Source of the DNA: [Clostridium] citroniae WAL-17108 | GTDB taxonomy: Bacteria; Bacillota; Clostridia; Lachnospirales; Lachnospiraceae | Reading direction: 5' to 3' | Length of the DNA: 64,000 bases | Assembly: GCF_000233455.1 (NCBI RefSeq) | Contig: NZ_JH376420.1 | Span: forward strand, 701,829 to 765,828 | Shown: piece after piece, positions 1 to 64,000 of the stretch | Numbering within the stretch: the first letter of the stretch is position 1 | How the letters are laid out: every line of letters starts with the position of its first letter | Translations under genes and position numbers: made by a program | Notes under the pieces: generated by a model | The model's database searches: none | Told to the model about the DNA's origin: nothing | What the model saw: only the letters and a program-made list of their open reading frames with translations

Positions 1-138
1 ATAAATACACTGGGACGCAAAATTAGTGCAGTCTCCTCCCAAATGTTCAAAATCCAGATAGCGCGGATTTCTTCCCATAGCCCACTGCCTGGCGTATTGT
101 AAAGCCGCCTCCCGGTCATAACCTGTTTCTTTCAACAT
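1..138 (-). CDS. Amidase-domain (amidase_6-like) protein, 5' part only
   Basis: The minus strand reads in frame from an ATG at 138 off the window edge. The translation contains AAxQYARQWAMGRNPRY followed by DFEHLGGDCTNFASQ. This is the start of the putative amidase domain found in clostridial wall-associated proteins; the Cys in GGDCTNF is the presumed nucleophile. Only about 46 residues are visible, and an in-frame stop (166-168) lies just upstream, so the protein seems to start almost directly in the domain with no signal peptide. The ribosome site is weak. The true start could be missed if the gene is the remnant of a longer protein. Confidence 0.6.
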   Translation of the reverse strand, partial: MLKETGYDREAALQYARQWAMGRNPRYLDFEHLGGDCTNFASQCIY

Positions 139-242
139 CGCACACCCGAATGCATTATTTATTATCTATCATATGACGGAGGGATTGATTATATCATTCA
201 GGTTGGCGGGGGAATCGGATTTAAAATAAGGATCAAAAAGGA

Positions 243-288
243 AAAGCGCTGAAAGTGTTACTACACATAGCAACAACTTAAGCGCTTA
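243..288 (-). terminator. Intrinsic terminator after the wall-binding protein
   Basis: On the minus strand AAGCGCT and AGCGCTT form the outer stem, with GTTGCTA/TAGTAAC inside, followed by a T-rich stretch. It sits just past the stop of the gene at 322-1296. Confidence 0.55.
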
Positions 289-321
289 TTTACGATCCCT
301 TTATTATTTAAAAAAATTAAA

Positions 322-1296
322 TTACTGCACCCACGCCCCATCACTCCCCACATAATAACCATCCGGTGTGGTGGTGCCGGAAAGCATTGCGCCCGATTCA
401 CTGCAGTAATACCACTGGGAATTCCAGGAAACCCATCCTGTTACCATGTATCCGTACTCGTTGAAATAATACCAATAACCATTGATATACTGCCAATTGC
501 TGACCGTATAGCTTTTATCGGCATTACAATACCACCATCCCACGTCATCCTTCAGCCAGGCGCCGTCACTTGTGCCGGAAGGGCTGCCCAAGCTGCTGCC
601 TGCGCTTATCTCTTCCGCTTCATCTGAAGATACATACCAGGAATCGGATTCCTCCCAGCTTCCCTTATAGGAAGCGCTGTAAACCCCCCGTACCTTAAAG
701 GTATAAGAACCGCTTTTTGTGATGTAGGAAGAAAAATCATAGCTGGTATCCGAGGTGGTCAAAACCGAGGTTACGGCGCTGCTTCCTCTGTACAGACGCA
801 CTTCATACCGCTTCGCATCCTCCGCCTCGTCCCAGTCGGCAGTCCCATCGTATTCACTCCACTCCAGGCCGCTTACATCCAGATCGTAATCCCCATCATC
901 CCCGTCCAGCGCATCCAGGGTGATGTATACCACCAATTCATCACTGCTGCGGCTCACGGAAGTCACCTTACCGTCATCACCGCTTAAGCTGACATCGCTT
1001 TTGGAAAATCCTGATGCAAAGGTATAGTCGTCATCTGCTGTCAGCGTCACCTTCAGCTTGGGCTTATCCCCGTCCTCCCACTCGTCATCCGGCTCGTTGG
1101 TCACTTCCGTATCAGACACATCATACTTGCTGGAACTGGTAGTCACTTCCACATCGCTGCCGCTGTCCCCTGCCTCGATCTCTGAGGATATCTTTAAGGA
1201 CACACTGCTGATCTTGGATGCTGCCAGTGAGGTCATCGGAACGGACAGCGCCAGGGCCATGGCTGTAATTGCTGTCAATGGTTTTAAAATTGTCAT
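322..1296 (-). CDS. Secreted protein with C-terminal choline-binding-type wall repeats
   Basis: 324 residues. A signal peptide (basic start, hydrophobic run, cleavage near SLAAS) is followed by two beta-rich regions: an acidic one (about 30-150) and a fibronectin-III-like one (about 155-225). The C-terminus carries aromatic repeats of the form GWWYCNADK, GYWYYFNEYGYMVTGW and QWYYCSESGAM. These are CW_binding_1-type repeats that attach proteins to the wall. The final TTTPDGYYVGSDGAW repeat resembles the end of the protein at 37292-39232. The ATG at 1296 follows a good AGGAGG at 1305-1310. No catalytic domain is visible, so it is probably a surface adhesin or structural protein; its ligand is unknown. 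Confidence 0.85.
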   Translation of the reverse strand: MTILKPLTAITAMALALSVPMTSLAASKISSVSLKISSEIEAGDSGSDVEVTTSSSKYDVSDTEVTNEPDDEWEDGDKPKLKVTLTADDDYTFASGFSKSDVSLSGDDGKVTSVSRSSDELVVYITLDALDGDDGDYDLDVSGLEWSEYDGTADWDEAEDAKRYEVRLYRGSSAVTSVLTTSDTSYDFSSYITKSGSYTFKVRGVYSASYKGSWEESDSWYVSSDEAEEISAGSSLGSPSGTSDGAWLKDDVGWWYCNADKSYTVSNWQYINGYWYYFNEYGYMVTGWVSWNSQWYYCSESGAMLSGTTTPDGYYVGSDGAWVQ

Positions 1297-1310
1297 ATCG
1301 CTTCCTCCTT

Positions 1311-1328
1311 TTGTCCACTGAGGGTATA
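1311..1328. repeat. Solo copy of the MITE-like terminal repeat
   Basis: TTGTCCACTGAGGGTAT is identical to the right end of the 275-bp element at 48263-48537. No partner arm is seen nearby, so this is a solo end or a remnant just upstream of the ribosome site of the wall-binding protein. Confidence 0.5.
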
Positions 1329-1429
1329 TATAATAAATACCACATCAACCTGAAATAAACCTGAAAAACACAGTTTCTTCATACTCCCCGGAGGTGACCA
1401 CCCATAAGATACATTTTACTACCAAAAAT

Positions 1430-1625
1430 ATTTTGCCGGCATTTTTACAATTCCTTTTAAGATAGATTTGTGGCTTTGACGTGTCTGCCAGCCCCCTGGT
1501 CTCCCAGTAGAAGGCGGTAGATTCAAGAAGGCCGCCCGGTCCCAGAAAACCCTCATAGATCCTACCCTTTCCAACCATTTTAGTACTAATTCCTACCTTC
1601 TGAAAATCACCCAACATTAAAGTGT
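1430..1625 (-). ncRNA. Candidate structured RNA of unknown class
   Basis: The 598 bases between 322-1296 and the Na/Pi gene hold no convincing protein. On the minus strand several hairpins follow each other: CCCAA/TTGGG enclosing CAACA/TGTTG, then GGCGG/CCGCC, then CTGG-GAGA-CCAG closed by a GNRA tetraloop, then GGCT/AGCC. This density of short stems suggests a folded RNA. I cannot assign it to a known family from the sequence alone, and no clear minus-strand promoter was found. Confidence 0.3.
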
Positions 1626-1647
1626 TGTTAATATTGGGGACCTGATG

Positions 1648-1676
1648 TTGACATCTGTTCCTGTCCCTCATATAAT
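1648..1676 (+). promoter_or_regulatory. Sigma-A promoter of the Na/Pi operon leader
   Basis: TTGACA at 1648-1653 and TATAAT at 1671-1676 are both perfect and separated by 17 bp. Transcription would start near 1684, leaving a leader of about 210 nt before the TTG start at 1895. Confidence 0.75.
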
Positions 1677-1805
1677 TCCATCAGAACAGGATCATTCTCT
1701 GTATTTTAAACTGAAAGGAAATGATATACTTATGGACAACGCCGTAAGTGACGCTGGCCACATCTTCATATACATCACAGATGGACAGATGAAATCAAAA
1801 AAATC

Positions 1806-1856
1806 AAAAGACATAACCTGCATTTGTGTACCAATGCAGGCTATGTCTTTTTGTAT
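1806..1856 (+). terminator. Strong intrinsic terminator inside the Na/Pi leader (possible attenuator)
   Basis: AAAAGACATA pairs with TATGTCTTTT and CCTGCATT with AATGCAGG. This gives an 18-bp stem with one mismatch and an 8-nt loop, followed by a T run. It lies between the promoter at 1648 and the ribosome site near 1880, so transcripts must read through it to reach the transporter gene. The A-rich 5' side also allows it to act on the other strand. Confidence 0.7.
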
Positions 1857-1894
1857 AAATACAGACTTTTAATTTACGTAGGAGGGATATTACT

Positions 1895-3553
1895 TTGAAA
1901 ATCGAATCGTTTTTCAGCCTGCTGGGTGGTCTTGCGCTATTCTTATATGGAATGCAGATGATGAGCACCAATCTGGAGGCCGCTGCGGGGAACCGTATGA
2001 AACAAATCCTGGAACGGCTGACCGCCAACCGCTTTCTGGGCGTGTGCGTGGGCGCCGGGATCACGGCCATCATCCAGTCCTCATCCGCCACCACAGTCAT
2101 GGTGGTTGGCTTTGTCAATTCCCAGCTCATGACACTGAAACAGGCTGTCTGGATCATCATGGGCGCCAATATCGGAACCACTATCACCGGACAGCTGATT
2201 GCACTTGATATCGGGGCGATCGCCCCCTTGATCGCCTTTGTGGGCGTTGGGCTTATTTTGTTTGTCAAAAAGAAAAAAGTGCAGTTTGCAGGAGGAATTG
2301 TGGCCGGCCTGGGTATCCTTTTCCTGGGCATGGGAATGATGAGTGCCGCCATGATACCTTTAAGGGAATCGGAAGCGTTCGTGCGTCTGATGACAAAATT
2401 TTCCAATCCCTTCCTGGGTATTCTGGCCGGCGCTGTGTTCACCGCTATCATCCAATCCTCTTCTGCATCCGTAGGTATTCTCCAGGCTCTGGCCGTAAGC
2501 GGCCTGATCGGGCTGGACAGTGCCGTGTTTGTACTGTTCGGACAGAACATCGGCACCTGTATCACGGCTGCTCTGGCATCCATTGGCGCAAACCGTGATG
2601 CCAAACGCACCACACTGATTCATTTGATGTTTAATATCATCGGGACCGCCCTGTTCACCGCTGTCTGCATCATAACTCCATTTACTGCATGGATGGCGGC
2701 ATTTACTCCCAGCAACCCCGCGGCACAGATCGCCAATGTACATACCCTGTTTAATATTGTGACAACCCTGTTGCTGCTGCCCTTTGGCACCCAGCTTGCG
2801 CATATTTCCGAAAAACTTCTGCCGGACCGACCGCAGCAGCCTGCAGACGAGGAGCGCTGGTTTGAAGAGCTGCTGGCCTCCGAACATGTTCTTGGCGTAT
2901 CCGTTATTGCACGGAAGCAGCTGATGGAAGACATCAACCAGATGCTGGGCCTGGCTGTTGAAAATGTAGAAAAAGGATTCCTGGCTTTTGATGATAAGGA
3001 TACGAAAGAACTGGAACGAATCACTGCACGGGAGGAAGAGATTGATCTCTTTAATGCACGTTTATCACGGCGCATTTCCAAGGTTCTCGCCATAGAAAAC
3101 TCTCCCTCGGAGGTGGATGCACTGCGCCGGATGTTCACTATTATCGGTAATGTGGAGCGGATCGGCGATCATGCCGTCAATATTGCCGAGTACGCCCAGA
3201 CCATGATGGAACGCGGCCTGGAACTGACATCCCAGGCCCATGTGGAGCTGAAGGAAATGAGGGATACCGCCATGGCTGCCATGCACTTGATCTGCAATAC
3301 CAGTCGGCTGACTCCCCAAAACCTGTTAAGCCAGGCATCTGCCCTGGAAGAGGATATTGACAATAAGACCATGCTCTTTCGGGCCAACCAGATCGAACGG
3401 ATGGGAAATGGGACCTGCCATGTGGAGACATCCATTCTATACTCTGAAATCCTCACGGATTACGAGAGAATCGGCGACCATGCATTAAACATTGCCCAGG
3501 CCTGCGCCAAACTGGGAAACGGCGCCGGCACCGGTCCTGTAAGACCCATATAA
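1895..3553 (+). CDS. Na/Pi cotransporter family protein with C-terminal PhoU-like domain
   Basis: 552 residues. The N-terminal membrane half holds two inverted Na_Pi_cotrans repeats, each with the signature QSSSAT or QSSSAS (about residues 63 and 190) and a GxNIGTxxT motif after it. About eight membrane segments end near residue 310. The C-terminal 200 residues are helical and PhoU-like, with ERIGDHAVNIAEYA and a second ERIGDHALNIAQA motif. The family imports phosphate with sodium. The TTG start is placed by AGGAGGG at 1879-1885. It heads an apparent operon with the PsiE-like gene and a MerR gene. A terminator in its leader suggests attenuation. Confidence 0.9.
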   Translation: MKIESFFSLLGGLALFLYGMQMMSTNLEAAAGNRMKQILERLTANRFLGVCVGAGITAIIQSSSATTVMVVGFVNSQLMTLKQAVWIIMGANIGTTITGQLIALDIGAIAPLIAFVGVGLILFVKKKKVQFAGGIVAGLGILFLGMGMMSAAMIPLRESEAFVRLMTKFSNPFLGILAGAVFTAIIQSSSASVGILQALAVSGLIGLDSAVFVLFGQNIGTCITAALASIGANRDAKRTTLIHLMFNIIGTALFTAVCIITPFTAWMAAFTPSNPAAQIANVHTLFNIVTTLLLLPFGTQLAHISEKLLPDRPQQPADEERWFEELLASEHVLGVSVIARKQLMEDINQMLGLAVENVEKGFLAFDDKDTKELERITAREEEIDLFNARLSRRISKVLAIENSPSEVDALRRMFTIIGNVERIGDHAVNIAEYAQTMMERGLELTSQAHVELKEMRDTAMAAMHLICNTSRLTPQNLLSQASALEEDIDNKTMLFRANQIERMGNGTCHVETSILYSEILTDYERIGDHALNIAQACAKLGNGAGTGPVRPI

Positions 3554-3576
3554 GCACACAGCGAACGAGGTAAAAC

Positions 3577-3972
3577 ATGAACCATAACATAGCTGCTCTC
3601 TACACCAAACTATCGTCCCTTCTGGAACTTTGTGTGGGAGCAATCCTGCTGGCAGCCATCCTGGTAGGGGCCTTGCTTCTGGCAGTGGACCTGACCGGCA
3701 CACTTATAAGCAATCCCCGGCTGCTGGATTTGAATCAGTCGCTGGGCGATGCCCTGTCTCTGGTGGTGGGGATCGAATTTGTAAAAATGCTGGTAAAACA
3801 CACACCGGAAGCCGTGGTGGAGGTGCTGCTGTTTGCCATTGCCAGGGAAATGGTGGTGGTACACTCAGGTTCCCTGGAAACCTTGATGGGGGTAACTGCC
3901 GTGGGCATCATCTTTCTGATCCGCAAGTATCTGTGCCCCCCGGTATCCGGGGAAGGGACAATGGGAAACTAA
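3577..3972 (+). CDS. PsiE-like small membrane protein
   Basis: 131 residues with four predicted membrane segments (about 15-40, 52-75, 82-100, 102-118). The pattern VVGIEFVKMLVKHTPEAVVEVLLFAIARE resembles the phosphate-starvation-inducible PsiE family, whose biochemical role is unknown. It starts 23 bases after the Na/Pi transporter and is probably co-transcribed, which fits a phosphate-related role. That functional link is inference from neighbourhood and family name. Confidence 0.65.
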   Translation: MNHNIAALYTKLSSLLELCVGAILLAAILVGALLLAVDLTGTLISNPRLLDLNQSLGDALSLVVGIEFVKMLVKHTPEAVVEVLLFAIAREMVVVHSGSLETLMGVTAVGIIFLIRKYLCPPVSGEGTMGN

Positions 3973-3996
3973 ATAATATGGAAAGGAAACATTTAC

Positions 3997-4404
3997 ATGG
4001 AAACGTATTCAAGAGGACAGCTGGCAAAAACAGCCCGTCTGAACAGAGAAGCTCTGAGATACTATGAGAACAGCGGTTTGATTCCAAAAGCCGGGCGTGA
4101 AGCCAACGGATACCGGGCCTATCCGTCCGAGACCCTGGTTCTGCTGGATTTTATCTCCACAGCCAAGGAGGCCGGTTTTTCCCTGCGGGAAATCAAAGAA
4201 CTATTTTCACATTTGCAAGGTCCGACCATTGACACGGCCGATCTGGAGCATATTATAGAAGAAAAGCTGGCAGAGGTAGAGGAAAAGAAAAAGGCCCTGG
4301 ATCGGACCAAGGAAAATCTGATGGACATAAAGGGGCATCTGGATACACCTGAGGAATGTCCCGTTTTCCAAGCCTTTCGGACACTTACGAAAAAAACTTC
4401 TTGA
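3997..4404 (+). CDS. MerR-family transcriptional regulator
   Basis: 135 residues. The N-terminal winged helix (YSRGQLAKTARLNREALRYYE, then GYRAYP) is typical of MerR proteins. A dimerising coiled coil runs from about 75 to 115, and a short C-terminal tail contains a single Cys in EECPVFQAF. Length and layout match the small metal- or stress-sensing MerR group, but one cysteine is not enough to name a metal. It is the last gene of the Na/Pi unit. Its stop codon overlaps the -35 box of a MerR-type promoter for the next gene, so the EFR1 gene is its likely target. Confidence 0.85.
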   Translation: METYSRGQLAKTARLNREALRYYENSGLIPKAGREANGYRAYPSETLVLLDFISTAKEAGFSLREIKELFSHLQGPTIDTADLEHIIEEKLAEVEEKKKALDRTKENLMDIKGHLDTPEECPVFQAFRTLTKKTS

Positions 4405-4432
4405 CATTGTACCATAGTACAACCTGTATAAT
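4401..4432 (+). promoter_or_regulatory. MerR-type promoter with operator dyad in a 20-bp spacer
   Basis: TTGACA (4401-4406) and TATAAT (4427-4432) are consensus but 20 bp apart. The spacer holds a perfect dyad, TTGTAC-CATA-GTACAA (4407-4422). Over-long spacers with a central dyad are the hallmark of promoters untwisted by MerR proteins. The MerR gene ends inside the -35 box. Confidence 0.75.
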
Positions 4433-4465
4433 GGTTGCGTATCACTTAAACAAGGAGGCGCAACC

Positions 4466-5299
4466 ATGAAAATCTATTATCTATCCGCCACAGGCAACAG
4501 CCTGTTTACCGCCAGGGAACTGGTCAAAGAACTAGCCGTTAAACCGGCCAAAAAGCTGGTCAGGGAACCGGCCGGCCGCTCTATCCAGGGCAGGCAGGAT
4601 CCTGTCTCCCTGTATTCTTTCAGGGAAATCCGCATAATGTCCCATATCCATACGGATGATGACACTGTGGGTTTTATATTTCCTGTCTATTTTGCCGATA
4701 TACCAAGGGAATTTCTTACATGTATCCAAAAAATGACCTTCCGTCCTGAAGCCTATATATTTGCCATTGCTACCTGCAACGGCGTTCCCGGCATTAGTCT
4801 GACCACACTGGACAAGCAGCTCCAAAAACAGGGCAACCGCCTGTGCGCCGGCTTCACCCTGAACATGCCCGGTAATGCGCTGATCACTCCCCTGGCCGAA
4901 TCTGAAAAAAGACTTAAGGGTTTTTCCCATTCCATCAAGGAGATCAGCGCCTTTATTAAAAACCGAAGGCAGGCCTTCCCCCCGGCAGCAGTTCCAACAG
5001 AGCGTCTGCGGGCTCTGGCCGTGAAGATGATCGGCACTAATCTTGTGGTAAATCCCAACCATTTCCATGTGGAACAAGCAGCATGTTCCGGGTGCGGCAT
5101 CTGCCAAAGGGTATGCCCTGCTTCCAATATCACCCTAACAGGCAGCACTCCCTGCTGGGAAAAGAATTGCATCCATTGCCTGGCCTGCTTTCACTGGTGT
5201 CCCCGCCAAGCTATCCGTATCGGCGGCCCGCTGTCAGACCGCCCCCGGTATCACCATCCCCAGATCGCCATAAAGGATATCCTTCCCACATCGCGCTGA
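4466..5299 (+). CDS. EFR1-type flavodoxin-like / 2[4Fe-4S] ferredoxin protein
   Basis: 277 residues. The N-terminus has a flavodoxin-like FMN loop (YYLSATGNSLFTARELV) and a flavodoxin fold to about 170. Near the C-terminus are two ferredoxin clusters, CSGCGICQRVCPAS and CIHCLACFHWCPRQ. This layout is the EFR1 family found in anaerobic Firmicutes, presumed to move electrons between flavin and Fe-S partners. The physiological partner is unknown. An AAGGAGG precedes the ATG. Control by the upstream MerR through the 4401 promoter is likely. Its last codons run into a 26-bp tandem repeat. Confidence 0.85.
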   Translation: MKIYYLSATGNSLFTARELVKELAVKPAKKLVREPAGRSIQGRQDPVSLYSFREIRIMSHIHTDDDTVGFIFPVYFADIPREFLTCIQKMTFRPEAYIFAIATCNGVPGISLTTLDKQLQKQGNRLCAGFTLNMPGNALITPLAESEKRLKGFSHSIKEISAFIKNRRQAFPPAAVPTERLRALAVKMIGTNLVVNPNHFHVEQAACSGCGICQRVCPASNITLTGSTPCWEKNCIHCLACFHWCPRQAIRIGGPLSDRPRYHHPQIAIKDILPTSR

Positions 5300-5350
5300 G
5301 GGATATCCTTCCCGTATCGCGCAGAGGGTATGCTCCCATGTCGCGCAGAG
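5275..5350. repeat. 26-bp tandem repeat, about 2.9 copies
   Basis: Units begin at 5275, 5301 and 5327 (GGATATCCTTCCC followed by ATCGCGC and GAG). The repeat overlaps the stop codon of the EFR1 gene, so slippage would alter or extend the C-terminus (present end KDILPTSR; the next unit would read RDILPVSR). Confidence 0.7.
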
Positions 5351-5402
5351 GGGTATTCCATGAATCCGCAAGCCAAGGCATCAGAATTCCTTGCATGGCA
5401 TC

Positions 5403-5428
5403 AAAAAAAGGGAGCCTATTCGGCTCCC
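5403..5428 (-). terminator. Intrinsic terminator overlapping the receiver-gene stop
   Basis: On the minus strand GGGAGCC-GAATA-GGCTCCC is followed by seven Ts. The stem begins inside the last codons of the gene at 5416-5781. Confidence 0.75.
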
Positions 5429-5781
5429 AAGATCGTGTCCAATGCATAATGAAGCTTCCCCTTGTCCATGGGCGACATAAGAAAATGTGACGCCTCGCCG
5501 CCCATCTGCTCCAGGTAACGCGTATCAGCATTTGATTTTGGCGTGAGCATAAGGACAATACGGGCAAGCGGACCTGATAGGATCCTCTTTATTACAGTCA
5601 GTTCCTCCTGGTTCATGTCCATGTCACAGATAATAACACTGGGCGGATTATGGTAAAGCTTTGTGTGGACCATCTTACTGTCAGACGCACTGTCAATATG
5701 TTTAAATCCCAGTGAACGGATGATCGATGCCAATTCAGTTACGGTTTCATGCTGTTTACTTATTATTAAGACCTGTCTCAT
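5416..5781 (-). CDS. Stand-alone receiver-like protein, probably a pseudo-receiver
   Basis: 121 residues with the alternating beta/alpha pattern of a CheY-like receiver and no output domain. The phospho-acceptor position is kept (VIICDMDM). The acidic pair normally after beta-1 is replaced by SKQ in VLIISKQHE, and the usual Lys-Pro after beta-5 is Ser-Pro in FLMSPMD. Phosphorylation is therefore doubtful. It is monocistronic, with its own terminator, and no kinase is adjacent. It may act by protein-protein contact; the function is not known. Confidence 0.65.
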   Translation of the reverse strand: MRQVLIISKQHETVTELASIIRSLGFKHIDSASDSKMVHTKLYHNPPSVIICDMDMNQEELTVIKRILSGPLARIVLMLTPKSNADTRYLEQMGGEASHFLMSPMDKGKLHYALDTILGAE

Positions 5782-5974
5782 ACCAATACCCCCATTTAAT
5801 CATTTGCAGAATTCAATGTTGATAGTAACAGTTGCAAGTATTCAAAGTTCTTAATACTATATTAACCAGTGTACAATATCCCCATGAATGCGTCAAGCCA
5901 AACGGGACGATCCATCCAAAATTTTCCATCGACACGTCTTTGACAAAAATCGAGCTTCCATAAATTTCTGGTCT

Positions 5975-7075
5975 TTAAATCTTTCTCAAATCCTTCAGGC
6001 ATGTTTTCACTTCAGCCAGCTCCCTGTTCTTTTCATTCAGGGTCCCAAACCCGGAAAGGCAGCAAATTACCTGTTCACAGGATTTTAGCACAGAGACTGC
6101 CCGCTCGTAGGTTGTATCCCGGATGGGCTCAAAGGGGATTTCTGATATCACCTCCGATGCCAGGGCCTTTGCTACGGGATAATCCATATCATTCTCGTGA
6201 AGGATACCGGCGGCAAAGGGGATTCCCTGGCGCTGCAGTCTCCTGTAAACCGGTATACCGCTTCCGTTTCCGCCTATGACAAAAACTTTTGGCTCTCCTT
6301 TCACCGGCTCCATCTCAAGACAGCCCATTTCCGCATGATAGCTTCCCTTGGTAATGCCATAAAGTTCTTTAATATAGGAAGACACAAAGATCTCTTCCGG
6401 AGTACCGCAGCGTTCAATGGCATTTCCCTTTACACATACAACAAAATCCGAAAGCTTCTGGGCCAGATCCAGTTCATGGAGGGACATGAGCACTGCCACC
6501 TTTTTTTCGCGGACCAGGTCTTTAAGGATGGTCAGCAGTTCCAGCTTATGACGTATATCTAAAAAGGAGGTTGGTTCATCCAGAACAATTGCCTCGGGCT
6601 CCTGGCAGATGGCGCGCGCCAGAAGGATCCTCTGTTTTTGTCCATCGCTGATCTCCATAAAATCCCGGTCTGCCAATTCCCCGGCATGTACCAGTTCCAT
6701 GGCCTCCCTCACCTTTTCATGATCCGCAGCCGTAAGGATCCCCAGCCTTCCCGTGTAAGGATATCTGCCCGTGCCCACCACATCCTTGCAGGTCATAAGC
6801 TCCGGGCGGATCCGCTCAGTCATCAGAACCGACATGCGTCTTGCGATCTGCTTTTCCGTCATTCCCTCCATGGACTGTCCATCCAGGTATACGGTCCCCC
6901 CAAGAAGGCCCAGCTGCCGGATGATACTTCTCAAAATCGTGGACTTCCCCGCACCGTTTGGCCCGATCAGGGTAACGATCTCTCCCCGCCTCACATGGAG
7001 TTCAATCTGTTCGATCAGGGGAATCCTGCCATAACCCACTGTCATATTTTCTGTGAAAATGTAATCCTCTGCCAT
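5975..7075 (-). CDS. FecCD-type ABC importer ATPase with extra C-terminal domain
   Basis: 366 residues from the ATG at 7075 (AAGGAG just upstream); a GTG at 7105 would add ten residues. Walker A is GPNGAGKST, the signature is SDGQKQRILLARAI, and Walker B ends in AIVLDEPT, with a switch His in SLHELD. This is the FepC/BtuD group energising uptake of corrinoids, haem or siderophores. After the ATPase (about 250 residues) comes a domain of about 110 residues opening with VFVIGGNGSGIPVYRRL, a Rossmann-like start not usual in this family. It is the last gene of the riboswitch-controlled operon. Confidence 0.85.
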   Translation of the reverse strand: MAEDYIFTENMTVGYGRIPLIEQIELHVRRGEIVTLIGPNGAGKSTILRSIIRQLGLLGGTVYLDGQSMEGMTEKQIARRMSVLMTERIRPELMTCKDVVGTGRYPYTGRLGILTAADHEKVREAMELVHAGELADRDFMEISDGQKQRILLARAICQEPEAIVLDEPTSFLDIRHKLELLTILKDLVREKKVAVLMSLHELDLAQKLSDFVVCVKGNAIERCGTPEEIFVSSYIKELYGITKGSYHAEMGCLEMEPVKGEPKVFVIGGNGSGIPVYRRLQRQGIPFAAGILHENDMDYPVAKALASEVISEIPFEPIRDTTYERAVSVLKSCEQVICCLSGFGTLNEKNRELAEVKTCLKDLRKI

Positions 7076-7106
7076 TATCTCCTTCACCTCACTGCATAGC
7101 TTCACC

Positions 7107-8126
7107 CTACTGCATACCTTTTCTGCCCCGCACCATCATATAGATGACAATGGGCGCGCCAAACACTGCCGTGACCGAACTGATACTGAGCTCTGTGGGC
7201 GCAAATACGGTCCTGGCAACCAGATCACAGAACAGGCAGAAAACCGCTCCGCCCAAAAAACATCCGGGAATCACCATGATTGGCCTGGCCGTCTTAAACA
7301 GGCTCTTTACCAGGTGGGGCACCGCGATCCCCACAAAGGAGATAGGGCCTGCAAATGCTGTCACACAGGCAGAGAGAATGCTGGACATCAGGATCAACGC
7401 CACTCTAAATCTCAGGATATTGACCCCCATGTTCTGTGCGTACACCTCTCCCAGCTGATATGCGCTGATGGGTTTTGCCATGAGGAACACCAGGAATAGC
7501 GACAGGAGGACGACCCCTGTCATGACCCGAATATTTTCCCAGGACATCCCTGAAAAACTTCCCATAGACCAGTTGTGAAGATTCACAATATTGGCATCAT
7601 CAGCAAAGGTTACCGCAAAATCCGTTATGGCGGAACAGATATAACCGATCATCACCCCGCATATGACCAGCATGGACATCTTCTTTACCTTGCCGGATAT
7701 AAGAAGGACAAAACCCATGGAGATCATGGCGCCTGCAAAGGCTGCCAGGATCATGGCAGCGGAGCTGACGGACATCCCCTTTCCCAGCATGAAGATCATC
7801 AGCAGGGATACCACCAGTTTGGCGCCGGAAGAGATACCCAGCACAAAGGGACCTGCAATGGGATTGGCAAAAAAGGTCTGGAGCAGGAAACCGGACACGG
7901 ACAATGCCCCTCCCAGAATAACAACGGCCAGGATCCTGGGAAGCCGTATATCCCATACAATATGATAGGCGGTGCTATCCCCTGTTTGATCTGTCAGTAT
8001 TTTCCCTATTTCCCCCGCCGACAGGTGGACGCTGCCCGAATTGATATTCCAGAAAAGCAATAGGATCAGCATGGCTGTCAGAAATGCAAAGGAAACCGCG
8101 TATCTTATATATGTCCTTTTTGTCAT
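7107..8126 (-). CDS. FecCD/BtuC-family ABC permease
   Basis: 339 residues with about ten membrane segments. Family motifs include LRLPRILAVVILGGALSVSG near residue 60, NPIAGPFVLGISSGA near 90 and GPISFVGIAVPHLVK near 265; the last is the coupling region that touches the ATPase. Normal length for BtuC/FhuB-type permeases, which work as homodimers with an ATPase and a substrate-binding lipoprotein. Both partners flank it. The cobalamin riboswitch at the head of the operon favours a corrinoid, cobalt-chelate or tetrapyrrole as substrate. Confidence 0.9.
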   Translation of the reverse strand: MTKRTYIRYAVSFAFLTAMLILLLFWNINSGSVHLSAGEIGKILTDQTGDSTAYHIVWDIRLPRILAVVILGGALSVSGFLLQTFFANPIAGPFVLGISSGAKLVVSLLMIFMLGKGMSVSSAAMILAAFAGAMISMGFVLLISGKVKKMSMLVICGVMIGYICSAITDFAVTFADDANIVNLHNWSMGSFSGMSWENIRVMTGVVLLSLFLVFLMAKPISAYQLGEVYAQNMGVNILRFRVALILMSSILSACVTAFAGPISFVGIAVPHLVKSLFKTARPIMVIPGCFLGGAVFCLFCDLVARTVFAPTELSISSVTAVFGAPIVIYMMVRGRKGMQ

Positions 8127-8150
8127 AGGGGCAACTCCTTATTTGTCAGC

Positions 8151-9344
8151 TTATTCCAGCCGGTATATGTAATTCATTTCCTGTGGTTTGGGTTCGTCCT
8201 CTGTAAGGATCCTGTGAATGTCCAGGATCATATCCCCCAGTCCCATGGTTTCCTGGAACAGGTTCTTCCCCGTACACCACACATTTCCCTCTTTAACCGC
8301 CTTAAAATCAGCCAGCAGGCTGCTTTTATCCAGAAGCTCATCCAGTGATCTCAGTTCCCCATCGATCGTGCTGTTGTAAATAAGACAGTCCGCATCCTTT
8401 ACCGTCGCATAAAAGGCCTCCATCTGCATGTTCATGGTGGACAGGGCATTTTTATGTTCGTCCAGATCCTGCGGCACATAGGTTCCTCCTGCAAGGTCGA
8501 TCATCCTGGCCACATAGTCCCCGGATTTTCTCACATTCACATATCCGTTGGAGCTGATATAGAAAAAAGCCACTGTCTTGCCGGTTTCCTCCTGATCCAT
8601 CACCGGCTGCAGATGTTCCACCTGCTCTTTAAAACAGGACTCTGCCAGTTCCTCTCCGCCCAACATCACCCCGTACAGCTTTACCCACTCCATCCGCCCC
8701 AATGGGTGGTTCTCATAGCTGGAACGCTCCACAAACACGGGGATCCCCAGCTTTTCCAACTGCTCCTTTACCTCGGGCGAATGGTAGATCATAGTGGATT
8801 CAATGGCCAGGTCACATGAGCCTGACAGGATCCGTTCATAATCCGGCGCATTGTATTTGCCGGCAAAAAGCATCCTGCCCTCCTCCATCGCCTTCCTTGC
8901 CTCCCGGATATACCATCCTGAGGCATCTGTCCCGGACAGGGTGATCCGGTCCACGCTGTCCAGACTGCAAAATAGATCCATGGCTGAGGTGGCTGCCAAA
9001 TAGATATTCTTTAAGGGCTGCCTGATCACTGTCACATCATCAGGAAGCCCTTCCCATGGCTCCCGGTCCTCCGGCACCACCAGGTAGCGCCTGTTGTCCT
9101 TAATGGTGATCATGGCATAGTTGTCATCATAATAATCCACTGAAAACTGGTCCGCATAGAGAAGTTCCATGGTGCGGCGGATTGTCTGTTCACTCCATTT
9201 TCCTGCGGACTTAGGCGTTGTGGACTGAGCTGTCACGGCCTGGGGCGTTATGAACGGATCTCTTTTAGGAGAACAGCCCCAAAGGACGGAAAAAATCAGG
9301 GCAACCAGCGCCAGTATTAAACAATATCTGTTTTTTTTCATCAT
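8151..9344 (-). CDS. Substrate-binding lipoprotein of the FecCD-type importer
   Basis: 397 residues. A lipoprotein signal (FSVLWGCSPKRD) anchors it to the outer face of the membrane. The body matches a peripla_BP_2 (BtuF/FecB) fold: two lobes joined by a long helix, with segments such as VTVIRQPLKNIYLAATSAMDLF and GKTVAFFYISSNG. Its start codon overlaps the previous gene's stop (ATGA). Family members capture B12, haem or siderophores for the membrane complex. The ligand cannot be read from the sequence. Confidence 0.85.
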   Translation of the reverse strand: MMKKNRYCLILALVALIFSVLWGCSPKRDPFITPQAVTAQSTTPKSAGKWSEQTIRRTMELLYADQFSVDYYDDNYAMITIKDNRRYLVVPEDREPWEGLPDDVTVIRQPLKNIYLAATSAMDLFCSLDSVDRITLSGTDASGWYIREARKAMEEGRMLFAGKYNAPDYERILSGSCDLAIESTMIYHSPEVKEQLEKLGIPVFVERSSYENHPLGRMEWVKLYGVMLGGEELAESCFKEQVEHLQPVMDQEETGKTVAFFYISSNGYVNVRKSGDYVARMIDLAGGTYVPQDLDEHKNALSTMNMQMEAFYATVKDADCLIYNSTIDGELRSLDELLDKSSLLADFKAVKEGNVWCTGKNLFQETMGLGDMILDIHRILTEDEPKPQEMNYIYRLE

Positions 9345-10354
9345 TCAGCCCTTTTTAGTGTTGAAGAGTCAAAGATCAGTGTGTAGCTGATCTCATGGGG
9401 CCGGCTCATGGCAATGGTGTCTGCGATCACGGGGATTTTCCAGTCAAAGCCATTTACCGGGATCTCAAAGGCGGAATTGCCTTCCGTGTTGATCAGTTCA
9501 AATTTCTCTTCATCCACTTTCATATAATCATAATTGGAACTTCCCCAGATAATGGTTGCCAATGCCTTTCCATCTTCCACACGAAGCACTGTGGGTGACT
9601 CCACTGCGGCCCGCCCGGAACCTCCTTCCAGCTTCACTTCCACGGTGTAGGACCCATCCTCCAGCTTCAGGCTCTCAACCGTTGTCATCTTACTGTCCGC
9701 AAATGCATCCAGCGGAAGGGATTGGGATCGGAACACCAGGACCCGGTCATACCATTTCTCTTTATTCTTACTGAAGGCGCTGCAGTCTATCTCCTGATCC
9801 AAGGCTGCCACAGGCACCGTAAATGTATGTACTCCGTCCTTTGTCTCCACATAAGGGACAAAATCCTGATCAGAAGCCTTTTGGGCTTCCTCCCCGGTAC
9901 CCATATACAGCTTCAGGTACCCCGTGCCCCCCATGGTCATGACCGCGCTCATGGAGCCGTCCTTGACCGTAAGTTCGCATTCGGTGATGCGGAACATATT
10001 GGAGCTGGACTCCACCGCAACCGGATAGACGCCGTCTTTCAATTCATCGCCGTAGACCGGCTCGCTTTCATGATCCGCTTCCCTGTTTTCTTTGGCTTCT
10101 CCGGTTTCCATGGACTCTCCGGTTTCCATGGACTCTCCGGTTTCCATGGACTCTCCGTTCTCTTCCGATTCCTTTGCTGATCCCATGGTCCCTGGTGCCC
10201 CGGTCACCGCCCCACCGGAATCATCTGGGGAAGCTGTTCCCCCGCAGCCGGCAGCCATCAGGCTCATGGCAAATATAACTGCCGCTAATCGTGTCCTATA
10301 TAAACTGGCCTTACGTAAATAGGTCTTACATAAACTGTCTTTATATAAACTCAT
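9341..10354 (-). CDS. Lipoprotein with two NEAT-like repeats
   Basis: 337 residues. A lipoprotein signal ends in SLMAAGCGG. A Glu/Ser-rich spacer contains three SMETGE repeats. Two related beta-sandwich modules follow (about 105-205 and 220-335). Each opens with DGxYxVxV, continues to LxVxDGxxxA, and ends with a Gly-Tyr pair of the kind seen in haem-binding NEAT / iron-transport-associated domains. The resemblance is by pattern only, so NEAT membership is a hypothesis. It sits between the CbiK lipoprotein and the ABC importer. A role as a surface tetrapyrrole or metal-chelate receptor is inferred. Confidence 0.6.
   Translation of the reverse strand: MSLYKDSLCKTYLRKASLYRTRLAAVIFAMSLMAAGCGGTASPDDSGGAVTGAPGTMGSAKESEENGESMETGESMETGESMETGEAKENREADHESEPVYGDELKDGVYPVAVESSSNMFRITECELTVKDGSMSAVMTMGGTGYLKLYMGTGEEAQKASDQDFVPYVETKDGVHTFTVPVAALDQEIDCSAFSKNKEKWYDRVLVFRSQSLPLDAFADSKMTTVESLKLEDGSYTVEVKLEGGSGRAAVESPTVLRVEDGKALATIIWGSSNYDYMKVDEEKFELINTEGNSAFEIPVNGFDWKIPVIADTIAMSRPHEISYTLIFDSSTLKRAE
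10098..10157. repeat. 18-bp in-frame tandem repeat (SMETGE)
   Basis: Three perfect 18-bp units start at 10098, 10116 and 10134 and encode SMETGE in the linker after the lipobox. Copy number may vary between strains without changing frame. Confidence 0.85.
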
Positions 10355-10417
10355 ATGCGTTCCACCTTTAAAAGGGCGATCAGCAAACTTCCCCGACCGC
10401 CCATTCTTCCTTTTGAT

Positions 10418-11473
10418 TTACTTTGACAGACTTTCAACCGCAGCCTTGGCATGCTCCACAAAGAGCTGCTGTATGGCTTCCATCTCCCCAAGTCCGCGGA
10501 CAAGGCATGTCACCTCATATCCGGCGTCCTCGAAGGTCTTTTTCCAGGATCCCTCTTCGTCCCCCGCCATATCATTGTTGGCATGATCACCTGCAACAAT
10601 CATTAACGGCTCCAGCACTACCTTTTTGTAGCCGCCGGCCTGAACAGCTGCCAGAACATCCTCAACCGTGGGAGATGCCTCCACTGTTCCCACATAATAA
10701 TTCTTATAGCCTGCATCTGTCAGCATGTCCTGCATCTTAGAGTAAACCTGATTGGATTCCGCCTCAGTGCCATGACCCATAAAGCAAATGGCGGTCTCTC
10801 CGTCATCATACTCGGCTGTTGCCTCTGTGATAGCCTTGATCACAGCCTTAAAATCATCATCTGTGGTAAGCAGAGGCTCTCCCACTGCAACCTTCTCAAA
10901 CGCATCCGAGTACTCCGCCACTTCATTCACAAGATCCGTATATTCCAATCCATTCATCAAATGGGTCGGCTGGATCACCAGGTTCTTAACTTTATTGTCA
11001 ACCGCGCGATCCAATGCTTCCCCCACATTATCAATGGAGACCTGATCCCTGGATTTTACATGGTCAATGATGATCTGGCTGGTAAATCCTCTTCTCACGG
11101 AATAATCCGGGAACGCCTTCTCAATGGCATCCTCAATGGCTCCCACTGTAAGACGCCTGTTATCATTATAGCTGGTACCAAAGCTGACCACCAGAAGTTC
11201 ATTCTCACCGATCTCGTCCTGATTTCTGGTATTGTCCAGGGACGCATCACCTGTGTCGTAGTTTTCCTCATCCTCTTCAGCTGCGTTTTCTTCTGCCATT
11301 GTTTCCTCTGCTGTTGTGGTTTCTGAATCAGTTTCCTTTGCAGTTGTCTCCGCGGTCGTCTCCGGGGCTGCGCCAGCGGCAGCCGTCTCCTTCTGCCCGC
11401 CTGAACACCCGGCCATCACTGTGGTTGACAGGGCTGCTAACGCAAATAAAACTACCAGTTTTTTCATTTTCAT
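10418..11473 (-). CDS. cbiK: Lipoprotein-anchored anaerobic cobalt chelatase (CbiK family)
   Basis: 351 residues from the ATG at 11473, placed by GGAGG at 11483-11487. An N-terminal lipobox (TTVMAGCSGG) and an acidic/Thr-rich linker precede a CbiK domain that opens with ELLVVSFGTSYNDNRR. The three metal-binding residues of CbiK are kept: His in CFMGHGTE (about 232), Glu in GTVEASPT (about 264) and His in VAGDHANND (about 297). CbiK inserts Co2+ into sirohydrochlorin in anaerobic B12 synthesis and is normally cytoplasmic. A surface-tethered form recalls periplasmic CbiK(P) of Desulfovibrio. It is the first gene behind a cobalamin riboswitch and precedes a NEAT-like lipoprotein and an ABC importer. 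Confidence 0.85.
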   Translation of the reverse strand: MKMKKLVVLFALAALSTTVMAGCSGGQKETAAAGAAPETTAETTAKETDSETTTAEETMAEENAAEEDEENYDTGDASLDNTRNQDEIGENELLVVSFGTSYNDNRRLTVGAIEDAIEKAFPDYSVRRGFTSQIIIDHVKSRDQVSIDNVGEALDRAVDNKVKNLVIQPTHLMNGLEYTDLVNEVAEYSDAFEKVAVGEPLLTTDDDFKAVIKAITEATAEYDDGETAICFMGHGTEAESNQVYSKMQDMLTDAGYKNYYVGTVEASPTVEDVLAAVQAGGYKKVVLEPLMIVAGDHANNDMAGDEEGSWKKTFEDAGYEVTCLVRGLGEMEAIQQLFVEHAKAAVESLSK

Positions 11474-11826
11474 CTTCCTTTTCCTCCTTTTTTTGTAACA
11501 CAATATCGGTCTATAAAAGGTATAGGAATGTACTGAAGGATCCTCCCCAGTATCTGATGATATCTCAAACCGGCAGTTTTTCGCAAAAACAAGCAGCAGA
11601 AGTTTTCTTTGCGTGTATGTATCCGCCCAAAGTCTCCTGCCCTGCAAACTATATGTATCTCCAAAGCAAAAAAATCTGTCCATGTCTAAGAGTCAGAAAT
11701 CCGCGGTTGAAACGTATGCACCGTTTAAAACATATGAATGGTTTAAACATAGGAACGCTCCGAAGCACCACAGACCGGCACAACCAATTACTCGTGATTT
11801 GGAAGTGTATTCCTGTACCAACAGCT

Positions 11827-12010
11827 GGCAGGTTTCCTGACTTGCAGATCAACACGCATAACCGCCTTCCCAATCCGCTTCGGATCAGTGACCGTACATG
11901 ACGCAGGTCATGCGCTCCTTACTTACAGTGACGAGATCGTACAGGTTTTTCACCTGTTTCCCTATTATCCATTGTCTGCCAAAGCAGACACCGGCACCGG
12001 CTGTTCTTAA
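11827..12010 (-). ncRNA. Cobalamin riboswitch
   Basis: Read on the minus strand, the conserved core is present in order: GGGAA..CAGGTGAAAAACCTG, then GTCACTG near 11925, the CACTG and GGGAAGGCG block near 11870, and the terminal B12 box GTCAGGAAACCTGCC at 11827-11841. These are the classic blocks of adenosylcobalamin-type riboswitches. It would lower expression of the CbiK/ABC operon when corrinoid is plentiful. The expression platform lies somewhere in 11474-11826. I did not find a clear intrinsic terminator there, so control may be at translation. Confidence 0.9.
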
Positions 12011-12023
12011 CTCGATATGCTTT

Positions 12024-12052
12024 ATCCTACCACTTAATGGCGAAAAATGCAA
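12024..12052 (-). promoter_or_regulatory. Promoter of the riboswitch operon
   Basis: On the minus strand TTGCAT (12047-12052) and TAGGAT (12024-12029) are separated by 17 bp. This places the transcript start about 10 bases before the riboswitch core. Confidence 0.6.
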
Positions 12053-12086
12053 TCCTTGTATCAGGATGCCGCTGAAAATCAGCCAC

Positions 12087-12119
12087 AAAAAATGCTGCCC
12101 ATTGGCATGAGCAGCATTT
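12087..12119 (-). terminator. Intrinsic terminator of the cut microcompartment operon
   Basis: AATGCTGC/GCAGCATT with a 12-nt loop followed by a T run on the minus strand, 34 bases past the last shell gene. It insulates the riboswitch operon promoter just downstream. Confidence 0.8.
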
Positions 12120-12152
12120 CCAAAACCTGATCTGGTCCCTAACCTGTTACGG

Positions 12153-12437
12153 CTATACTTCCTTTACAGCCGGAAGAATGACCTCCACCTCTGCATGGGG
12201 ACGCGGGATCACGTGTACGGACACCAGTTCTCCCACTCTCTGGGCTGCCGCTGCACCGGCATCAGTGGCTGCCTTGACGGCGCCCACATCGCCTCTTACC
12301 ATTACGGTTACCAGGCCGCCGCCCACAAACTCCTTGCCGATCAGCGTAACATTTGCTGCCTTTACCATTGCGTCAGCTGCTTCGATAGAGCCTACCAGTC
12401 CCTTTGTTTCGATCATTCCTAATGCATCATACTTCAT
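12153..12437 (-). CDS. BMC-H hexameric shell protein, last gene of the operon
   Basis: 94 residues, a single pfam00936-type BMC domain: [47 protein letters not shown] and the C-terminal VHVIPRPH. Such proteins form hexamers that tile the facets of microcompartments; the loop around GGG lines the central pore. It is nearly identical to the first gene of the operon (27541-27828) over the first 80 residues, and both differ clearly from the two shell proteins at 25509 and 25869. AGGAGG precedes the ATG. Terminator follows. Confidence 0.95.
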
Positions 12438-12474
12438 TTGATTGTCCTCCTGAAATTTCTATTATGTTTTTATT

Positions 12475-13161
12475 TTATTTAATGATCTTTACAGTGGAAG
12501 AAGAATCCAGCCCCAGGGCATTGGCTTCCTCCGTATCAATGTGGCATTCCAGACCGGACTGGCCGGTTACGCGCACAATGGTGTTTCTCAAAATGCCGCC
12601 GCGGATCCCGTCTATTTCCAGGCTTACATTCTGTCCGTCATGCACCCCAAACCGGGCAGCATCCTGGGGCAGCATATGGATATGCCGCTGCGCGGCCATC
12701 AGCCCTTCCTTTGTCTGGACAGAGCCCCTGGGACCTATAATGGTAATTCCCGGCGTTTTGTCCAGGTCCCCGGACAGCCTGGCAGGAGCCTTGATCCCCA
12801 GTTTAAAGGAGTCCCCGGACAGGATCTCCACCTGTGTCCTTGGGCGCACCGGTCCCAGGATCCGGACCTTCTCAATAGCACCCTTGGGACCGCAAATCGT
12901 AACTGTCTCCTTGCACGCATATTGTCCCGGCTGGGACAAATCCTTCATCTTTGTCAGCTCATACCCTGCACCAAAGAGATCCGACAGATCTTCACGGGAA
13001 AGGTGTACATGACGGTTGGAGATGCCTACAGGGATCCTGTCGTCCTTCTCAGGGCACTGACCACCGGCCTGACCGCTATCCTGACCATTGGCCTGACTGC
13101 CCAAAGCATCCTCCTTTGCAGCTTTCATCAAAAGCCTGATTATTGCCTCATACTGATCCAT
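12475..13161 (-). CDS. pduL: PduL-type phosphotransacylase
   Basis: 228 residues. The N-terminal amphipathic helix MDQYEAIIRLLMKAAKEDA looks like an encapsulation peptide and is joined by a Gly/Gln-rich linker to two PduL beta-barrel domains. Zinc-binding histidines are visible in GISNRHVHLS (about residue 50) and AAQRHIHML (about 140). PduL converts acyl-CoA and phosphate to acyl-phosphate and recycles CoA inside the shell. Here the substrate would be acetyl-CoA from choline-derived acetaldehyde. It follows the active aldehyde dehydrogenase by 15 bases. Confidence 0.95.
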   Translation of the reverse strand: MDQYEAIIRLLMKAAKEDALGSQANGQDSGQAGGQCPEKDDRIPVGISNRHVHLSREDLSDLFGAGYELTKMKDLSQPGQYACKETVTICGPKGAIEKVRILGPVRPRTQVEILSGDSFKLGIKAPARLSGDLDKTPGITIIGPRGSVQTKEGLMAAQRHIHMLPQDAARFGVHDGQNVSLEIDGIRGGILRNTIVRVTGQSGLECHIDTEEANALGLDSSSTVKIIK

Positions 13162-13176
13162 GCTGTCTCCTTTTCC

Positions 13177-14802
13177 TTACGCATCCTGCTGGTTTTTCAT
13201 GGTAGTGATCAGCTGGCGCACCAGGGCTGCCAATTTTTCATCTTCGCATGCAGGTGCTGCACCGGATGGGTCCGGGCTGCCCGTATGTTCCTCTGCATGA
13301 TTCCTCGCTTCATAGGCTGCCACGATTGCCGCCGGACTCATATTCCCTCCGCAGCTTGAGCAGGCCAAAGACGCCTTGGGAGCGGAAACCGGAGCAGGCA
13401 TTGAAACAGCCGCGCCCGGACGGAAGGTTTTGTCATCTTCCATCAGGGTTACGCAGTCTTTCAGGCCGTAAGCCACCTTCTTTATATTGATCAGCTGCAT
13501 GGGACTTACATTCTCCGAAACAGAGCTTCCGCCGCAGGTTCCGCATCCCAGCGTAAATGCCACATTAAGGCCTGTGCTGATTCCTGTTCCGCCCTGGCTT
13601 CCGCCTGTATTCACCAGAATCCTGGATGCCGGCTTGGCTGCAAACTTAAGCACCATGCCGCGGTCCTGGGTATGTAAGCTCATGGTATGGCCAATGCCGT
13701 TTTGCAGCAGATCCATGCTCAGTTTGCAGGCTTCCTTCCAGTCCTTTACCGTGTAAAATGCCAGCACGGTGGTCAGCTTTTCATAGGACAGCGGGTATCC
13801 CTCCCCCACGCCGCCCTGTTCACCGATCAGGACTTTTGTGCCTTCCGGAATAGTGATCCCCGCTTTTTCGGCAATCATCCGGGGAGAGCGGCCCACAAAT
13901 TTGGCGTTCATGCTGTGGCCGTTTTTAAACAGCAGGCTGCACACCTTTTCGGTCTCTTCCTTTGTCATAAAATATCCGCCCTGGGCTTTTAATTCAGCCA
14001 CCACCTGGTCATGGTTGCATTCCTCGCAGATGATGGACTGCTCGGATGCACAGATAGTTCCATTGTCAAAAGTCTTGCTGGCTATGATGGTCCTGACCGC
14101 ATGGCGCACATCAGCAGTCCTTTCAATGTAAGCCGGTGAGTTGCCGGCGCCCACACCAATGGCCGGCTTTCCTGCGCTGTAAGCCGCCTTTACCATGCCT
14201 GGTCCGCCGGTGGCAATGATGATGGATACTTCCTTGCAGTGCATAAGTTCATTGGTGGCACCCATGGTGGGCATGGAAATGCAGCTGATCACACCTTCAG
14301 GCGCTCCCGCCTCCTCAGCTGCCCGGCCCATTAGTTCTGCTGCCTTCAGGGTACATTTTGCAGCTGAAGGGTGGGGTGAGAACACAATGGCATTGCCAGC
14401 CTTTATGGCGATCATGGACTTGTAGATAACAGTGGAGGTGGGATTGGTGGATGGTACGATGCCCATGATCAGGCCAACCGGCTCCGCCACATCCATGGTT
14501 CCCTTATCCTTGTCCTCACATATGATCCCCACGGTATTCATCTCTTTTATATCATTATAAAGAAGGGTGGATGCCGCATGATTTTTATAGGTCTTATCAA
14601 GAACCTTTCCAAAACCGGTCTCCTCCACCGCCATCTGGGCCAGGCAGGCGGCATGTTCCTCCGCGGTTTTGACCATGTTCTGTAATATCCGGTCTATCTG
14701 TTTACTGGTATAACCAGCCATCTGTTTTGCTGCTGCTTCTCCACGGCGTGCCAAATCCCTGGCTTCCTGAATGGATTGCAGATCGTAATCAAAATTTTCC
14801 AT
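13177..14802 (-). CDS. CoA-acylating aldehyde dehydrogenase (CutF/EutE/PduP type), catalytic Cys present
   Basis: 541 residues. An N-terminal helix precedes the aldehyde dehydrogenase fold. The catalytic cysteine is Cys251 in TFDNGTICASEQS, and the cofactor region reads GVGAGNSPAYIERTADVR. After the core (to about 460) there is an extension with CSSCGGN and a terminal helix, DEKLAALVRQLITTMKN, of the encapsulation-peptide type. It oxidises acetaldehyde with CoA and NAD+ to acetyl-CoA within the compartment. Its paralogue at 24001-25512 has lost the cysteine, so this gene is the likely working enzyme. Confidence 0.92.
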   Translation of the reverse strand: MENFDYDLQSIQEARDLARRGEAAAKQMAGYTSKQIDRILQNMVKTAEEHAACLAQMAVEETGFGKVLDKTYKNHAASTLLYNDIKEMNTVGIICEDKDKGTMDVAEPVGLIMGIVPSTNPTSTVIYKSMIAIKAGNAIVFSPHPSAAKCTLKAAELMGRAAEEAGAPEGVISCISMPTMGATNELMHCKEVSIIIATGGPGMVKAAYSAGKPAIGVGAGNSPAYIERTADVRHAVRTIIASKTFDNGTICASEQSIICEECNHDQVVAELKAQGGYFMTKEETEKVCSLLFKNGHSMNAKFVGRSPRMIAEKAGITIPEGTKVLIGEQGGVGEGYPLSYEKLTTVLAFYTVKDWKEACKLSMDLLQNGIGHTMSLHTQDRGMVLKFAAKPASRILVNTGGSQGGTGISTGLNVAFTLGCGTCGGSSVSENVSPMQLINIKKVAYGLKDCVTLMEDDKTFRPGAAVSMPAPVSAPKASLACSSCGGNMSPAAIVAAYEARNHAEEHTGSPDPSGAAPACEDEKLAALVRQLITTMKNQQDA

Positions 14803-14827
14803 GTAAGAATTCCCTCTCTTTGCTTAT

Positions 14828-15517
14828 TTACTGCTCTGTCCTGTCATAAAATGCCTTAAACTCCGTCAGCAGCAAGGTCTTATTTGCCTTGGAAATTTCC
14901 CGGCCTCCAATGCCAAGCTCCGGGTACTCCCTTGCCAGTGCCCTAAGTTCTGTTACCTTCAGGCTGACAAGAGCCCGAACAGCTGTTTCCGCTCCTGATT
15001 CGGCGGCCAGACAGTCCAGTGCGTGGCGGTCCGGGGCGGTTGTGAAGATAATGGGGGGCGTTGGTTCCTCCCAATCCTGTACATTGTCCGCATATTCCCG
15101 GTCTTTTGCTGCATTTATGCAGCCTGCATCCTCTGCTCCGGCCGCATCCTCTGCTCCGGCCGCACCCTCTGCTCCGGCCGCATCCTCTGTGCTTTCCGCA
15201 TCCCCTTCAGCCCCAATGCCGCCCGTTGGCGGTTTCCCGGGCGGCGGCCCGCCGATCACTGTCTCCAATTCCTCGTGGGGCCGGGGAATCACATGGCTGG
15301 ACAGAAGCAGTCCCGCTCCCAGGCGTTCCACTGCTGCCCCGGCCGCGTCCACAGCCGCCTTTACAGCCGCCACGTCCCCGGTTACGGACACATTCATGCG
15401 CCCGCCGCCCACTTTTATCGTTTCAAGGATACTGACGTCCGCTGCTTTTAACATGGCATCCGCCGCTTCTATGGCTGCCAGCAATCCTTTTGTTTCTATT
15501 AATCCAAGGGCCTGCAT
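14828..15517 (-). CDS. Extended BMC shell protein with C-terminal SAP/Rho-N-like module
   Basis: 229 residues. The first 90 are a normal BMC domain (ALGLIETKGLLAAIEAADAMLKAADV and SSHVIPRPHEEL). A Gly/Ala/Glu linker with repeated AEDAAG units follows (about 105-140). The last 75 residues form a separate helical domain ending in LKVTELRALAREYPEL and ISKANKTLLLTEFKAFY. That pattern resembles SAP/HeH/Rho-N modules, which often bind nucleic acid. EutK of the ethanolamine system likewise pairs a BMC domain with a C-terminal helix-turn-helix, but by a different fold. The role of the tail is not known. Confidence 0.85.
   Translation of the reverse strand: MQALGLIETKGLLAAIEAADAMLKAADVSILETIKVGGGRMNVSVTGDVAAVKAAVDAAGAAVERLGAGLLLSSHVIPRPHEELETVIGGPPPGKPPTGGIGAEGDAESTEDAAGAEGAAGAEDAAGAEDAGCINAAKDREYADNVQDWEEPTPPIIFTTAPDRHALDCLAAESGAETAVRALVSLKVTELRALAREYPELGIGGREISKANKTLLLTEFKAFYDRTEQ
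15127..15189. repeat. 18-bp tandem repeat in the extended shell-protein linker
   Basis: Three and a half copies of an 18-bp unit (starts 15127, 15145, 15163, 15181) encode the Ala/Glu/Gly-rich linker. It is in frame, so length variation would be tolerated. Confidence 0.85.
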
Positions 15518-15527
15518 CTTCTACCTC

Positions 15528-16169
15528 CTATACCAGGTCTGCCCAGTTTGCCGGATAGGTGGCGTAGAATATCCTTGCCTTGTCCGGTGACCCCCAGACC
15601 ACCTTAGAGCCGGACGGGACAAACAGCACATCCCCTGCATGGGCGCAGTACGTTGTTCCGTCAATGGTTACGGTCAGAGTGCCCTCAATCACATAGTCGA
15701 TCTCCTCATAGGTCAGTTCCCACTGGAAGTCCGAGTGGTCGATCACCAGAAAACCGGCGCTGATATGGGATTCCTCCTTGCTTACCAATTCCTGGAAATA
15801 AACCTTTGCCTCCGGGTTTCCTGTGTCAAACACATCCATTTTTACTGAATCACCGCGCACGACCTTAAGGCCATTTGGGTGGCGCTGTGAATCGTAGGGA
15901 TCAAGGATCCCGTCTAAAAGTCCCTTGTTTAACAATCCCTTATCCATCAGGGCCTTTAGCACCATATAGATCTGGCCGCTGTCTATGTCCCGGCTTATTG
16001 ATGGGGCATTTCCCCCACCGCTTTCCTTTTTATATGAAAATGTAATTCCAAAGGAGTCAGCTGCATCCCTTGCGGAAGGTGTGATGATCGCGCCCTCACA
16101 GATACAGTACTCTGTCTTTCCTTCCTCCTTCAGGGTTTCCACGTCTTTTGCGCAAACCAGCTGTTTCAT
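15528..16169 (-). CDS. eutQ: EutQ-like cupin protein
   Basis: 213 residues from the ATG at 16169. The C-terminal half is a cupin: HSDFQWELTYEEIDYVIEGTLTV, then DGTTYCAHAGDVLFVPSGSKVVWGSP. The N-terminal half contains the EutQ-type opening (CAKDVETLKEEGKTEYCICEGAIITPSARDAA). EutQ of Salmonella has been reported to have acetate kinase activity and to aid shell assembly. Here it could help turn acetyl-phosphate into ATP and acetate, or act structurally. No other acetate kinase is in the locus. Confidence 0.85.
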   Translation of the reverse strand: MKQLVCAKDVETLKEEGKTEYCICEGAIITPSARDAADSFGITFSYKKESGGGNAPSISRDIDSGQIYMVLKALMDKGLLNKGLLDGILDPYDSQRHPNGLKVVRGDSVKMDVFDTGNPEAKVYFQELVSKEESHISAGFLVIDHSDFQWELTYEEIDYVIEGTLTVTIDGTTYCAHAGDVLFVPSGSKVVWGSPDKARIFYATYPANWADLV

Positions 16170-16217
16170 ACCCTCACTTCCTCTCTGCAATTACCGCTGC
16201 CTTTTCAGGAGCGCATC

Positions 16218-16493
16218 TTATGCATGCTCCATATCAAAGGTGCAGTCCTCGTCTATAATTCCAACCACAACGGCGTCCACCGGAATCTCATCATCCTTAA
16301 GCATCCGGCGGGCAGAGGAACCTGTGGTAATCATGACCCTGTCTCCAATGCCTGCGCTGATGGTGTCTACCACAACCAGCTGTTCCCCGGCTCTGGCTCC
16401 TCCGATCACCTGGGCCAGCATCAGCTTGCAGCCGTTGAGAGCCTCCGCCTTTCTGGTGGCCCATATGTTATCGATCAGTCTTGCAGTTACCAC
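16218..16493 (-). CDS. eutN: BMC-P pentameric vertex protein (EutN/CcmL family)
   Basis: 91 residues, the standard length of EutN/CcmL proteins. Recognisable parts are the N-terminal ARLIDNIWATRKAEALNG, the LMLAQVIG strand and DTISAGIGDRVMITTGSSAR. These form pentamers that cap the vertices of the shell. Its start overlaps the end of the preceding BMC-like gene by seven bases. It is the only BMC-P gene in the locus, enough to close a polyhedral shell. Confidence 0.93.
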   Translation of the reverse strand: MVTARLIDNIWATRKAEALNGCKLMLAQVIGGARAGEQLVVVDTISAGIGDRVMITTGSSARRMLKDDEIPVDAVVVGIIDEDCTFDMEHA

Positions 16494-16792
16494 TCTTCCT
16501 TTCCCTCCTTCTCCTTTTTGCGTATCTCATCCAGGGCAGCCTCCACAGAAGCCGTGTCACCGAAGATTGCCAGCAGGATCATGTTCTGGGGGCAGTTGCC
16601 CCGTATATCCTCCACCGTTACTCCCACTGCCTTTTCCGCCACATCGGCCGCACAGACCATTTCAATCATCCTGCCCTGTATCAGGCCGATGGCATCCGGG
16701 TAGTCCATGGTTTTTGAAGCACCGGACCCCTTTCTGCGGCACAGTATGTCAATGGTGCCCTGGGTGGGCGATTTTATGATTCGGTATTCCAT
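16487..16792 (-). CDS. Divergent BMC-domain-like shell protein
   Basis: 101 residues. The central part (YPDAIGLIQGRMIEMVCAADVAEKA and NMILLAIFGDTASVEAALDEI) has the alternation of a BMC domain, but the N-terminus carries about 28 extra residues with RIIKSPTQGTIDILCRRKGSG. The C-terminus is highly charged. It is clearly not one of the canonical BMC-H paralogues in the operon. Glycyl-radical loci often contain one such divergent shell protein. Its place in the shell is unknown. It is translationally linked to the vertex gene downstream. Confidence 0.7.
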   Translation of the reverse strand: MEYRIIKSPTQGTIDILCRRKGSGASKTMDYPDAIGLIQGRMIEMVCAADVAEKAVGVTVEDIRGNCPQNMILLAIFGDTASVEAALDEIRKKEKEGKEEW

Positions 16793-16849
16793 TGGTTCTT
16801 TCCTTTACTTTCTGCTCAGTTCTCCTTGGCAGACCGGGCTCAGCGTCCG

Positions 16850-17692
16850 TCATCCGCAGGCGCTCGCGCAATTTTTCGCAATTCCAAGGGGTGTTACAAA
16901 CATGGGGTTTGCCGGCTTATAGGTGGGGATCCCGGTTTTCTTCTCTATGATCTCCTCGATTCCCGTGAGGCAGCAGGTTCCCCCCACCAAATAGATCCCG
17001 TCCACATCCCTGCCCTCAATATGGCGGCTGATGATGGCGGAGACCTTTTCAATCACTGGTTTTAATACCGGCAGCAGTTCCCTGTGGTTTTTCCGGTCCC
17101 GTTTGTAAGCATCCGCTTCCTCAAAGGACAATTGATACGCACCTGATATCACCAGCGAAAAATGAGTCCCGCCCGTGGGTTCATCCGCCACGTAAACCAC
17201 CTTTCCATCCTTCAGCACTGAGATGCCTGTGGTGCCTCCTCCGATATCAACCACAGCGCCATTTCGTATATTCAGGACCGCATTGGCTGCAGTAGGCTCA
17301 TCAGGCAGGGCTGTGATCTCAAAGCCCGCACCCTGGACCACATTTTTGATGGCGCCGGAATCCAGGGCATCCGTGCCCGGAGGAATGGCGGCCGCCGCAT
17401 AGACCAGTTCAGTTCCCAGCTTTTTCTCCAGTTCTTCCTTCATTTCCCTTACAATACGGATCGCACCGATGTAGTCCACCACCATTCCGTCCCTGACCAC
17501 ATCCGCATAGCGGTAGGAACCGGCCACCGGGCGGAGATCTTCATCCAGGACCGATACCACCACGCAGGCAGTTCCCAGATCCACACCCGTATAGTATACG
17601 GCGGAGTGTCCTCTTACAGGTTTTTTGATCACGTTTTCAAACTCCCTGACCAGCCGGTCACAGGCTTCAAATGTTAATGCTTCTTTTGACAT
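16850..17692 (-). CDS. eutJ: EutJ-like chaperone (actin/Hsp70 ATPase fold)
   Basis: 280 residues from the ATG at 17692, set by GGAGGAAATAC; in-frame upstream codons lie within the previous gene. The phosphate-binding loops of the actin/Hsp70 fold are present: TGVDLGTACVVVSVLDED near residue 35, AVVDIGGGTTGISVL near 155 and GIYLVGGTCCLTGIEE near 235. EutJ is thought to help fold or load cargo enzymes of microcompartments, though direct evidence is limited. It overlaps the EutT-like gene by 19 bases. Confidence 0.92.
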   Translation of the reverse strand: MSKEALTFEACDRLVREFENVIKKPVRGHSAVYYTGVDLGTACVVVSVLDEDLRPVAGSYRYADVVRDGMVVDYIGAIRIVREMKEELEKKLGTELVYAAAAIPPGTDALDSGAIKNVVQGAGFEITALPDEPTAANAVLNIRNGAVVDIGGGTTGISVLKDGKVVYVADEPTGGTHFSLVISGAYQLSFEEADAYKRDRKNHRELLPVLKPVIEKVSAIISRHIEGRDVDGIYLVGGTCCLTGIEEIIEKKTGIPTYKPANPMFVTPLGIAKNCASACG

Positions 17693-18303
17693 GTATTTCC
17701 TCCAAACGCCAGACAGATCATCTGGGACAGACGGTTGATCACAGGGTAAACAAGTTTCCTTTGGTGTTCGGGGATCTTTCCCGCCAGTTGGCGCAGGGTA
17801 CACCGCAGGAGATGGAGGCGGACAATCTCACGCCCTCTGGGGGATTGGGCGTGAAATCCGGTGACTTCAAAGCAGTCTTCCAGCAGACAGTCCCAGTTGT
17901 CCGGCGTGATACCCGCACAGCCTATACATTCCGGACCTTGGGCCGGGCGCTCCTTTAAAAGTCCTGCCACCCGCCGCTCCAGTGTGAATATCTCCTGGGC
18001 GGTAAGTACATTGATCTCCAGCAGGTCGGAACCTGTCTGCAAAAGCAGCGCCTGAACAGTTCGGATGAAGGCGGCAGTGTCCGAAGAAATTTTGCAGTCT
18101 GCCCCAGATAACCTGATGTCCTCTTTCCTCCCCGGCCCGGCTTCCCCCGGATCCGGCGGGTTGGAATCACAAATCCTGATTTGGCGGTCAATGAGAAATT
18201 GCCTTCCCCCAGGGGTCAGCCGTTCCTGCGGCATGATCACATAGGAGGTAAAGGGCACGGATTTATAGGCCAGGCGCAGGTCATCCTCTGTTATGAATTT
18301 CAT
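17674..18303 (-). CDS. EutT-like protein lacking the metal motif
   Basis: 209 residues. The opening MKFITEDDLRLAYK, the early RLTPGGRQFLIDRQIRI, and the C-terminal helix bundle (LLRCTLRQLAGKIPEH, INRLSQMICLAF) match the cobalamin adenosyltransferase EutT. The HX11CCX2C metal-binding motif described for EutT is missing; the only Cys cluster nearby is ECIGCAG. Choline cleavage by a glycyl radical enzyme needs no B12, so this is probably a repurposed or structural relative. The start uses the ATGA overlap with the alcohol dehydrogenase stop. Confidence 0.75.
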   Translation of the reverse strand: MKFITEDDLRLAYKSVPFTSYVIMPQERLTPGGRQFLIDRQIRICDSNPPDPGEAGPGRKEDIRLSGADCKISSDTAAFIRTVQALLLQTGSDLLEINVLTAQEIFTLERRVAGLLKERPAQGPECIGCAGITPDNWDCLLEDCFEVTGFHAQSPRGREIVRLHLLRCTLRQLAGKIPEHQRKLVYPVINRLSQMICLAFGGNTCQKKH

Positions 18304-19442
18304 CCCAGGCCCCCTTTGCAAAGCCTCCCATATATGTCTTCCAATTCTTTCAGTTCAGGTTTTCTCGGATTGGTCGCCGTACAGTTGTCCTGAAGTGCCT
18401 TTCCTGCCATATCTTCCACCCACTGTCCAAATTCTTCACGCTCTACTCCCAATTCCGTGACCTGCTCCGGAATGCCGATGCGCTTCATCAGATTCCGTAT
18501 CTGCCGTATAAGACAGTGGACCGTGGCCTTCTCTGTACCGGCGGAGATCCCCAGCATATTGGCTATCTGGGCATAACGCAAAAGCGCCTCTGTCTCACCG
18601 GTCTCCTCAAGCCCTGCATTGTATGCGATCACGTGCGGCAGCAGGATGGCATTGCTTCTCCCATGAGGGATATGGAAACGCGCTCCCAAAGCATGAGCCA
18701 GACTGTGGCAGATTCCCAGGGAAGCGCCGTTAAATGCAACTCCCGCCAGGCAGGAAGCATTGTGCATGTGCTCTCTGGCCTCCATGTTGCCTCCATCCGC
18801 CACTGCCTGTTCCAGATATTTCCAAACCATGCGGACCGCTTTTTCCGCGCAGGCGTCCGTAAAGTCCCCGGACCTGGTGGAAACATAGGCCTCCAGTGCA
18901 TGGGTCAATACATCCATCCCCGTATCCGCTGTGATCTGCGGCGGCACGGTGGCTGTAAGCTCAGGATCCAGAAAAGCCGCATCCGGCACCATGGCAGGAT
19001 CCCTCAGGGGATATTTGGCCTGTGCCTGGGGATCGGATATCACCGCAAAGGATGTGACCTCGCTTCCGGTCCCGCTGGTAGTGGGAACTGCCGCCAGGTA
19101 CGGACGCTTTTCCTGCTTCATGGCCGCATAAAGATGGCACACGGCCTTGGCCGTATCAATGGCCGAACCGCCGCCTAAAGCGATCACGGTATCCGGTTCA
19201 AACGCTCCCATTTCCTCAATTCCCTGTGTCACCACCTGGATGGTGGGATCCGGCACAACCTTTGAAAAGATCCGGCTGTCAGCCCCTGTCTCTTTTAACA
19301 ATCCTGCTATCTCCGCTGCTTTTCCTGATTTCTCCATAAATGGATCGCATATAATATATGCCTTTTTGATTTCCAGGCCGCTCAGCCGGGAAAGACATGC
19401 TTTTCCCATATAGATCTTTGTGTTCATTATAAATTCTTCCAT
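18300..19442 (-). CDS. Iron-dependent alcohol dehydrogenase (CutO/EutG type)
   Basis: 380 residues from the ATG at 19442, which has AAGGAGG eight bases upstream. Fe-ADH motifs: ALGGGSAIDTAKAVCHLY (about 90), TSGTGSEVTSFAVISD (about 135) and GICHSLAHALGARFHIPHG (about 258-276), where the histidines bind iron. It reduces acetaldehyde to ethanol and reoxidises NADH made by the aldehyde dehydrogenase, so the cofactor cycles inside the compartment. An N-terminal helix of a few residues may aid encapsulation. Confidence 0.92.
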   Translation of the reverse strand: MEEFIMNTKIYMGKACLSRLSGLEIKKAYIICDPFMEKSGKAAEIAGLLKETGADSRIFSKVVPDPTIQVVTQGIEEMGAFEPDTVIALGGGSAIDTAKAVCHLYAAMKQEKRPYLAAVPTTSGTGSEVTSFAVISDPQAQAKYPLRDPAMVPDAAFLDPELTATVPPQITADTGMDVLTHALEAYVSTRSGDFTDACAEKAVRMVWKYLEQAVADGGNMEAREHMHNASCLAGVAFNGASLGICHSLAHALGARFHIPHGRSNAILLPHVIAYNAGLEETGETEALLRYAQIANMLGISAGTEKATVHCLIRQIRNLMKRIGIPEQVTELGVEREEFGQWVEDMAGKALQDNCTATNPRKPELKELEDIYGRLCKGGLG

Positions 19443-19487
19443 GTTCTGTCCCTCCTTTCCGTCAATCATTCTATAACATTGGCTCTT

Positions 19488-20003
19488 TCATTCCGCTTTC
19501 TCTTTTATTCCGGCTGCCTCAAGACAGCCTTTCACTTCCCTTCCCAGTGCTTTCAGACCTGTCTGGTCCAATATGCTGGTCCTTAGAAAGGGGTTCCTGA
19601 TTCCGGCCCTGGCAAGCTGCTTAAAACAGGCCTCCATCCGTCTGCCATCCGAAGCCGTCAGGTCGCATTTTGTGACAACGCCCAGGACCGTACAGGGAAA
19701 CACCCTGGCAAATCCCGGCGGATAAATCTCTCTTTTTCCCGTGGAATCCGCCAGCATCAGCACACAGCAGGCGTCCTGGGCCGCTGCTATGAGGTGATGG
19801 CGCATCCAGGGACTTTCCAAATAGGCGCCCGGCGCCTCGATGACCGCGCCCCTGTACACCAGGGTGGGAGTACGCCTGTTCCAGCTGTCCGGGTTTTCCC
19901 CCCGGGCAGCGCCCGGGAACCAATCCTGTTGGTCCAGCCATCTTCCCAGGGAGCTTTTCCCGCTCCGCCCGGCTCCGATTATCATGATCCGCTTATTCCT
20001 CAC
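19488..20003 (-). CDS. eutP: EutP/PduV-like small GTPase
   Basis: 171 residues. The P-loop is IIGAGRSGKSS (about residue 9), and the base-recognition motif is VVTKCDL (about 108). The G3 region is altered (VIEAPGAYLESP), as is usual in the EutP/PduV family. PduV has been linked to microcompartment positioning; EutP of Salmonella was reported to have acetate kinase activity. It overlaps the EutS-type shell gene by four bases. Cytoplasmic face of the shell is the likely site. Confidence 0.88.
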   Translation of the reverse strand: MRNKRIMIIGAGRSGKSSLGRWLDQQDWFPGAARGENPDSWNRRTPTLVYRGAVIEAPGAYLESPWMRHHLIAAAQDACCVLMLADSTGKREIYPPGFARVFPCTVLGVVTKCDLTASDGRRMEACFKQLARAGIRNPFLRTSILDQTGLKALGREVKGCLEAAGIKEKAE

Positions 20004-20374
20004 GTCCTTGTGATCTCCGCTACATTAAATCCCAGAAGCCCTGACAATGTACTGTTTACCGCTCTCAGGGCCGTATCCACGCTTTCCACATCCCCGGCAA
20101 CCACCACGGATCCGGTGAACCGGTCCAGGAACCCGATCTGCACATTGGATGCTTTGGCCGCAATATCCGCCGCTATGATGGCTGTTTCAAAAGGACTTAA
20201 GGTCAAAATGCCAATGGCTCCCAGGGCATCAATGCCAAGGCACTCATAAACTTCCGGCACCGGCGAGGCGATCACATGTGCAATGGTCACCTGTTTGCCC
20301 GGCACCGATTCCTCAATCACTCTTCTGACATCCCTGTTATCTGCAAGGCACATCCCTGTCAGCTCCTTTCCCAA
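20000..20374 (-). CDS. Circularly permuted BMC shell protein (EutS/PduU/CutR type)
   Basis: 124 residues. The order of elements is permuted relative to ordinary BMC-H proteins: the stretch KQVTIAHVIASPVPEVYECLG precedes ALGAIGILTLSPFETAIIAADIAAKASNV and SVVVAGDVESVDTALRAV. This is diagnostic for the EutS/PduU class, to which the choline shell protein CutR belongs. Members form hexamers whose N-terminal strands make a small barrel over the pore. Single copy in the operon, directly after the activase. Confidence 0.9.
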   Translation of the reverse strand: MGKELTGMCLADNRDVRRVIEESVPGKQVTIAHVIASPVPEVYECLGIDALGAIGILTLSPFETAIIAADIAAKASNVQIGFLDRFTGSVVVAGDVESVDTALRAVNSTLSGLLGFNVAEITRT

Positions 20375-20426
20375 CTGTTTGCGGCATCCGGTCCGCCGCT
20401 GATCAGTGGCTGGTCAGTACTGCCGT

Positions 20427-21380
20427 TCAATGCCGCACCACCTTGACAGGGAAATCGTATTCCCTGATCCATCCCTCGATCCGGTCCAGCTCTTCCCCGC
20501 TGAGGCTGGGGTCGCCCTCGATGGTGTATGGCTTATCAAGCTGTTTATATTTATTCACGCCCATCTTGTGATAGGGCAGCAGGTCGATCCCTTTAAAATT
20601 CTTGCTGCCCCGGTAGGGAAGGAGGAATTGGATGATCTGGTCGATCTCCTCCCTGCTGTCATTGATCCCTTTTAACATGGGCATCCGGACTTTTACATTG
20701 TGCCTGTGGCGCAGCAGTTCATTTAAGTTAAACAGGATCAGCTCATTGCTGATGCCTGTGAGTTCATTGTGGCGGACCGGGTCCATATGCTTCATGTCAT
20801 AAAGAAACAGGTCCACATACCCGGCGATCTGCAGCAGCTTTTCTGTCTTAACATGGCCGCAGGTTTCAATGGCTGTGTTGATGCCCTCCTCCTTGCAGGC
20901 CATAAGCAGGCTTTTGGCCGCCTCGGGCTGGGAAGTGCATTCCCCGCCGCTTAGGGTCACACCGCCGCCGGACGTCTCATAAAAGGCGGAGTCCTCCTCC
21001 ACCAGCTTTAACAGCTGGGAAATGGTCTTTGTCTCTCCTGTTATCTCAAGTGCCGACTGGGGACAGCTGTCCTTGCATTTGCGGCATCCGATACAGTCAA
21101 TATCCCTCCGGATCATATGCGTTCCGGTCTCTTTTGACAATACGTGGATACCCACCGGGCAGACATTGACACAGGCGCCGCAGTCCGTACAGGAATTCCT
21201 CTTAAACATGACCTGGATTTTCCTGTCCAGCCCCTCAGGGTTTGAACACCATTTACAGCGCAGAGGACAGCCTTTAAAAAACACAATGGTACGGATTCCG
21301 GGGCCGTCATACATGTTGTACTTCTGCACATTAAAGATCAGGGCTTTCCGTTCTATCTCTCCCGTATTTGTCTGTTCCAT
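20427..21380 (-). CDS. cutD: Choline TMA-lyase activating enzyme CutD (radical SAM)
   Basis: 317 residues from the ATG at 21380 (GGAG eight bases upstream); another ATG at 21398 is possible. The radical-SAM motif CxxxCxxC is CPLRCKWC (about residue 39). Two further [4Fe-4S] sites of the glycyl-radical-activase insert follow: CTDCGACVNVCPVG and CIGCRKCKDSCPQS. GGGVTLSGGECTSQPE marks the SAM-binding glycine-rich part. It generates the glycyl radical on the adjacent lyase using S-adenosylmethionine. It lies 31 bases after cutC, as in known cut loci. Confidence 0.96.
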   Translation of the reverse strand: MEQTNTGEIERKALIFNVQKYNMYDGPGIRTIVFFKGCPLRCKWCSNPEGLDRKIQVMFKRNSCTDCGACVNVCPVGIHVLSKETGTHMIRRDIDCIGCRKCKDSCPQSALEITGETKTISQLLKLVEEDSAFYETSGGGVTLSGGECTSQPEAAKSLLMACKEEGINTAIETCGHVKTEKLLQIAGYVDLFLYDMKHMDPVRHNELTGISNELILFNLNELLRHRHNVKVRMPMLKGINDSREEIDQIIQFLLPYRGSKNFKGIDLLPYHKMGVNKYKQLDKPYTIEGDPSLSGEELDRIEGWIREYDFPVKVVRH

Positions 21381-21411
21381 CTTCCTATCTCCATTCATGG
21401 CATCAAACGCC

Positions 21412-23979
21412 TTAAAAATGTGTAAGCATGGTTCTGCTTATGATCTCATCCTGTACATCCTTGCACAGCTCCACAAAAAAAGCGCTGTAGCCGGCCACCC
21501 GGACGATCAGGTCACGGTACTGTTCCGGATGCTTCTGTGCCTCGATCAGGGTGTTGTTGTCCAGGTAGTTAAACTGCATCTCGCCGTTGCCCAACATGCA
21601 GGCCGTGCGCAGCAGGGTAACCAGGCTCTCCTCACCCTCCGGGGTGTCTAAAAGTCCTGCCATGATCTTAAAGTTATGTACCATTCCAATATTCATACTG
21701 TCATTGGACATTTTGGACACGGACTTGATAATGGCTGTCGGTCCCTTGTAGTCGGCGCCCTGGCTGGGGCTGATCCCATCGCTGAGCGGCAGCCAGGCAT
21801 GGCGGCCGTTGGCGGAGGCTCCTGTCATCTGGCCAAAGGGGGTATTATTGGAAATGGACAGGGTTCCGTGGCTCAGAACAGAATAAAGAGTCTTGTATTT
21901 CCGGTGCTCGTGCTCGGTAAAGGTCACCAGATCAGCTGCGATCAGGTCGGCGTAATCATCATCATTGCCGTACTTGGGAGCGTTCAGGCAGTCTGTGCGG
22001 ATCTGCTCATAGCCTTTAAAATCCGCCTTTAATGCTTCATTCATCTGTTCCAGCGTGTATTTCTTATCATCAAATACCAGCTTTTTAATGGCTGCCATGG
22101 AATCCGCATAGGTGGCCAGGCCGGACCAAACCACGCCCGGTCCAAAGTTGTACATGGCTCCTCCTGCTGAGACATCCTTTGCTTTTTCCATACACCCCTC
22201 GTACATGATGGACATGAGAGGCTTTGGCGCAAGCTCCCTGTGGACGCGCTGGGAGATCACCGTGGCCACATCCGTCCACTTGGTGATGTACCTGATCTCT
22301 TCCTTAACCGCTGCCTCAAATTCTTCATAGGTCTTAAAGCCGCTTAGATCCCCCATGTCCGGGCAGACCTGCTTGCCGTACCACAGAGGCGTGCCGTGGT
22401 TTAACACCAGCTCAATACAGATCGGCCACTGGGTATAAGCAGTGGAGGTCCACTGGTACAGACGTCCCGATTTCTGCGGCTCCACGCAGCCCATAAGGCA
22501 GTAATCCCTTGCATCCTCAATGGATACGCCCTTGGCCAGCATCATTTTAATATGGGCATCGTCAAAATGGCAGGCTGGAAAGCCCATGCCGGAACGTACC
22601 ACGTCCACGATCTTTTTCAGATACTTTTTCGGGGACTTATTGTGGATACGGCAGGCCAGAGACGGCTGATAGATCTTCACATGGCGCACCGCGTCCATGA
22701 GCAGGTAGGTCAGTTCATTGGTGGCATCCCTTCCTTCCCTGGTCACTCCGCCCACACACATGTTGACAAAGGGCTGGTAACCCGCAAAGAACTTGGAGCC
22801 GCCTTCGCTGGTGATCCACATCATCTCAGACATCTTGATCAGCATACAGCCCGCCAGTTCAAAGGCCTGGAAATCGTTCAGGCGTCCGCTGTCAATATCC
22901 CCCTTATAATAGGGATACATATACTGGTCCACACGGCCGATGGACATACCGGTCTGGTTCTCCTCCACCACCAAAAGGGACTCAATGGTCCATACTGCCT
23001 GTATCGCCTCCCAGAAGGTCTCCGGCTTATGGGCGGGAACACGGGCATTGACCCTGGATATTTCCAGCAGTTCAGCTTTTCTCTTGGGATCTGACTCCTT
23101 TTGGGCCAGTTCCTTTGCGTATTCGGACATCCTTCTGGCATAGATCATCACGCCCTCTGTGGTGTCCATAATGGATTTATAAAAATAGATCTTTTCAATA
23201 TCATCAGGGTTCTGGTAATCCAGCTCTGCCAGATGATCCATGGCCTCCTTCTGAATATCCAGCATTCCCTTTTTCATCAGGATCACATCATAGCCGGGAT
23301 TGGAGTCACCGCCTCCGTTTAATGCGTGGTAGGAACAGTCGGAAACAAAGGACTCACCGGAAAGTTCCCAAACACCGGCTTCGCGGTACTGGTCCTCGCA
23401 GTACTCATCCACGGATTTCCCTTTCCAGAACGGAAACAGTTCCTCCCTCATGATCTTCTTGTCTTCCTCTGATATGTAGAATGGATCCTGTGGTCTGGAA
23501 CCAATCGTGTCGATCTCGTCCTCCATCCATCTCCAGGCAATATCCGGTGAAAATGCTCCTGCCCTGGGCGCGCCGCAGGGTGCGCCTACAATCAGCTCAT
23601 GGTCCTGGATAACCAGGGGAGCCGTCTCGCAGCAATAGCGGAAACATTTGGCCCGAAGCATGATTTTAGGCATTCCCGGGTTTTCACCGGCAATCTTTGT
23701 AATGGCTCTTGCCCGGTGTGTTGTGATGGTTGGTTTATGGGTAAGGTAATTATCCTTCAGTGCCTGGAGGCGGGCCGTCATACCGTCCGGTATGGAGGTT
23801 CCCTCTGTAACGATCCGGTCAGCCGCAGCCCCCTGTGAAGCCTTGCCTGTCTGGTCAGCCCCTACTTTTGTAATCTCGTCAGAAACAGCTTCAAACATCT
23901 TCATCAGTGAAGCTTTTTCTTCCGGAGACATGGTCTTTGCGGCTTCCGCCAATTTATTTGAAAATTCACGAATATCCAA
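21412..23979 (-). CDS. cutC: Choline trimethylamine-lyase CutC (glycyl radical enzyme)
   Basis: 855 residues, the length of type I CutC. The thiyl Cys498 and Glu500 lie in [12 protein letters not shown], and the glycyl radical site is Gly830 in [11 protein letters not shown]. Every position matches the published Desulfovibrio alaskensis enzyme with a constant +9 shift: Tyr217, Asp225, Phe404 and Tyr515 fall where the choline-binding residues are expected. That separates it from glycerol, propanediol and hydroxyproline enzymes. The reaction is choline to trimethylamine plus acetaldehyde. The first 50 residues, not part of the catalytic fold, contain a short amphipathic helix likely to direct encapsulation. 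Confidence 0.97.
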
Positions 23980-24000
23980 TCTATTCCCCTCGCTTTCAGC

Positions 24001-25512
24001 TTATTTATATTCCAGCTGCTCCAATATGGTTTTCAGCAGTCCTGCTACATCCACAGCTTCCTTATTATCTTTTCCTGCTTCCTTACTATCTTTTTCCGGT
24101 TCCTCTATCTTTTCCCTTTCCATGCCTTCCCATTGATCCAATGGATCCAGGTCCCGGATCCCCCTCACGCCCCAGGCTGCACTTCTTATGTACACCAGGT
24201 TCATGGGAGATACGTTGTCGGAAGTGATTCCCAAACCGGCAGTGAGTCCTCCAAGAGTCATGGAAGGAAACAGGTTGGTGGTTGCACCCATGGCTCCAAA
24301 GGATGCCGGCGTGTTGATCAGGACCCTTCCCACAGGTTTTTTTAGCATGAACTGGCGGATCACATCCTCGTCCCTGGAATGAATGACCAGTGTATGGCCG
24401 CTGCTCTCATTGACCAGCAGCTCCATGCATTTTTCACATGCGTGCATCCAGTCATTTTCTATGTAAAACACCAGCACCGGGCATAACAGCGCCCTGGCAT
24501 ATGGATTAAACTCAGTGATGTATTTCTGCTGGGATACCAAGACCCTGGTGCCTTCAGGCACGGTGAATCCCGCCTTTTCGGCCAGCCATAGGGCAGGCTT
24601 GCCCATGTACTCCGGATCCCTGCCGCCATTTTCCCGGCACAGCAGGCCCATCAGCTGTTCTTCCTCTGTCCGGTTCATAAAGTATGCACCTAAGGTCAGC
24701 ATTTCCCGTCTCGCATCCTCTGCAATCTGGTGGTCGGCCACCACATACTGTTCCGCTGCCGCCGATGTCCCGCAGTCAAAACTGCGGCTTTCAATAATAT
24801 CCTTCACAGCCTGCCTCACATCGGCTGTCCGCTCAATAAACACAGGACTGGGACCGATCCCTCCGCAGATAAACGGCTTTTTGCTCTCCCGGGATGCATT
24901 TAGCAGCCCGGGAATCCCTGTATTGATCACAAGGGATGTAAACGGATGGCAGAGCAGCTGGGCTGTTCCTTCCTTTGTCACCGTATTCAGACAGGAAATA
25001 GTTCCCTCAGGAAGCCCTGCTTCCTTTGCAGCCTCAGCCAGTATTTCCACTGTTTTTTGCACTGTTTTTTCCGCTCTGGGATGGGGGGCGAACACCACCG
25101 CATTGCCGGATTTTACAGCGATCGCTGCCAGGAACAGCGTTGTGGATACCGGACTTGTGGCCGGAACCAGGGCGGCGACCACTCCAATGGGGACACCAAT
25201 CTTTGCAGTCTTTCTGTCCGGATCCTCCTCCAGCAGCCCCACACAGCGCATACCGGCAAGTTTTTCCTGTATCCGGCTTAAGATAAGACGGTTTTTCCTG
25301 TATTTATCCCGTTGGTTTCCGTAACCTGTTTCCTCAGCGGACTTAAGGGCCAATTCGTTCAGACAGCCTTTTATCCCATCCAGAATGGCCGTCACCCCAA
25401 AATCCAGTTTTTCCTGGTCAAAAAGCGCCAGGGCCTTTCTTGCCTCCTCTGCGTGTTCCATCAGGATTCTGGCTTCCTGTACGGAAAGCAGGTCCTTGTC
25501 AACGAATTTCAT
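24001..25512 (-). CDS. Aldehyde dehydrogenase paralogue without the catalytic cysteine
   Basis: 503 residues from the ATG at 25512. It aligns without gaps to the active enzyme at 13177-14802 around the active site. The position of the nucleophile, Cys251, is Ala251 here (SFDCGTSAAAEQY). A cysteine is present four residues earlier (Cys247). Other cofactor loops are also altered: GGIGPSP for GAGNSP and NTPASFGAMG for NTGGSQGGTG. After the core, a charged linker leads to a terminal helix, VDVAGLLKTILEQLEYK, of the encapsulation-peptide type. It is probably a scaffold or regulatory subunit rather than a catalyst, although use of Cys247 cannot be excluded. It sits 21 bases upstream of cutC. Confidence 0.88.
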   Translation of the reverse strand: MKFVDKDLLSVQEARILMEHAEEARKALALFDQEKLDFGVTAILDGIKGCLNELALKSAEETGYGNQRDKYRKNRLILSRIQEKLAGMRCVGLLEEDPDRKTAKIGVPIGVVAALVPATSPVSTTLFLAAIAVKSGNAVVFAPHPRAEKTVQKTVEILAEAAKEAGLPEGTISCLNTVTKEGTAQLLCHPFTSLVINTGIPGLLNASRESKKPFICGGIGPSPVFIERTADVRQAVKDIIESRSFDCGTSAAAEQYVVADHQIAEDARREMLTLGAYFMNRTEEEQLMGLLCRENGGRDPEYMGKPALWLAEKAGFTVPEGTRVLVSQQKYITEFNPYARALLCPVLVFYIENDWMHACEKCMELLVNESSGHTLVIHSRDEDVIRQFMLKKPVGRVLINTPASFGAMGATTNLFPSMTLGGLTAGLGITSDNVSPMNLVYIRSAAWGVRGIRDLDPLDQWEGMEREKIEEPEKDSKEAGKDNKEAVDVAGLLKTILEQLEYK

Positions 25513-25829
25513 GACGCACACCCTTTCCCGGGCAAAAGGCTTTCCAGTGAGTAGCGGGCGATGATCTTTTCCAGGTGCGGGTGGGGTCTTGGGATCACTA
25601 CCGAGCTGTATACCTCTGCTCCCATGGCCTCCACAGCCTTAACCCCCGCCTCCACAGCTGTCTTGCAGGCGCCCACATCCCCCCGCACCAGGACGGATAT
25701 GTATCCTGAGGCCACGTTCTCATAGCCGATCAATTCCACATCCGCCGCCTTGCACATGGCGTCCGCTGCTTCCAGGACAAATACCAGGCCAAATGTTTCG
25801 ATCAGTCCAATGGCTTCATATCGTTCCAT
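25509..25829 (-). CDS. BMC-H shell protein
   Basis: 106 residues from the ATG at 25829. BMC signature YEAIGLIETFGLVFVLEAADAMCKAADVELIGYENV and ISVLVRGDVGACKTAVEAG are followed by VVIPRPHPHL and a short extension (ARYSLESLLPG). The pore loop reads NVASGYI, unlike the GGG of the operon-end paralogues, so pore selectivity probably differs. The stop codon overlaps the start of the aldehyde dehydrogenase paralogue (ATGA). Confidence 0.94.
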   Translation of the reverse strand: MERYEAIGLIETFGLVFVLEAADAMCKAADVELIGYENVASGYISVLVRGDVGACKTAVEAGVKAVEAMGAEVYSSVVIPRPHPHLEKIIARYSLESLLPGKGCAS

Positions 25830-25868
25830 ATATTCGATTCCTCTCTCCATGTTTTAAGCTCTCTTTTG

Positions 25869-26165
25869 TCAGGCGTCAATGTCATGGACGGATACAATAT
25901 CCCCCACTTCACGGATGGGCCTTGGCATCACATTCTTGGCTGTCAGCTTTCCGATGGCGGCTGCTGCCGCTGCTCCTGCCTCCACCGAGGAACGGACCGC
26001 TGCCACATCCCCCTTCACCATAATGGTGACAAGGGTGGAGCCCACATTTTCATAGGAGATCAGTTCCACATCCGCTGCCTTTAACATCTTGTCAGCCGCC
26101 TCCAGGGCGGGCACCAGCCCCACTGTCTCCACCAGTCCCAGGGCTTCTTCACCATAATATCTCAT
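25869..26165 (-). CDS. BMC-H shell protein
   Basis: 98 residues from the ATG at 26165, preceded by GGGAGG. A complete BMC domain: EALGLVETVGLVPALEAADKMLKAADVEL, TLVTIMVKGDVAAVRSSVEAG and NVMPRPIREV. The pore loop reads NVGSTL. It forms the middle of a five-gene run of small genes upstream of cutC. It is more like the neighbouring shell gene at 25509 than the operon-end pair. Confidence 0.94.
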   Translation of the reverse strand: MRYYGEEALGLVETVGLVPALEAADKMLKAADVELISYENVGSTLVTIMVKGDVAAVRSSVEAGAAAAAAIGKLTAKNVMPRPIREVGDIVSVHDIDA

Positions 26166-26179
26166 ATGTTTTCCTCCCG

Positions 26180-26467
26180 TCAGCTGCACTGACGGTATTT
26201 CTTCGGCACATATTTTTCAACCGTTGCTTTTCCGTCTTCGTTTATGATATAGCGCAGGGAAAGTTCCCCTGCCTCATCCAGCTTGTAGCTCTCCAAGTTT
26301 AAAAGGCCGTTGGCTTCCAGGGACATGACGTGATCCAGGTAACGTTCCTTTGTAAACTGCCGTTCCCCGCCGTACTGGGGTTTCAGGGCTTCCATGATTT
26401 CTTTTATGTCAGCGCTCTTAACACTGTACAAATAATTCAGCACTGCTGTTCTTGCCGGTAATAGCAT
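26180..26467 (-). CDS. Small winged-helix-like protein within the cut operon
   Basis: 95 residues, not confidently recognised. The predicted order is helix-helix-helix-strand-strand: TAVLNYLYSVKSADIKEIMEAL, then KERYLDHVMSLEANGLLNLESYKLDEAGELSLRYII. This resembles a winged helix of the kind in replication- or transcription-associated proteins. It is packed between the transporter (4-base gap) and a shell gene (14-base gap), so it is co-transcribed. It could be a small regulator or an assembly factor. Confidence 0.55.
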   Translation of the reverse strand: MLLPARTAVLNYLYSVKSADIKEIMEALKPQYGGERQFTKERYLDHVMSLEANGLLNLESYKLDEAGELSLRYIINEDGKATVEKYVPKKYRQCS

Positions 26468-26471
26468 TTTC

Positions 26472-27491
26472 CTACTCTCCCTTCTTAAGCAGATCCAGTG
26501 GATTCATAGTTACCAGGATGGCTCCGAATACGATGACAACGGATCCGATCACAATGGTGGATGTGAGCTGCTGGCCCAGGAACATGACACAGAAGAGCAC
26601 GCCCCAAAAGGCGTATGTTACATTTAAGGACATGCCAATGGCACAGCCCACAGTGGAATTGCTCTTGTACCAGCATACAAAGGATACGGCTGCGCTTAAA
26701 CCGGAAAGCGCCAGCCAGATCAGCGGAAGTCCTGCTGCAAAGGTTCCTCCCAAAAGGGCCATTCCACCCACCAGCGGAACGATCACGACCAGGTCCACAA
26801 TGCCGGAGATCAGTTCCCTTAAGTTAACCGCCACATCCGTATCGATCATAGCGCCGCCGTAGCTGGAAAGCATTCCCTCCAGTCCCCAGCTGATCGCAGC
26901 GATCAGTGCGCAGATGATGCCCAGGGTGAAGTTGGGGCTGCCCTCAGGCTTTACCCAGTTGATCACAATGGCGCCGGCCACGCAGATCATCATACCTGCA
27001 ATGACACGCTTGGTAGGCTTTTGTTTTAAGAAGATCCACGCAAAGATCGCTCCAAACAAGCTGCATGTGGCGGAAATGGGGATGGCGTATGCCCCTGCCA
27101 TGGCCAGGCCCACCAGGTAAGCCCCGTTGGCAATGGGTCCTCCCAGCAGGGATCCAAGCACGATCATCTTGCCGGGAAATGTATGTAAGCTTCGTCCAAG
27201 CTCACTGAGCCTGCCGCATCTTGCGTTGTAAAGGGTCAGCCAGATGCCTGCGAACAGGTCATTGAGTCCTGAACACACATAGGGAGCTGCCAGGACACCG
27301 GCCGCGCCCATAAGAGGCTCATAATATCCAGCCACCAGTACCAGGGTGGTGTAGATCCCGTAGGTCAGGCCGGATATCAGCCCTGTGGTTATTCCCGTCA
27401 CTCGGAATTTTTTGTTCACCTGTTTCATTTTGTCATCAGCCGTCATAGGGGCTGCCGCCCCATAATTTACTGCTGCACTGTCTCCGTTCAT
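26472..27491 (-). CDS. DMT-superfamily (EamA-like) transporter, candidate choline importer
   Basis: 339 residues with about ten membrane segments in two related halves (TGLISGLTYGIYTTLVL near residue 35; GIICALIAAISWGLEGMLSSY near 190). Inner loops carry basic residues such as KQKPTKRVIAG. This is the drug/metabolite transporter fold. As the only transporter in the operon it is the best candidate for choline uptake or for export of trimethylamine or other products. Substrate assignment rests on context alone. Confidence 0.8.
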   Translation of the reverse strand: MNGDSAAVNYGAAAPMTADDKMKQVNKKFRVTGITTGLISGLTYGIYTTLVLVAGYYEPLMGAAGVLAAPYVCSGLNDLFAGIWLTLYNARCGRLSELGRSLHTFPGKMIVLGSLLGGPIANGAYLVGLAMAGAYAIPISATCSLFGAIFAWIFLKQKPTKRVIAGMMICVAGAIVINWVKPEGSPNFTLGIICALIAAISWGLEGMLSSYGGAMIDTDVAVNLRELISGIVDLVVIVPLVGGMALLGGTFAAGLPLIWLALSGLSAAVSFVCWYKSNSTVGCAIGMSLNVTYAFWGVLFCVMFLGQQLTSTIVIGSVVIVFGAILVTMNPLDLLKKGE

Positions 27492-27540
27492 ATATGGAAT
27501 CTCCTTTGGTCGCTATTCTGATGTTCTGTTCTGTGATGTT

Positions 27541-27828
27541 CTATTCTGAGGTCCTGGTTCCCGGAAGAATGGTTTCCACTTCCCCGTGGGGCCGTGGTAT
27601 CACATGTACGCTTACCAGTTCTCCCACTCTTCCGGCCGCAGCTGCTCCCGCGTCTGTGGCAGCCTTCACAGCGCCAACATCTCCCCGCACCATCACGGTG
27701 ACCAGGCCTCCGCCGATCATTTCTTTGCCAAGCAGTGTAACATTGGCGGCTTTTACCATGGCGTCCGCCGCCTCAATGGATCCCACCAATCCTTTTGTCT
27801 CAATCATTCCCAATGCATCATATTTCAT
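27541..27828 (-). CDS. BMC-H shell protein, first gene of the operon
   Basis: 95 residues from the ATG at 27828 (AAGGAG nine bases upstream). BMC domain nearly identical to the last gene of the operon (12153-12437), with differences mainly at IGGG versus VGGG in the pore loop and in the C-terminal tail ([13 protein letters not shown]). Being first, it is likely the most abundant facet protein. The 5' untranslated region from the 27999 promoter is about 160 bases. Confidence 0.94.
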
Positions 27829-27998
27829 GGTCTGTTGCTCCTTTTCTTGCGCCCGCTTTTGCAGTGTCAAAATGCACAAAAGCCGGTTATCATATTTTGT
27901 TTTAATGATTTTGTGTTCGGCCTTCACAAATTAGAAAACATCCCAAATCAGCAATATTACTAACTTTTTAAATACGCGTCATGTTTTTCTATGCATTT

Positions 27999-28030
27999 AG
28001 TATAGACCCTGCCCTTTAGTGGAATGTCAA
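27999..28030 (-). promoter_or_regulatory. MerR-type promoter of the cut operon
   Basis: On the minus strand TTGACA (28025-28030) and TATACT (27999-28004) are separated by 20 bp. The layout and bordering bases (TTGACATTC.AC at the -35 side; GG before TATACT) match the promoter of the adjacent MerR gene at 29178-29209. Confidence 0.75.
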
Positions 28031-28148
28031 CCGTTTTTTTGAGATTTTTTTAACTATTTGCTGCTTTTTAATTTTTCAAAGAATTGGGTATTCTCGGAAA
28101 GCATTGAAATATAAGGGTTTTATGGAAGATTATTCCATCAAAACCGGC

Positions 28149-28178
28149 AAAAAAAGAAGCAGGTGACCAGGCACCTGC
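28149..28178 (-). terminator. Intrinsic terminator of the nearer MerR gene
   Basis: GCAGGTG/CACCTGC with a 6-nt loop, then TTCTTTTTTT on the minus strand. It separates the regulator transcript from the cut promoter about 120 bases further on. The rest of 27829-28292 holds the cut promoter and an AT-rich leader; no gene seen. Confidence 0.8.
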
Positions 28179-28292
28179 ACGTCAGAATCCGACCATTCTC
28201 GTCTCTTTATTTTCATTCGGAAGGGGTAATCTCTGTATTCTTCCCCCGTATGTCCTGCATAAATCTTTCCCCTAAGGGGAAGCTTTTTGTCC

Positions 28293-29135
28293 TCAGTCAC
28301 AGGGACCGCTGACAATGGGTACGATCACCTCTGTCACAAACTCCTCCGGATTCCTGGTGGTCCAGTAATCCACCACATAGCGCTCATAAGATTCCGGGCC
28401 GCATTTGTATCCCCTGGCAGCTGTCCAGTCCCGTATCTTCCCATAGGCATCCTCAATCTGTTCCAATGCGCCTAAATGGTAAACCGTGGCCGCCATGTTC
28501 CCGCCGAACACAGTCTGGTTCGTTCCCTCCATACATGGACGGATGGGCCTTTGCATGATCCTGGCGGACGTGCTGGTCCCATTCATCTTGTCCGTCCAGG
28601 AAGGGAACCGAAGGATCACCTCACCTGCGATCTCGTTGTTCACGCTCTCCAGATAGTTCACCCAGTCAATATTGATAATAGATTCCATGTAGTGGTAGGA
28701 AAACGGCTGGTCCATGTAACAATAATTAGCCGTGCTTATGTATTTCACCCCTACCTCCTGCACCTTGCTCCTGGAAACCAGCTGCGCTTCCTGGATCAGC
28801 TCATACCAGTCCTTGACCGCCACATAACTGTTGTGGATCTCCTGTTCCTGGATCCTCAGCTCATCGATCTTACTGATAAAATTCTGTTTGACAAAATAGT
28901 ATGTGTTCCCCTCCACCAGGTCCTGCATTTCCTCCAGCTTAAATCCCATCTGCTTGTAATACTTCACAATGGGAACGGTCAAAAGGGTCTCCCTGTTATA
29001 ATACCTGTACCCGTTCTCCTTACATATTACGTCCGGCGCAATAATTCCGATCTGGTCATAAAAGCGAAGGGCCTTTTTTGAAATGTTGCATATTTTGCTG
29101 ACTTCCCCGATTGAATAAAGTTTTTCTTTTTGCAT
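28293..29135 (-). CDS. MerR regulator with GyrI-like effector domain, nearer copy
   Basis: 280 residues. The N-terminal MerR winged helix (YSIGEVSKICNISKKALRFYDQIGI, then GYRYYNRETLLTV) leads to a long coiled coil (about 80-130). The C-terminal 150 residues look like a GyrI/AraC-effector (BmrR-type) ligand-binding domain, ending in YERYVVDYWTTRNPEEFVTEVIVPI. It lies directly upstream of the cut operon on the same strand. Its own promoter has the same 20-bp-spacer layout as the cut promoter, so autoregulation and activation of cut are likely. Choline or a product could be the ligand; that is inference. Confidence 0.88.
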   Translation of the reverse strand: MQKEKLYSIGEVSKICNISKKALRFYDQIGIIAPDVICKENGYRYYNRETLLTVPIVKYYKQMGFKLEEMQDLVEGNTYYFVKQNFISKIDELRIQEQEIHNSYVAVKDWYELIQEAQLVSRSKVQEVGVKYISTANYCYMDQPFSYHYMESIINIDWVNYLESVNNEIAGEVILRFPSWTDKMNGTSTSARIMQRPIRPCMEGTNQTVFGGNMAATVYHLGALEQIEDAYGKIRDWTAARGYKCGPESYERYVVDYWTTRNPEEFVTEVIVPIVSGPCD

Positions 29136-29177
29136 CTTCCCCGATCAAACCCCCTGTCAGTTTTTTAACATAATACT

Positions 29178-29209
29178 AGTATAAACCTTCCTGTTAGGTA
29201 GAATGTCAA
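29178..29209 (-). promoter_or_regulatory. MerR-type promoter of the nearer MerR gene
   Basis: TTGACA (29204-29209) and TATACT (29178-29183) on the minus strand with a 20-bp spacer. The spacer holds ACCT-7 bp-AGGT as a dyad. It shares TTGACATTC and the GG(T/G)(T/C)TATACT end with the cut promoter. Confidence 0.75.
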
Positions 29210-29247
29210 TATCCATTCCCGGATACCTCCGATTCCGGAAAATAAGG

Positions 29248-29308
29248 CAAAAAAGAACGGCCAGGCCCAAAAAAGGGGCCTTTCCCTTCTCTTTTTACCT
29301 GGTCGTTC
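29248..29308 (-). terminator. Intrinsic terminator of the farther MerR gene
   Basis: GAACGACCAGG pairs with CCTGGCCGTTC (one G-T) around a loop that itself contains GGCCCC/GGGCC, followed by six Ts on the minus strand. Confidence 0.7.
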
Positions 29309-29350
29309 CTGTTTCCTTCCCTTGCTACATTCCTGTAAAGGGGAAGGTTT

Positions 29351-30202
29351 TTATCCGGATCTTGGGGTCACCGGCACGATCACTTCTGTCACAAATTCAC
29401 TGGAACTGCGGGTAGTCCAATAATCGATCACGTAGCGCTCAAAGCATCCCTGGTCACAGGCATATCCTCTCATATCCGCCCATTTTAAGATCTTCTCATA
29501 CACTTGTCCCATATCCTCATAACCGCCCACATGATAAGCGCACGCCGCCATCCGGCCGCCCCACATGATCTGAGCCGGATCCTCCGGATCCGCCCATACC
29601 GCCTTCTGCATGATCCTTGCCCTGGTACAGGTTCCTGACATCTTATGGGCGGCGGAAGAAAAATTCAGGATGACCGGTCCTGTTATCTTCTGTCCCGCCG
29701 CTTCCAGATAATTGGTCCAGCTGATATTGATAATAGATTCCATATACTGGTAATTAAAATCCTGATCCATATAGCAATAGGATGCGGGATCTATAAAACG
29801 CACGGAAACGTCCTGGATTTTGTGACGGATGACCAGTTCCGCTTCCTTTATCAGCTCATACCAGTCTTTGACCGCCGCCAGGCTGCCCTGGATCTCCCTT
29901 TCCATATCCTTAAGTCCACTGATCTTGGAGTGGAAATTCTGCTGCAGGAACTGGTATGTATTTCCGCCCAGCATCTCCTGCATTTCCTCCAGCTTAAACC
30001 CCATCTGTTTATAATATTTCATCACGGGAACCAGAAGCAGGGTCTTCCTGCTGTAATAGCGGTAACCATTTTCCTCACTGATATGGTCAGGGGAAAGAAG
30101 GCCGATCTTATCATAGTAGCGCAAAGCCTTGGCGGAAATATTGCAAATCCCGGCCACCTCTCCTATGGTGTATAATTCCTTCTCCTTCAAGAAACCACCC
30201 AT
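29351..30202 (-). CDS. MerR regulator with GyrI-like effector domain, farther copy
   Basis: 283 residues, a clear tandem paralogue of the gene at 28293-29135 across its full length (YTIGEVAGICNISAKALRYYDKIG; YQYMESIINISWTNYLEAAG; FERYVIDYWTTRSSSEFVTEVIVPV). The two have diverged most in the effector half, so they may sense different ligands or form heterodimers. A TTG at 30190 aligns with the start of the paralogue and may be the real start; the ATG at 30202 has a ribosome site that is too close. It follows a small membrane-protein gene by 25 bases. Confidence 0.85.
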   Translation of the reverse strand: MGGFLKEKELYTIGEVAGICNISAKALRYYDKIGLLSPDHISEENGYRYYSRKTLLLVPVMKYYKQMGFKLEEMQEMLGGNTYQFLQQNFHSKISGLKDMEREIQGSLAAVKDWYELIKEAELVIRHKIQDVSVRFIDPASYCYMDQDFNYQYMESIINISWTNYLEAAGQKITGPVILNFSSAAHKMSGTCTRARIMQKAVWADPEDPAQIMWGGRMAACAYHVGGYEDMGQVYEKILKWADMRGYACDQGCFERYVIDYWTTRSSSEFVTEVIVPVTPRSG

Positions 30203-30227
30203 CCCTTCCCTGTGTTTAGAATCCCTG

Positions 30228-30554
30228 TCACTTCATAAAAGGCCAGTATTTCTTGAGTAATATAAAGGTGATGAACGGAGGTATCCCATGCCTGACAACC
30301 GCTGCCAGCAGATTGACCTTTATCAGGACCGAGGACAGTATCAGAACGCCAAACAAAACTAGGATCAGATAAAATGTCAGACGTTTTCTTCCTATCATCA
30401 GCCAATAATAGAGGATCCCCGCCGCAATACAGGTCACCATGGAAAAATAATCCTTAAGCAGCGCACACCCAAGAATATTGATCGCAGCCACTGTGACCAT
30501 TAAATAACACCAGAACTTGATTTCTTTTCCAAATTGAACATTTCCGTATTCCAT
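30228..30554 (-). CDS. Small four-segment membrane protein of unknown function
   Basis: 108 residues. Four hydrophobic segments (about 15-35, 38-52, 60-78, 82-100) are separated by short basic loops such as IGRKRLTFY; the end is KKYWPFMK. No family recognised. It is likely co-transcribed with the farther MerR gene, 25 bases downstream. A role with that regulator is possible but unproven. Confidence 0.6.
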   Translation of the reverse strand: MEYGNVQFGKEIKFWCYLMVTVAAINILGCALLKDYFSMVTCIAAGILYYWLMIGRKRLTFYLILVLFGVLILSSVLIKVNLLAAVVRHGIPPFITFILLKKYWPFMK

Positions 30555-30681
30555 AACAACCTCACTTGTATTTAATAGGGCTTACCTTCAGCGCACAAGG
30601 CATCTGAAGGGTGTGTACCCTTGCACACTGAGGATATTATAGCACAATGGGGATGAATTAGCTATAGGAATGATCGGACCT

Positions 30682-31416
30682 TTACATATCATCCCATCCC
30701 CGCTCCAGCACATAAGCAAAATACTTCTCCCTGATCCGTTTCCGTTCCCGGACCTTGATGGGGATTCTGTCACCGTTTTCCATTGTGAAATCCGTATCCG
30801 CGCGGGTAATATAATCCATGTTTACAATATAACTTTGATTACACTTTAAAAACCTTGGCTGGGTCAGTTCTGCCTGGACCTCATCCAGCTTTTTGCGAAT
30901 AGTATGCTCCACCCCCTTGGCGCATACAATCCTCAGATTCATCCTCCGGCTTTCAATATACATGATATCGTCATAGGAAATCCGTCTGCTGGAACTCCCA
31001 TTTACCATCAGAAGGCTCTTTTTGTTCTTTGGATATCGGTATTCCATAAAACGGTTCAGGACATTTTCCACTTTATCCCGCACAATGGGCTTGAGCAGGT
31101 AACCATCTGCCCATACATCATAGCTTTCTATGGCGTAATCCGGACTGGAGGACATAAATATCACAGCAACATTCCTGTCATGTTTGCGCAGCCTGCGTAT
31201 GATCTCCATTCCGCTTAACCTCTGCAGATAAATATCCATAAAAATAAGGTCATATCCCGGATACTGATCCTCGCTTTCATATTGTTCGATCAGGTCTTCC
31301 CCCTGCTCAAAATATGCAATCTGTAAAGGTTCTCCCCGTTTTTTCATCTTTTGTACCAATATTCCTCCGACCTGCTCTCTCTCTGATTTCTCATCATCAC
31401 AAATTGCAATCAACAT
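30682..31416 (-). CDS. LytTR-family response regulator
   Basis: 244 residues. Receiver domain with acidic pair ICDDEKSE, phospho-Asp in YDLIFMDIYL (about 58) and Lys in LLKPIV (about 106). The LytTR DNA-binding domain covers about 140-240 (YIESRRMNLRIVC, then RFLKCNQSYIVNMDYITRAD). Such regulators (AgrA/VirR type) often answer peptide-sensing kinases. No kinase gene is adjacent on this strand. It is divergent from another LytTR gene at 31632, with 215 bases between that probably hold both promoters. Confidence 0.9.
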   Translation of the reverse strand: MLIAICDDEKSEREQVGGILVQKMKKRGEPLQIAYFEQGEDLIEQYESEDQYPGYDLIFMDIYLQRLSGMEIIRRLRKHDRNVAVIFMSSSPDYAIESYDVWADGYLLKPIVRDKVENVLNRFMEYRYPKNKKSLLMVNGSSSRRISYDDIMYIESRRMNLRIVCAKGVEHTIRKKLDEVQAELTQPRFLKCNQSYIVNMDYITRADTDFTMENGDRIPIKVRERKRIREKYFAYVLERGWDDM

Positions 31417-31631
31417 AAGTATTCCCCTCCTCCAATGAATGTCCTGGAATCAGCAAGTCTGAAATCCATATATTACCAAATATAACATGATCATAGATGA
31501 AGCCGGGCTTTTCCGTAAGTCCTCCGGGACAAACAGATGCAAAACGAGACAATTGGTCATTGAAAATCTTGCATCTCCCCATGTTCTGTGCTTAAATAAA
31601 TATACTATGACAATTTGTAAGGGGGATTTTT

Positions 31632-32351
31632 GTGAAAATAGCAATTTGTGACGATGATGAGTCTATACGAGTCCAGCTTCGTCAGTTTATCCAGCAATAT
31701 GCCATTGATAACGCTCTTGATTACACAATTCTGGAATTTAGTCAGTCCACGCTGCTTTTAGACACTGCACGTCAGGACCCTGATATCCGAATCATGTTTT
31801 TAGATATCTACATGTCACCTCTTTCCGGCATGGATCTGGCTGAAACAATCCGTGCAGAAGGAAATGGCTGTGCCATTATTTTCGTCACCATCAGCAGGGA
31901 CCATTATTCCAGAAGCTATGAGGTGGATGCGGAACATTATCTGGTAAAACCAGTTACATATGAACAGGTTGAAAAAGCGCTCAAACGGTGCGAACGGCTG
32001 CTGATATCTGCTGCCAGATGCGCCTTTTTCTTTTCCAACGGACATGAAATAAAAGTGCCTTTGAGAAACATACGGTTTGTTGAAGTATTCCGAAACCAGA
32101 CCATCATTCACGCGTCCGCTGACATTGTTCTGCGCTGTCCACTGGCGAATGTTATGGGGCAGCTTTCAGACTCCCGTTTTCTGAGGACACACCGCAGTTT
32201 TATTTTAAATATGGATTTTATCGCCTCAAAGGATGGAAATGACATCCTGTTAATAACCGGTGAGAAAATCCCGTTAAGCCGCACCCGGGAAAAATTTTTC
32301 GATAAAGAATATGGACAGTACCTGACTGCATCCATGGCAGGTGATGAATGA
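31632..32351 (+). CDS. LytTR-family response regulator
   Basis: 239 residues. Receiver: IAICDDDES at the start, phospho-Asp in IRIMFLDIYMSPLSG (about 57), Lys in HYLVKPVTYE (about 104). LytTR domain about 135-235 (FVEVFRNQTIIHA; RFLRTHRSFILNMDFIAS). First gene of an operon with the large surface protein, which it overlaps by four bases, and the sensor kinase at 35262. It is therefore the likely partner of that kinase. Confidence 0.92.
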   Translation: MKIAICDDDESIRVQLRQFIQQYAIDNALDYTILEFSQSTLLLDTARQDPDIRIMFLDIYMSPLSGMDLAETIRAEGNGCAIIFVTISRDHYSRSYEVDAEHYLVKPVTYEQVEKALKRCERLLISAARCAFFFSNGHEIKVPLRNIRFVEVFRNQTIIHASADIVLRCPLANVMGQLSDSRFLRTHRSFILNMDFIASKDGNDILLITGEKIPLSRTREKFFDKEYGQYLTASMAGDE

Positions 32352-35227
32352 TGAAAAAACAAATGATCATGCTGCGCTCCGCCATTGCCCTTTCCATCAT
32401 TGCTCTGGCAACAGGCAGTACATCCCTCTACTCCCTGGCCGCTGCCCAGCCCGTTCCGCCACCTTATGCCTATCAGTGCTCCGGTGAGAATGGGGATTCC
32501 AGCAACAAAGGCTCTGTCTCATCCGGGGAAATTGGATCTTATCCAGCAAAAGATGATGCAAAAGATCACAGGGGCCGTATGGAGGATTCGTCTGAAAAGG
32601 CTGAAAGTGATGGGGATGGTTCCTCTGATGGCGGTGAAGAGGATTCCTCTAACCAGTCCAATGGCAATGAAGATGATTCCTCCGACCTGCCTGACGGCAA
32701 CGGAAATGGTTCCTCCGGCCTGCCTGGCGGCAACGGAAATGGTTCCTCCGACCTGCCTGACGGCAACGGAAATGGTTCCTCCGGCCTGCCTGACGGCAGT
32801 GAAGATGATTCCTATACCCCGCCTGACGGCAATAAAGATGATTCCTCCGGCCTGCCCGATGGCAGTGAAGATGATTCCTATACCCCGCCTGACGGCAATG
32901 AAGATAATTCCTCCAGCCAGCCTGACACTGACAGCGATAAAGACGATTTCTCTGACAAACCCGGCCATAACCAAGAGGGCTCCTCTGACCCAACCGATGG
33001 CACAAGGGAAGATCCTGACAACACAACAGGTGAAAAAGAGAACCCGGAGGACAAGCTGGAGGATCAGGATACCGCACCAGATGCCGTGTCCGCAGGCGAG
33101 AGTTGTGTTTCCAGGGAGCAAAACCGCAGCGAGCCGAGGAAAAAACAGGAGGAAGAATATGTTTTTTGCGGCTATCATTTCGATCATCATGATTGGCCTT
33201 TAGAATGGGCAGCAGGTGTTGAATTTGATGTTTCTGCGGAACTTCCAGCTGTTGTGGAATTATATGTGGATGGCCCTGACGGCCATATAGACGAACCCGA
33301 ATATCTGGATGTGGAATGGGATCTAAGTGAGGTTGATTTCACCAGGGAAGGAGAATATCCCGTTACAGGTATCCTGGATACGGATGCCTGTTCATATCCT
33401 CTGGATTGGGGCGATATCCCTTCTCCTTCCCTTATAATTGCCGTGGTCCGCAGCGGAACCATGTCATTCCAGCCCGAGGTAAATGGAAGTACGCTTCTGC
33501 TCCAATATAGAATGAATGAAACTCCCTTTCGTTTGCCTCTAATGTTCATGGAACTATATGAAAGCCTGGACAATGGTACAAGCTGGCATAATATCACTCA
33601 AAGTTCCAGGGTACGGATCAGTGATAACCAACTTTCCATTACCGGCATTTACTCAGACTCCCTGTTTCAGGCCATTGATTTAAAACTCTCCGATTATGAT
33701 CCCCATAATTCGGATATTGTGGAGGTGACCGCTGACGGCAGCATACAGTCGGTTTCCATCATTTCCTCCGGCGGTGAACAAGGCGGAGATGAATGGAATC
33801 CAGATTGCGGCAGTGTCTGGGATCCCACCCCAGCCGTGGACGGCCCCTATCCGATCATTGAGTACAAAACAGGGGCTCCCCGTCCCTTTTTCCTGGACCT
33901 GAAAATAGAAAAGGGAATCAGTGACTGGATCAACCGGGACCTATATGATCCGATCAGCGTCTTTTATGGAGGCTCCCCCCATGGATTTTGGAAAGAAAAG
34001 ATTCTGCTCCCTGTGGAATGGGATTGGGAAACAGTGAATGCCATTGATTGGGATCAAGTGGGTGATACCGTGGTCCATGGGCATTTTTCAAACGAGACAA
34101 TAGATGCCAACAGACATCTTCTGGATTTCGACCATATGCCTGAGCTTTCTTTTACAATATCCGTCTATTCTCCTGAGGCCGCATTTTTCTTATATGCTGA
34201 CGAGGAAAAACTATTTGAAGACCAGACAGCCCGCTTTCAGTTTTACAACTGTCAGGACCAGGTTATTTCCCTGGGTGATCCCTCTATGCTGACGGTCTGG
34301 TGCTCTTTAGACGGCAGGGATACATGGTATGATATCACAGATGCGCCAAATGTAATTCTGACCGGCAATTCCCTTTCGGTATCCCATTTAAGCCGGAAAC
34401 ATCTGGATGGCCTGGGATACACGTTTCAGATCGAACAGTCAGCTGATCCGGACCGTGAATCATTTTCCTCTACCCTAAGTGTATACCACAATATCTATGG
34501 TATTTCGTTCGGGACGGATATTGGCGGTAACCGGGGCGGCGGTAACCGGCAGGAGCAGCCCCCGGAAGGACTGTTTGACACAGAGGGATCAGAAGATGAG
34601 TCCAATGAGGAACCGCCGGTGGAGATTCCTCCGGATCCTGATATTCCCCCTTCCCCTGATCCTTCGCCTGATCCGCCGCTTCCTCCTAATCATGACGGGC
34701 AGGAATCCCCTGATTCCGGGGATGGGCATCAGGATGGTGATGGGAATCAAGGTGGTAATGGGAGCCATGGCGGCGATGGAACTAAAAATAGTGTTATCAG
34801 CAATGGGGCAACGTCTAAAAAGGATACTCTCATAACAGCAATTCCGCCGGAAACTTCCCCATATAATAGCCTGGATATCCCCGATTCCGCCCTCTTATCC
34901 CCACCTTCCATCGGACCGGTCAAGGCTGTCGATGCGCCCGTGGACGCTGGTGCAGTATTGGAGAAGGACAGGGGTACACCGGGAACAGAGATTCCCGATC
35001 AAGTCCCACACAATGCGGAACAGGACCCGGCGGACACAAACACAACGGCGGATGTCCAAAACAAAGAACACAAAGCTCCGTCTGCACCAACCGGGACAGA
35101 ACCGCCTGACATTTCGGAGAAACCACCTGCCAAGTCGGTCTGGAATGCCACTGCACGAAAGCTTACCGGCGCTGTTGCTGTGCTTTTCGGCGGAATTGCC
35201 GGTTTTTGGATGACAAGGAGGCGATGA
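32348..35227 (+). CDS. Large repeat-rich surface protein with C-terminal membrane anchor
   Basis: 959 residues. An N-terminal signal segment (LRSAIALSIIALATGSTSLYSLAAA by its span, about 8-32) precedes an acidic 11-residue repeat region (about 108-195). Two or three related beta-sandwich modules with VEFDVSAELPAVVELYVDG and EWDLSEVDFTREGEYPVTG follow (about 270-470 and 500-710). A Pro/Asp-rich stalk leads to a final hydrophobic segment and RRR (about 935-959). No LPXTG motif is seen. It lies between a response regulator and its probable kinase, so it may be a sensory or competence-like accessory protein. Function unknown. Confidence 0.8.
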   Translation: MMKKQMIMLRSAIALSIIALATGSTSLYSLAAAQPVPPPYAYQCSGENGDSSNKGSVSSGEIGSYPAKDDAKDHRGRMEDSSEKAESDGDGSSDGGEEDSSNQSNGNEDDSSDLPDGNGNGSSGLPGGNGNGSSDLPDGNGNGSSGLPDGSEDDSYTPPDGNKDDSSGLPDGSEDDSYTPPDGNEDNSSSQPDTDSDKDDFSDKPGHNQEGSSDPTDGTREDPDNTTGEKENPEDKLEDQDTAPDAVSAGESCVSREQNRSEPRKKQEEEYVFCGYHFDHHDWPLEWAAGVEFDVSAELPAVVELYVDGPDGHIDEPEYLDVEWDLSEVDFTREGEYPVTGILDTDACSYPLDWGDIPSPSLIIAVVRSGTMSFQPEVNGSTLLLQYRMNETPFRLPLMFMELYESLDNGTSWHNITQSSRVRISDNQLSITGIYSDSLFQAIDLKLSDYDPHNSDIVEVTADGSIQSVSIISSGGEQGGDEWNPDCGSVWDPTPAVDGPYPIIEYKTGAPRPFFLDLKIEKGISDWINRDLYDPISVFYGGSPHGFWKEKILLPVEWDWETVNAIDWDQVGDTVVHGHFSNETIDANRHLLDFDHMPELSFTISVYSPEAAFFLYADEEKLFEDQTARFQFYNCQDQVISLGDPSMLTVWCSLDGRDTWYDITDAPNVILTGNSLSVSHLSRKHLDGLGYTFQIEQSADPDRESFSSTLSVYHNIYGISFGTDIGGNRGGGNRQEQPPEGLFDTEGSEDESNEEPPVEIPPDPDIPPSPDPSPDPPLPPNHDGQESPDSGDGHQDGDGNQGGNGSHGGDGTKNSVISNGATSKKDTLITAIPPETSPYNSLDIPDSALLSPPSIGPVKAVDAPVDAGAVLEKDRGTPGTEIPDQVPHNAEQDPADTNTTADVQNKEHKAPSAPTGTEPPDISEKPPAKSVWNATARKLTGAVAVLFGGIAGFWMTRRR
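32672..32930. repeat. 33-bp coding repeat (11 residues), about eight copies
   Basis: Units such as NGSSGLPDGNG, DDSSGLPDGSE and DDSYTPPDGNE repeat in frame. The first four units are nearly identical in DNA, so copy number is likely variable. Confidence 0.85.
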
Positions 35228-35261
35228 TATCAGAACACCCTATGATTGGAAGCGCATTGTA

Positions 35262-37145
35262 TTGCTTTTTTGTGCTGTATTATGCGCTGCCTCCCTCTTT
35301 TTTCTACAGTATCAATATGATAATAAATATAGCGCCTCTGCTGTTTACGGAAAGCAAGGGGTCCTGGACTTAAGTACTTCCATGGATGCGCACCCGCTGA
35401 ATATTCTGACGTATGGCTGGGAATTTTATCCTCAAAAGCGTTTGGACCCAGGTACATTTGACGGACATCATCCCCAATATCTATTCTTAGGCCAATACGG
35501 CGGTTTTGAAGGCAAAGGCAGTACCGGCTCCCCCCACGGATCCGCTACCTACCGCCTGAATATCCTGCTTCCGTCCAAACCGGATGAATACGCTTTGGAA
35601 CTTCCTGAGATCTATTCCGCCTCCCGTGTCTGGATCAATGGCAGTCTGGTCAGCCGTTTAGGCGATATTTCCGGTTCCGGCCAGCCCGCTATCCGCACAG
35701 GGATGGTCACGTTTCAGGCAGCCAGCCAGGCAGAGATCGTAGTGCAGGCAGCCGATCATATCCACTACTACAGCGGTATGATCTATCCGCCCGCATTCGG
35801 AACCATGGAAACTGTATCAGATTTGATCTCCTTCCGCCTTATGCGCACCTGCATTATGGTGATATCCTCATTCACCATAGGGATCATGTATCTTATGATC
35901 GGCATAAGGACCGGAGAAGAACGGCGACAGATGATCCTGTTTGCTTTAACCAGCCTTCTGTTTGCCCTCCATGCCACCTATCCCCTGCTCCATTTGTTCG
36001 GTGCAGGATACTGGTCCTACCGTTTGGAAGATACCAGTTTTTTTCTCTTCCTTTTAGCAGTCACTACCCTTCATTGTAGTTTATGCAGGATCAGCGGCAG
36101 CCCTCAGCGGATTGTTCTCAGCCTTGGCGGTTTTATTGTACTGCTCACCCTGGTCATCCCCTCTTTTCTGATTAATGACAGCTTAAATGCAATGATGGCC
36201 TATTCTGTTTTTCTGGACAGCTGCAAGCTGCTCCTTTTCAGCTGGCTCATTGTAACCGCATGTTTCAATAAACAGCGCGATGAACGGATCAACGGACTGC
36301 TGCTCGCAGGGCTTTGTATCATTGCGGTGTCTCTTCTGTTCCAGACAGCCCTGCCTGTATTTGAACCAATACGATTTGGATGGCAGACTGAAAATGCCGG
36401 CTTTGCATTCATACTTATCCTGGGAGGCGGCCTTTGGTTTGATACGGTCAAAGCTTACGCTGACCGTGCTGCTCTGACTGAAAATGTACGTCTGATGAAA
36501 AAGCAATTTTCCCTTCAGGAAGAGAATTACCGGCTCATTACCGGAAATTTTGCGGAAATACGCCGGATGCGCCACGATCTGCGCCATCACCTCAATACAA
36601 TAAAGGAACTGGCTGGACAGCATCAATACGAGGAACTTGAACATTACATCATGGGCTGGGAAGACAGTTCAGAACAGGCCACCCGTCCCGCCCTATGTGA
36701 AAATCAGGCAGCCAATGCCATTTTGAATTATTACCAGCAGGCTGCAGATGAAAAAAACATTTCCCTGCGTTTAAAAGTAGCACTGCCATCTGAACTAAAA
36801 CTGGAAGGGTGGAATCTGGGAATCCTTTTGGGCAACCTTTTGGAAAATGCCATTGAAGCCTCTGAAAAACTGCCGGAAGAAATGCGCCTGGTAAAGGTTT
36901 ATTCCAGAGTTGCAAACGGCAACCTCCTTCTGACTGTCAAGAACCATTGGTCCGGTGAATTTCTGGCTTCCGGAGAACAGGTATATTCCACCAAGCACCA
37001 GGGCGTTGGAATCGGTCTGTCCAGTGTCCGCAGCCTTGTAAAGAAAAAGGGCGGCCAATTTTTCATCAGTCCCAATGAACCGGATTTTACAGTTTCCGTG
37101 GTATTATGGAATGTTGCGGACCAGAACAGGTTTATAAGGGAATGA
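35262..37145 (+). CDS. Membrane sensor histidine kinase (7TM, GHKL/AgrC-type catalytic end)
   Basis: 627 residues from a TTG at 35262. One N-terminal membrane segment, an outside jelly-roll-like domain (about 40-180, with WINGSLVSRLGD), and about seven membrane helices (about 185-390) are followed by a coiled coil. The phospho-acceptor region is RMRHDLRHHLNTIKEL, the N box NLLENAIEASE and the G box HQGVGIGLSSVRSLV. This is the 7TMR-DISM plus HATPase layout. The strongest ribosome site (AGGAGG, 35216-35221) lies too far upstream for the TTG; see findings. Probable partner is the LytTR regulator at 31632. Confidence 0.88.
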   Translation: MLFCAVLCAASLFFLQYQYDNKYSASAVYGKQGVLDLSTSMDAHPLNILTYGWEFYPQKRLDPGTFDGHHPQYLFLGQYGGFEGKGSTGSPHGSATYRLNILLPSKPDEYALELPEIYSASRVWINGSLVSRLGDISGSGQPAIRTGMVTFQAASQAEIVVQAADHIHYYSGMIYPPAFGTMETVSDLISFRLMRTCIMVISSFTIGIMYLMIGIRTGEERRQMILFALTSLLFALHATYPLLHLFGAGYWSYRLEDTSFFLFLLAVTTLHCSLCRISGSPQRIVLSLGGFIVLLTLVIPSFLINDSLNAMMAYSVFLDSCKLLLFSWLIVTACFNKQRDERINGLLLAGLCIIAVSLLFQTALPVFEPIRFGWQTENAGFAFILILGGGLWFDTVKAYADRAALTENVRLMKKQFSLQEENYRLITGNFAEIRRMRHDLRHHLNTIKELAGQHQYEELEHYIMGWEDSSEQATRPALCENQAANAILNYYQQAADEKNISLRLKVALPSELKLEGWNLGILLGNLLENAIEASEKLPEEMRLVKVYSRVANGNLLLTVKNHWSGEFLASGEQVYSTKHQGVGIGLSSVRSLVKKKGGQFFISPNEPDFTVSVVLWNVADQNRFIRE

Positions 37146-37215
37146 AGTTATAGAATCATATAATAAGAGCGCTTTTTCATATAATAGGGAGTTCCAGAGG
37201 ATTTTACTGCGTTGA

Positions 37216-37244
37216 AAAAGAGAGCCGGACCGGCTCTCTTTTAT
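37216..37244. terminator. Bidirectional intrinsic terminator
   Basis: AAAGAGAGCCGG/CCGGCTCTCTTT forms a long perfect stem with A and T tracts on either side, between the converging kinase gene and the secreted protein at 37292. Confidence 0.85.
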
Positions 37245-37291
37245 ATCCGTGTTATCATATTCTCTTTGTAGACACCTGCAATATGGGAATA

Positions 37292-39232
37292 TCATTCAAT
37301 CCATTCGCCCTTTTCATTCACAGTATATCCATCCGGGGTAGTTGTCCTTACCAGCAGCTGCCCTTGTCCGGCCCCCTGTTCCTGGCTGAAATAATACCAT
37401 TTTCCATCAATCTGATTCCACCCGGTACACATAGCGCCCTGTTTTCCGTCTGCTGATGGATTCAGGTAAAATTTCCTTCCGTCAGGAGCCGTAAACCATC
37501 CGGTTACCATATGGCCATCCTGGTCAAAGTAATACCAGTTGTAGTTTCCATTATAATACAGATATCCCCACTGATCCCGATAAGAATTACCATAACTGAA
37601 TGTCCACTTATCCCCATCCACCGACCAGTATTCCGTATCATCATGTCCTTCACCGTCATCGCCATCATCTGTATCCGGCATCTCTGCATCTGAATAATCG
37701 TAAATATCCCCAATTCCAAAGATAACGGAATATTTACCCGTCTCACCTGCATCCAATGACAGATCCAGCCATGAGCAAGCCATACCGCTGTCCATATCTT
37801 CCAAATCCTCCTCAGGCAAGTCTCCTGCAAATATATTGCTGAACCGGTTTCCATAGTAACCGTACCACCATCTGTCAATGGGAGCCTCACTTTCATCATC
37901 ATCTTTGACAACAAAAGCATTTACATACTCGTTCACTTCCTCTTGGCTGTAATCGCGTCCCAGCATCAGGATCCCATCATCCGTCCGTTGAACTTTTGCC
38001 ATGTCATCCCTGCCCACACATGTATCTGCATCTAAACCAAGGGAAAATCCGATTTCTTTATCATCTGTTGTATTTTCCACATAGTAGGTCAATCTGACAT
38101 AAGAAACATCGTCAATCGGTATGATTTCTGCCCTTAAGTAAATCTCCAGACCGTTTTTATCCGCTTTCAGATCATCGCTGAAATAAAGAGTATCTGAGCT
38201 GCGGCTATCTGCCATAAGGATTCTGGATCTATATCCACTGTAACTGCTTTTTATATAAGTCTCTCCATTATATCCGCCTATATCGAATCCGTTCCGCTCT
38301 AAGATAAACTTCATATTACCATTATCATCTTCCGCTATCAGCTCTGGAATGTCGTTTTGCGAAACAACATTATTTAAGGCTGCTGCCATCAAAAGTTGAG
38401 GCTGGACCACTTCCGGTTTTAACAAATCCGGGTCTAACTGGTCCGGATCCATCTGGTCCGGGTCTAACTGGTCCGGATCCACCTGGTCTTGGGGAGGTAT
38501 GTTCTCATTTTTCTCCTGATCATCGATCAGATCATCATCGTTCTTCACATCATCCTGGGAATTCTTATCATCTGTACCATTTCCCTCATCTAAATCTTTA
38601 TCCTTGTCCGGAGCGTCTTGATGGGATGAGTTCTCTCCGTTCTCGGTGTTCTCGGTGTTTTCGGTTCCGGTTTCTCCACTCTCGGGTCCATTGTTTTCGG
38701 TTCCGGTTTCTCCGCTCCCGGTTCCATTATTTCCGGTTCCTTCGGTTCCGTTTTCCCCGCTCCCGGTCCCTTCACTCCCGGATTCATTATTCCCGGATTC
38801 ATTATTCCCGGTTTCTTCACCTCCGGCTCCTTCGTTCCCGGTCTCTCCACCTCCGGCTCCTTCGTTCCCGGCTCCTTCACTTCCGGCTCCATTGTTCCCA
38901 GTTCCTTCACTTCCGGCTCCTTCGTTCCCAGTTTCCTGGTTTCCGGCTCCTTCGTTCCCAGTTTCCTCGTTTCCGGTTCCTTCACTTCCGGCTTCCTCTT
39001 TCCCGGTTCCTTCACTTCCGGCTTCTTCATCACCGGTATCTTTAATTCCAGTCCCTCTGTTTCCAGTTTCCTCCTGTCCCTCTTCTTTCGACATCTCTGT
39101 CTTCCCGGTTTCTTCCTGAGCCAGAGCTGTAAGCGGAGCATTGCTTGCCGCAAGACAGATGGTCACTGCATAAGCTGCTGCCTTTGGGCCAAACCCCTTA
39201 ATCTTCCTCACCCTGCTATATGATTTCCGCAT
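37292..39232 (-). CDS. Secreted wall-binding protein with long Gly/Glu/Thr repeat region
   Basis: 646 residues. Signal peptide ends near LTALAQEE. Residues about 45-200 are a low-complexity tract of five-residue units (TGNEG, AGSEG, TGNNG). An Asp-rich hinge with DPDQLDPDQMDPDQ follows. The central domain (about 290-520) is a beta-rich fold that may bind carbohydrate (IYLRAEIIPIDDVSYVRLTYYVENT). The end has choline-binding-type repeats NWYYFDQDGHMVTGW and WNQIDGKWYYFSQ. It is likely wall-attached; the ligand of the central domain is unknown. Confidence 0.85.
   Translation of the reverse strand: MRKSYSRVRKIKGFGPKAAAYAVTICLAASNAPLTALAQEETGKTEMSKEEGQEETGNRGTGIKDTGDEEAGSEGTGKEEAGSEGTGNEETGNEGAGNQETGNEGAGSEGTGNNGAGSEGAGNEGAGGGETGNEGAGGEETGNNESGNNESGSEGTGSGENGTEGTGNNGTGSGETGTENNGPESGETGTENTENTENGENSSHQDAPDKDKDLDEGNGTDDKNSQDDVKNDDDLIDDQEKNENIPPQDQVDPDQLDPDQMDPDQLDPDLLKPEVVQPQLLMAAALNNVVSQNDIPELIAEDDNGNMKFILERNGFDIGGYNGETYIKSSYSGYRSRILMADSRSSDTLYFSDDLKADKNGLEIYLRAEIIPIDDVSYVRLTYYVENTTDDKEIGFSLGLDADTCVGRDDMAKVQRTDDGILMLGRDYSQEEVNEYVNAFVVKDDDESEAPIDRWWYGYYGNRFSNIFAGDLPEEDLEDMDSGMACSWLDLSLDAGETGKYSVIFGIGDIYDYSDAEMPDTDDGDDGEGHDDTEYWSVDGDKWTFSYGNSYRDQWGYLYYNGNYNWYYFDQDGHMVTGWFTAPDGRKFYLNPSADGKQGAMCTGWNQIDGKWYYFSQEQGAGQGQLLVRTTTPDGYTVNEKGEWIE
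38645..39050. repeat. 15-bp-unit coding repeat tract
   Basis: Imperfect 15-bp units encode (T/A)G(N/S)E(G/E) pentapeptides over about 400 bases. The opposite strand stays open through the tract, which produces spurious reading frames there. Confidence 0.8.
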
Positions 39233-39505
39233 ACACTGCTTCCTCCTTTAAATTACTTTAAATTACAAATTCTTATTGTAACTATAGCAAAAAACATAAA
39301 ACAAGAGGATGCCTTGTGAAATAAGTCAATTTTATTGATACAAAAGTCATTCATGAAAACACAGAGCCCAAGGGACAGCGGTGATGCACATCAGATAAAC
39401 CATTAAAGGCATCCTTCCTGGAATGGCCGCAAATGCAAGCGGGTTTTACATTGCAATGGCACCTGTAGAACCGCTGGGATTACATGGCATTGTTTTCTAC
39501 ATACC

Positions 39506-39548
39506 AAAAGGCTGCTATGAAATTCGGCTATCTTCATAGCAGCCTTTT
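39506..39548 (-). terminator. Intrinsic terminator after the beta-hydroxyacid dehydrogenase
   Basis: AAAAGGCTGCTATGAA and its complement form a 16-bp stem with an 11-nt loop; T tract on the minus strand. The rest of 39233-39505 holds the promoter side of the gene at 37292 and no visible gene. Confidence 0.75.
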
Positions 39549-39566
39549 ATACTTTTTCATTCATTC

Positions 39567-40478
39567 TCATTTATCGTTATCGGCAAACGGTTGTATCACC
39601 ACATCCGACTCCTGTTCCGCAACCCGGACAATGGAACTGCAGTCATCTGATCCAAATCCGCAGTTCTGAGCAACGCGGATATTTTCCCTGGCCAGATTTC
39701 CCAACTTCATCGGCACCTGCAAGCTTCTTGCCATATCCAGGGCCATGTCTACATCCTTGGCCATAAGATCCGTGGTAAATCCCGGCTTGAAATTGCGCTT
39801 AAATGTAAAGTTCTCCATTTTTACACGTCCGGCAAAGCTTTCCCCTGAGCCTGAGTTCACCACGGACATCAGTACCTGTGGATCCAGTCCTGCCTTGACA
39901 GCCAGCGCCAGGACCTCGGACGCAGCGCTCAGATTCAGGGCAAACAGCATCTGGTTGCATGCTTTTGCAATATCCCCTGAGCCAACGGGTCCAACCGGTA
40001 TGATCTTATCTCCCATTACCTCCAGTATAGGACGCACCTGTTCCAGGGTGTCAACATTCCCTCCAACCATAATTGTCAGGGTTCCCTCCGCTGCTCCCTT
40101 GGCGCCGCCGGTTACCGGGGCATCCAGCATTCTGACCCCTTTTTTTTCCAGTTTCTTGCTGATTCTTTGAGTGCTGGCATAATCCGAACTGCCCATATCC
40201 ATAAATATCTTTCCTTCATCCAGGCCTTCATACACTCCGTTTTCGCCAAACATTACTTCTTCCACCACCCGTGAATCCGGCAGCATGGTAATGATCACAT
40301 CGCTGTGCTCAGCAATCTCTTTGGGAGTTTGTCTGGCAATCCCGCCTTCTTCTGCCAGGGGCTTTACGTGCACATCCGTTCTGGCATAAATATTCACCTG
40401 ATATCCTGCTTTTAAAAGGAGCCTTGCCATGGGCGTTCCCATGATCCCAAGTCCGATAAAGCCTATCTTCTGCATCAT
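39567..40478 (-). CDS. NAD(P)-dependent beta-hydroxyacid dehydrogenase (GarR/3-HIBADH family)
   Basis: 303 residues from the ATG pair at 40478, behind GGAGG. Rossmann motif IGFIGLGIMGTPMARLL, substrate motif MDMGSSDYAST in the place of the family DxS, the loop DAPVTGGAKGAAEGTLTIMVGG, and the catalytic Lys in SGDIAKACNQML. Family members reduce tartronate semialdehyde or oxidise 3-hydroxyisobutyrate and related acids. The tail DNDK and the lone position give no hint of the pathway. No regulator is nearby. Confidence 0.88.
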   Translation of the reverse strand: MMQKIGFIGLGIMGTPMARLLLKAGYQVNIYARTDVHVKPLAEEGGIARQTPKEIAEHSDVIITMLPDSRVVEEVMFGENGVYEGLDEGKIFMDMGSSDYASTQRISKKLEKKGVRMLDAPVTGGAKGAAEGTLTIMVGGNVDTLEQVRPILEVMGDKIIPVGPVGSGDIAKACNQMLFALNLSAASEVLALAVKAGLDPQVLMSVVNSGSGESFAGRVKMENFTFKRNFKPGFTTDLMAKDVDMALDMARSLQVPMKLGNLARENIRVAQNCGFGSDDCSSIVRVAEQESDVVIQPFADNDK

Positions 40479-40547
40479 TTCCACCTCCAAAAGGGCAGAC
40501 ATCCGTCTGCTGTATTTAGTTTTATCATTGTTACAGAAACGGGAAGA

Positions 40548-41192
40548 TCATACGCTTCTCCGCATAGCTGCCAATTCCAGAAAACGAAGCTGTGATGGGG
40601 TGCCGCTTATCTTTTCTTTTTCCGGGAATTCCTGATCGAAGTGATTGACTGCAGATTCATCCGCTTCGTAGATTCCATCCTCCACATAGCGTCCGCTGAT
40701 TCCATTGAGAGCACCTTTGTACAACTCACAGGCCTGAAGTGCTGCGGCATACATATTGTCAGCGGTCCGGATTCCCAGTTCCTCGGCAGGAATAAAACCT
40801 CGGCGTGAATAGTAATCCGGATCACCGCAGAGCAGAATTGCCCTGTACCCCAGATTCCGGGCTATTTCTTTGGTATGTTCGATCATTTTCCTTCCAACAC
40901 CGGACCGCTGGTATTGGGGCAGAACGGAAATCGGCCCCAAACTCAGCACCTGGTAATCCTGTCCGTCATCCCCATGGATGATCCCCTTTACACAGACCAC
41001 ATTTCCAATGATCCTGTCCCCATCCTTGGCCACATAGTCCAGTTCACCCACAAAAGCGGGGCGGCTGCGCATAACATGGAGAAGGTAATGTTCACAACAT
41101 CCTGGGGAATAAATATTCCAAAATGCCTCACGGGTCATATTTTCGGTCTGACGGTAGTCTTCAGGCTGTTCAAGCCTTAACTTTATACTCAT
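40548..41192 (-). CDS. GNAT-family N-acetyltransferase
   Basis: 214 residues from the ATG at 41192, behind GGAGGG. The acetyl-CoA loop is SVLPQYQRSGVGRKMIEHTKEIA (Q-x-x-G-x-G type), followed by GYRAILLCGDPDYYSRRGFIPA, the usual end of the fold. A C-terminal extension of about 50 residues goes beyond a single GNAT domain. The N-terminal part (LRLEQPEDYRQTENMTREAFWNIY) matches uncharacterised YhbS-like acetyltransferases. Substrate unknown. Confidence 0.85.
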   Translation of the reverse strand: MSIKLRLEQPEDYRQTENMTREAFWNIYSPGCCEHYLLHVMRSRPAFVGELDYVAKDGDRIIGNVVCVKGIIHGDDGQDYQVLSLGPISVLPQYQRSGVGRKMIEHTKEIARNLGYRAILLCGDPDYYSRRGFIPAEELGIRTADNMYAAALQACELYKGALNGISGRYVEDGIYEADESAVNHFDQEFPEKEKISGTPSQLRFLELAAMRRSV

Positions 41193-41257
41193 CGTATGAT
41201 CTCCCTCCATCTATTACTGTCGTTTTCACCATATACGATTATAAAGGTATTATAGTA

Positions 41258-41297
41258 TAAAAAAACAGGAAAAGATAGCCATCATCTTCTCCTGTTT
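41258..41297 (-). terminator. Intrinsic terminator
   Basis: AACAGGAgAAGAT/ATcTTTTCCTGTT stem followed by seven Ts on the minus strand. Between this and the terminator at 41498 lie about 200 bases without a recognisable gene. Confidence 0.65.
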
Positions 41298-41497
41298 CAT
41301 CTCTATTTTATCATTGCCCAATGCCGGAGAATGGTTCCACCTGAGTGGATTCTGCTGCAGGTAATTCCATGGAAAAAGTTTCTATGGGAATGGATTCCGA
41401 TGGAACGGCGTTCCGGAACTGTTTCATCATACCGTCCAAATGTGGTAATTTTATGATAGATGGGTGATCCCAACAGCCCTGTCACCAGGGATTCCAA

Positions 41498-41541
41498 TAA
41501 AAAAGATATGGATCACAGACTCCCTGTACCCATATCCTTTT
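41498..41541 (-). terminator. Intrinsic terminator of the two-component operon
   Basis: GGATATGG/CCATATC stem, 18-nt loop, then six Ts on the minus strand, just past the kinase stop at 41548. Confidence 0.65.
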
Positions 41542-41547
41542 TCATTG

Positions 41548-42951
41548 TTATTTATTTTTTCCCGGCAGCTTTATGACAAATCGGGTGCCGCCTCCCTCCC
41601 GGCTTTCGCCATGGATCCTGCCTCCGTGCTGCTCCACAATGGCCTTTGTGATGGAAAGTCCGATCCCCATTCCTCCTGTTTTCTTGCTTCTGGATTTATC
41701 CACCCGGTAAAACCTATCAAACAGGAAGGGCAGTTCTTCCTTCGGCACTCCAATCCCATTATCCTCCACGGATATCACGATTTTGCCGTCTTCCTGTGTT
41801 CTGTATGTTACCCGGATCGTTCCTCCCTCCGGTGTATAGGTCAGGGCGTTTGACAACAGGTTTACCAGACATTGTTTTATCCGGAAATAGTCAGCGTACA
41901 GCCGGTCTCCCTGTTGGGCATCGATCTCCATCACGATCTCCTTTGCCCGGATCCTGATCTCGAAATCATGAAAAACCTCCCGGCACAGGCTGCAAAACTC
42001 AAACTCCGTACGGTTTAACTCCTGGCGGCAGTTTTCCAGGGAATACAGCTCCTGCAGCTGCTCCACAATCCTGACCAGGCGCAAAATCTCAGCGTGACAG
42101 CTTTTTAGGCGTTCCGAGGTAGGATCCCAGATTCCATCGATCATAGCCTCCATGTGGCTCTGGAGATTGGTGAGGGGCGTCCGCAGTTCATGGGCCACAT
42201 CTGACGTGATTTGACGTTTCTGCTTTTCCTCTTTTTCCAGGGCCAGGGACATTTCATTGATGGCTTCCACCATATGGCTGGTCTCACGCATCCCCTGTCC
42301 TGTCCTTGCCTGGGCGCCGTATTCTCCTCCTGCAATCTTCTGGGCCACCAAGATCACGCTGTCAATGGGTTTGGAGACAGCGCGGGCAATGAGCGTTCCC
42401 AGGATCACCACACCTAAAAGCGCAATTGCTCCAATAACCAGCAGCGAATGATTCAGGTTCCCCATCAGCTCCAGCTCCTGATCATTCAGTGAATAGGGGC
42501 CATAATATCCTACCTTTAATGTGCCGAATGGCGTTCCCCCGCGGTCCAGCGTATATGTCTCCTGTGTGTAGCTTCCATTAAAGTTGGGGTAGCGTTCCTT
42601 CATCTTTCCTTCTGCATGTTTCAGGATCATATCGCATTCATGGGAGCGGTGGGTACGCATATCCCAGTCCATTTCACTGTTCTCTGCCTGGACATGGATA
42701 ATAAGGCCATTCTGCAGGGCGGCATATCCTATGATCTCTATCCCTTTCTGGTCAAATGTACCTGTCTTTTCATCGTAGAGCTGATCAATCTGGCTGATCA
42801 TCTGATCGATCTGGGTCCTCTGCTGTTTGATCGCATATTGCTCAAACAGGCTGTCGGCCATGATATTAAAAAACAGGCTTAATCCCAAAACGATCAGAAG
42901 AGCCATGATGGAATAGGATATGATCAGGATGTTCTTCAAACTTTTTTTCAT
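41548..42951 (-). CDS. Sensor histidine kinase (HAMP, HisKA)
   Basis: 467 residues. Two membrane helices (about 8-30 and 165-188) enclose an outside sensor region; HAMP follows (about 190-240). The phospho-His lies in SDVAHELRTPLTNLQSH (about 258). ATP-binding boxes: NLLSNALTYTP, VEDNGIGVP and GMGIGLSITKAIV. Standard BaeS/VanS-like layout. It overlaps the response regulator by four bases and is the last gene of the unit NlpC/P60 - regulator - kinase. The signal is unknown; the upstream wall hydrolase suggests envelope stress. Confidence 0.92.
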   Translation of the reverse strand: MKKSLKNILIISYSIMALLIVLGLSLFFNIMADSLFEQYAIKQQRTQIDQMISQIDQLYDEKTGTFDQKGIEIIGYAALQNGLIIHVQAENSEMDWDMRTHRSHECDMILKHAEGKMKERYPNFNGSYTQETYTLDRGGTPFGTLKVGYYGPYSLNDQELELMGNLNHSLLVIGAIALLGVVILGTLIARAVSKPIDSVILVAQKIAGGEYGAQARTGQGMRETSHMVEAINEMSLALEKEEKQKRQITSDVAHELRTPLTNLQSHMEAMIDGIWDPTSERLKSCHAEILRLVRIVEQLQELYSLENCRQELNRTEFEFCSLCREVFHDFEIRIRAKEIVMEIDAQQGDRLYADYFRIKQCLVNLLSNALTYTPEGGTIRVTYRTQEDGKIVISVEDNGIGVPKEELPFLFDRFYRVDKSRSKKTGGMGIGLSITKAIVEQHGGRIHGESREGGGTRFVIKLPGKNK

Positions 42952-43649
42952 TCTATTTCTCCGGCAAACTTATAACCCAATCCATGTACCGTAAGGATAT
43001 AGGAAGGGTACCTGCGGTCGTCTTCGATCTTCGACCGGATTCCTTTGATATATGTATCAATGCTCCGGTCATAGCCGTCAAAGTCGTCATTCAGTGCATA
43101 GGTAATCAGCTGCTCCCTTGTGAAAATACGGTTAGGGGCCTTGGCCATGGTGGTCAGGATCTTTAATTCCGTTGGGGTTAAGTCGGTCTCTTTTCCCTGC
43201 ACCTTCACAATCATATTGTCAAAATCAATGACCAGTTTTCCCTGGTTATAGGATACCGGCAGGCTGGTCAGTTCATCCCCCTCAGCCCTTCTCAAAACAG
43301 CCCCAACCTTTGCAACCACAGCCCTTGGACTGAACGGCTTGAAAATATAATCATCCGCCCCCATCTGAAGCCCGTTGATCAGATCAGCCTCTTCCGTTCT
43401 GGCAGTCAGCATGATAATGGGAACACGGGAAACCGTGCGGATGGACCTGCAGACCTGTTCCCCCATAATATCCGGAAGCATTAGATCCAGCAATATCAAT
43501 GAAACCTCATTTTCCTTAAACAATTTCATTGCCGTGGTACCGTCATAAGCGCACAGCACCTGATATCCTTCCTTTTTCAGATAGACCTGAAGGACTTCCA
43601 CTATCTTTTCTTCATCATCCACAATAAGGATGGTTCTTGGACATTTCAT
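42948..43649 (-). CDS. OmpR/PhoB-family response regulator
   Basis: 233 residues from the ATG at 43649 (GGAGGG upstream). Receiver with TILIVDDEEK, phospho-Asp in LILLDLMLPD (about 54), Lys in DYIFKPFSPR. The C-terminal winged helix ends with DRSIDTYIKGIRSKIEDD and ILTVHGLGYKFAG. It pairs with the overlapping kinase. The inverted repeats at 44311-44446 are candidate binding sites. Confidence 0.93.
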   Translation of the reverse strand: MKCPRTILIVDDEEKIVEVLQVYLKKEGYQVLCAYDGTTAMKLFKENEVSLILLDLMLPDIMGEQVCRSIRTVSRVPIIMLTARTEEADLINGLQMGADDYIFKPFSPRAVVAKVGAVLRRAEGDELTSLPVSYNQGKLVIDFDNMIVKVQGKETDLTPTELKILTTMAKAPNRIFTREQLITYALNDDFDGYDRSIDTYIKGIRSKIEDDRRYPSYILTVHGLGYKFAGEIE

Positions 43650-43705
43650 CTTTCCCTCCGATTCAAACTTCCGCCTTTTCAGGAGGCGCACAAATATTTA
43701 TTATA

Positions 43706-44254
43706 CTATACCACACGGCGGACGGACAAGATTGGCTTATAATTTGCCGGTGAAATGGTGATCCCCTCCCTGGCATTGCTGGCATGGACAAGCTGATTCT
43801 GTCCTTTATAGATGCCGATATGTCCCCTGTAGGAGACAATGTCCCCCGGCTGCGCATGTTCCAGACCGCCCACATCCATCCCCACACGTCCCTGAGCCCT
43901 GGATGTTCTGGGCAGGGAAACGCCGAATTGCTCGTACACCCTCATCACAAATCCGGAACAGTCCGCGCCATTGGTCAGACTGGTTCCGCCGTAAACATAT
44001 GGATTCCCTACAAACTGGGATGCGTAGGCCACTACCTGCTCTCCTGTGCTGACCTGAGGAATTTCCACAATGTCCTCTTGGATCTCCTGCGTGGAAGGCT
44101 GGTCTATGTCAATGGCCGGTTCCTCTGTTTTTTCAGTTTCATCCATCACAATGGACGGTTTTTCAACTATTATTGTATCTGCTTTCACGGTATAAGGATT
44201 TGAGGCGGCCAGAAACAATACGGTAAAAGCTGCTGTCAGTTTCATTCTTCTCAT
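43706..44254 (-). CDS. Secreted NlpC/P60 peptidoglycan endopeptidase
   Basis: 182 residues from the ATG at 44254 (GGAG six bases before). Signal peptide to about VKADT, an acidic linker (about 30-75), and then an NlpC/P60 domain. The catalytic Cys is in GADCSGFVMRVY and the His in SYRGHIGIY; LVHASNAREG provides the third position. It cleaves wall peptides outside the cell. It is 56 bases upstream of the response regulator on the same strand, so it is probably the first gene of that operon. Confidence 0.9.
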   Translation of the reverse strand: MRRMKLTAAFTVLFLAASNPYTVKADTIIVEKPSIVMDETEKTEEPAIDIDQPSTQEIQEDIVEIPQVSTGEQVVAYASQFVGNPYVYGGTSLTNGADCSGFVMRVYEQFGVSLPRTSRAQGRVGMDVGGLEHAQPGDIVSYRGHIGIYKGQNQLVHASNAREGITISPANYKPILSVRRVV

Positions 44255-44310
44255 AAGTGTCTCCATTTCTTTTCGTAATTGTTACATTTCTGTTACAATT
44301 TACCTCAAGA

Positions 44311-44446
44311 ATGTGGGGATTATATGATTATTTATAGTTTCCTCTTTCCAAACCAGCAGGGTTGTTATATACTTTCATTGTATGAAAAAACATGGCGGAT
44401 ATATGGTGTTTAGGGCAATATCCGATTCCCCATATTATCCCCACAT
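44311..44446. promoter_or_regulatory. Nested inverted repeats in the divergent intergenic region
   Basis: ATGTGGGGATTATATG (44311-44326) recurs inverted as CATATTATCCCCACAT (44431-44446), 15 of 16 matching. Inside it CGGATAT (44396-44402) faces ATATCCG (44418-44424). The region lies between the P60/two-component operon and the Cys/His-rich gene, and so may hold operators for both. Confidence 0.5.
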
Positions 44447-44552
44447 TTGTCAGATATATTTTGATACATCGGCCGGCTGTCTTTGATACGGCGGCGGAAA
44501 ATGCCGCCAATTGCCAAATAGTTTACATCCGGCGAGAAAAGGAGTCTTAGAT

Positions 44553-44903
44553 ATGAAGAAAAAAATCATCACTGCATTAACTGTTTTGGCTGTGTTCGCT
44601 TTCCCCATCAGTTCCCTGGCTGCCAATGGTCCGGCGACCCCAGGGGCTTATACCGGAACTGCCGCCTGCCCTGTTACAGGCTGCACCATTGACGGCGGCC
44701 ATGAGCACAACTCCGGCTGCTCCGTTACAGGCTGCACCATTGACGGCGGCCATGAGCACAATTCCGGCTGCCCTGTTGCGGACTGCACCATTGACGGAAC
44801 CCACAGCCACACATCTTCCCGCGGTAACTGCGGCCGGACAGATGGTTCCCGGTCCCACAGCACATCACACAGCCATTCGGCCGGAAGAAGACACCATCAA
44901 TAA
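44553..44903 (+). CDS. Secreted Cys/His-rich repeat protein, probable metal binder
   Basis: 116 residues from the ATG at 44553 (AAAAGGAG upstream). Signal peptide ISSLAANG at its end. Three 17-residue repeats follow, each C-x3-C-TIDG-x-H-x-H (CPVTGCTIDGGHEHNSG; CSVTGC...; CPVADC...). The tail is rich in Ser, Arg and His (HSTSHSHSAGRRHHQ). Paired Cys and His at fixed spacing suggest Zn, Cu or Ni binding outside the cell. No family recognised. It is divergent from the P60/two-component operon across a region with inverted repeats. Confidence 0.75.
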   Translation: MKKKIITALTVLAVFAFPISSLAANGPATPGAYTGTAACPVTGCTIDGGHEHNSGCSVTGCTIDGGHEHNSGCPVADCTIDGTHSHTSSRGNCGRTDGSRSHSTSHSHSAGRRHHQ

Positions 44904-44937
44904 ACAGCATTAATAGCACCATCAATAACCGTTGATC

Positions 44938-44972
44938 AAATCCCTGCTTTCCATAATTGGACAGCAGGGATT
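44938..44972. terminator. Hairpin between converging genes
   Basis: AAATCCCTGC/GCAGGGATTT, a 10-bp perfect stem with a 15-nt loop between the Cys/His-rich gene and the AraC gene. The T tract is short, so termination is likely but not certain. Confidence 0.5.
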
Positions 44973-44990
44973 TGGCAGTTCAGGGTCAAT

Positions 44991-45902
44991 TTATTTTCCT
45001 CCCCTTTTTCTGTAGTTCAAAGGTGTGCATCCCCTGTACCGGAAGAATGTATTGGAAAAATGGCTGCTTCCAGAAAATCCCACAGCCAGGGCGATCTCAA
45101 GCACACTCTTATCAGAATGAGCCAAAAGATATTCTCCCATACGGACGCGGTAAGAAATAAGGTAGTCCACGGGCGCTTGTCCAAGGACCTGCCTGAAATC
45201 GCGGCAGCACTCGCTGACACTGACGCAGGCTGCATCTGCAATATCCTCCAGACGGACCTTTCCTGCATATTCCTGATGGATATATTCCAGACAGGCACGG
45301 ACTCTCTGATACCGGATGTCCTCACAGGGACTGTGGTTTCCCTGGTTTGTATCAAGGTGTTCGTCAAGATGTTCAAACAGGGTGAGCCCTGACTGCTGGA
45401 CCAGGATCTGCAGTTTCCACAAATAACCCGCGGGACGGTTTACGTCACACAAATACATCTCATGGATAAAGTCCAGGATCTTCCCATGCCAAGAACAGCT
45501 GTTGTCAAACAAAAAGAAATCTTCCCCCGAACCGGTAAGGGATGACACGTACCGTGTTTCAACCGCGCCGCCGGAAAGTCCATGGAGCAGATACGGATCA
45601 GCAAGCACCGCACAGTAAGTGCTTCCCCTCTGCTGCCGGTAAGGATTTACCATATGAAGCATATTAGACGGAAGAAGACCTCCCTGCCCCTCAGAGATCA
45701 CATAGATCCGGGCACCCGTTTGAAATTCAATGGTCCCGGTTAAAACATATACAAATTCCAGTTCCCGGTGCCAATGCCACGGGATCATCCGATTTGGATA
45801 TAGGTCCAGGTTGTCCAGATAGACTTCCATGGGAAATGCCGGTGACCCGTGGCATGTGACCTCCTCCAGATTTCCATTTACCTCAAGATAGTTCAGCTGC
45901 AT
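44991..45902 (-). CDS. AraC-family regulator with cupin sensor domain
   Basis: 303 residues. The N-terminal cupin (IPWHWHRELEFVYVLTGTIEFQ, then LLPSNMLHMVNP) binds an effector. The C-terminal pair of helix-turn-helix motifs reads LEDIADAACVSVSECCRDFRQVL and VLEIALAVGFSGSSHFSNTFFRYRGCTP. This is the sugar-sensing type of AraC protein. It is divergent from the VOC gene at 46055, which may be a target. Confidence 0.9.
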   Translation of the reverse strand: MQLNYLEVNGNLEEVTCHGSPAFPMEVYLDNLDLYPNRMIPWHWHRELEFVYVLTGTIEFQTGARIYVISEGQGGLLPSNMLHMVNPYRQQRGSTYCAVLADPYLLHGLSGGAVETRYVSSLTGSGEDFFLFDNSCSWHGKILDFIHEMYLCDVNRPAGYLWKLQILVQQSGLTLFEHLDEHLDTNQGNHSPCEDIRYQRVRACLEYIHQEYAGKVRLEDIADAACVSVSECCRDFRQVLGQAPVDYLISYRVRMGEYLLAHSDKSVLEIALAVGFSGSSHFSNTFFRYRGCTPLNYRKRGGK

Positions 45903-46054
45903 TTCTGTTCTCCCGTGTGTCCTCCTGTGTTCCTCTGCATGTCATGCAAAATGACAAGATTCTGTTATTTTTGGCTTGCATTTCATTAGAAATGATCCTC
46001 ATTTTATTATAATATAAAAAGTAAGAGAAACAAGAAAACTTTATAAAAAGTGAG

Positions 46055-46429
46055 ATGATAAACGTGAAAATGGACCATATCGTAATCTCATCCGGCAACC
46101 CGGAGCAGATGAAGGATTTTTATATAAAATACCTGGGCGCTGTGGCGGACAGCGAGGGGACTGTTCTGTGCTTTAAGGGCGGCTTCCGGATCAAACTAAT
46201 GCCCAGGGGACCAATGTCCGGCAGCCGGAGCCTTCCCAATTCCTCCGGTGTTCAGACGTTAGTCAGCCTGGCGTTCAGACTGGGCAGCAGAAAACGTGTC
46301 AATATCCTGACCAGCCGGCTGGTCCTGGAAGGCCACGAGGTGATCTGCGAACCACATTTGTCCGGATCCTCACATTACAGCAGCAGTGTCTATGACCCGG
46401 AAGGCAATATTGTGGAATTGATCGCGTGA
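46055..46429 (+). CDS. VOC-family (glyoxalase-like) protein
   Basis: 124 residues, one VOC domain of two beta-alpha-beta-beta-beta modules: MDHIVISSGNPEQMKDFYIKYLGA at the start and SSVYDPEGNIVELIA at the end. The His at residue 7 and Glu near 122 are usual metal ligands. Members include glyoxalases, resistance proteins and dioxygenases; nothing here fixes the substrate. Neighbour to a divergent AraC gene. Confidence 0.8.
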   Translation: MINVKMDHIVISSGNPEQMKDFYIKYLGAVADSEGTVLCFKGGFRIKLMPRGPMSGSRSLPNSSGVQTLVSLAFRLGSRKRVNILTSRLVLEGHEVICEPHLSGSSHYSSSVYDPEGNIVELIA

Positions 46430-46464
46430 TCCTGCATTGGGATGCCTCTCACGGCCGATCCTTT

Positions 46465-47235
46465 TCATTCCGTCACCACCACATAACTGGCTGTTCCATA
46501 CCCTCCATTTTTTTCCAGTTCCTCCTCGTCCCATTGGGCAAACAGTTCGTACACCCGTCCGGCTTTCAGTTCAGGCAGCAGGGCCTCCTCATACGCCCTG
46601 CTTGATATGGGCTGGACATCTGATCCTTCCAGATCCTCTATGGAATATTCATACACCGTGACCCGGCTGGGCATTGGGGTACAGGAAATGCTGTAGGTTA
46701 CATGATCAGATCCACTATACCGCGGAAGTTTTAAGGGTTCCTTGTCCTTTGCTTCATACAGAGGATGAGCGCCGCAGGCGATCACCCCGGTCATCTCATC
46801 CCCTTTTTTGAAATTCCATGTATAATTTCCTGATGTAACTATAAATTCATTCATAGTACTGGAAAGGACATCCCTAAGCGTAATGGAGGGAGCCGACTGC
46901 TCCGTCTCCTGGGAGGTATCATTTTCCTTTTCGCTCAGCCTGACATCCACCACCCTGCGGCCGTCTCCGCCATAATACACGATCAGGCCCTTTTTGTCCT
47001 TATCCAGCTCATACATATCCCCGTCCATGCCAAACAGCGACATGACCGGTTCTCCCCAGGCCTCGGCAATCTTTGATTGCTCAAGGCCAATTATTTTTTC
47101 CTCAATCTGTTCCTCGGTAAGCCCATTCAGCTCACTTAACGCAGCCACCGGCTTTTCCGTCCTGCTTCCCCCACAGCCTGTGACAGGCGCTGACACAACG
47201 GCCAGAAGGAAAAATAACCTGGTATATCTCCTCAT
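46465..47235 (-). CDS. Uncharacterised lipoprotein
   Basis: 256 residues. Lipobox VSAPVTGCGGS. The first part (LNGLTEEQIEEKIIGL, IAEAWGEPVMSLFGMDGDMYEL) looks like a SmpA/BamE-type small fold. The rest is beta-rich (NEFIVTSGNYTWNFKKGDE; ELKAGRVYELFAQWDEEELEKNGGYGTASYVVV) and resembles the immunoglobulin-like lipoproteins common in Lachnospiraceae. The TipA-type MerR gene lies 88 bases upstream on the same strand. Function unknown. Confidence 0.75.
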   Translation of the reverse strand: MRRYTRLFFLLAVVSAPVTGCGGSRTEKPVAALSELNGLTEEQIEEKIIGLEQSKIAEAWGEPVMSLFGMDGDMYELDKDKKGLIVYYGGDGRRVVDVRLSEKENDTSQETEQSAPSITLRDVLSSTMNEFIVTSGNYTWNFKKGDEMTGVIACGAHPLYEAKDKEPLKLPRYSGSDHVTYSISCTPMPSRVTVYEYSIEDLEGSDVQPISSRAYEEALLPELKAGRVYELFAQWDEEELEKNGGYGTASYVVVTE

Positions 47236-47322
47236 AGATCCGCCTTTCTCCTGCCTTTGAAAGGCAGATAAGTTTCTGGTTTTACTATATCAGGTTTCTT
47301 TCCTTCAAGCTTTAATCTTTGC

Positions 47323-48222
47323 TTACAGTTCTCTGGTTTTTCTATGACATTTTCCTGATGTTTCCATATAGCAGGAAAGCGCCTTCCCCATAAATACGGA
47401 AGCGCCCTTCCCATATTTTTTATCCATGTTTTCTATCAGGGCTGAATTATGAAGGTAGCTGTCGATCATGACATCCCAATAATTTTCTCCCAGATCCATG
47501 TCCGGCTTGTCCTCCTCATCCAACAGGTTCATCATCTGGCCGATTATGTCCTGGATTTCCTTTGATCCCGGATCTTTTGACAGATCCTTTAACAGCTGTT
47601 CGATCAGGATCTGATTTCTCTCCACATATCCCTTTTCCTTGATCTGCTCCATCTTTTCCATATTTTCCGAGAAATGCTCCATGCTGTCCTTCATGGCCTC
47701 CACATAGGCCTCCACACTGCCGTAATATTTAATTGCGTCCTGTGCAATGCTGGACTCGTGGTCCTTAATGCGTTCCATCAACTGGTCAAATTCCTCCACG
47801 CTCCCCCAATGACGGATAACTTCCTCCATATTTTCATTCCTGAACTGCTCCAATATATGCAGATACTCACTAAGATCAAATTCCTTAAAGCTCATACACG
47901 TCTCCCCTTTCTCCAGCCTGTCAAGCAGGTCCAGCAAACGGTCCAAACGGTCCCGCTTTGCCTTTAACAGGGCTTTCTGCTTTTGGAATGCTTCTATCTT
48001 GTTAAAACCAGGTGTTTCCATAATGATCCTTATGTCTTTTAAGGGAAAATCCAGCTCCCTAAAAAACAGGACCTGCTGCAGGGTATTCAGGGATTCGTCA
48101 TCATACAGGCGGTATCCCGCATCCGTAACCCTGGTGGGCCTGAATACACCGATCTCATCATAATACTGCAGCGTGCGTACACTGACACCGGTCAGCCGGG
48201 CAACCTCTTTTACGGTTCTCAT
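47323..48222 (-). CDS. MerR regulator with TipAS-like C-terminal domain
   Basis: 299 residues. N-terminal MerR domain (VKEVARLTGVSVRTLQYYDEIGVF, YRLYDDESLNTLQQVLFFRELDFPLKDI), coiled coil (about 75-110), then a helical domain of about 180 residues of TipAS type (YGSVEAYVEAMKDS; MNLLDEEDKPDMDLGENYW). TipAS domains bind hydrophobic drugs or peptides. Its promoter lies in or beside the MITE-like element starting at 48263. The likely target is itself and the lipoprotein downstream. Confidence 0.87.
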   Translation of the reverse strand: MRTVKEVARLTGVSVRTLQYYDEIGVFRPTRVTDAGYRLYDDESLNTLQQVLFFRELDFPLKDIRIIMETPGFNKIEAFQKQKALLKAKRDRLDRLLDLLDRLEKGETCMSFKEFDLSEYLHILEQFRNENMEEVIRHWGSVEEFDQLMERIKDHESSIAQDAIKYYGSVEAYVEAMKDSMEHFSENMEKMEQIKEKGYVERNQILIEQLLKDLSKDPGSKEIQDIIGQMMNLLDEEDKPDMDLGENYWDVMIDSYLHNSALIENMDKKYGKGASVFMGKALSCYMETSGKCHRKTREL

Positions 48223-48262
48223 CTTATCAGCTCCAATCTTTTTTTATAAAAGATATATTTTT

Positions 48263-48537
48263 ATCCTCAGTGGACAAGGGGACACGCGGTTTTGCACCAC
48301 AGATTTGTGATTCTGCGGCGTTACTGTCGCTCGGCGTACGTCCAGTACGCCTCGTTCCAGTGCCTTGCAGAATCACAAATCTGAGGCGCAAAACTCCTTC
48401 GGACCCCAATCACCGTATTTTGGTGGCTGGTAAGGCAACGGATGGAGGCGTACTGGACGTACGCCGACTGACGTTAACGCGGCCAGCCGCCAAAAGACGG
48501 CGGTTGGGGCGTGTATCCCCTTGTCCACTGAGGGTAT
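48263..48537. mobile_element. MITE-like non-coding element, 275 bp, with terminal inverted repeats
   Basis: The ends are inverted copies: CCTCAGTGGACAAGGGGA..CACGC on the left (48263-48287) and its complement on the right (48509-48537). Inside, a 17-bp perfect repeat (48300-48316 and 48367-48383) and a 20-bp perfect repeat (48333-48352 and 48446-48465) are also inverted. There is no reading frame for a transposase. This is the structure of a non-autonomous miniature transposon or a highly folded intergenic repeat. The surrounding 48223-48691 holds no gene. Confidence 0.75.
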
Positions 48538-48691
48538 CCTTATCTTATATTATCACGTAACGTGAGGGTCAAGGAATTTTTGAACATTCATTTTAAAAAA
48601 TTTAATACTTTATCTACTATTTTTTCCAGTTAAATTAGCTTATTATCAAAAACATACATAAACTACTTATACTTTTAGGAGGAATGCTATC

Positions 48692-49453
48692 ATGTATCAT
48701 ATTTCAAACTTCACGAATAACGATGATGTCAAAATACTTGACCAGTTAGGTCCCTTTACTGTAATCGAATATCAAAGGGATCTGAGCGTTATGCCCTCGG
48801 ACGCTGCAACCGCTTACTTCAGCGCGGCCATGAATGTCCGCAAACGCCAGGTGGTATGCGACCTGAGTAAGGCTGACATCACCCTCCAGGCCGGCGCCAT
48901 GCAGTGGATGGTAGGAAATGTAAATGCCACCACTGGAATTAAAGGAGTGGGCGACTTATTCGGCAAAGCAGTCCGTGGAAAAGTAACTGGCGAAAGTGCA
49001 ATAAAGCCGGAATACACAGGTGATGGCACAATGGTACTGGAGCCAACCTATCGCCATATCATCCTGCTTGACCTGGCGGACTGGAATGGCTCCATTGTAT
49101 TGGATGACGGGCTGTTCCTGGCATGCGATTCCAATTTAAAGCATAAAGCGGTCATGCGTTCCAATCTCTCCTCTGCCGTGGCCGGCGGGGAAGGCCTGTT
49201 TAACCTGGGCATTAACGGCAGCGGAGTCCTCTGTCTGGAGTCCCCCTGCCCCAGAGAAGAATTAGTGGAGATAACCCTGGACAACGATGTACTTAAGATA
49301 GATGGAAACATGGCAATCGCCTGGAGCGGCAGCCTCAATTTTACAGTGGAGCGTTCCGGCAAATCCCTGATCGGATCCGCGGCCTCCGGGGAAGGCCTGG
49401 TCAATGTATACCGCGGCACGGGCAAGGTTCTTCTGGCCCCTGTTGCAAAATAA
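48692..49453 (+). CDS. AIM24-family protein
   Basis: 253 residues. The protein is almost wholly beta: GAMQWMVGNVNATTGI, then GDGTMVLEPTYRHIILLDL, and finally VNVYRGTGKVLLAPVA. This is the AIM24/TRAP-like fold found in many bacteria; the bacterial role is not established. AGGAGG precedes the ATG. It is monocistronic, with a hairpin after it and the MITE-like element before it. Confidence 0.88.
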   Translation: MYHISNFTNNDDVKILDQLGPFTVIEYQRDLSVMPSDAATAYFSAAMNVRKRQVVCDLSKADITLQAGAMQWMVGNVNATTGIKGVGDLFGKAVRGKVTGESAIKPEYTGDGTMVLEPTYRHIILLDLADWNGSIVLDDGLFLACDSNLKHKAVMRSNLSSAVAGGEGLFNLGINGSGVLCLESPCPREELVEITLDNDVLKIDGNMAIAWSGSLNFTVERSGKSLIGSAASGEGLVNVYRGTGKVLLAPVAK

Positions 49454-49476
49454 TACCATTTGTCCATACAAAACAA

Positions 49477-49501
49477 CAGGCGCAGCTTTTCGCTGCGCCT
49501 G
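49477..49501. terminator. Hairpin between converging genes
   Basis: CAGGCGCAGC/GCTGCGCCTG, a 10-bp perfect stem with a 5-nt loop. The T-rich side is on the minus strand, toward the end of the phosphodiesterase transcript; it probably serves both genes. Confidence 0.6.
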
Positions 49502-49654
49502 ACATGCATCAACTTGTCTATTGGACGTCTTCGACTGCCTGCTTCCCCCAGGGGCTCCAATGTCACCTGAAACGTCTGGTCTCTATTATGATCTCAATTG
49601 TCTCAGGAAGGGGTTCTGATTCCCTGGATTCCGTTGCCTGTCTGCCGGGTTGAT

Positions 49655-51958
49655 TTATGTAATCTGAAGGATGGACTGTTCAAACTCCTCTATGGGCATT
49701 GGTTTTGCAAAATAATACCCCTGGCCGATATCGCAGCTTATGGACCGCAAAAATTCCAGCTGCATCTCATTCTCAATTCCCTCCGCAACCGTTGTGATCG
49801 ATAGCGACTTTGCAAGGTGGATCATGCTCTCAATGACCACCTTGCCCCTGGGTGATGTGGACTGTTCGGACAGGAATTCCTTATCCAGCTTCAGCTCCGC
49901 AATATCCAGGTCCTTTAGTGTATTAAGGGATGAATATCCGCTTCCAAAGTCATCCATGGAAATGGAAAATCCCATATGATGCAGCTTTTTAATGACCATC
50001 TTAACCTGTTCTAAATTACTCATAGCCACACTCTCTGTCACTTCCAGTATGATCAGGGACGGGTCGATGTGATAACGGTCCACAATCTGATGGAACTTAT
50101 TAAGATATTCCTCATCATAGAAAAAGATTCTGGATTGATTTACAGAAATGGGGACTGCTTTATATCCTTGCCGGATCCAGTATGAAACTTTCCTGCAGGC
50201 TTCCTCCAGCATATACATGTCAAGCTCTGTAATAAATCCATTTTCTTCAAACACTGGAATGAACTCATCCGGATAGTGTATGGTCCCATCTCCTGAATAC
50301 CAGCGCACCAGTGCTTCCGCACTGTGCAGAACAGGTCCTCCTGATACCGTGTCTTCTTGTGCCGGACCTTCCCCATTGGGATCACTCAGATAATACTTTG
50401 GCTGGAGATACATGTGGAATTCCCCGTTGGACAGGGCCGAATGCATCTGACTTTCAATCTCTGTTTTTTTACGGGCCTTCTCATGGATGGTTTCATCATA
50501 AAACGCAAACAGGATGGCTGTATTGCCCTTCACACTGTCAAGCGCCAGCTGCGCGCCGTTGATCACCGCATCCGGGGATAGTCCGTTGGCCTTTGCATCC
50601 CCGGCACGTATTACATGAATCCCGAAATTACAGTTTATGTGGTAATCCTGATTGGGGCTCACCGTGTAAGCATTGATCTCAGATTGTATTTTCTGAATTC
50701 CGGCAATCAGCGCTTCTTTGCTGTCATAGCGGGTCAGCATACCGAAATGTTCCGCACTATCCCGGTAAAAGCGCTCCCCCTCCTTGATGTTAGCATGAAA
50801 TACGCCTGCAATATGCTTTAGCAGGAGATCTCCCCTTTCAAATCCAAAAAATTCATTGACGAATTTGAATCCCGTAATGTTCATCAATACCATGGCATGG
50901 TCCCATGGCTCCTGGAGCATGTCGGGCAGGTCTTTGACAAAGCGGTTCCGGTTATCCGCCCCTGTAAGAATATCTTTATATGCAAGGACCTGAAGCGTCT
51001 TTTCCCCTTTCTTTAAAATACTGTAAATATACAAAAACAATACAACAAACAGAGCCAATATACAGGCCATGACGCACAGGCATACGGTGAACAGCGCACT
51101 GAAATTATGATTCAGGAACGTATGGGAAACCAGGCAGAAGATCTGCCAGTCATTGATCCCAACCGGAATAAAGGTGGCCCAGTAGTCATTTCCCCGGAAC
51201 CGGAAGGTGGCAAAGGAATCCCCTCCCCTTGCCATATCGGAAAGTATGGACAAACGGGTCTGTTCCGCAATCTCCCCGTCATCAAAAACATTATTCAGGG
51301 GTCTGTCAATGACTGCATGCTCAGAGCGAAGGATAAAATTCCCCTGGGAATCCACCACATGGATATAGGCAGCACCGCCAAATATCTCCCCGCTGATAAT
51401 CTCAGAAAAGCCGGAGGCCAGGCGGGTGGCTGTGATGGCCCCCACTATATTTCCATTATGTGTGACCGGAACCCCATAAAAAACAACGGCCTCACCTGAA
51501 AATCTGTCCTCTGTTATCTCTGATACCACAGGTTTGCCGGATAGGGTTTCCTGTATAAAATCTTCGTCACTTAAATCAATATCATAGCGCTTCTCCCCAT
51601 TCGTATCCATCAGATACCCCTTCCGATCCGTGGATATAAACCCCATGCGTACAAAGTCATTGCGGCGGCTTTCCACTTCCAGCCGCGGGAGTATAAAGTC
51701 AAAGTCCACTGTCTCATCCTGCCCTACAAAGGCAGCCAGTGCATCCAGGGTCTGCAGGTCACCATCGATCTGCGCCGTGATAATACTTCTATACTGCGAC
51801 ACGACCTCTCTCATGTATTTTTGTGCTTCCTTTTCCTGGGCGCCCTTTATGCTTCCATAGACAACACAGCCTATGAACATCAGTATTCCGCTGATGACAG
51901 CAACCAAAATTCCGGATAGGATGATCTGCTTTTTTATGGTCCCCTCTTCCAAAGCCAT
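49655..51958 (-). CDS. Membrane GGDEF-EAL protein, probable c-di-GMP phosphodiesterase
   Basis: 767 residues from the ATG at 51958; a TTG two codons later has better ribosome-site spacing. Two membrane helices (about 10-35 and 290-315) flank a dCache-like sensor (about 40-285). The GGDEF domain is degenerate: SAEHF replaces the catalytic motif. The EAL domain keeps its metal and catalytic residues: SAEALVRW, ILEVTESVAM, SMDDFGSGYSSL, and AEGIENEMQ. It should therefore cleave c-di-GMP in answer to an outside ligand. Confidence 0.88.
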   Translation of the reverse strand: MALEEGTIKKQIILSGILVAVISGILMFIGCVVYGSIKGAQEKEAQKYMREVVSQYRSIITAQIDGDLQTLDALAAFVGQDETVDFDFILPRLEVESRRNDFVRMGFISTDRKGYLMDTNGEKRYDIDLSDEDFIQETLSGKPVVSEITEDRFSGEAVVFYGVPVTHNGNIVGAITATRLASGFSEIISGEIFGGAAYIHVVDSQGNFILRSEHAVIDRPLNNVFDDGEIAEQTRLSILSDMARGGDSFATFRFRGNDYWATFIPVGINDWQIFCLVSHTFLNHNFSALFTVCLCVMACILALFVVLFLYIYSILKKGEKTLQVLAYKDILTGADNRNRFVKDLPDMLQEPWDHAMVLMNITGFKFVNEFFGFERGDLLLKHIAGVFHANIKEGERFYRDSAEHFGMLTRYDSKEALIAGIQKIQSEINAYTVSPNQDYHINCNFGIHVIRAGDAKANGLSPDAVINGAQLALDSVKGNTAILFAFYDETIHEKARKKTEIESQMHSALSNGEFHMYLQPKYYLSDPNGEGPAQEDTVSGGPVLHSAEALVRWYSGDGTIHYPDEFIPVFEENGFITELDMYMLEEACRKVSYWIRQGYKAVPISVNQSRIFFYDEEYLNKFHQIVDRYHIDPSLIILEVTESVAMSNLEQVKMVIKKLHHMGFSISMDDFGSGYSSLNTLKDLDIAELKLDKEFLSEQSTSPRGKVVIESMIHLAKSLSITTVAEGIENEMQLEFLRSISCDIGQGYYFAKPMPIEEFEQSILQIT

Positions 51959-52033
51959 TCCTCCTTTATATGCCCGACAGAATCCGCTCCTCAGCGGACA
52001 AGGGCAGTGGCTCCCTTTTCCATCAAAAATACC

Positions 52034-52060
52034 AAAAAGGCAGACTGATAACAGTCTGCC
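52034..52060 (-). terminator. Intrinsic terminator of the feo operon
   Basis: GGCAGACTG-TTAT-CAGTCTGCC followed by TTTTTGG on the minus strand, about 60 bases past the FeoC-like gene. Confidence 0.85.
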
Positions 52061-52119
52061 CAAGCCCTCATGATCATAATGAGCTGAAAACCGCAGCATC
52101 ACTTTTCAATTCAGTATTA

Positions 52120-52431
52120 TTATAACAATGCATTCTCCTCTTTGCAATAGTGTATTCTCGGAATCTCCTGGTACTCAGATTTGCTTATAACCTCCCACAT
52201 CACCGGCATCCCGGACATCCCCAGGCCCCGTGTGCATCCGGAACCGCAGGCCGAACCGCATCCCGCGGCACACCGTCCCATGCTGTCCAATCTGCGAAGA
52301 AAGCCCGTATGCTCCAGATACTCCACCTGGCGTCTGATGTCTTCCTGGCTGGTCTCCAGCCGGCCGGCCAGTTCTTCCACGGACCAGGCCCTGCCCTCCT
52401 TCAATAATCTCAAAAGTCCTGTCACAGCCAT
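52120..52431 (-). CDS. feoC: FeoC-like winged-helix protein with Cys cluster
   Basis: 103 residues. N-terminal winged helix (MAVTGLLRLLKEGRAWSVEELAGRLETSQEDIRRQVEYLEHTG by its span, residues 1-43) and then CAAGCGSACGSGC, four cysteines that could hold an Fe-S cluster or metal. This is the FeoC type of small feo protein, thought to modulate FeoB. It follows feoB by seven bases. The C-terminal 40 residues (VMWEVISKSEYQEIPRIHYC) are not part of the usual FeoC. Confidence 0.75.
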   Translation of the reverse strand: MAVTGLLRLLKEGRAWSVEELAGRLETSQEDIRRQVEYLEHTGFLRRLDSMGRCAAGCGSACGSGCTRGLGMSGMPVMWEVISKSEYQEIPRIHYCKEENALL

Positions 52432-52438
52432 CCTCCTG

Positions 52439-54469
52439 TCAGAATAGGATCACACCCACATGGTACACCAAAAACGACATAAGAAGGGCCATTCCCACAT
52501 AGTACAGGGCAATCCTTCCTGTCCATTTTGCGGAGTGGGTCTCCTGATAGGTGGAGGCCACTGCCACAATGCAGGGGATATTAAAGGTGACTGCAAAAAT
52601 AAATGCAAGAGCTTCTGCACGCCCGATATTGGCTGCCAATATTTCCCCCAGATTGGCTGCCTGTTCCGCTCCGCCTACGGTTGAGGCAAAAATCGTGCCC
52701 GTTCCCGCATAGAGAGAGCTGAGAACCCCCAGGGCCGCCTCCTTACTCACCGCTGAGGAGACAAAGGCCAGAAATGTCTGCCAGCTCAATCCAAAGATAC
52801 GGGTCGCCGGTTCAATAAAGGTGCCAACCCGGTAGATCACGCTGCGCTCCACATTGCCGTCCGAAGTGTAGGACAGCAGCCAGAAGATAAGGGAGATCAT
52901 CAGTATCACCTTCAGCGCCCGTACCAGCACGTCCTTTGTCCTGCCAAACACATACCGGAACAGGCTGCCCCATCTGGGCCTGTGGTAAGGCGGAAGCTCC
53001 ATAATAAGTCCTGTGCGCTCCCCTTTTATCAGATAACGGCCAAACACCTTGGAGGTGATCCACATATGTACAAGGGCCACAACAAAGATCGCCACAATTA
53101 CAAGAGGCGCCCAGGACCCGAAGAATACGCTGGATATCACCGGTACAATGGCCCAGGTCGCCGCGCAGGGCACTGCCCAGGCAAGAGCAATGGTAAGGAT
53201 CCTCTGCCCCCAGTTATCGATCACCCGCGTGCCTGCCGCACCTCCTATGGTACAGCCGAAACTCACCAGAAAAGGCATGATTGCCTTGCCCTGAAGCCCC
53301 AGCTTTGCCATGGTCTGGTCAAATACATAGGAGATCCTGGCCATATAGCCGATCTCTTCAATAAACCCAAACACCAGCGTGATTCCAAAGACAAATCCGA
53401 TCATGGAAATGGCAAAATACAGGGCGTTCACCCCCACATCACACACCAGCCTGATGAGGATCCCGGGCGCTCCCACTGCCTCCAGCACATGGGTCAGGGC
53501 CGGAGTCAATACTGAGGGCAGAAGACTTCCTCCCACCATAAAGGGCATGGCCGGGATAAAGGACGCCACCAGCCCCAGAAGGATGATGGCAACAGCCAGG
53601 GGTTTTCCCCACCGCCTGCTGGTAGCCACACGGTCAAATGCTCCCAGGGAAGCTGTTCTTTTCTTTCCCTCCACGGCCCCCTTTAGAATACAGTCGATCC
53701 ACGCAAACTTGCACTGCCCGGTGAGGAGAGCGCCATGGCTGATCTCTGAGAGAAGTCCGTCCAGTTCTGTCCTGTCTTTCTCATCCAGCAGTTCCTTCAC
53801 CTTAGCGGTCACGGGCACGTCTCCCTCCACGACTTTTGCCGCCAGCCACAAGCCCGAATAATCACCCATGCCGTTCTCCGGCATCAGCCTGCAAACTTCA
53901 GGAAAATGCTCCGTGTCCATGTACTTCCGCTCCAACAGCCCGGTATCCAGCACCGGCCGTTCCCTCAGGACTCTGTCAAGGGCCTCATAAAACCCGCCGT
54001 AGTTTTTGACATCATTGGCAGTAAAGGGCACGACCGGAATCCCCAAACGTTCCTCAAGTATCCCCGCATCCACGGTTTTCCCCTGCTCCGTGGCCACATC
54101 CATCATGTTCAGCAGCAACAGGGCCGGCGTCCTAATCCCCGCAAAATCCGCCAGCATAAATAAGCTCCGCTCCAGTTGGGACGCATCTGCCAGGATGCAC
54201 ACCGCATCCGCCTTTCCTCCGGCTATGTAATCCCTTGTGATGATCTCCTCATCTGAGTTGGCAGAAAGGCTGTAGGTTCCCGGCAGGTCCGTTACCGTAT
54301 ATCTGATCCCATTCCGGTTATAATATCCCTCCTTTTGCTCTACTGTTTTTCCCGGCCAGTTTCCCACATGCTGCCTCAAACCCGTAAGCCCGTTAAATAA
54401 GGTGGACTTTCCCGAGTTGGGCTGTCCCAGCAGAGCGATGACCGGATGATCAACGAAAGTCTTTGTCAT
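52439..54469 (-). CDS. feoB: Ferrous iron transporter FeoB
   Basis: 676 residues. N-terminal G domain: GQPNSGKSTLFNGLTG, VTDLPGTYSL and LLNMMDVA. A GDI-like helical region follows, then two Gate motifs with GCTIGGAAGTRVID and the membrane core. It imports Fe2+, driven or gated by GTP. Overlaps feoA by four bases. Confidence 0.96.
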   Translation of the reverse strand: MTKTFVDHPVIALLGQPNSGKSTLFNGLTGLRQHVGNWPGKTVEQKEGYYNRNGIRYTVTDLPGTYSLSANSDEEIITRDYIAGGKADAVCILADASQLERSLFMLADFAGIRTPALLLLNMMDVATEQGKTVDAGILEERLGIPVVPFTANDVKNYGGFYEALDRVLRERPVLDTGLLERKYMDTEHFPEVCRLMPENGMGDYSGLWLAAKVVEGDVPVTAKVKELLDEKDRTELDGLLSEISHGALLTGQCKFAWIDCILKGAVEGKKRTASLGAFDRVATSRRWGKPLAVAIILLGLVASFIPAMPFMVGGSLLPSVLTPALTHVLEAVGAPGILIRLVCDVGVNALYFAISMIGFVFGITLVFGFIEEIGYMARISYVFDQTMAKLGLQGKAIMPFLVSFGCTIGGAAGTRVIDNWGQRILTIALAWAVPCAATWAIVPVISSVFFGSWAPLVIVAIFVVALVHMWITSKVFGRYLIKGERTGLIMELPPYHRPRWGSLFRYVFGRTKDVLVRALKVILMISLIFWLLSYTSDGNVERSVIYRVGTFIEPATRIFGLSWQTFLAFVSSAVSKEAALGVLSSLYAGTGTIFASTVGGAEQAANLGEILAANIGRAEALAFIFAVTFNIPCIVAVASTYQETHSAKWTGRIALYYVGMALLMSFLVYHVGVILF

Positions 54470-54708
54470 TTTCCCTCACCCCCGATCTGAATCCTTTCAC
54501 ACTCCTCACGGTTAAGTGCAACCATGGTATCCCGGCTGTACAATAGGACGGGATGCTTTTTCTCATTTTGAAGAACAGTCACCGGGCAGCCTATGGTAAG
54601 GCCAATGGAGGTGACCCTGCTTAAAAACCTGGTATCCCCCTGGATCTCGCAGATCACACCCTGTTCACCATTGTCTGCTTCCGACAGCTTTTTCATATTC
54701 CCTTTCAT
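54466..54708 (-). CDS. feoA: FeoA
   Basis: 80 residues from the ATG at 54708 (GGAG upstream). An SH3-like FeoA domain: CEIQGDTRFLSRVTSIGLTIGCPVTVLQ then HPVLLYSRDTMVALNREECERI. It assists FeoB at the membrane. It follows the second ABC gene by 43 bases, with no terminator between, so it is likely in the same transcript as the ABC pair. Confidence 0.9.
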   Translation of the reverse strand: MKGNMKKLSEADNGEQGVICEIQGDTRFLSRVTSIGLTIGCPVTVLQNEKKHPVLLYSRDTMVALNREECERIQIGGEGK

Positions 54709-54751
54709 ATTCCCTCTCCTCTCTGTGCTCACATGCGTGATCCATCGGTCG

Positions 54752-56479
54752 TCAAGCCAGCTTCCAGCTGACAGCCTCCCTGCGCTCACCGATAAACTCC
54801 CGGTAAAGCCCCGGCCGTCCGGCCAGTTCTTCATGTGTCCCCTGCTGGACGATCCTGCCATTATCTAACACCAGGATCTGGTGGGCATTGCGGACTGTCT
54901 TTAGCCTGTGGGCGATCATGATAATGGTTTTATCCCGAATCAGCGCATCTATGGCGAGCTGTAGCTCCGCCTCATTTTCCGGGTCCACGCTGGCCGTGGC
55001 TTCATCCAGGATAATCACAGGCGCATCCTTTAAGATCGCCCTGGCTATGGACACCCTCTGCTTTTCTCCCCCTGACAAGGTGCTTCCTCCCTCTCCCAGA
55101 ACCGTGTCATACCCATCCGGAAGATCCATGATAAAATCATGACAGCAGGCAGCCTTAGCTGCCTCCACCACCTGCTGCCGGGTGGCCTCTGGCCTTCCAA
55201 ACCTGATATTGTTCTCTATGGTATCGCAAAACAGATATACGTTCTGGAATACCATGGAAATGTTCTTCATCAGGCTGTCCAGTTTATACTCCCGCACATC
55301 ATATCCCCCCAGGGTTATGGACCCCTCCTGGACGTCCCAGAACCGGGCAATCAGATTGCATAGTGTTGTCTTTCCCCCGCCGGAAGGTCCCACCACGGCC
55401 GTAGTTGTTTTTTCCGGGACCACAAAGCTGACACCGTCCAGGATCCTTCTGTCCCCATAAGAAAACTTCACATTGCGGAAGCAGATATCACCGTGGTCCG
55501 GGGACAGCTCCTGCCCCTCGATATCCATGGTGGGCGTCTTGTCAATGGCATTGGCTTTATCCATGGAGGCCCCCAGCATTTGCAGGTTATCCGACATATT
55601 CCCTGCGCTCTCCAGTTCCTGATAGAGCATAAAGGATGCCACCAGCATCAGAAGGCAGCGGGACAATGTCATGGTCCCCTCCGTATAGAATGACAGGGCA
55701 GATATCACAAGCAGTGTGCTGAAACAGCGCACCGTGATCTGCCGGACCGCCGCCCAGGGCACCACGGAATACTCCAGGGACAGCGCCCTGGCGCAGCTCT
55801 CATCCACGGTCCTGGCAATGGTCTGGTGATTGTCTTTCTCCAGACCATAAGATCTCACCACGCTCATGCCCTGAATATATTCCAGCACCGCCTCCACCAG
55901 ATTTTCCTGGGCATGCTGCCTTGCTGGGCCGGTCCCGGATGCTGCTTTCTGTGAAAGTTCAGTGACCAGCACATACACCAGGATACCGCAGATGGAAATG
56001 CATCCCAGCCTCCAGTCAGCGGCTGTCAGGACCAGACACAGGGCAAAGGTATTCAGAAAACCTCCGATCACCATGACCAGGCAGCGGGCCGCTGTGTTCT
56101 CCACATCACTGAGGGTGGTTGTGACCACTGCCGTAATATTTCCCAAACTATTCTTGTTAAAATATCCCATGGGAATATAGCGCAGCCGGTCCCCAATGTG
56201 GACCCGCCTTTCCGCCACCATAAAATAACCGGTTTCCGTCTCCCCATTGGTGGAATAATAAAAGCACGCCATCCTTCCCAGGATTGAAACCAGCATAATG
56301 CCCACCACGGGCGGAAGGGCTGTATTTCTCTGTCCCAGTATCATATCCAGGGACAGCATCAGGGCACCAAACTGCATGGATGCAAATACAGCTCCCATAA
56401 ATGCCACGGCCATGGCCTTTATGAGCAGCTTCCTGCGGCTGCCTGCAAATCCAAAAATTTTTTTCAATATTCCAAACAT
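54752..56479 (-). CDS. ABC half-transporter (membrane + ATPase), second of a pair
   Basis: 575 residues from the ATG at 56479 (GAGGAGG). Six membrane helices (about 15-310) fused to an ATPase: Walker A GPSGGGKTT, Q loop, signature LSGGEKQRVSIARAIL, Walker B VIILDEATASVD. With the preceding gene it forms a heterodimer of the exporter fold. Such pairs include the YbtPQ/IrtAB siderophore importers, and the feoAB genes downstream favour a metal or siderophore substrate, but drug or peptide export cannot be excluded. Confidence 0.88.
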   Translation of the reverse strand: MFGILKKIFGFAGSRRKLLIKAMAVAFMGAVFASMQFGALMLSLDMILGQRNTALPPVVGIMLVSILGRMACFYYSTNGETETGYFMVAERRVHIGDRLRYIPMGYFNKNSLGNITAVVTTTLSDVENTAARCLVMVIGGFLNTFALCLVLTAADWRLGCISICGILVYVLVTELSQKAASGTGPARQHAQENLVEAVLEYIQGMSVVRSYGLEKDNHQTIARTVDESCARALSLEYSVVPWAAVRQITVRCFSTLLVISALSFYTEGTMTLSRCLLMLVASFMLYQELESAGNMSDNLQMLGASMDKANAIDKTPTMDIEGQELSPDHGDICFRNVKFSYGDRRILDGVSFVVPEKTTTAVVGPSGGGKTTLCNLIARFWDVQEGSITLGGYDVREYKLDSLMKNISMVFQNVYLFCDTIENNIRFGRPEATRQQVVEAAKAACCHDFIMDLPDGYDTVLGEGGSTLSGGEKQRVSIARAILKDAPVIILDEATASVDPENEAELQLAIDALIRDKTIIMIAHRLKTVRNAHQILVLDNGRIVQQGTHEELAGRPGLYREFIGERREAVSWKLA

Positions 56480-56495
56480 TCTTCTGTCCCTCCTC

Positions 56496-58241
56496 TTAAG
56501 CCGCGTCCTGGGTTCCCAGATGAGCCTTCCACATGTTTGCATACAGGGGGCATTTTCTTAAGAGTTCTTCCTGCCTTCCCTGGGCTTCGATCCTCCCATG
56601 GTTCACCACCACGATCTGATCCGCATCCGCAATGGTGGACAGCCTGTGAGCGATCACGATCAATGTCTTCCCCCTGGTCAGGGCTGAGATTGCCCGTTGG
56701 ATCACCGCCTCATTTTCCGGGTCAATGCTTGCAGTGGCCTCATCCAGGATCACCACGGGCGCGTCCTTTAACATTGCCCTTGCAATGGAGATCCGCTGCT
56801 TCTCCCCTCCGGAAAGATGACCTCCTCCGCCTCCGCAGACGGTGTCATATCCCCGGTCCAGGGCGCGGATAAACGCATCACAGCCTGCCGCCTTTGCCAC
56901 GGCCTCCACCTCCTGGTCAGTGGCATCCAGGCGGCCCATGCGGATATTATCCCGGACCGAGCAGTTAAACAGGTAATTCTCCTGGGACACATAGGCGATC
57001 CGGCGGTTCAGCTGTTCCTGTGGTATCTGCCTCAAATCCACCCCGCCCAGGGAAATGGAGCCCTCCGTCACATCCCAGAACCCGGCAATGAGCTTGGCTA
57101 TGGTGGATTTACCGGAACCGGACGGTCCCACCAAGGCTGTCACAGTCCCTGGCCGGATCTTTAGATCGATCCGGTGAAGGACCTCCTCCCCCGCCGCTCC
57201 GTAAGTAAAGGATACCTGATCCATCCCTATAGCCTGTCCGCTAACAGCAGCATACGCCTGGGGCCGCTTAAGCTCCGGTGCATCCAGTATCCCGGCAATC
57301 TCCCCCACATTGGTGCCCACCACTGCCAGATCATCCACAAAGGACATAGCCGCCAGCAGGGGGCCGGTAAATCCCAAAGAAAGGACAATGGCTGTGAGAA
57401 GATCAGAGGATGACAGGCTGCCCCCGGACCAGAGGAACAGACCCACAGGCAGGACGGTCACCAGAACCGAGGGGAGTACGGTCTGCATTGTGGCCATATA
57501 CTTCTGGTTATCCTTCATCCACTCCACATAATAACCTGCATTTTCCTCAACCGCCTCTGAATACTTTTTGTAGGAACCGGCCGACTGGCTGAATGCCTTG
57601 ACCACCTGGATCCCCCCTATGTATTCCACAATTGCGTTGGCCATACGCCGTCCCACTTCCACCGCCCCGTCCCAGCGGGCCGCGTAGGTCCTCCCGCTTT
57701 GGGATGCCGCGGCCAGCCCGACTATGGTGGTGGCCAGACTAGCCAGTCCCAGCCTCCAGTCCAGTGTAAAGATATAAACTGCAATGGACAGGGGAACCAG
57801 CAGATTCGATGTCATTTCAGGGATCAGATGGGCCAGGGTGGGCTCCATTCCCTCCACCCGGTCCACAATCGTAGTCTTGTATTGTCCTGAAGGCGTATCC
57901 AAGACAGTGCCCATTGGAACGCGGGACAGCTTTGCCAGCAATTCCTTTCGCAGATCACGCAGTGTATAAAAGGTGGCTGTATGGGACAGGGCGGTGGAAC
58001 AGTTGGAGAGCACCGACTTGCCCAGGTATCCGCAAAACGCAATGCCGCACCAGGGCAGACATTGGCTGATGCCTCCTCCTTCCAGAAGAATGCCGATCAT
58101 CTTGGCAATACAGAAATACGCTGCCATATTGCAGGCCACTCCCGCTGCCGCCAGTGCCACGGAGACCAGAAAACCCCGGTGGTACTCCTCTGCCCATCCC
58201 CATAACACGGTGAATGGCGATGGTTCCTTTTTCTTTTTCAT
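56496..58241 (-). CDS. ABC half-transporter (membrane + ATPase), first of a pair
   Basis: 581 residues from the ATG at 58241 (AGGAGG nine bases before). Six membrane helices (about 18-310), Walker A GPSGSGKST, signature LSGGEKQRISIARAML, Walker B VVILDEATASID, switch His in VIAHRLST. The sequence SHTATFYTLRDLRKELLAKLSRVPMG is typical of YbtP/IrtB-like members. It starts 72 bases after the TetR gene and ends 16 bases before its partner. Confidence 0.88.
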   Translation of the reverse strand: MKKKKEPSPFTVLWGWAEEYHRGFLVSVALAAAGVACNMAAYFCIAKMIGILLEGGGISQCLPWCGIAFCGYLGKSVLSNCSTALSHTATFYTLRDLRKELLAKLSRVPMGTVLDTPSGQYKTTIVDRVEGMEPTLAHLIPEMTSNLLVPLSIAVYIFTLDWRLGLASLATTIVGLAAASQSGRTYAARWDGAVEVGRRMANAIVEYIGGIQVVKAFSQSAGSYKKYSEAVEENAGYYVEWMKDNQKYMATMQTVLPSVLVTVLPVGLFLWSGGSLSSSDLLTAIVLSLGFTGPLLAAMSFVDDLAVVGTNVGEIAGILDAPELKRPQAYAAVSGQAIGMDQVSFTYGAAGEEVLHRIDLKIRPGTVTALVGPSGSGKSTIAKLIAGFWDVTEGSISLGGVDLRQIPQEQLNRRIAYVSQENYLFNCSVRDNIRMGRLDATDQEVEAVAKAAGCDAFIRALDRGYDTVCGGGGGHLSGGEKQRISIARAMLKDAPVVILDEATASIDPENEAVIQRAISALTRGKTLIVIAHRLSTIADADQIVVVNHGRIEAQGRQEELLRKCPLYANMWKAHLGTQDAA

Positions 58242-58313
58242 CCGTTCCTTCCTCCTGCTTCCCAAAAATTAGCTTCGACTAACTATGCGTCAAAAATATA
58301 TCGGGAACCATAA

Positions 58314-58934
58314 CTATGAGATTCCCAATATCTTAAACCATCCGGCGGAATAAAACTCCCTGAGGCCGTCCATATGGGCGAACGCCTTGTCCCGGGGCAT
58401 GTCATGGCGTACAGTCTCAAACATGCCGTTAAACAGCGCGCTTGATACGATATGGATCAGTTCATCATCAATGGGCCGAAGCTTATATCCGCTTTCATTC
58501 ATCCGGTCAATCAATGCATGGCTGGCATTGGCCTCTATCTCCACCAGCTCGTCAATATAGTGCTCATACCGGGTGCCGGAGGAACAGCAGATAATAAGCT
58601 TAAATGCATCAAAATTGTCATAGACATGCTTCATCATCCAGATCTGCCCATTATCCGATATCTCCGGCAGGCCGGATAGCTGCTGTTCCAGAGGCAGTTG
58701 GGAAAAGGACTTTTGTATCTCTCGGTAGCGCTCCAACAGCTCTGCGGCCGGCTTTTCCACAAGTGCGCCAAACAGTTCTGCCTTATCCGTGTAATAACGG
58801 TAAATTGCCCCGGTAGTTACCCCCATGGAGGCTGCAATACTCCGCAGGTTCGCCCCCTGAAATCCACAGAGTAAAAATTCTTTTTTCCCCATTTCCAGCA
58901 GATCTGCCGCCAGCTTTTCGTTTACCAGTCTCAT
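58314..58934 (-). CDS. TetR-family repressor of the ABC-feo operon
   Basis: 206 residues from the ATG at 58934, which has AAGGA upstream. A further ATG at 58979 would lie within about ten bases of the predicted transcript start and is unlikely. HTH: FQGANLRSIAASMGVTTGAIYRYYTDKAELF. The C-terminal ligand domain is helical with no clear class. It is the first gene of the apparent TetR-ABC-ABC-feoABC operon, and a 10-bp inverted repeat over its promoter suggests self-repression. Confidence 0.88.
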   Translation of the reverse strand: MRLVNEKLAADLLEMGKKEFLLCGFQGANLRSIAASMGVTTGAIYRYYTDKAELFGALVEKPAAELLERYREIQKSFSQLPLEQQLSGLPEISDNGQIWMMKHVYDNFDAFKLIICCSSGTRYEHYIDELVEIEANASHALIDRMNESGYKLRPIDDELIHIVSSALFNGMFETVRHDMPRDKAFAHMDGLREFYSAGWFKILGIS

Positions 58935-58965
58935 CCTGTCCTTACAATACCTCTCTAACTCAAAA

Positions 58966-59022
58966 AATAACGTTGCCATTTGATAACAACGTTATTTTAT
59001 AACCTTCCCATTGGTTTGTCAA
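58966..59022 (-). promoter_or_regulatory. Promoter and palindromic TetR operator
   Basis: On the minus strand TTGACA (59017-59022) and TAAAAT (58994-58999) are 17 bp apart. AATAACGTTG (58966-58975) and CAACGTTATT (58987-58996) form a perfect 10-bp inverted repeat covering the -10 box and the transcript start. Confidence 0.75.
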
Positions 59023-59063
59023 TCGTGAATGTAAAAATACGTGGTTACTGAATTTTTTTCTCT

Positions 59064-60989
59064 TTACACAGTTCTCCACTTCAGCAAAAGTGCTGAATTA
59101 AGGATCACGATCACCGAACCTGCATTATGTACAAGGGCTCCTATCACAGGATTTAGGATTCCGGTCATTGCAAGGATAACGGCCACAACATTTAATGTCA
59201 TGGAGAATGTAAGGTTGCATTTGATGGTAACCATCATCCGCTTTGCAAGGCGCAGAAGATGAGGCAGTTCCTTTATATCATCATTTACAAGGACGATATC
59301 CGCTGCGTCAACTGCAATATCGCTTCCAATTCCGCCCATTGCAATTCCAACATATGCTTTTTTCAGGGCAGGAGCATCGTTCACCCCGTCTCCCATCATG
59401 CAGACCTGCTTGTTCCGGCTCTGACATGTATGGATCCACTTTAATTTGTCCTCCGGGAGACAGTTAGCCTGCACATCGGTGATGTGAAGCTGCCCTGCGA
59501 TATGTCTTGCTGCATTTTCATGATCCCCGGTGAGAAGCACGGGTGTGACGCCGGTCCTTTTTACTTCCTCAATGGTTTTAGCCGCGTCCCTGCGCAGTGT
59601 ATCTGAAAGGGCGATAAACCCTGCCGCCTCTTTCCCAACTCCCAGGAAGATGACCGTACATCCATTGTCCAGGTATTGGTCCGCCTTTTCCAGTATCCTG
59701 TCTTCAATTCTTATATTTTGTTCGGAAAACAATTCCTGATTACCGGCAATGACCGCTTGCCCGTCTACCAGGGCGGCCACGCCGCGGCCCGGAAGCATTT
59801 GAAATTGTTCCGGCTGGGGAATCTCATTTTCATGGCTTATGCGGTAAGAATGGACCACTGCTTTTCCCAGGGGATGTTCTGATCGCTGTTCCGCACCGGC
59901 CGCGTACCTGTAAAGGGCATGTTCCGGAACTGCTTCTCTAAAACTATGTACCGCCACCACTTCCGGCTTTCCATTGGTAAGAGTGCCTGTTTTGTCAAAT
60001 GTAAGATTGGAAATGGAAGCCAGCCGCTCCAGGGCGTCCCCTTCCCGCACAAGAAAGCCATGCTTTGTGGCGTTCCCGATCGCAGCCATAATGGCCGTGG
60101 GCGTTGCCAGAACAAGGGCACAGGGGCAGAAAACAACCAGTATTGTTACCGCGCGTATGATCTCCCCGGTTGCCAGCCAGGTGACCATGGCCGCGGTCAG
60201 GGCAATGATGACGATCCAGGTTGCCCAGCGGTCGGCAATCCCCACGATCTTTGCCTTTCCCGCATCCGCTGACCGGACCAGACGGATCATGCGCTGAAGG
60301 GAACTGTCCTCCCCTACTTTTGCGGCCCTCATGTCAAAGGAACCGAACTGGTTTACCGTACCGCTGGACACCTCATCCCCTGCACGCTTATCAACGGGCA
60401 GCGACTCCCCTGTCATAACCGCCTGGTTGATGGAGGTCTGCCCTGACAGGATCACGCCGTCCACAGGGATGGTCTCTCCGGGCAAAACACGGAGCAAGTC
60501 CCCCACCCGTACCTGCTCCGCCGGTATGATCTGCTCCGCCGGTATGATCTGCTCTCCCGGTATTTCCTGAACCCCGGCGCTCTCCTGACCCCCGGAGCCG
60601 GCGATCCTTCTTGCGGTTCTTGGCGTCAGATGGACCAGTTTTTCAATTCCCTCCCTTGCCCTGGCCACGGTCATATCTTCAAGCAGCGCTCCCAACTGCA
60701 TGATAAAAGCCACCTCTCCGGCAGCAAAGTCCTCTCCTATTATAACGGAAGCGATCAATGCAATGGAGACTAATACATCTGCCTTGATGTCGAATTCCTT
60801 TGCCAATCCTATGACGGCTTCCAGGATGATGGGCAAGCCGCACAAAATAATTGCGATCCAGGCCATCTGGAAGGAAAATGGCTGAATCCCCAAAATACTT
60901 GCCGCCAGTGCAAAGCCGGAGATGGCCAGACATATGATATCCTTTTTCATTCCTCCCCATTCCAGCATCTTTTCTGTTTTTTCCAGCAT
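59064..60989 (-). CDS. Heavy-metal P1B-type ATPase (CPC motif)
   Basis: 641 residues from the ATG at 60989 (AGGGAG seven bases before). No N-terminal metal-binding domain. Conserved parts: MTGESLPVDK, the membrane metal site VVFCPCALVLATP, the phosphorylated Asp in LTFDKTGTLT, the HP motif RSEHPLGKAV, and GDGVNDAPALKKA. The last membrane helix reads VHNAGSVIVILNSALLL. CPC plus this ending favours Zn/Cd or a related divalent metal over copper, but not decisively. It exports metal to the outside. CsoR-like operators over its promoter suggest metal control. Confidence 0.9.
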   Translation of the reverse strand: MLEKTEKMLEWGGMKKDIICLAISGFALAASILGIQPFSFQMAWIAIILCGLPIILEAVIGLAKEFDIKADVLVSIALIASVIIGEDFAAGEVAFIMQLGALLEDMTVARAREGIEKLVHLTPRTARRIAGSGGQESAGVQEIPGEQIIPAEQIIPAEQVRVGDLLRVLPGETIPVDGVILSGQTSINQAVMTGESLPVDKRAGDEVSSGTVNQFGSFDMRAAKVGEDSSLQRMIRLVRSADAGKAKIVGIADRWATWIVIIALTAAMVTWLATGEIIRAVTILVVFCPCALVLATPTAIMAAIGNATKHGFLVREGDALERLASISNLTFDKTGTLTNGKPEVVAVHSFREAVPEHALYRYAAGAEQRSEHPLGKAVVHSYRISHENEIPQPEQFQMLPGRGVAALVDGQAVIAGNQELFSEQNIRIEDRILEKADQYLDNGCTVIFLGVGKEAAGFIALSDTLRRDAAKTIEEVKRTGVTPVLLTGDHENAARHIAGQLHITDVQANCLPEDKLKWIHTCQSRNKQVCMMGDGVNDAPALKKAYVGIAMGGIGSDIAVDAADIVLVNDDIKELPHLLRLAKRMMVTIKCNLTFSMTLNVVAVILAMTGILNPVIGALVHNAGSVIVILNSALLLKWRTV

Positions 60990-61056
60990 TTTGTTTCTCC
61001 CTTCATCTTTTCCTGCGGGCCGGACTCCGGCTGATTTCCTCAACCCCCGCCCATAT

Positions 61057-61109
61057 ATACCCATATGGGTATATGTATATATTATACCTATGGGGGTATA
61101 GGTTGTCAA
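61057..61109 (-). promoter_or_regulatory. Promoter with two CsoR-like palindromes
   Basis: On the minus strand TTGACA (61104-61109) and TATAAT (61081-61086) are a consensus pair 17 bp apart. The spacer contains ATACCCCCATAGGTAT (61084-61099), and just downstream lies the perfect palindrome ATACCCATATGGGTAT (61057-61072). Both resemble the ATACCC..GGGTAT boxes bound by CsoR/RcnR-type metal sensors. No such regulator is in the window. Confidence 0.65.
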
Positions 61110-61142
61110 CCAAAATAGTATTAATAAAAATCCATACCTTGG

Positions 61143-61171
61143 TTGACTCGGTTTGATATAAGTGCTATGAT
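61143..61171 (+). promoter_or_regulatory. Promoter of the mgtA leader
   Basis: TTGACT (61143-61148), 17-bp spacer, TATGAT (61166-61171). The transcript would begin near 61178, about 40 bases before the leader ORF. Confidence 0.65.
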
Positions 61172-61217
61172 GGGCACAGTTCATCACAGGTATTTATATG
61201 TTCAAGGAGGTGAAACA

Positions 61218-61331
61218 ATGGACGGCAAACCACGAAGTCGTAAAACTGTATTTAACATCTCATATAACAACATGAACCGGACCGGTTACGCTGGGTGCGG
61301 CTGGCCGTCTATTGCATTTTCACAAAGCTAA
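61218..61331 (+). CDS. Short leader ORF (37 codons) upstream of mgtA
   Basis: A near-perfect AAGGAGGTG at 61204-61212 precedes the ATG. The product begins MDGKPRSRKTVFNIS and ends TGYAGCGWPSIAFSQS. It has no membrane segment or known domain. Just after its stop come CCGTCT/AGACGG pairing and an intrinsic terminator, and then mgtA. This order is that of a translated attenuator, comparable in principle to MgtL of Salmonella, though the peptide is unrelated in sequence. Confidence 0.6.
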   Translation: MDGKPRSRKTVFNISYNNMNRTGYAGCGWPSIAFSQS

Positions 61332-61353
61332 GACGGACCTGTCGTTTCTTTTG

Positions 61354-61380
61354 CGCCGCCTCTCGGGGTGGTTTTTTGTT
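61354..61380 (+). terminator. Intrinsic terminator between leader ORF and mgtA
   Basis: CCGCC-TCTCGG-GGTGG followed by TTTTTTGTTGTTTT. It lies 23 bases after the leader ORF stop and about 40 bases before the mgtA start. Confidence 0.65.
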
Positions 61381-61418
61381 GTTTTATGGGAACTCTATTA
61401 TGGAAAGGAGTAATCCCA

Positions 61419-64000
61419 ATGATATTTTTCAGAAAAAGAAACATGGAGATCCAACAGAAACAAACTGAAAGCGAGCAGCTTCTGCGCACATTTGCGTTCC
61501 TTGATTTAAAGGACCTATACCATCATTTTTCAGTCCCGGAATCGGGCCTGGATTCCCGGCAGGCAGCCCAGCGCCAGGAGACATACGGCAAAAATATGAT
61601 TACAACAGATCAGAACAATACCACATTCCACCGTCTTCTGACATCTGTTATCAATCCCTTTAATATTGTTTTGCTGATTATTGCAGTCATAACTCTTTTT
61701 ACAGACGTGGTCTATTCCCAGCACCCGGACTATGTGACCGTGTCCATTATCCTGTCACTGGTAGCAGTGTCAAGCCTGGTGGCATTTATCCAGGGGGAAC
61801 GATCCAATTCAGCGGCGGAAAAACTTTCAAACATGATCTCCAACAAAGCGGATGTGCTGCGGGATGGGAAACAGGCGGAGATCCCCATGGAGGACATTGT
61901 TCCCGGAGATATCGTTCGGCTGTCGGCCGGCGATATGCTCCCGGCTGATATCCGCTTTCTGTGGGCCAAGGATGCCTTTGTGGCCCAGGGTTCCCTTACC
62001 GGTGAATCAAATCCCGTGGAAAAATATGCCCGGATTCCTTCCGCCAAAGAGGACGCGCTGACCGACCTTCAGGATATTGGTTTTATGGGGAGTAACATGG
62101 TAAGCGGCAGCGCCACAGGTATGGTTCTGGCAACAGGCAATGAGACTTACTTTGGCTCTATGGCAAAATCCCTTTCCGGCGACCGGGCAAAGAACAGCTT
62201 TGAACGGGGCGTGGATTCCGTCAGTTCCCTTTTGATCCGCTTAATGCTCGTGATGGTCCCCATCGTCCTGCTGATCAATGGTCTTACCAAGGGGGACTGG
62301 GGCGATGCGCTTTTATTTTCCATTACCATTGCAGTGGGTCTGACCCCGGAAATGCTGCCGGTGATCATGACCTCCACCCTGGCCAAGGGGGCGGTCCTCA
62401 TGTCAAAGCACCAGGTCATCATAAAGACTCTGGGGGCCATTCAGACCTTTGGGGAAATGGATGTGCTCTGTACGGACAAAACCGGTACCCTGACTGAGGA
62501 CAGGATTATTTTGGAAAAATATATGAATGCGTCCGGGGATGAGGACAACCGGATCCTGCGCCATGCGTTTCTCAACAGCTACTTTCAGACCGGCCTTAAA
62601 AACCTCCTTGACCTGGCTGTCATTAACAGGGCCCATGAAAACGGCATTGACCCGATCCTGCAAAATTATTCACGGCTGGACGAGATCCCCTTTGACTTTT
62701 CACGGCGCAGGATGAGTGTCCTGTTACAGGATGGACAAGGCAAACAGCAGCTTGTGACAAAAGGCGCAGTGGAGGAGATCCTGTCCATCTGTTCCTATGT
62801 GGAGTGGAACGGTGAACTGTCAAACCTGGACCAGGAGATTTTGCAAAAAGTACGGGCCGTATATGAGCGGCACAACAGGGACGGTCTCCGGATGATCGCC
62901 GTGGCCCAGAAAAATGACGTTCCCGCCGTGGAATTGCGTGTGGAGGATGAGCGTGATATGGTGCTCATCGGTTTTATAGGATTTCTCGATCCGCCAAAGG
63001 AGAGTGCCAAGGCAGCTGTCACCGCACTGTCCAGCCATGGGGTCCGTACCGTGGTCCTCACCGGGGACAGCGAAGGTGTGGCGGTTAAAGTCTGCGGCAA
63101 AGTGGGCGTGGACGTGTCACATTATCTCACAGGAAGGGAAGTCGAGGCCATGGACAACGCTGCTTTGTCGGAGGCAGTGGAAAAATGCAGTCTTTTTGCC
63201 AAACTGTCCCCCTCCCAAAAAGCACGTGTGGTCCAGGCGATCCAGGCCAATGGCCACACCGTGGGTTACATGGGCGATGGGATCAACGATGCTCCGCCCT
63301 TACACCAGGCGGATGTGGGCATTTCCGTGGACACGGCTGTTGACATTGCCAAGGAGACAGCGGATATCATCCTGCTGAAAAAAGACCTGATGGTACTGGA
63401 GGAAGGCGTGGTGGCAGGGCGCAGGACCTTTGGAAATATTGTAAAATATATTAAAATGGCTGCCTCAGGCAACTTTGGCAACATCATTTCCGTGATCATT
63501 GCCTCCCTTTTCCTCCCCTTCCTGCCCATGCTGCCCGTTCAGATTCTGACCCAGAACCTGCTCTGCGATTTTTCACAGATGGGGATTCCATTTGACCATG
63601 TGGACCAGGATTATCTGTTGAAACCCAGAAAATGGGAAACCCGGTCCATCAAATCCTTTATGGCATTCATGGGACCCTTAAGCTCCGTGTTTGATATCCT
63701 GTGTTTTGCTGTTATGTGGAAGATCATGGGCGCTGATACAATGCAGCAGGCTCCCCTTTTCCAATGCGGATGGTTTGTGTTTGGAACCGTATCCCAGGTT
63801 TTAGTCATCCACATGATCCGAAGCGGTAAAATCCCCTTTGTGCAGAGCCTGGCGGCAAAACCGCTGCTTGTGTCCACCACCATGGTAGCATTTTCAGCAT
63901 TACTGATCGGCTTCTCACCATTGGCATCCGGGCTGGATATGGCCGCCCTTCCCTTTAGGTTCCTTCCCTGGCTGATCCTCCTTCTTGTGGGTTACTGCGT
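61419..64000 (+). CDS. mgtA: Magnesium-translocating P-type ATPase MgtA, 3' end outside the window
   Basis: 860 codons are visible and the frame runs off the window edge. The ATG follows AAGGAG at 61405-61410. MgtA-type parts: N-terminal cytosolic helix, GERSNSAAEKLSNMISNKADVLR, TGESNPVEK, the membrane motif AVGLTPEMLPVIMTSTLAKG, phosphorylated Asp in LCTDKTGTLTED, and GYMGDGINDAPPLHQADVGISVD. The family imports Mg2+ in P3B fashion. It lies downstream of a short leader ORF and terminator, which suggests control by attenuation. Confidence 0.93.
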   Translation, partial: MIFFRKRNMEIQQKQTESEQLLRTFAFLDLKDLYHHFSVPESGLDSRQAAQRQETYGKNMITTDQNNTTFHRLLTSVINPFNIVLLIIAVITLFTDVVYSQHPDYVTVSIILSLVAVSSLVAFIQGERSNSAAEKLSNMISNKADVLRDGKQAEIPMEDIVPGDIVRLSAGDMLPADIRFLWAKDAFVAQGSLTGESNPVEKYARIPSAKEDALTDLQDIGFMGSNMVSGSATGMVLATGNETYFGSMAKSLSGDRAKNSFERGVDSVSSLLIRLMLVMVPIVLLINGLTKGDWGDALLFSITIAVGLTPEMLPVIMTSTLAKGAVLMSKHQVIIKTLGAIQTFGEMDVLCTDKTGTLTEDRIILEKYMNASGDEDNRILRHAFLNSYFQTGLKNLLDLAVINRAHENGIDPILQNYSRLDEIPFDFSRRRMSVLLQDGQGKQQLVTKGAVEEILSICSYVEWNGELSNLDQEILQKVRAVYERHNRDGLRMIAVAQKNDVPAVELRVEDERDMVLIGFIGFLDPPKESAKAAVTALSSHGVRTVVLTGDSEGVAVKVCGKVGVDVSHYLTGREVEAMDNAALSEAVEKCSLFAKLSPSQKARVVQAIQANGHTVGYMGDGINDAPPLHQADVGISVDTAVDIAKETADIILLKKDLMVLEEGVVAGRRTFGNIVKYIKMAASGNFGNIISVIIASLFLPFLPMLPVQILTQNLLCDFSQMGIPFDHVDQDYLLKPRKWETRSIKSFMAFMGPLSSVFDILCFAVMWKIMGADTMQQAPLFQCGWFVFGTVSQVLVIHMIRSGKIPFVQSLAAKPLLVSTTMVAFSALLIGFSPLASGLDMAALPFRFLPWLILLLVGYC

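Follow-up and report, generated by a model that had tools for sequence, protein, structure and literature searches.

Why would CbiK, a chelatase of the cobalamin pathway, carry a predicted export signal and be encoded with a NEAT-like lipoprotein and an ABC importer? This question was raised by a five-gene operon in a 64,000-nucleotide stretch of DNA from [Clostridium] citroniae WAL-17108, the whole of which is referred to here as the window. The operon is transcribed from the minus strand, toward lower coordinates, and its features and flanking hairpin are as follows:

12121..12088 (about), minus strand: terminator-like hairpin with a T run (z -4.38; 0 of 200 shuffles folded equally well)
12016..11810, minus strand: cobalamin riboswitch aptamer RF00174 in the operon leader (101.5 bits, E 3.2e-24, full-length model match)
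10418..11473, minus strand: predicted exported lipoprotein CbiK (351 aa from the likely start; PF06180, E 4.9e-85)
10374..10402, minus strand: hairpin with a T run in the gap between cbiK and the NEAT-like gene (z -3.22; 1 of 200 shuffles as good)
9341..10354, minus strand: lipoprotein containing two NEAT-like modules homologous to each other (M1 about 10057-9713, M2 about 9679-9350)
8151..9344, minus strand: substrate-binding lipoprotein (SBP), Peripla_BP_2 (E 4.4e-26)
7107..8126, minus strand: FecCD/BtuC-type permease (FecCD, E 2.3e-80)
5975..7105, minus strand: importer ATPase, ABC_tran, extended at the C-terminus by about 120 aa (assigned by family models)

An earlier note on this DNA had placed a cobalamin riboswitch ahead of the operon, and the RF00174 match bore this out, scoring far above the gathering score of 31.5 bits. 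It was the sole Rfam match above gathering score within the window, and the only RF00174 found genome-wide when 150 of 439 first-look candidates were scored. The hairpin at 12088..12121 lies between the operon and upstream microcompartment genes, and the one at 10374..10402 is possibly an attenuator or an mRNA 3' end; both were missed by a separate terminator pattern scan. The products of the upstream microcompartment operon are a shell protein, a phosphotransacylase, an aldehyde dehydrogenase, a glycyl-radical enzyme that is not an obvious B12 enzyme and, probably as its activase, a radical SAM protein.

The CbiK open reading frame as listed begins at 11683, and its likely start is the ATG at 11473, which has a good ribosome-binding site in front. 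The protein read from this ATG is MKMKKLVVLFALAALSTTVMAGC; its residue 23 is a lipobox-like Cys, called from the sequence pattern. Its metal ligands, H234, E265 and H297, were invariant among 17 aligned sequences, in agreement with the first reading of the gene as a CbiK with a lipobox and all three ligands. A survey of 295 genomes of the order yielded 46 exported CbiK genes, 45 of them in loci long enough for analysis, and the His/Glu/His ligands were identical in 46 of 46 exported proteins; in the cytosolic CbiKs that were viewed, both His were kept in 49 of 49 and the Glu in 43 of 49. Decay of the exported CbiK to a mere binding protein is disfavored by this retention of the ligands.

Profile comparison aligned the window CbiK with 1qgo (E 3.1e-78) and, across the whole domain, with FetB (9b86; E 6.5e-74). 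The NF047852 equivalog for CbiK gave 237.8 bits against a cut-off of 400, so the window protein is to be regarded as a homolog rather than as a certified standard enzyme. In the CbiK tree, one branch took in all 46 exported proteins plus eight cytosolic ones with weak support (92/57), so that a single origin of export is not established. FetB of Porphyromonas joined CbiKP of Desulfovibrio outside the exported clade, on long branches and in a join flagged as possibly false; identity of the exported CbiK with FetB by descent was not supported in this tree, though the branches are long. The retained active site and the predicted export signal suggest that the exported CbiK would act as a sirohydrochlorin cobaltochelatase outside the membrane.

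The gene next to cbiK had been read as encoding a lipoprotein with two NEAT-like modules. The window protein matched PF05031 at 21.3 bits, below the gathering score of 32.8, and 41 of 53 aligned homologs matched it at E ≤ 0.01 (best 5.6e-11). M1 and M2 were homologous to one another (hhalign 98.5%, E 3.8e-15). A profile search with the NEAT-like protein gave no match among solved structures at E ≤ 1. NEAT domains carry a YxxxY haem-ligand motif that includes the iron-ligating Tyr. In M2 the corresponding residues are H/Y320-x3-Y324, position 320 being His in 45 of 53 homologs and Tyr in 8 of 53, and Y324 being present in 53 of 53; this pair presumably occupies the place of the YxxxY motif, in a register set by eye. 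M1 has K198 and Y202 (KxxxY) in 53 of 53, and Lys198 is taken, in a register likewise set by eye, to stand in the place of the iron-ligating Tyr. Both motifs share the four-residue step of YxxxY.

The importer had been described as of the BtuFCD/FecCD type, and the Peripla_BP_2, FecCD and ABC_tran matches were all far over their cut-offs. The best solved relative of the SBP by profile was 5joq, Lmo2184 (E 4.4e-9), which we take to be a haem-uptake protein. The permease scored 221.7 bits against the BtuC model PRK03784, whose cut-off of 334 was not reached, and the ATPase 212.4 bits against the corrinoid ATPase model PRK09536, whose cut-off of 537 was not reached; the C-terminal extension of the ATPase aligned with PRK09536 in this sub-cut-off match.

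The genes of the operon mostly stayed together in other genomes, and the scattering of the five genes that would have refuted the earlier reading was not seen. Among the 45 loci from the order, 33 contained CbiK with a NEAT-like module, SBP, FecCD permease and ATPase; by part, at least one NEAT-like module was present in 39, SBP in 40, FecCD in 39 and ATPase in 38. Six of the 45 had no NEAT-like modules. Five of these (L045 and L048-L051), inside or beside cbi clusters, had FecCD and ATPase, and four of the five had an SBP by profile; the sixth (L103) had two SBPs and an ABC-2 pair. An ABC-2 exporter had been considered as a tetrapyrrole exporter and was set aside, its permease being found in just 3 of 181 sequences scanned. 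Three other loci (L071, L076 and L078) encoded CbiK and M1 with no SBP, FecCD or ATPase nearby, despite more than 8 kb of sequence downstream.

A second set of named loci, from Lachnospiraceae, Ruminococcus, Oscillospiraceae and others, comprised the best 80 of at least 583 matches to the window's own clade and is not a random sample. All parts were present in 62 of these best 80, and both modules in 77. Among the 18 incomplete loci, the contig extended less than 4 kb downstream in 11, and in the seven others (L173, L174, L183, L220, L221, L233 and L238) parts were missing despite 6 to 10 kb downstream, with no partner gene at all in L220 and L233. The operon was often joined to cbiP, cbiC, cbiD or cobD. 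Besides the window's own gene there were 45 exported cbiK genes; the upstream regions of 40 of these were searched, and 31 had a riboswitch (14/20 and 17/20 in two sets). A function of the operon in serving the microcompartment upstream of it was rejected: that locus consists of a glycyl-radical enzyme system with its probable activase, and other copies of the operon appeared to have other neighbors.

Fusions between the parts were found repeatedly. Within the loci from the order, CbiK was fused to the modules as CbiK-M1 in nine, M1-CbiK in two and CbiK-M1-M2 in four, and the modules were fused to the SBP as M2-SBP in 13 and M1-M2-SBP in three. Among the named loci, that is, the best 80 of at least 583 matches, CbiK-M1-M2 was found in four and M1-M2-SBP in five. 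One locus (L090) had a single 917-aa open reading frame made up of CbiK, a NEAT-like region and SBP; this NEAT-like region was seen by phmmer, the module profiles gave M1 only, and Pfam gave no match. The order of the fused parts, CbiK, M1, M2, SBP, suggests a direction of hand-over, with the permease last.

The host assembly (6.65 Mb in 41 contigs) contains the lipoprotein CbiK as its only CbiK, and a model search of it found no separate CbiX and no CbiM. One contig encodes CbiG, CbiD, CbiF-CbiH, CbiJ, CbiE-T, CbiA, CobS, CbiB, CobD, CbiP and CbiC; CbiL is on a second contig, apart from these, and a third contig encodes HemC, CobA-HemD and a CysG-N-type protein. Family models supported CbiD, CbiF-CbiH, CbiL, CobA-HemD, HemC and CysG-N, and the remaining pathway names were assigned by reading the sequence. 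Of HemB and precorrin-2 dehydrogenase, only HemB could not be found in the host genome. The CysG-N-type protein might itself chelate cobalt.

The distribution of exported CbiK was compared with that of corrin-ring, cobalt-import and ring-synthesis genes across the 295 genomes. CbiK scored above cut-off in 123 genomes, and two with fragments only (G180 and G107) were dropped. The remaining 121 comprised 38 genomes with exported CbiK only, 8 with both kinds and 75 with cytosolic CbiK only; 37 of the 75 were classed from short open frames with the CbiK sequence unviewed, and three proteins that lacked a clear signal and nested among the exported ones (L060, L086 and L096) were counted as cytosolic. 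Exported CbiK was found in 46 of 113 genomes with CbiD versus 0 of 182 without (Fisher 6e-23, ancestry uncorrected), a comparison in which gene length alone served to class 15 of the 26 genomes that had CbiK and no CbiD; p-values here overstate independence because the genomes are related. All 46 genomes with exported CbiK had CbiD.

Short, cobalt-type CbiM was found in none of the 38 exported-only genomes, one of the 8 with both kinds and 35 of the 49 cytosolic-only genomes with CbiD, where short was separated from long CbiM by an assumed open-frame length of ≤ 302 aa. Any CbiM at all was present in 8 of 38 exported-only versus 37 of 49 cytosolic-only genomes with CbiD (p 4.5e-7). CbiX outside CbiK genes was found in none of the 46 genomes with exported CbiK, every match to the CbiX model falling within a CbiK gene. 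In the 38 exported-only genomes, in which searches found no cobalt-type CbiM, cytosolic CbiK or separate CbiX, the system appears to stand in for cytosolic CbiK and cobalt-type CbiM.

Ring-synthesis genes were also less frequent in these genomes. HemB and precorrin-2 dehydrogenase (PF13241, E < 1e-20) were tested in 34 of the 49 cytosolic-only genomes with CbiD. HemB was present in 14 of 38 exported-only genomes, 6 of 8 with both kinds and 29 of 34 tested cytosolic-only genomes; it was not found in 24 of 38 versus 5 of 34 (p 3.3e-5), with one weak match (G157; below cut-off, with an internal stop) counted as absent. Of the 24 exported-only genomes without HemB, 22 were at least 90% complete. 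The contrast persisted when stratified over three families (p 3.5e-4); four exported-only genomes (families f5 and f18, none of them with HemB) and 14 cytosolic-only genomes belonged to other families. Precorrin-2 dehydrogenase was present in 19 of 38, 7 of 8 and 29 of 34 genomes in the same classes, and was not found in 19 of 38 exported-only versus 5 of 34 cytosolic-only genomes. Both enzymes were missing from 18 of the 38 exported-only genomes, in all of which CbiD was present.

Within family f11, the cbi clusters of two genomes (G211 and G259) contained hemA, hemC and cobA-hemD, and these three were absent from the fetched cluster of a third (G054), which had CbiK-ATPase-FecCD and cbiL. 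The gene order of the third, cbiD, cbiK, ATPase, FecCD, cbiC, was the same as in the other two. This family is the clearest single case for the ring-synthesis contrast. Among the 18 genomes that lacked both enzymes, the fetched stretches showed CbiL in only three (G188, G054 and G222), so the point at which an imported product enters the pathway may differ among genomes; the CbiL of the others may also lie elsewhere, as it does in the host.

The explanation that fits these observations best is that the exported CbiK loads a scavenged sirohydrochlorin-type ring with cobalt and that a relay imports the product into B12 synthesis, and we hold it to be evenly poised between right and wrong. Low cobalamin would, through the riboswitch, permit expression of the operon. 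CbiK, as a surface lipoprotein, would bind a scavenged sirohydrochlorin-type tetrapyrrole and insert Co2+; the cobalt complex would be handed from CbiK to M1, to M2 and to the SBP, after which the FecCD permease and its ATPase would import the ring as its cobalt complex. The complex would then join the cytosolic corrin pathway, entering at CbiL in the window genome. Ring and cobalt would come in together, which would make a separate cobalt importer unnecessary, and one system would replace the cytosolic chelatase and CbiMNQO and free the cell from the need to make the ring itself. The sequences themselves show the export signal, the kept active site, the operon, the fusions, the co-occurrence with CbiD, the 38 genomes in which cobalt-type CbiM, cytosolic CbiK and CbiX were not found, and the many genomes without HemB and precorrin-2 dehydrogenase; we infer the substrate, the chelatase activity outside the cell and the direction of transfer from CbiK to M1 to M2 to SBP, the last from the order of the fused parts. 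That metallation, cobalt uptake and salvage of precursors form one machine, a complete extracytoplasmic branch of B12 synthesis in which scavenged sirohydrochlorin receives cobalt at the surface and the relay imports the complex, is put forward tentatively, as somewhat less than an even prospect. The data suggest that many gut Clostridia load scavenged ring precursors with cobalt outside the cell, import them and finish B12.

Several observations weigh against this explanation. The host retains HemC, CobA-HemD and the CysG-N-type protein, that is, the steps from porphobilinogen on. Five of the 34 tested cytosolic-only genomes (G045, G147, G153, G163 and G177) were without HemB and precorrin-2 dehydrogenase. 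With HemB in 14 of the 38 exported-only genomes and precorrin-2 dehydrogenase in 19, the ring may be made inside, and metallation outside would then be unexplained. The six loci without NEAT-like modules, the three with no importer genes nearby, the small number of genomes in which CbiL was seen and the weak support of the exported branch also count against it.

This retention is what would be expected if the exported CbiK and its partners captured Co2+ and the importer brought in cobalt alone, with a tetrapyrrole carrier that is perhaps self-made or ambient, and with the ring made inside and chelated by the CysG-N-type protein. Such a system would also fit the finding that none of the 38 exported-only genomes had a short cobalt-type CbiM, and cobalt import under control of an adenosylcobalamin riboswitch is described in the available text of PMC7689651. 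However, cobalt alone would be insufficient for ring synthesis in the 18 of 38 genomes in which neither enzyme was found, and every exported part resembles tetrapyrrole binders (CbiK, NEAT, FecCD-type SBP). We consider import of cobalt alone unlikely, while giving it appreciable weight.

It is improbable that the system is a BtuFCD-type corrinoid importer in which CbiK and the NEAT-like lipoproteins bind cobalamin or cobinamide at the surface, in the manner of Bacteroides BtuG/BtuH. The B12 riboswitch would suit such a role, the permease and ATPase scored best, under the cut-offs, against the BtuC and corrinoid ATPase models, and the accessible parts of published accounts give Bacteroides surface lipoproteins a function in B12 uptake. 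However, plain corrinoid binding would not need the chelatase triad that is strictly conserved here, and the system was found in none of the 182 genomes without CbiD, the ones most in need of import, which weakens the case for a simple corrinoid importer.

Use of haem or porphyrin like that of Porphyromonas FetB/IhtB, with the porphyrin metal removed or swapped and metal or porphyrin imported, is very improbable: the full-domain alignment with FetB, the NEAT modules and the similarity of the SBP to Lmo2184, presumed to function in haem uptake, would fit it, but the control by a cobalamin riboswitch, the strict link to CbiD with cbi genes sharing the operon, the position of FetB and CbiKP apart from the exported clade (on long branches, with placement unsure) and the Lys198 of M1, in 53 of 53 homologs at what is presumably the place of the iron-ligating Tyr, all argue against it.

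Cobalt loading of a scavenged ring at the surface remains the preferred reading, and it sharpens the earlier note's proposal that tetrapyrrole or cobalt is acquired outside the cell by a route linked to corrinoid need. The tie to corrinoid need stood, with the linkage of the genes, the ligands kept in 46 of 46 proteins and the riboswitch at 31 of 40 further genes, and the route is now more specific, going with the corrin-ring pathway (CbiD in 46 of 46) and appearing to track the loss of ring synthesis. Removal of metal by the exported CbiK, which that proposal had allowed, is possible and not favored. The earlier interpretation is partly supported and, in outline, appears correct. If the preferred reading is true, it would explain why a corrin pathway is kept in bacteria unable to make the tetrapyrrole ring, it would extend the exchange known in gut communities from B12 to tetrapyrrole intermediates, and it would be a case of biosynthetic metal insertion relocated outside the cell.

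The tetrapyrrole precursor salvagers of Shelton et al. 2018 (PMC6461909) have the corrin pathway without early ring synthesis, and the 18 exported-only genomes with CbiD in which neither HemB nor precorrin-2 dehydrogenase was found may resemble them. According to the available text of that study, salvagers are mostly Firmicutes, 180 species were assigned to the group that can produce cobamides only when a tetrapyrrole precursor or a later intermediate comes from outside, three species were tested for growth or synthesis with ALA, and an importer for later precursors is not proposed. The operon is a concrete and widespread candidate for the missing uptake step of these salvagers in gut and rumen Clostridia.

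A search of open-access literature found no account of such a system in Clostridia, nor was one seen in the available text of PMC6593275, PMC7689651 and PMC12654859. The earlier note, which knew of no description of this exact combination, is to be qualified in one respect: according to the available text of PMC10913741, Porphyromonas has an exported CbiK-like lipoprotein, IhtB/FetB, next to the ABC importer IhtCDE. This system of Porphyromonas gingivalis, IhtB/FetB with IhtACDE, is alike in its external CbiK-like lipoprotein and ABC importer (PMC10913741). For IhtB/FetB, action on the metal of tetrapyrroles outside the cell has been proposed, and the Iht system has been read as a haem or iron system (PMC10913741, and PMC13402209 on FetB, as far as their text was available); P. 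gingivalis is reported to be without the steps to precorrin-2 in the available text of PMC6461909. Unlike the Clostridia system, Iht has an outer-membrane TonB receptor, no NEAT modules are named in the accessible accounts of it, and it is assigned there to haem or Mn-porphyrin and not to B12; the preferred reading, if true, may require its reassignment. FetB also forms a long branch separate from the window clade in the CbiK tree, where its place is unsure.

CbiKP of Desulfovibrio vulgaris (2xvx) shares the CbiK fold and the kept residues and falls on a different branch of the tree. It is presumably located outside the cytoplasm, in the periplasm, and we know of no conserved importer beside its gene. 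Two CbiKs are reported for D. vulgaris in the available text of Lobo et al. 2008. Cytosolic CbiK with CbiMNQO shares the chelatase family and the pathway step, and several cytosolic cbiK genes likewise have a riboswitch just upstream, but that CbiK is intracellular and its gene adjoins cbiL and, in some fetched loci, also cbiM.

In the Isd-type relays of Gram-positive bacteria, surface NEAT modules pass haem to an SBP and a FecCD importer. The Clostridia relay is alike in having surface NEAT-related modules that would pass a tetrapyrrole to an SBP/FecCD importer, but it is under B12 control and a chelatase heads it, and M1 and M2 make up a family of their own, with weak matches to PF05031. Porphyromonas already provides an example of an exported CbiK next to an ABC importer, and the relay of the Clostridia and the role proposed for it appear to be new.

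Analysis of the fetched loci showed that the gene for cytosolic CbiK, the usual form inside the cell, directly adjoined cbiL, which encodes a corrin pathway enzyme, in L046, L047, L053, L101, L102, L117, L119, and L120; no cbiK encoding the exported form was seen directly adjoining cbiL in a scan of the fetched loci. The genomes G147, G163, G177, G153, and G045 contained only cytosolic CbiK and had CbiD, and neither HemB nor precorrin-2 dehydrogenase was found in them by genome searches.

A clear lipobox was missing from the exported-type CbiKs of L078 (8034-10277), L081, L082, and L091. In L078 the CbiK domain was preceded by a long Lys/Thr-rich stretch, while the other three had a Sec-like signal without Cys.

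A pair of ABC-2 transporter genes, which might encode an exporter of a tetrapyrrole, was found near CbiL or exported CbiK in three loci:

L044, 8161-10506: window genome, immediately after CbiL
L059, 14745-17049: G274, after the relay operon and CbiL
L103, 7382-8967: G184, flanked by exported CbiK and FecCD in the gene table of this locus

Two further features were located in the window:

12153-23979: microcompartment locus upstream of the relay operon, encoding a glycyl-radical enzyme and a radical SAM protein along with a shell protein, a phosphotransacylase, and both aldehyde and alcohol dehydrogenases
5975-6343: C-terminal extension of the importer ATPase (5975..7105, minus strand), approximately 120 aa

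The glycyl-radical enzyme (855 aa) was judged by reading to be putatively choline lyase-like, and the radical SAM protein resembles an activase. The ATPase extension was retained by most relatives, with 41 of the 55 homologues having a total length of 359-387 aa, and matched the corrinoid ATPase model (PRK09536) with a score under the model cut-off.
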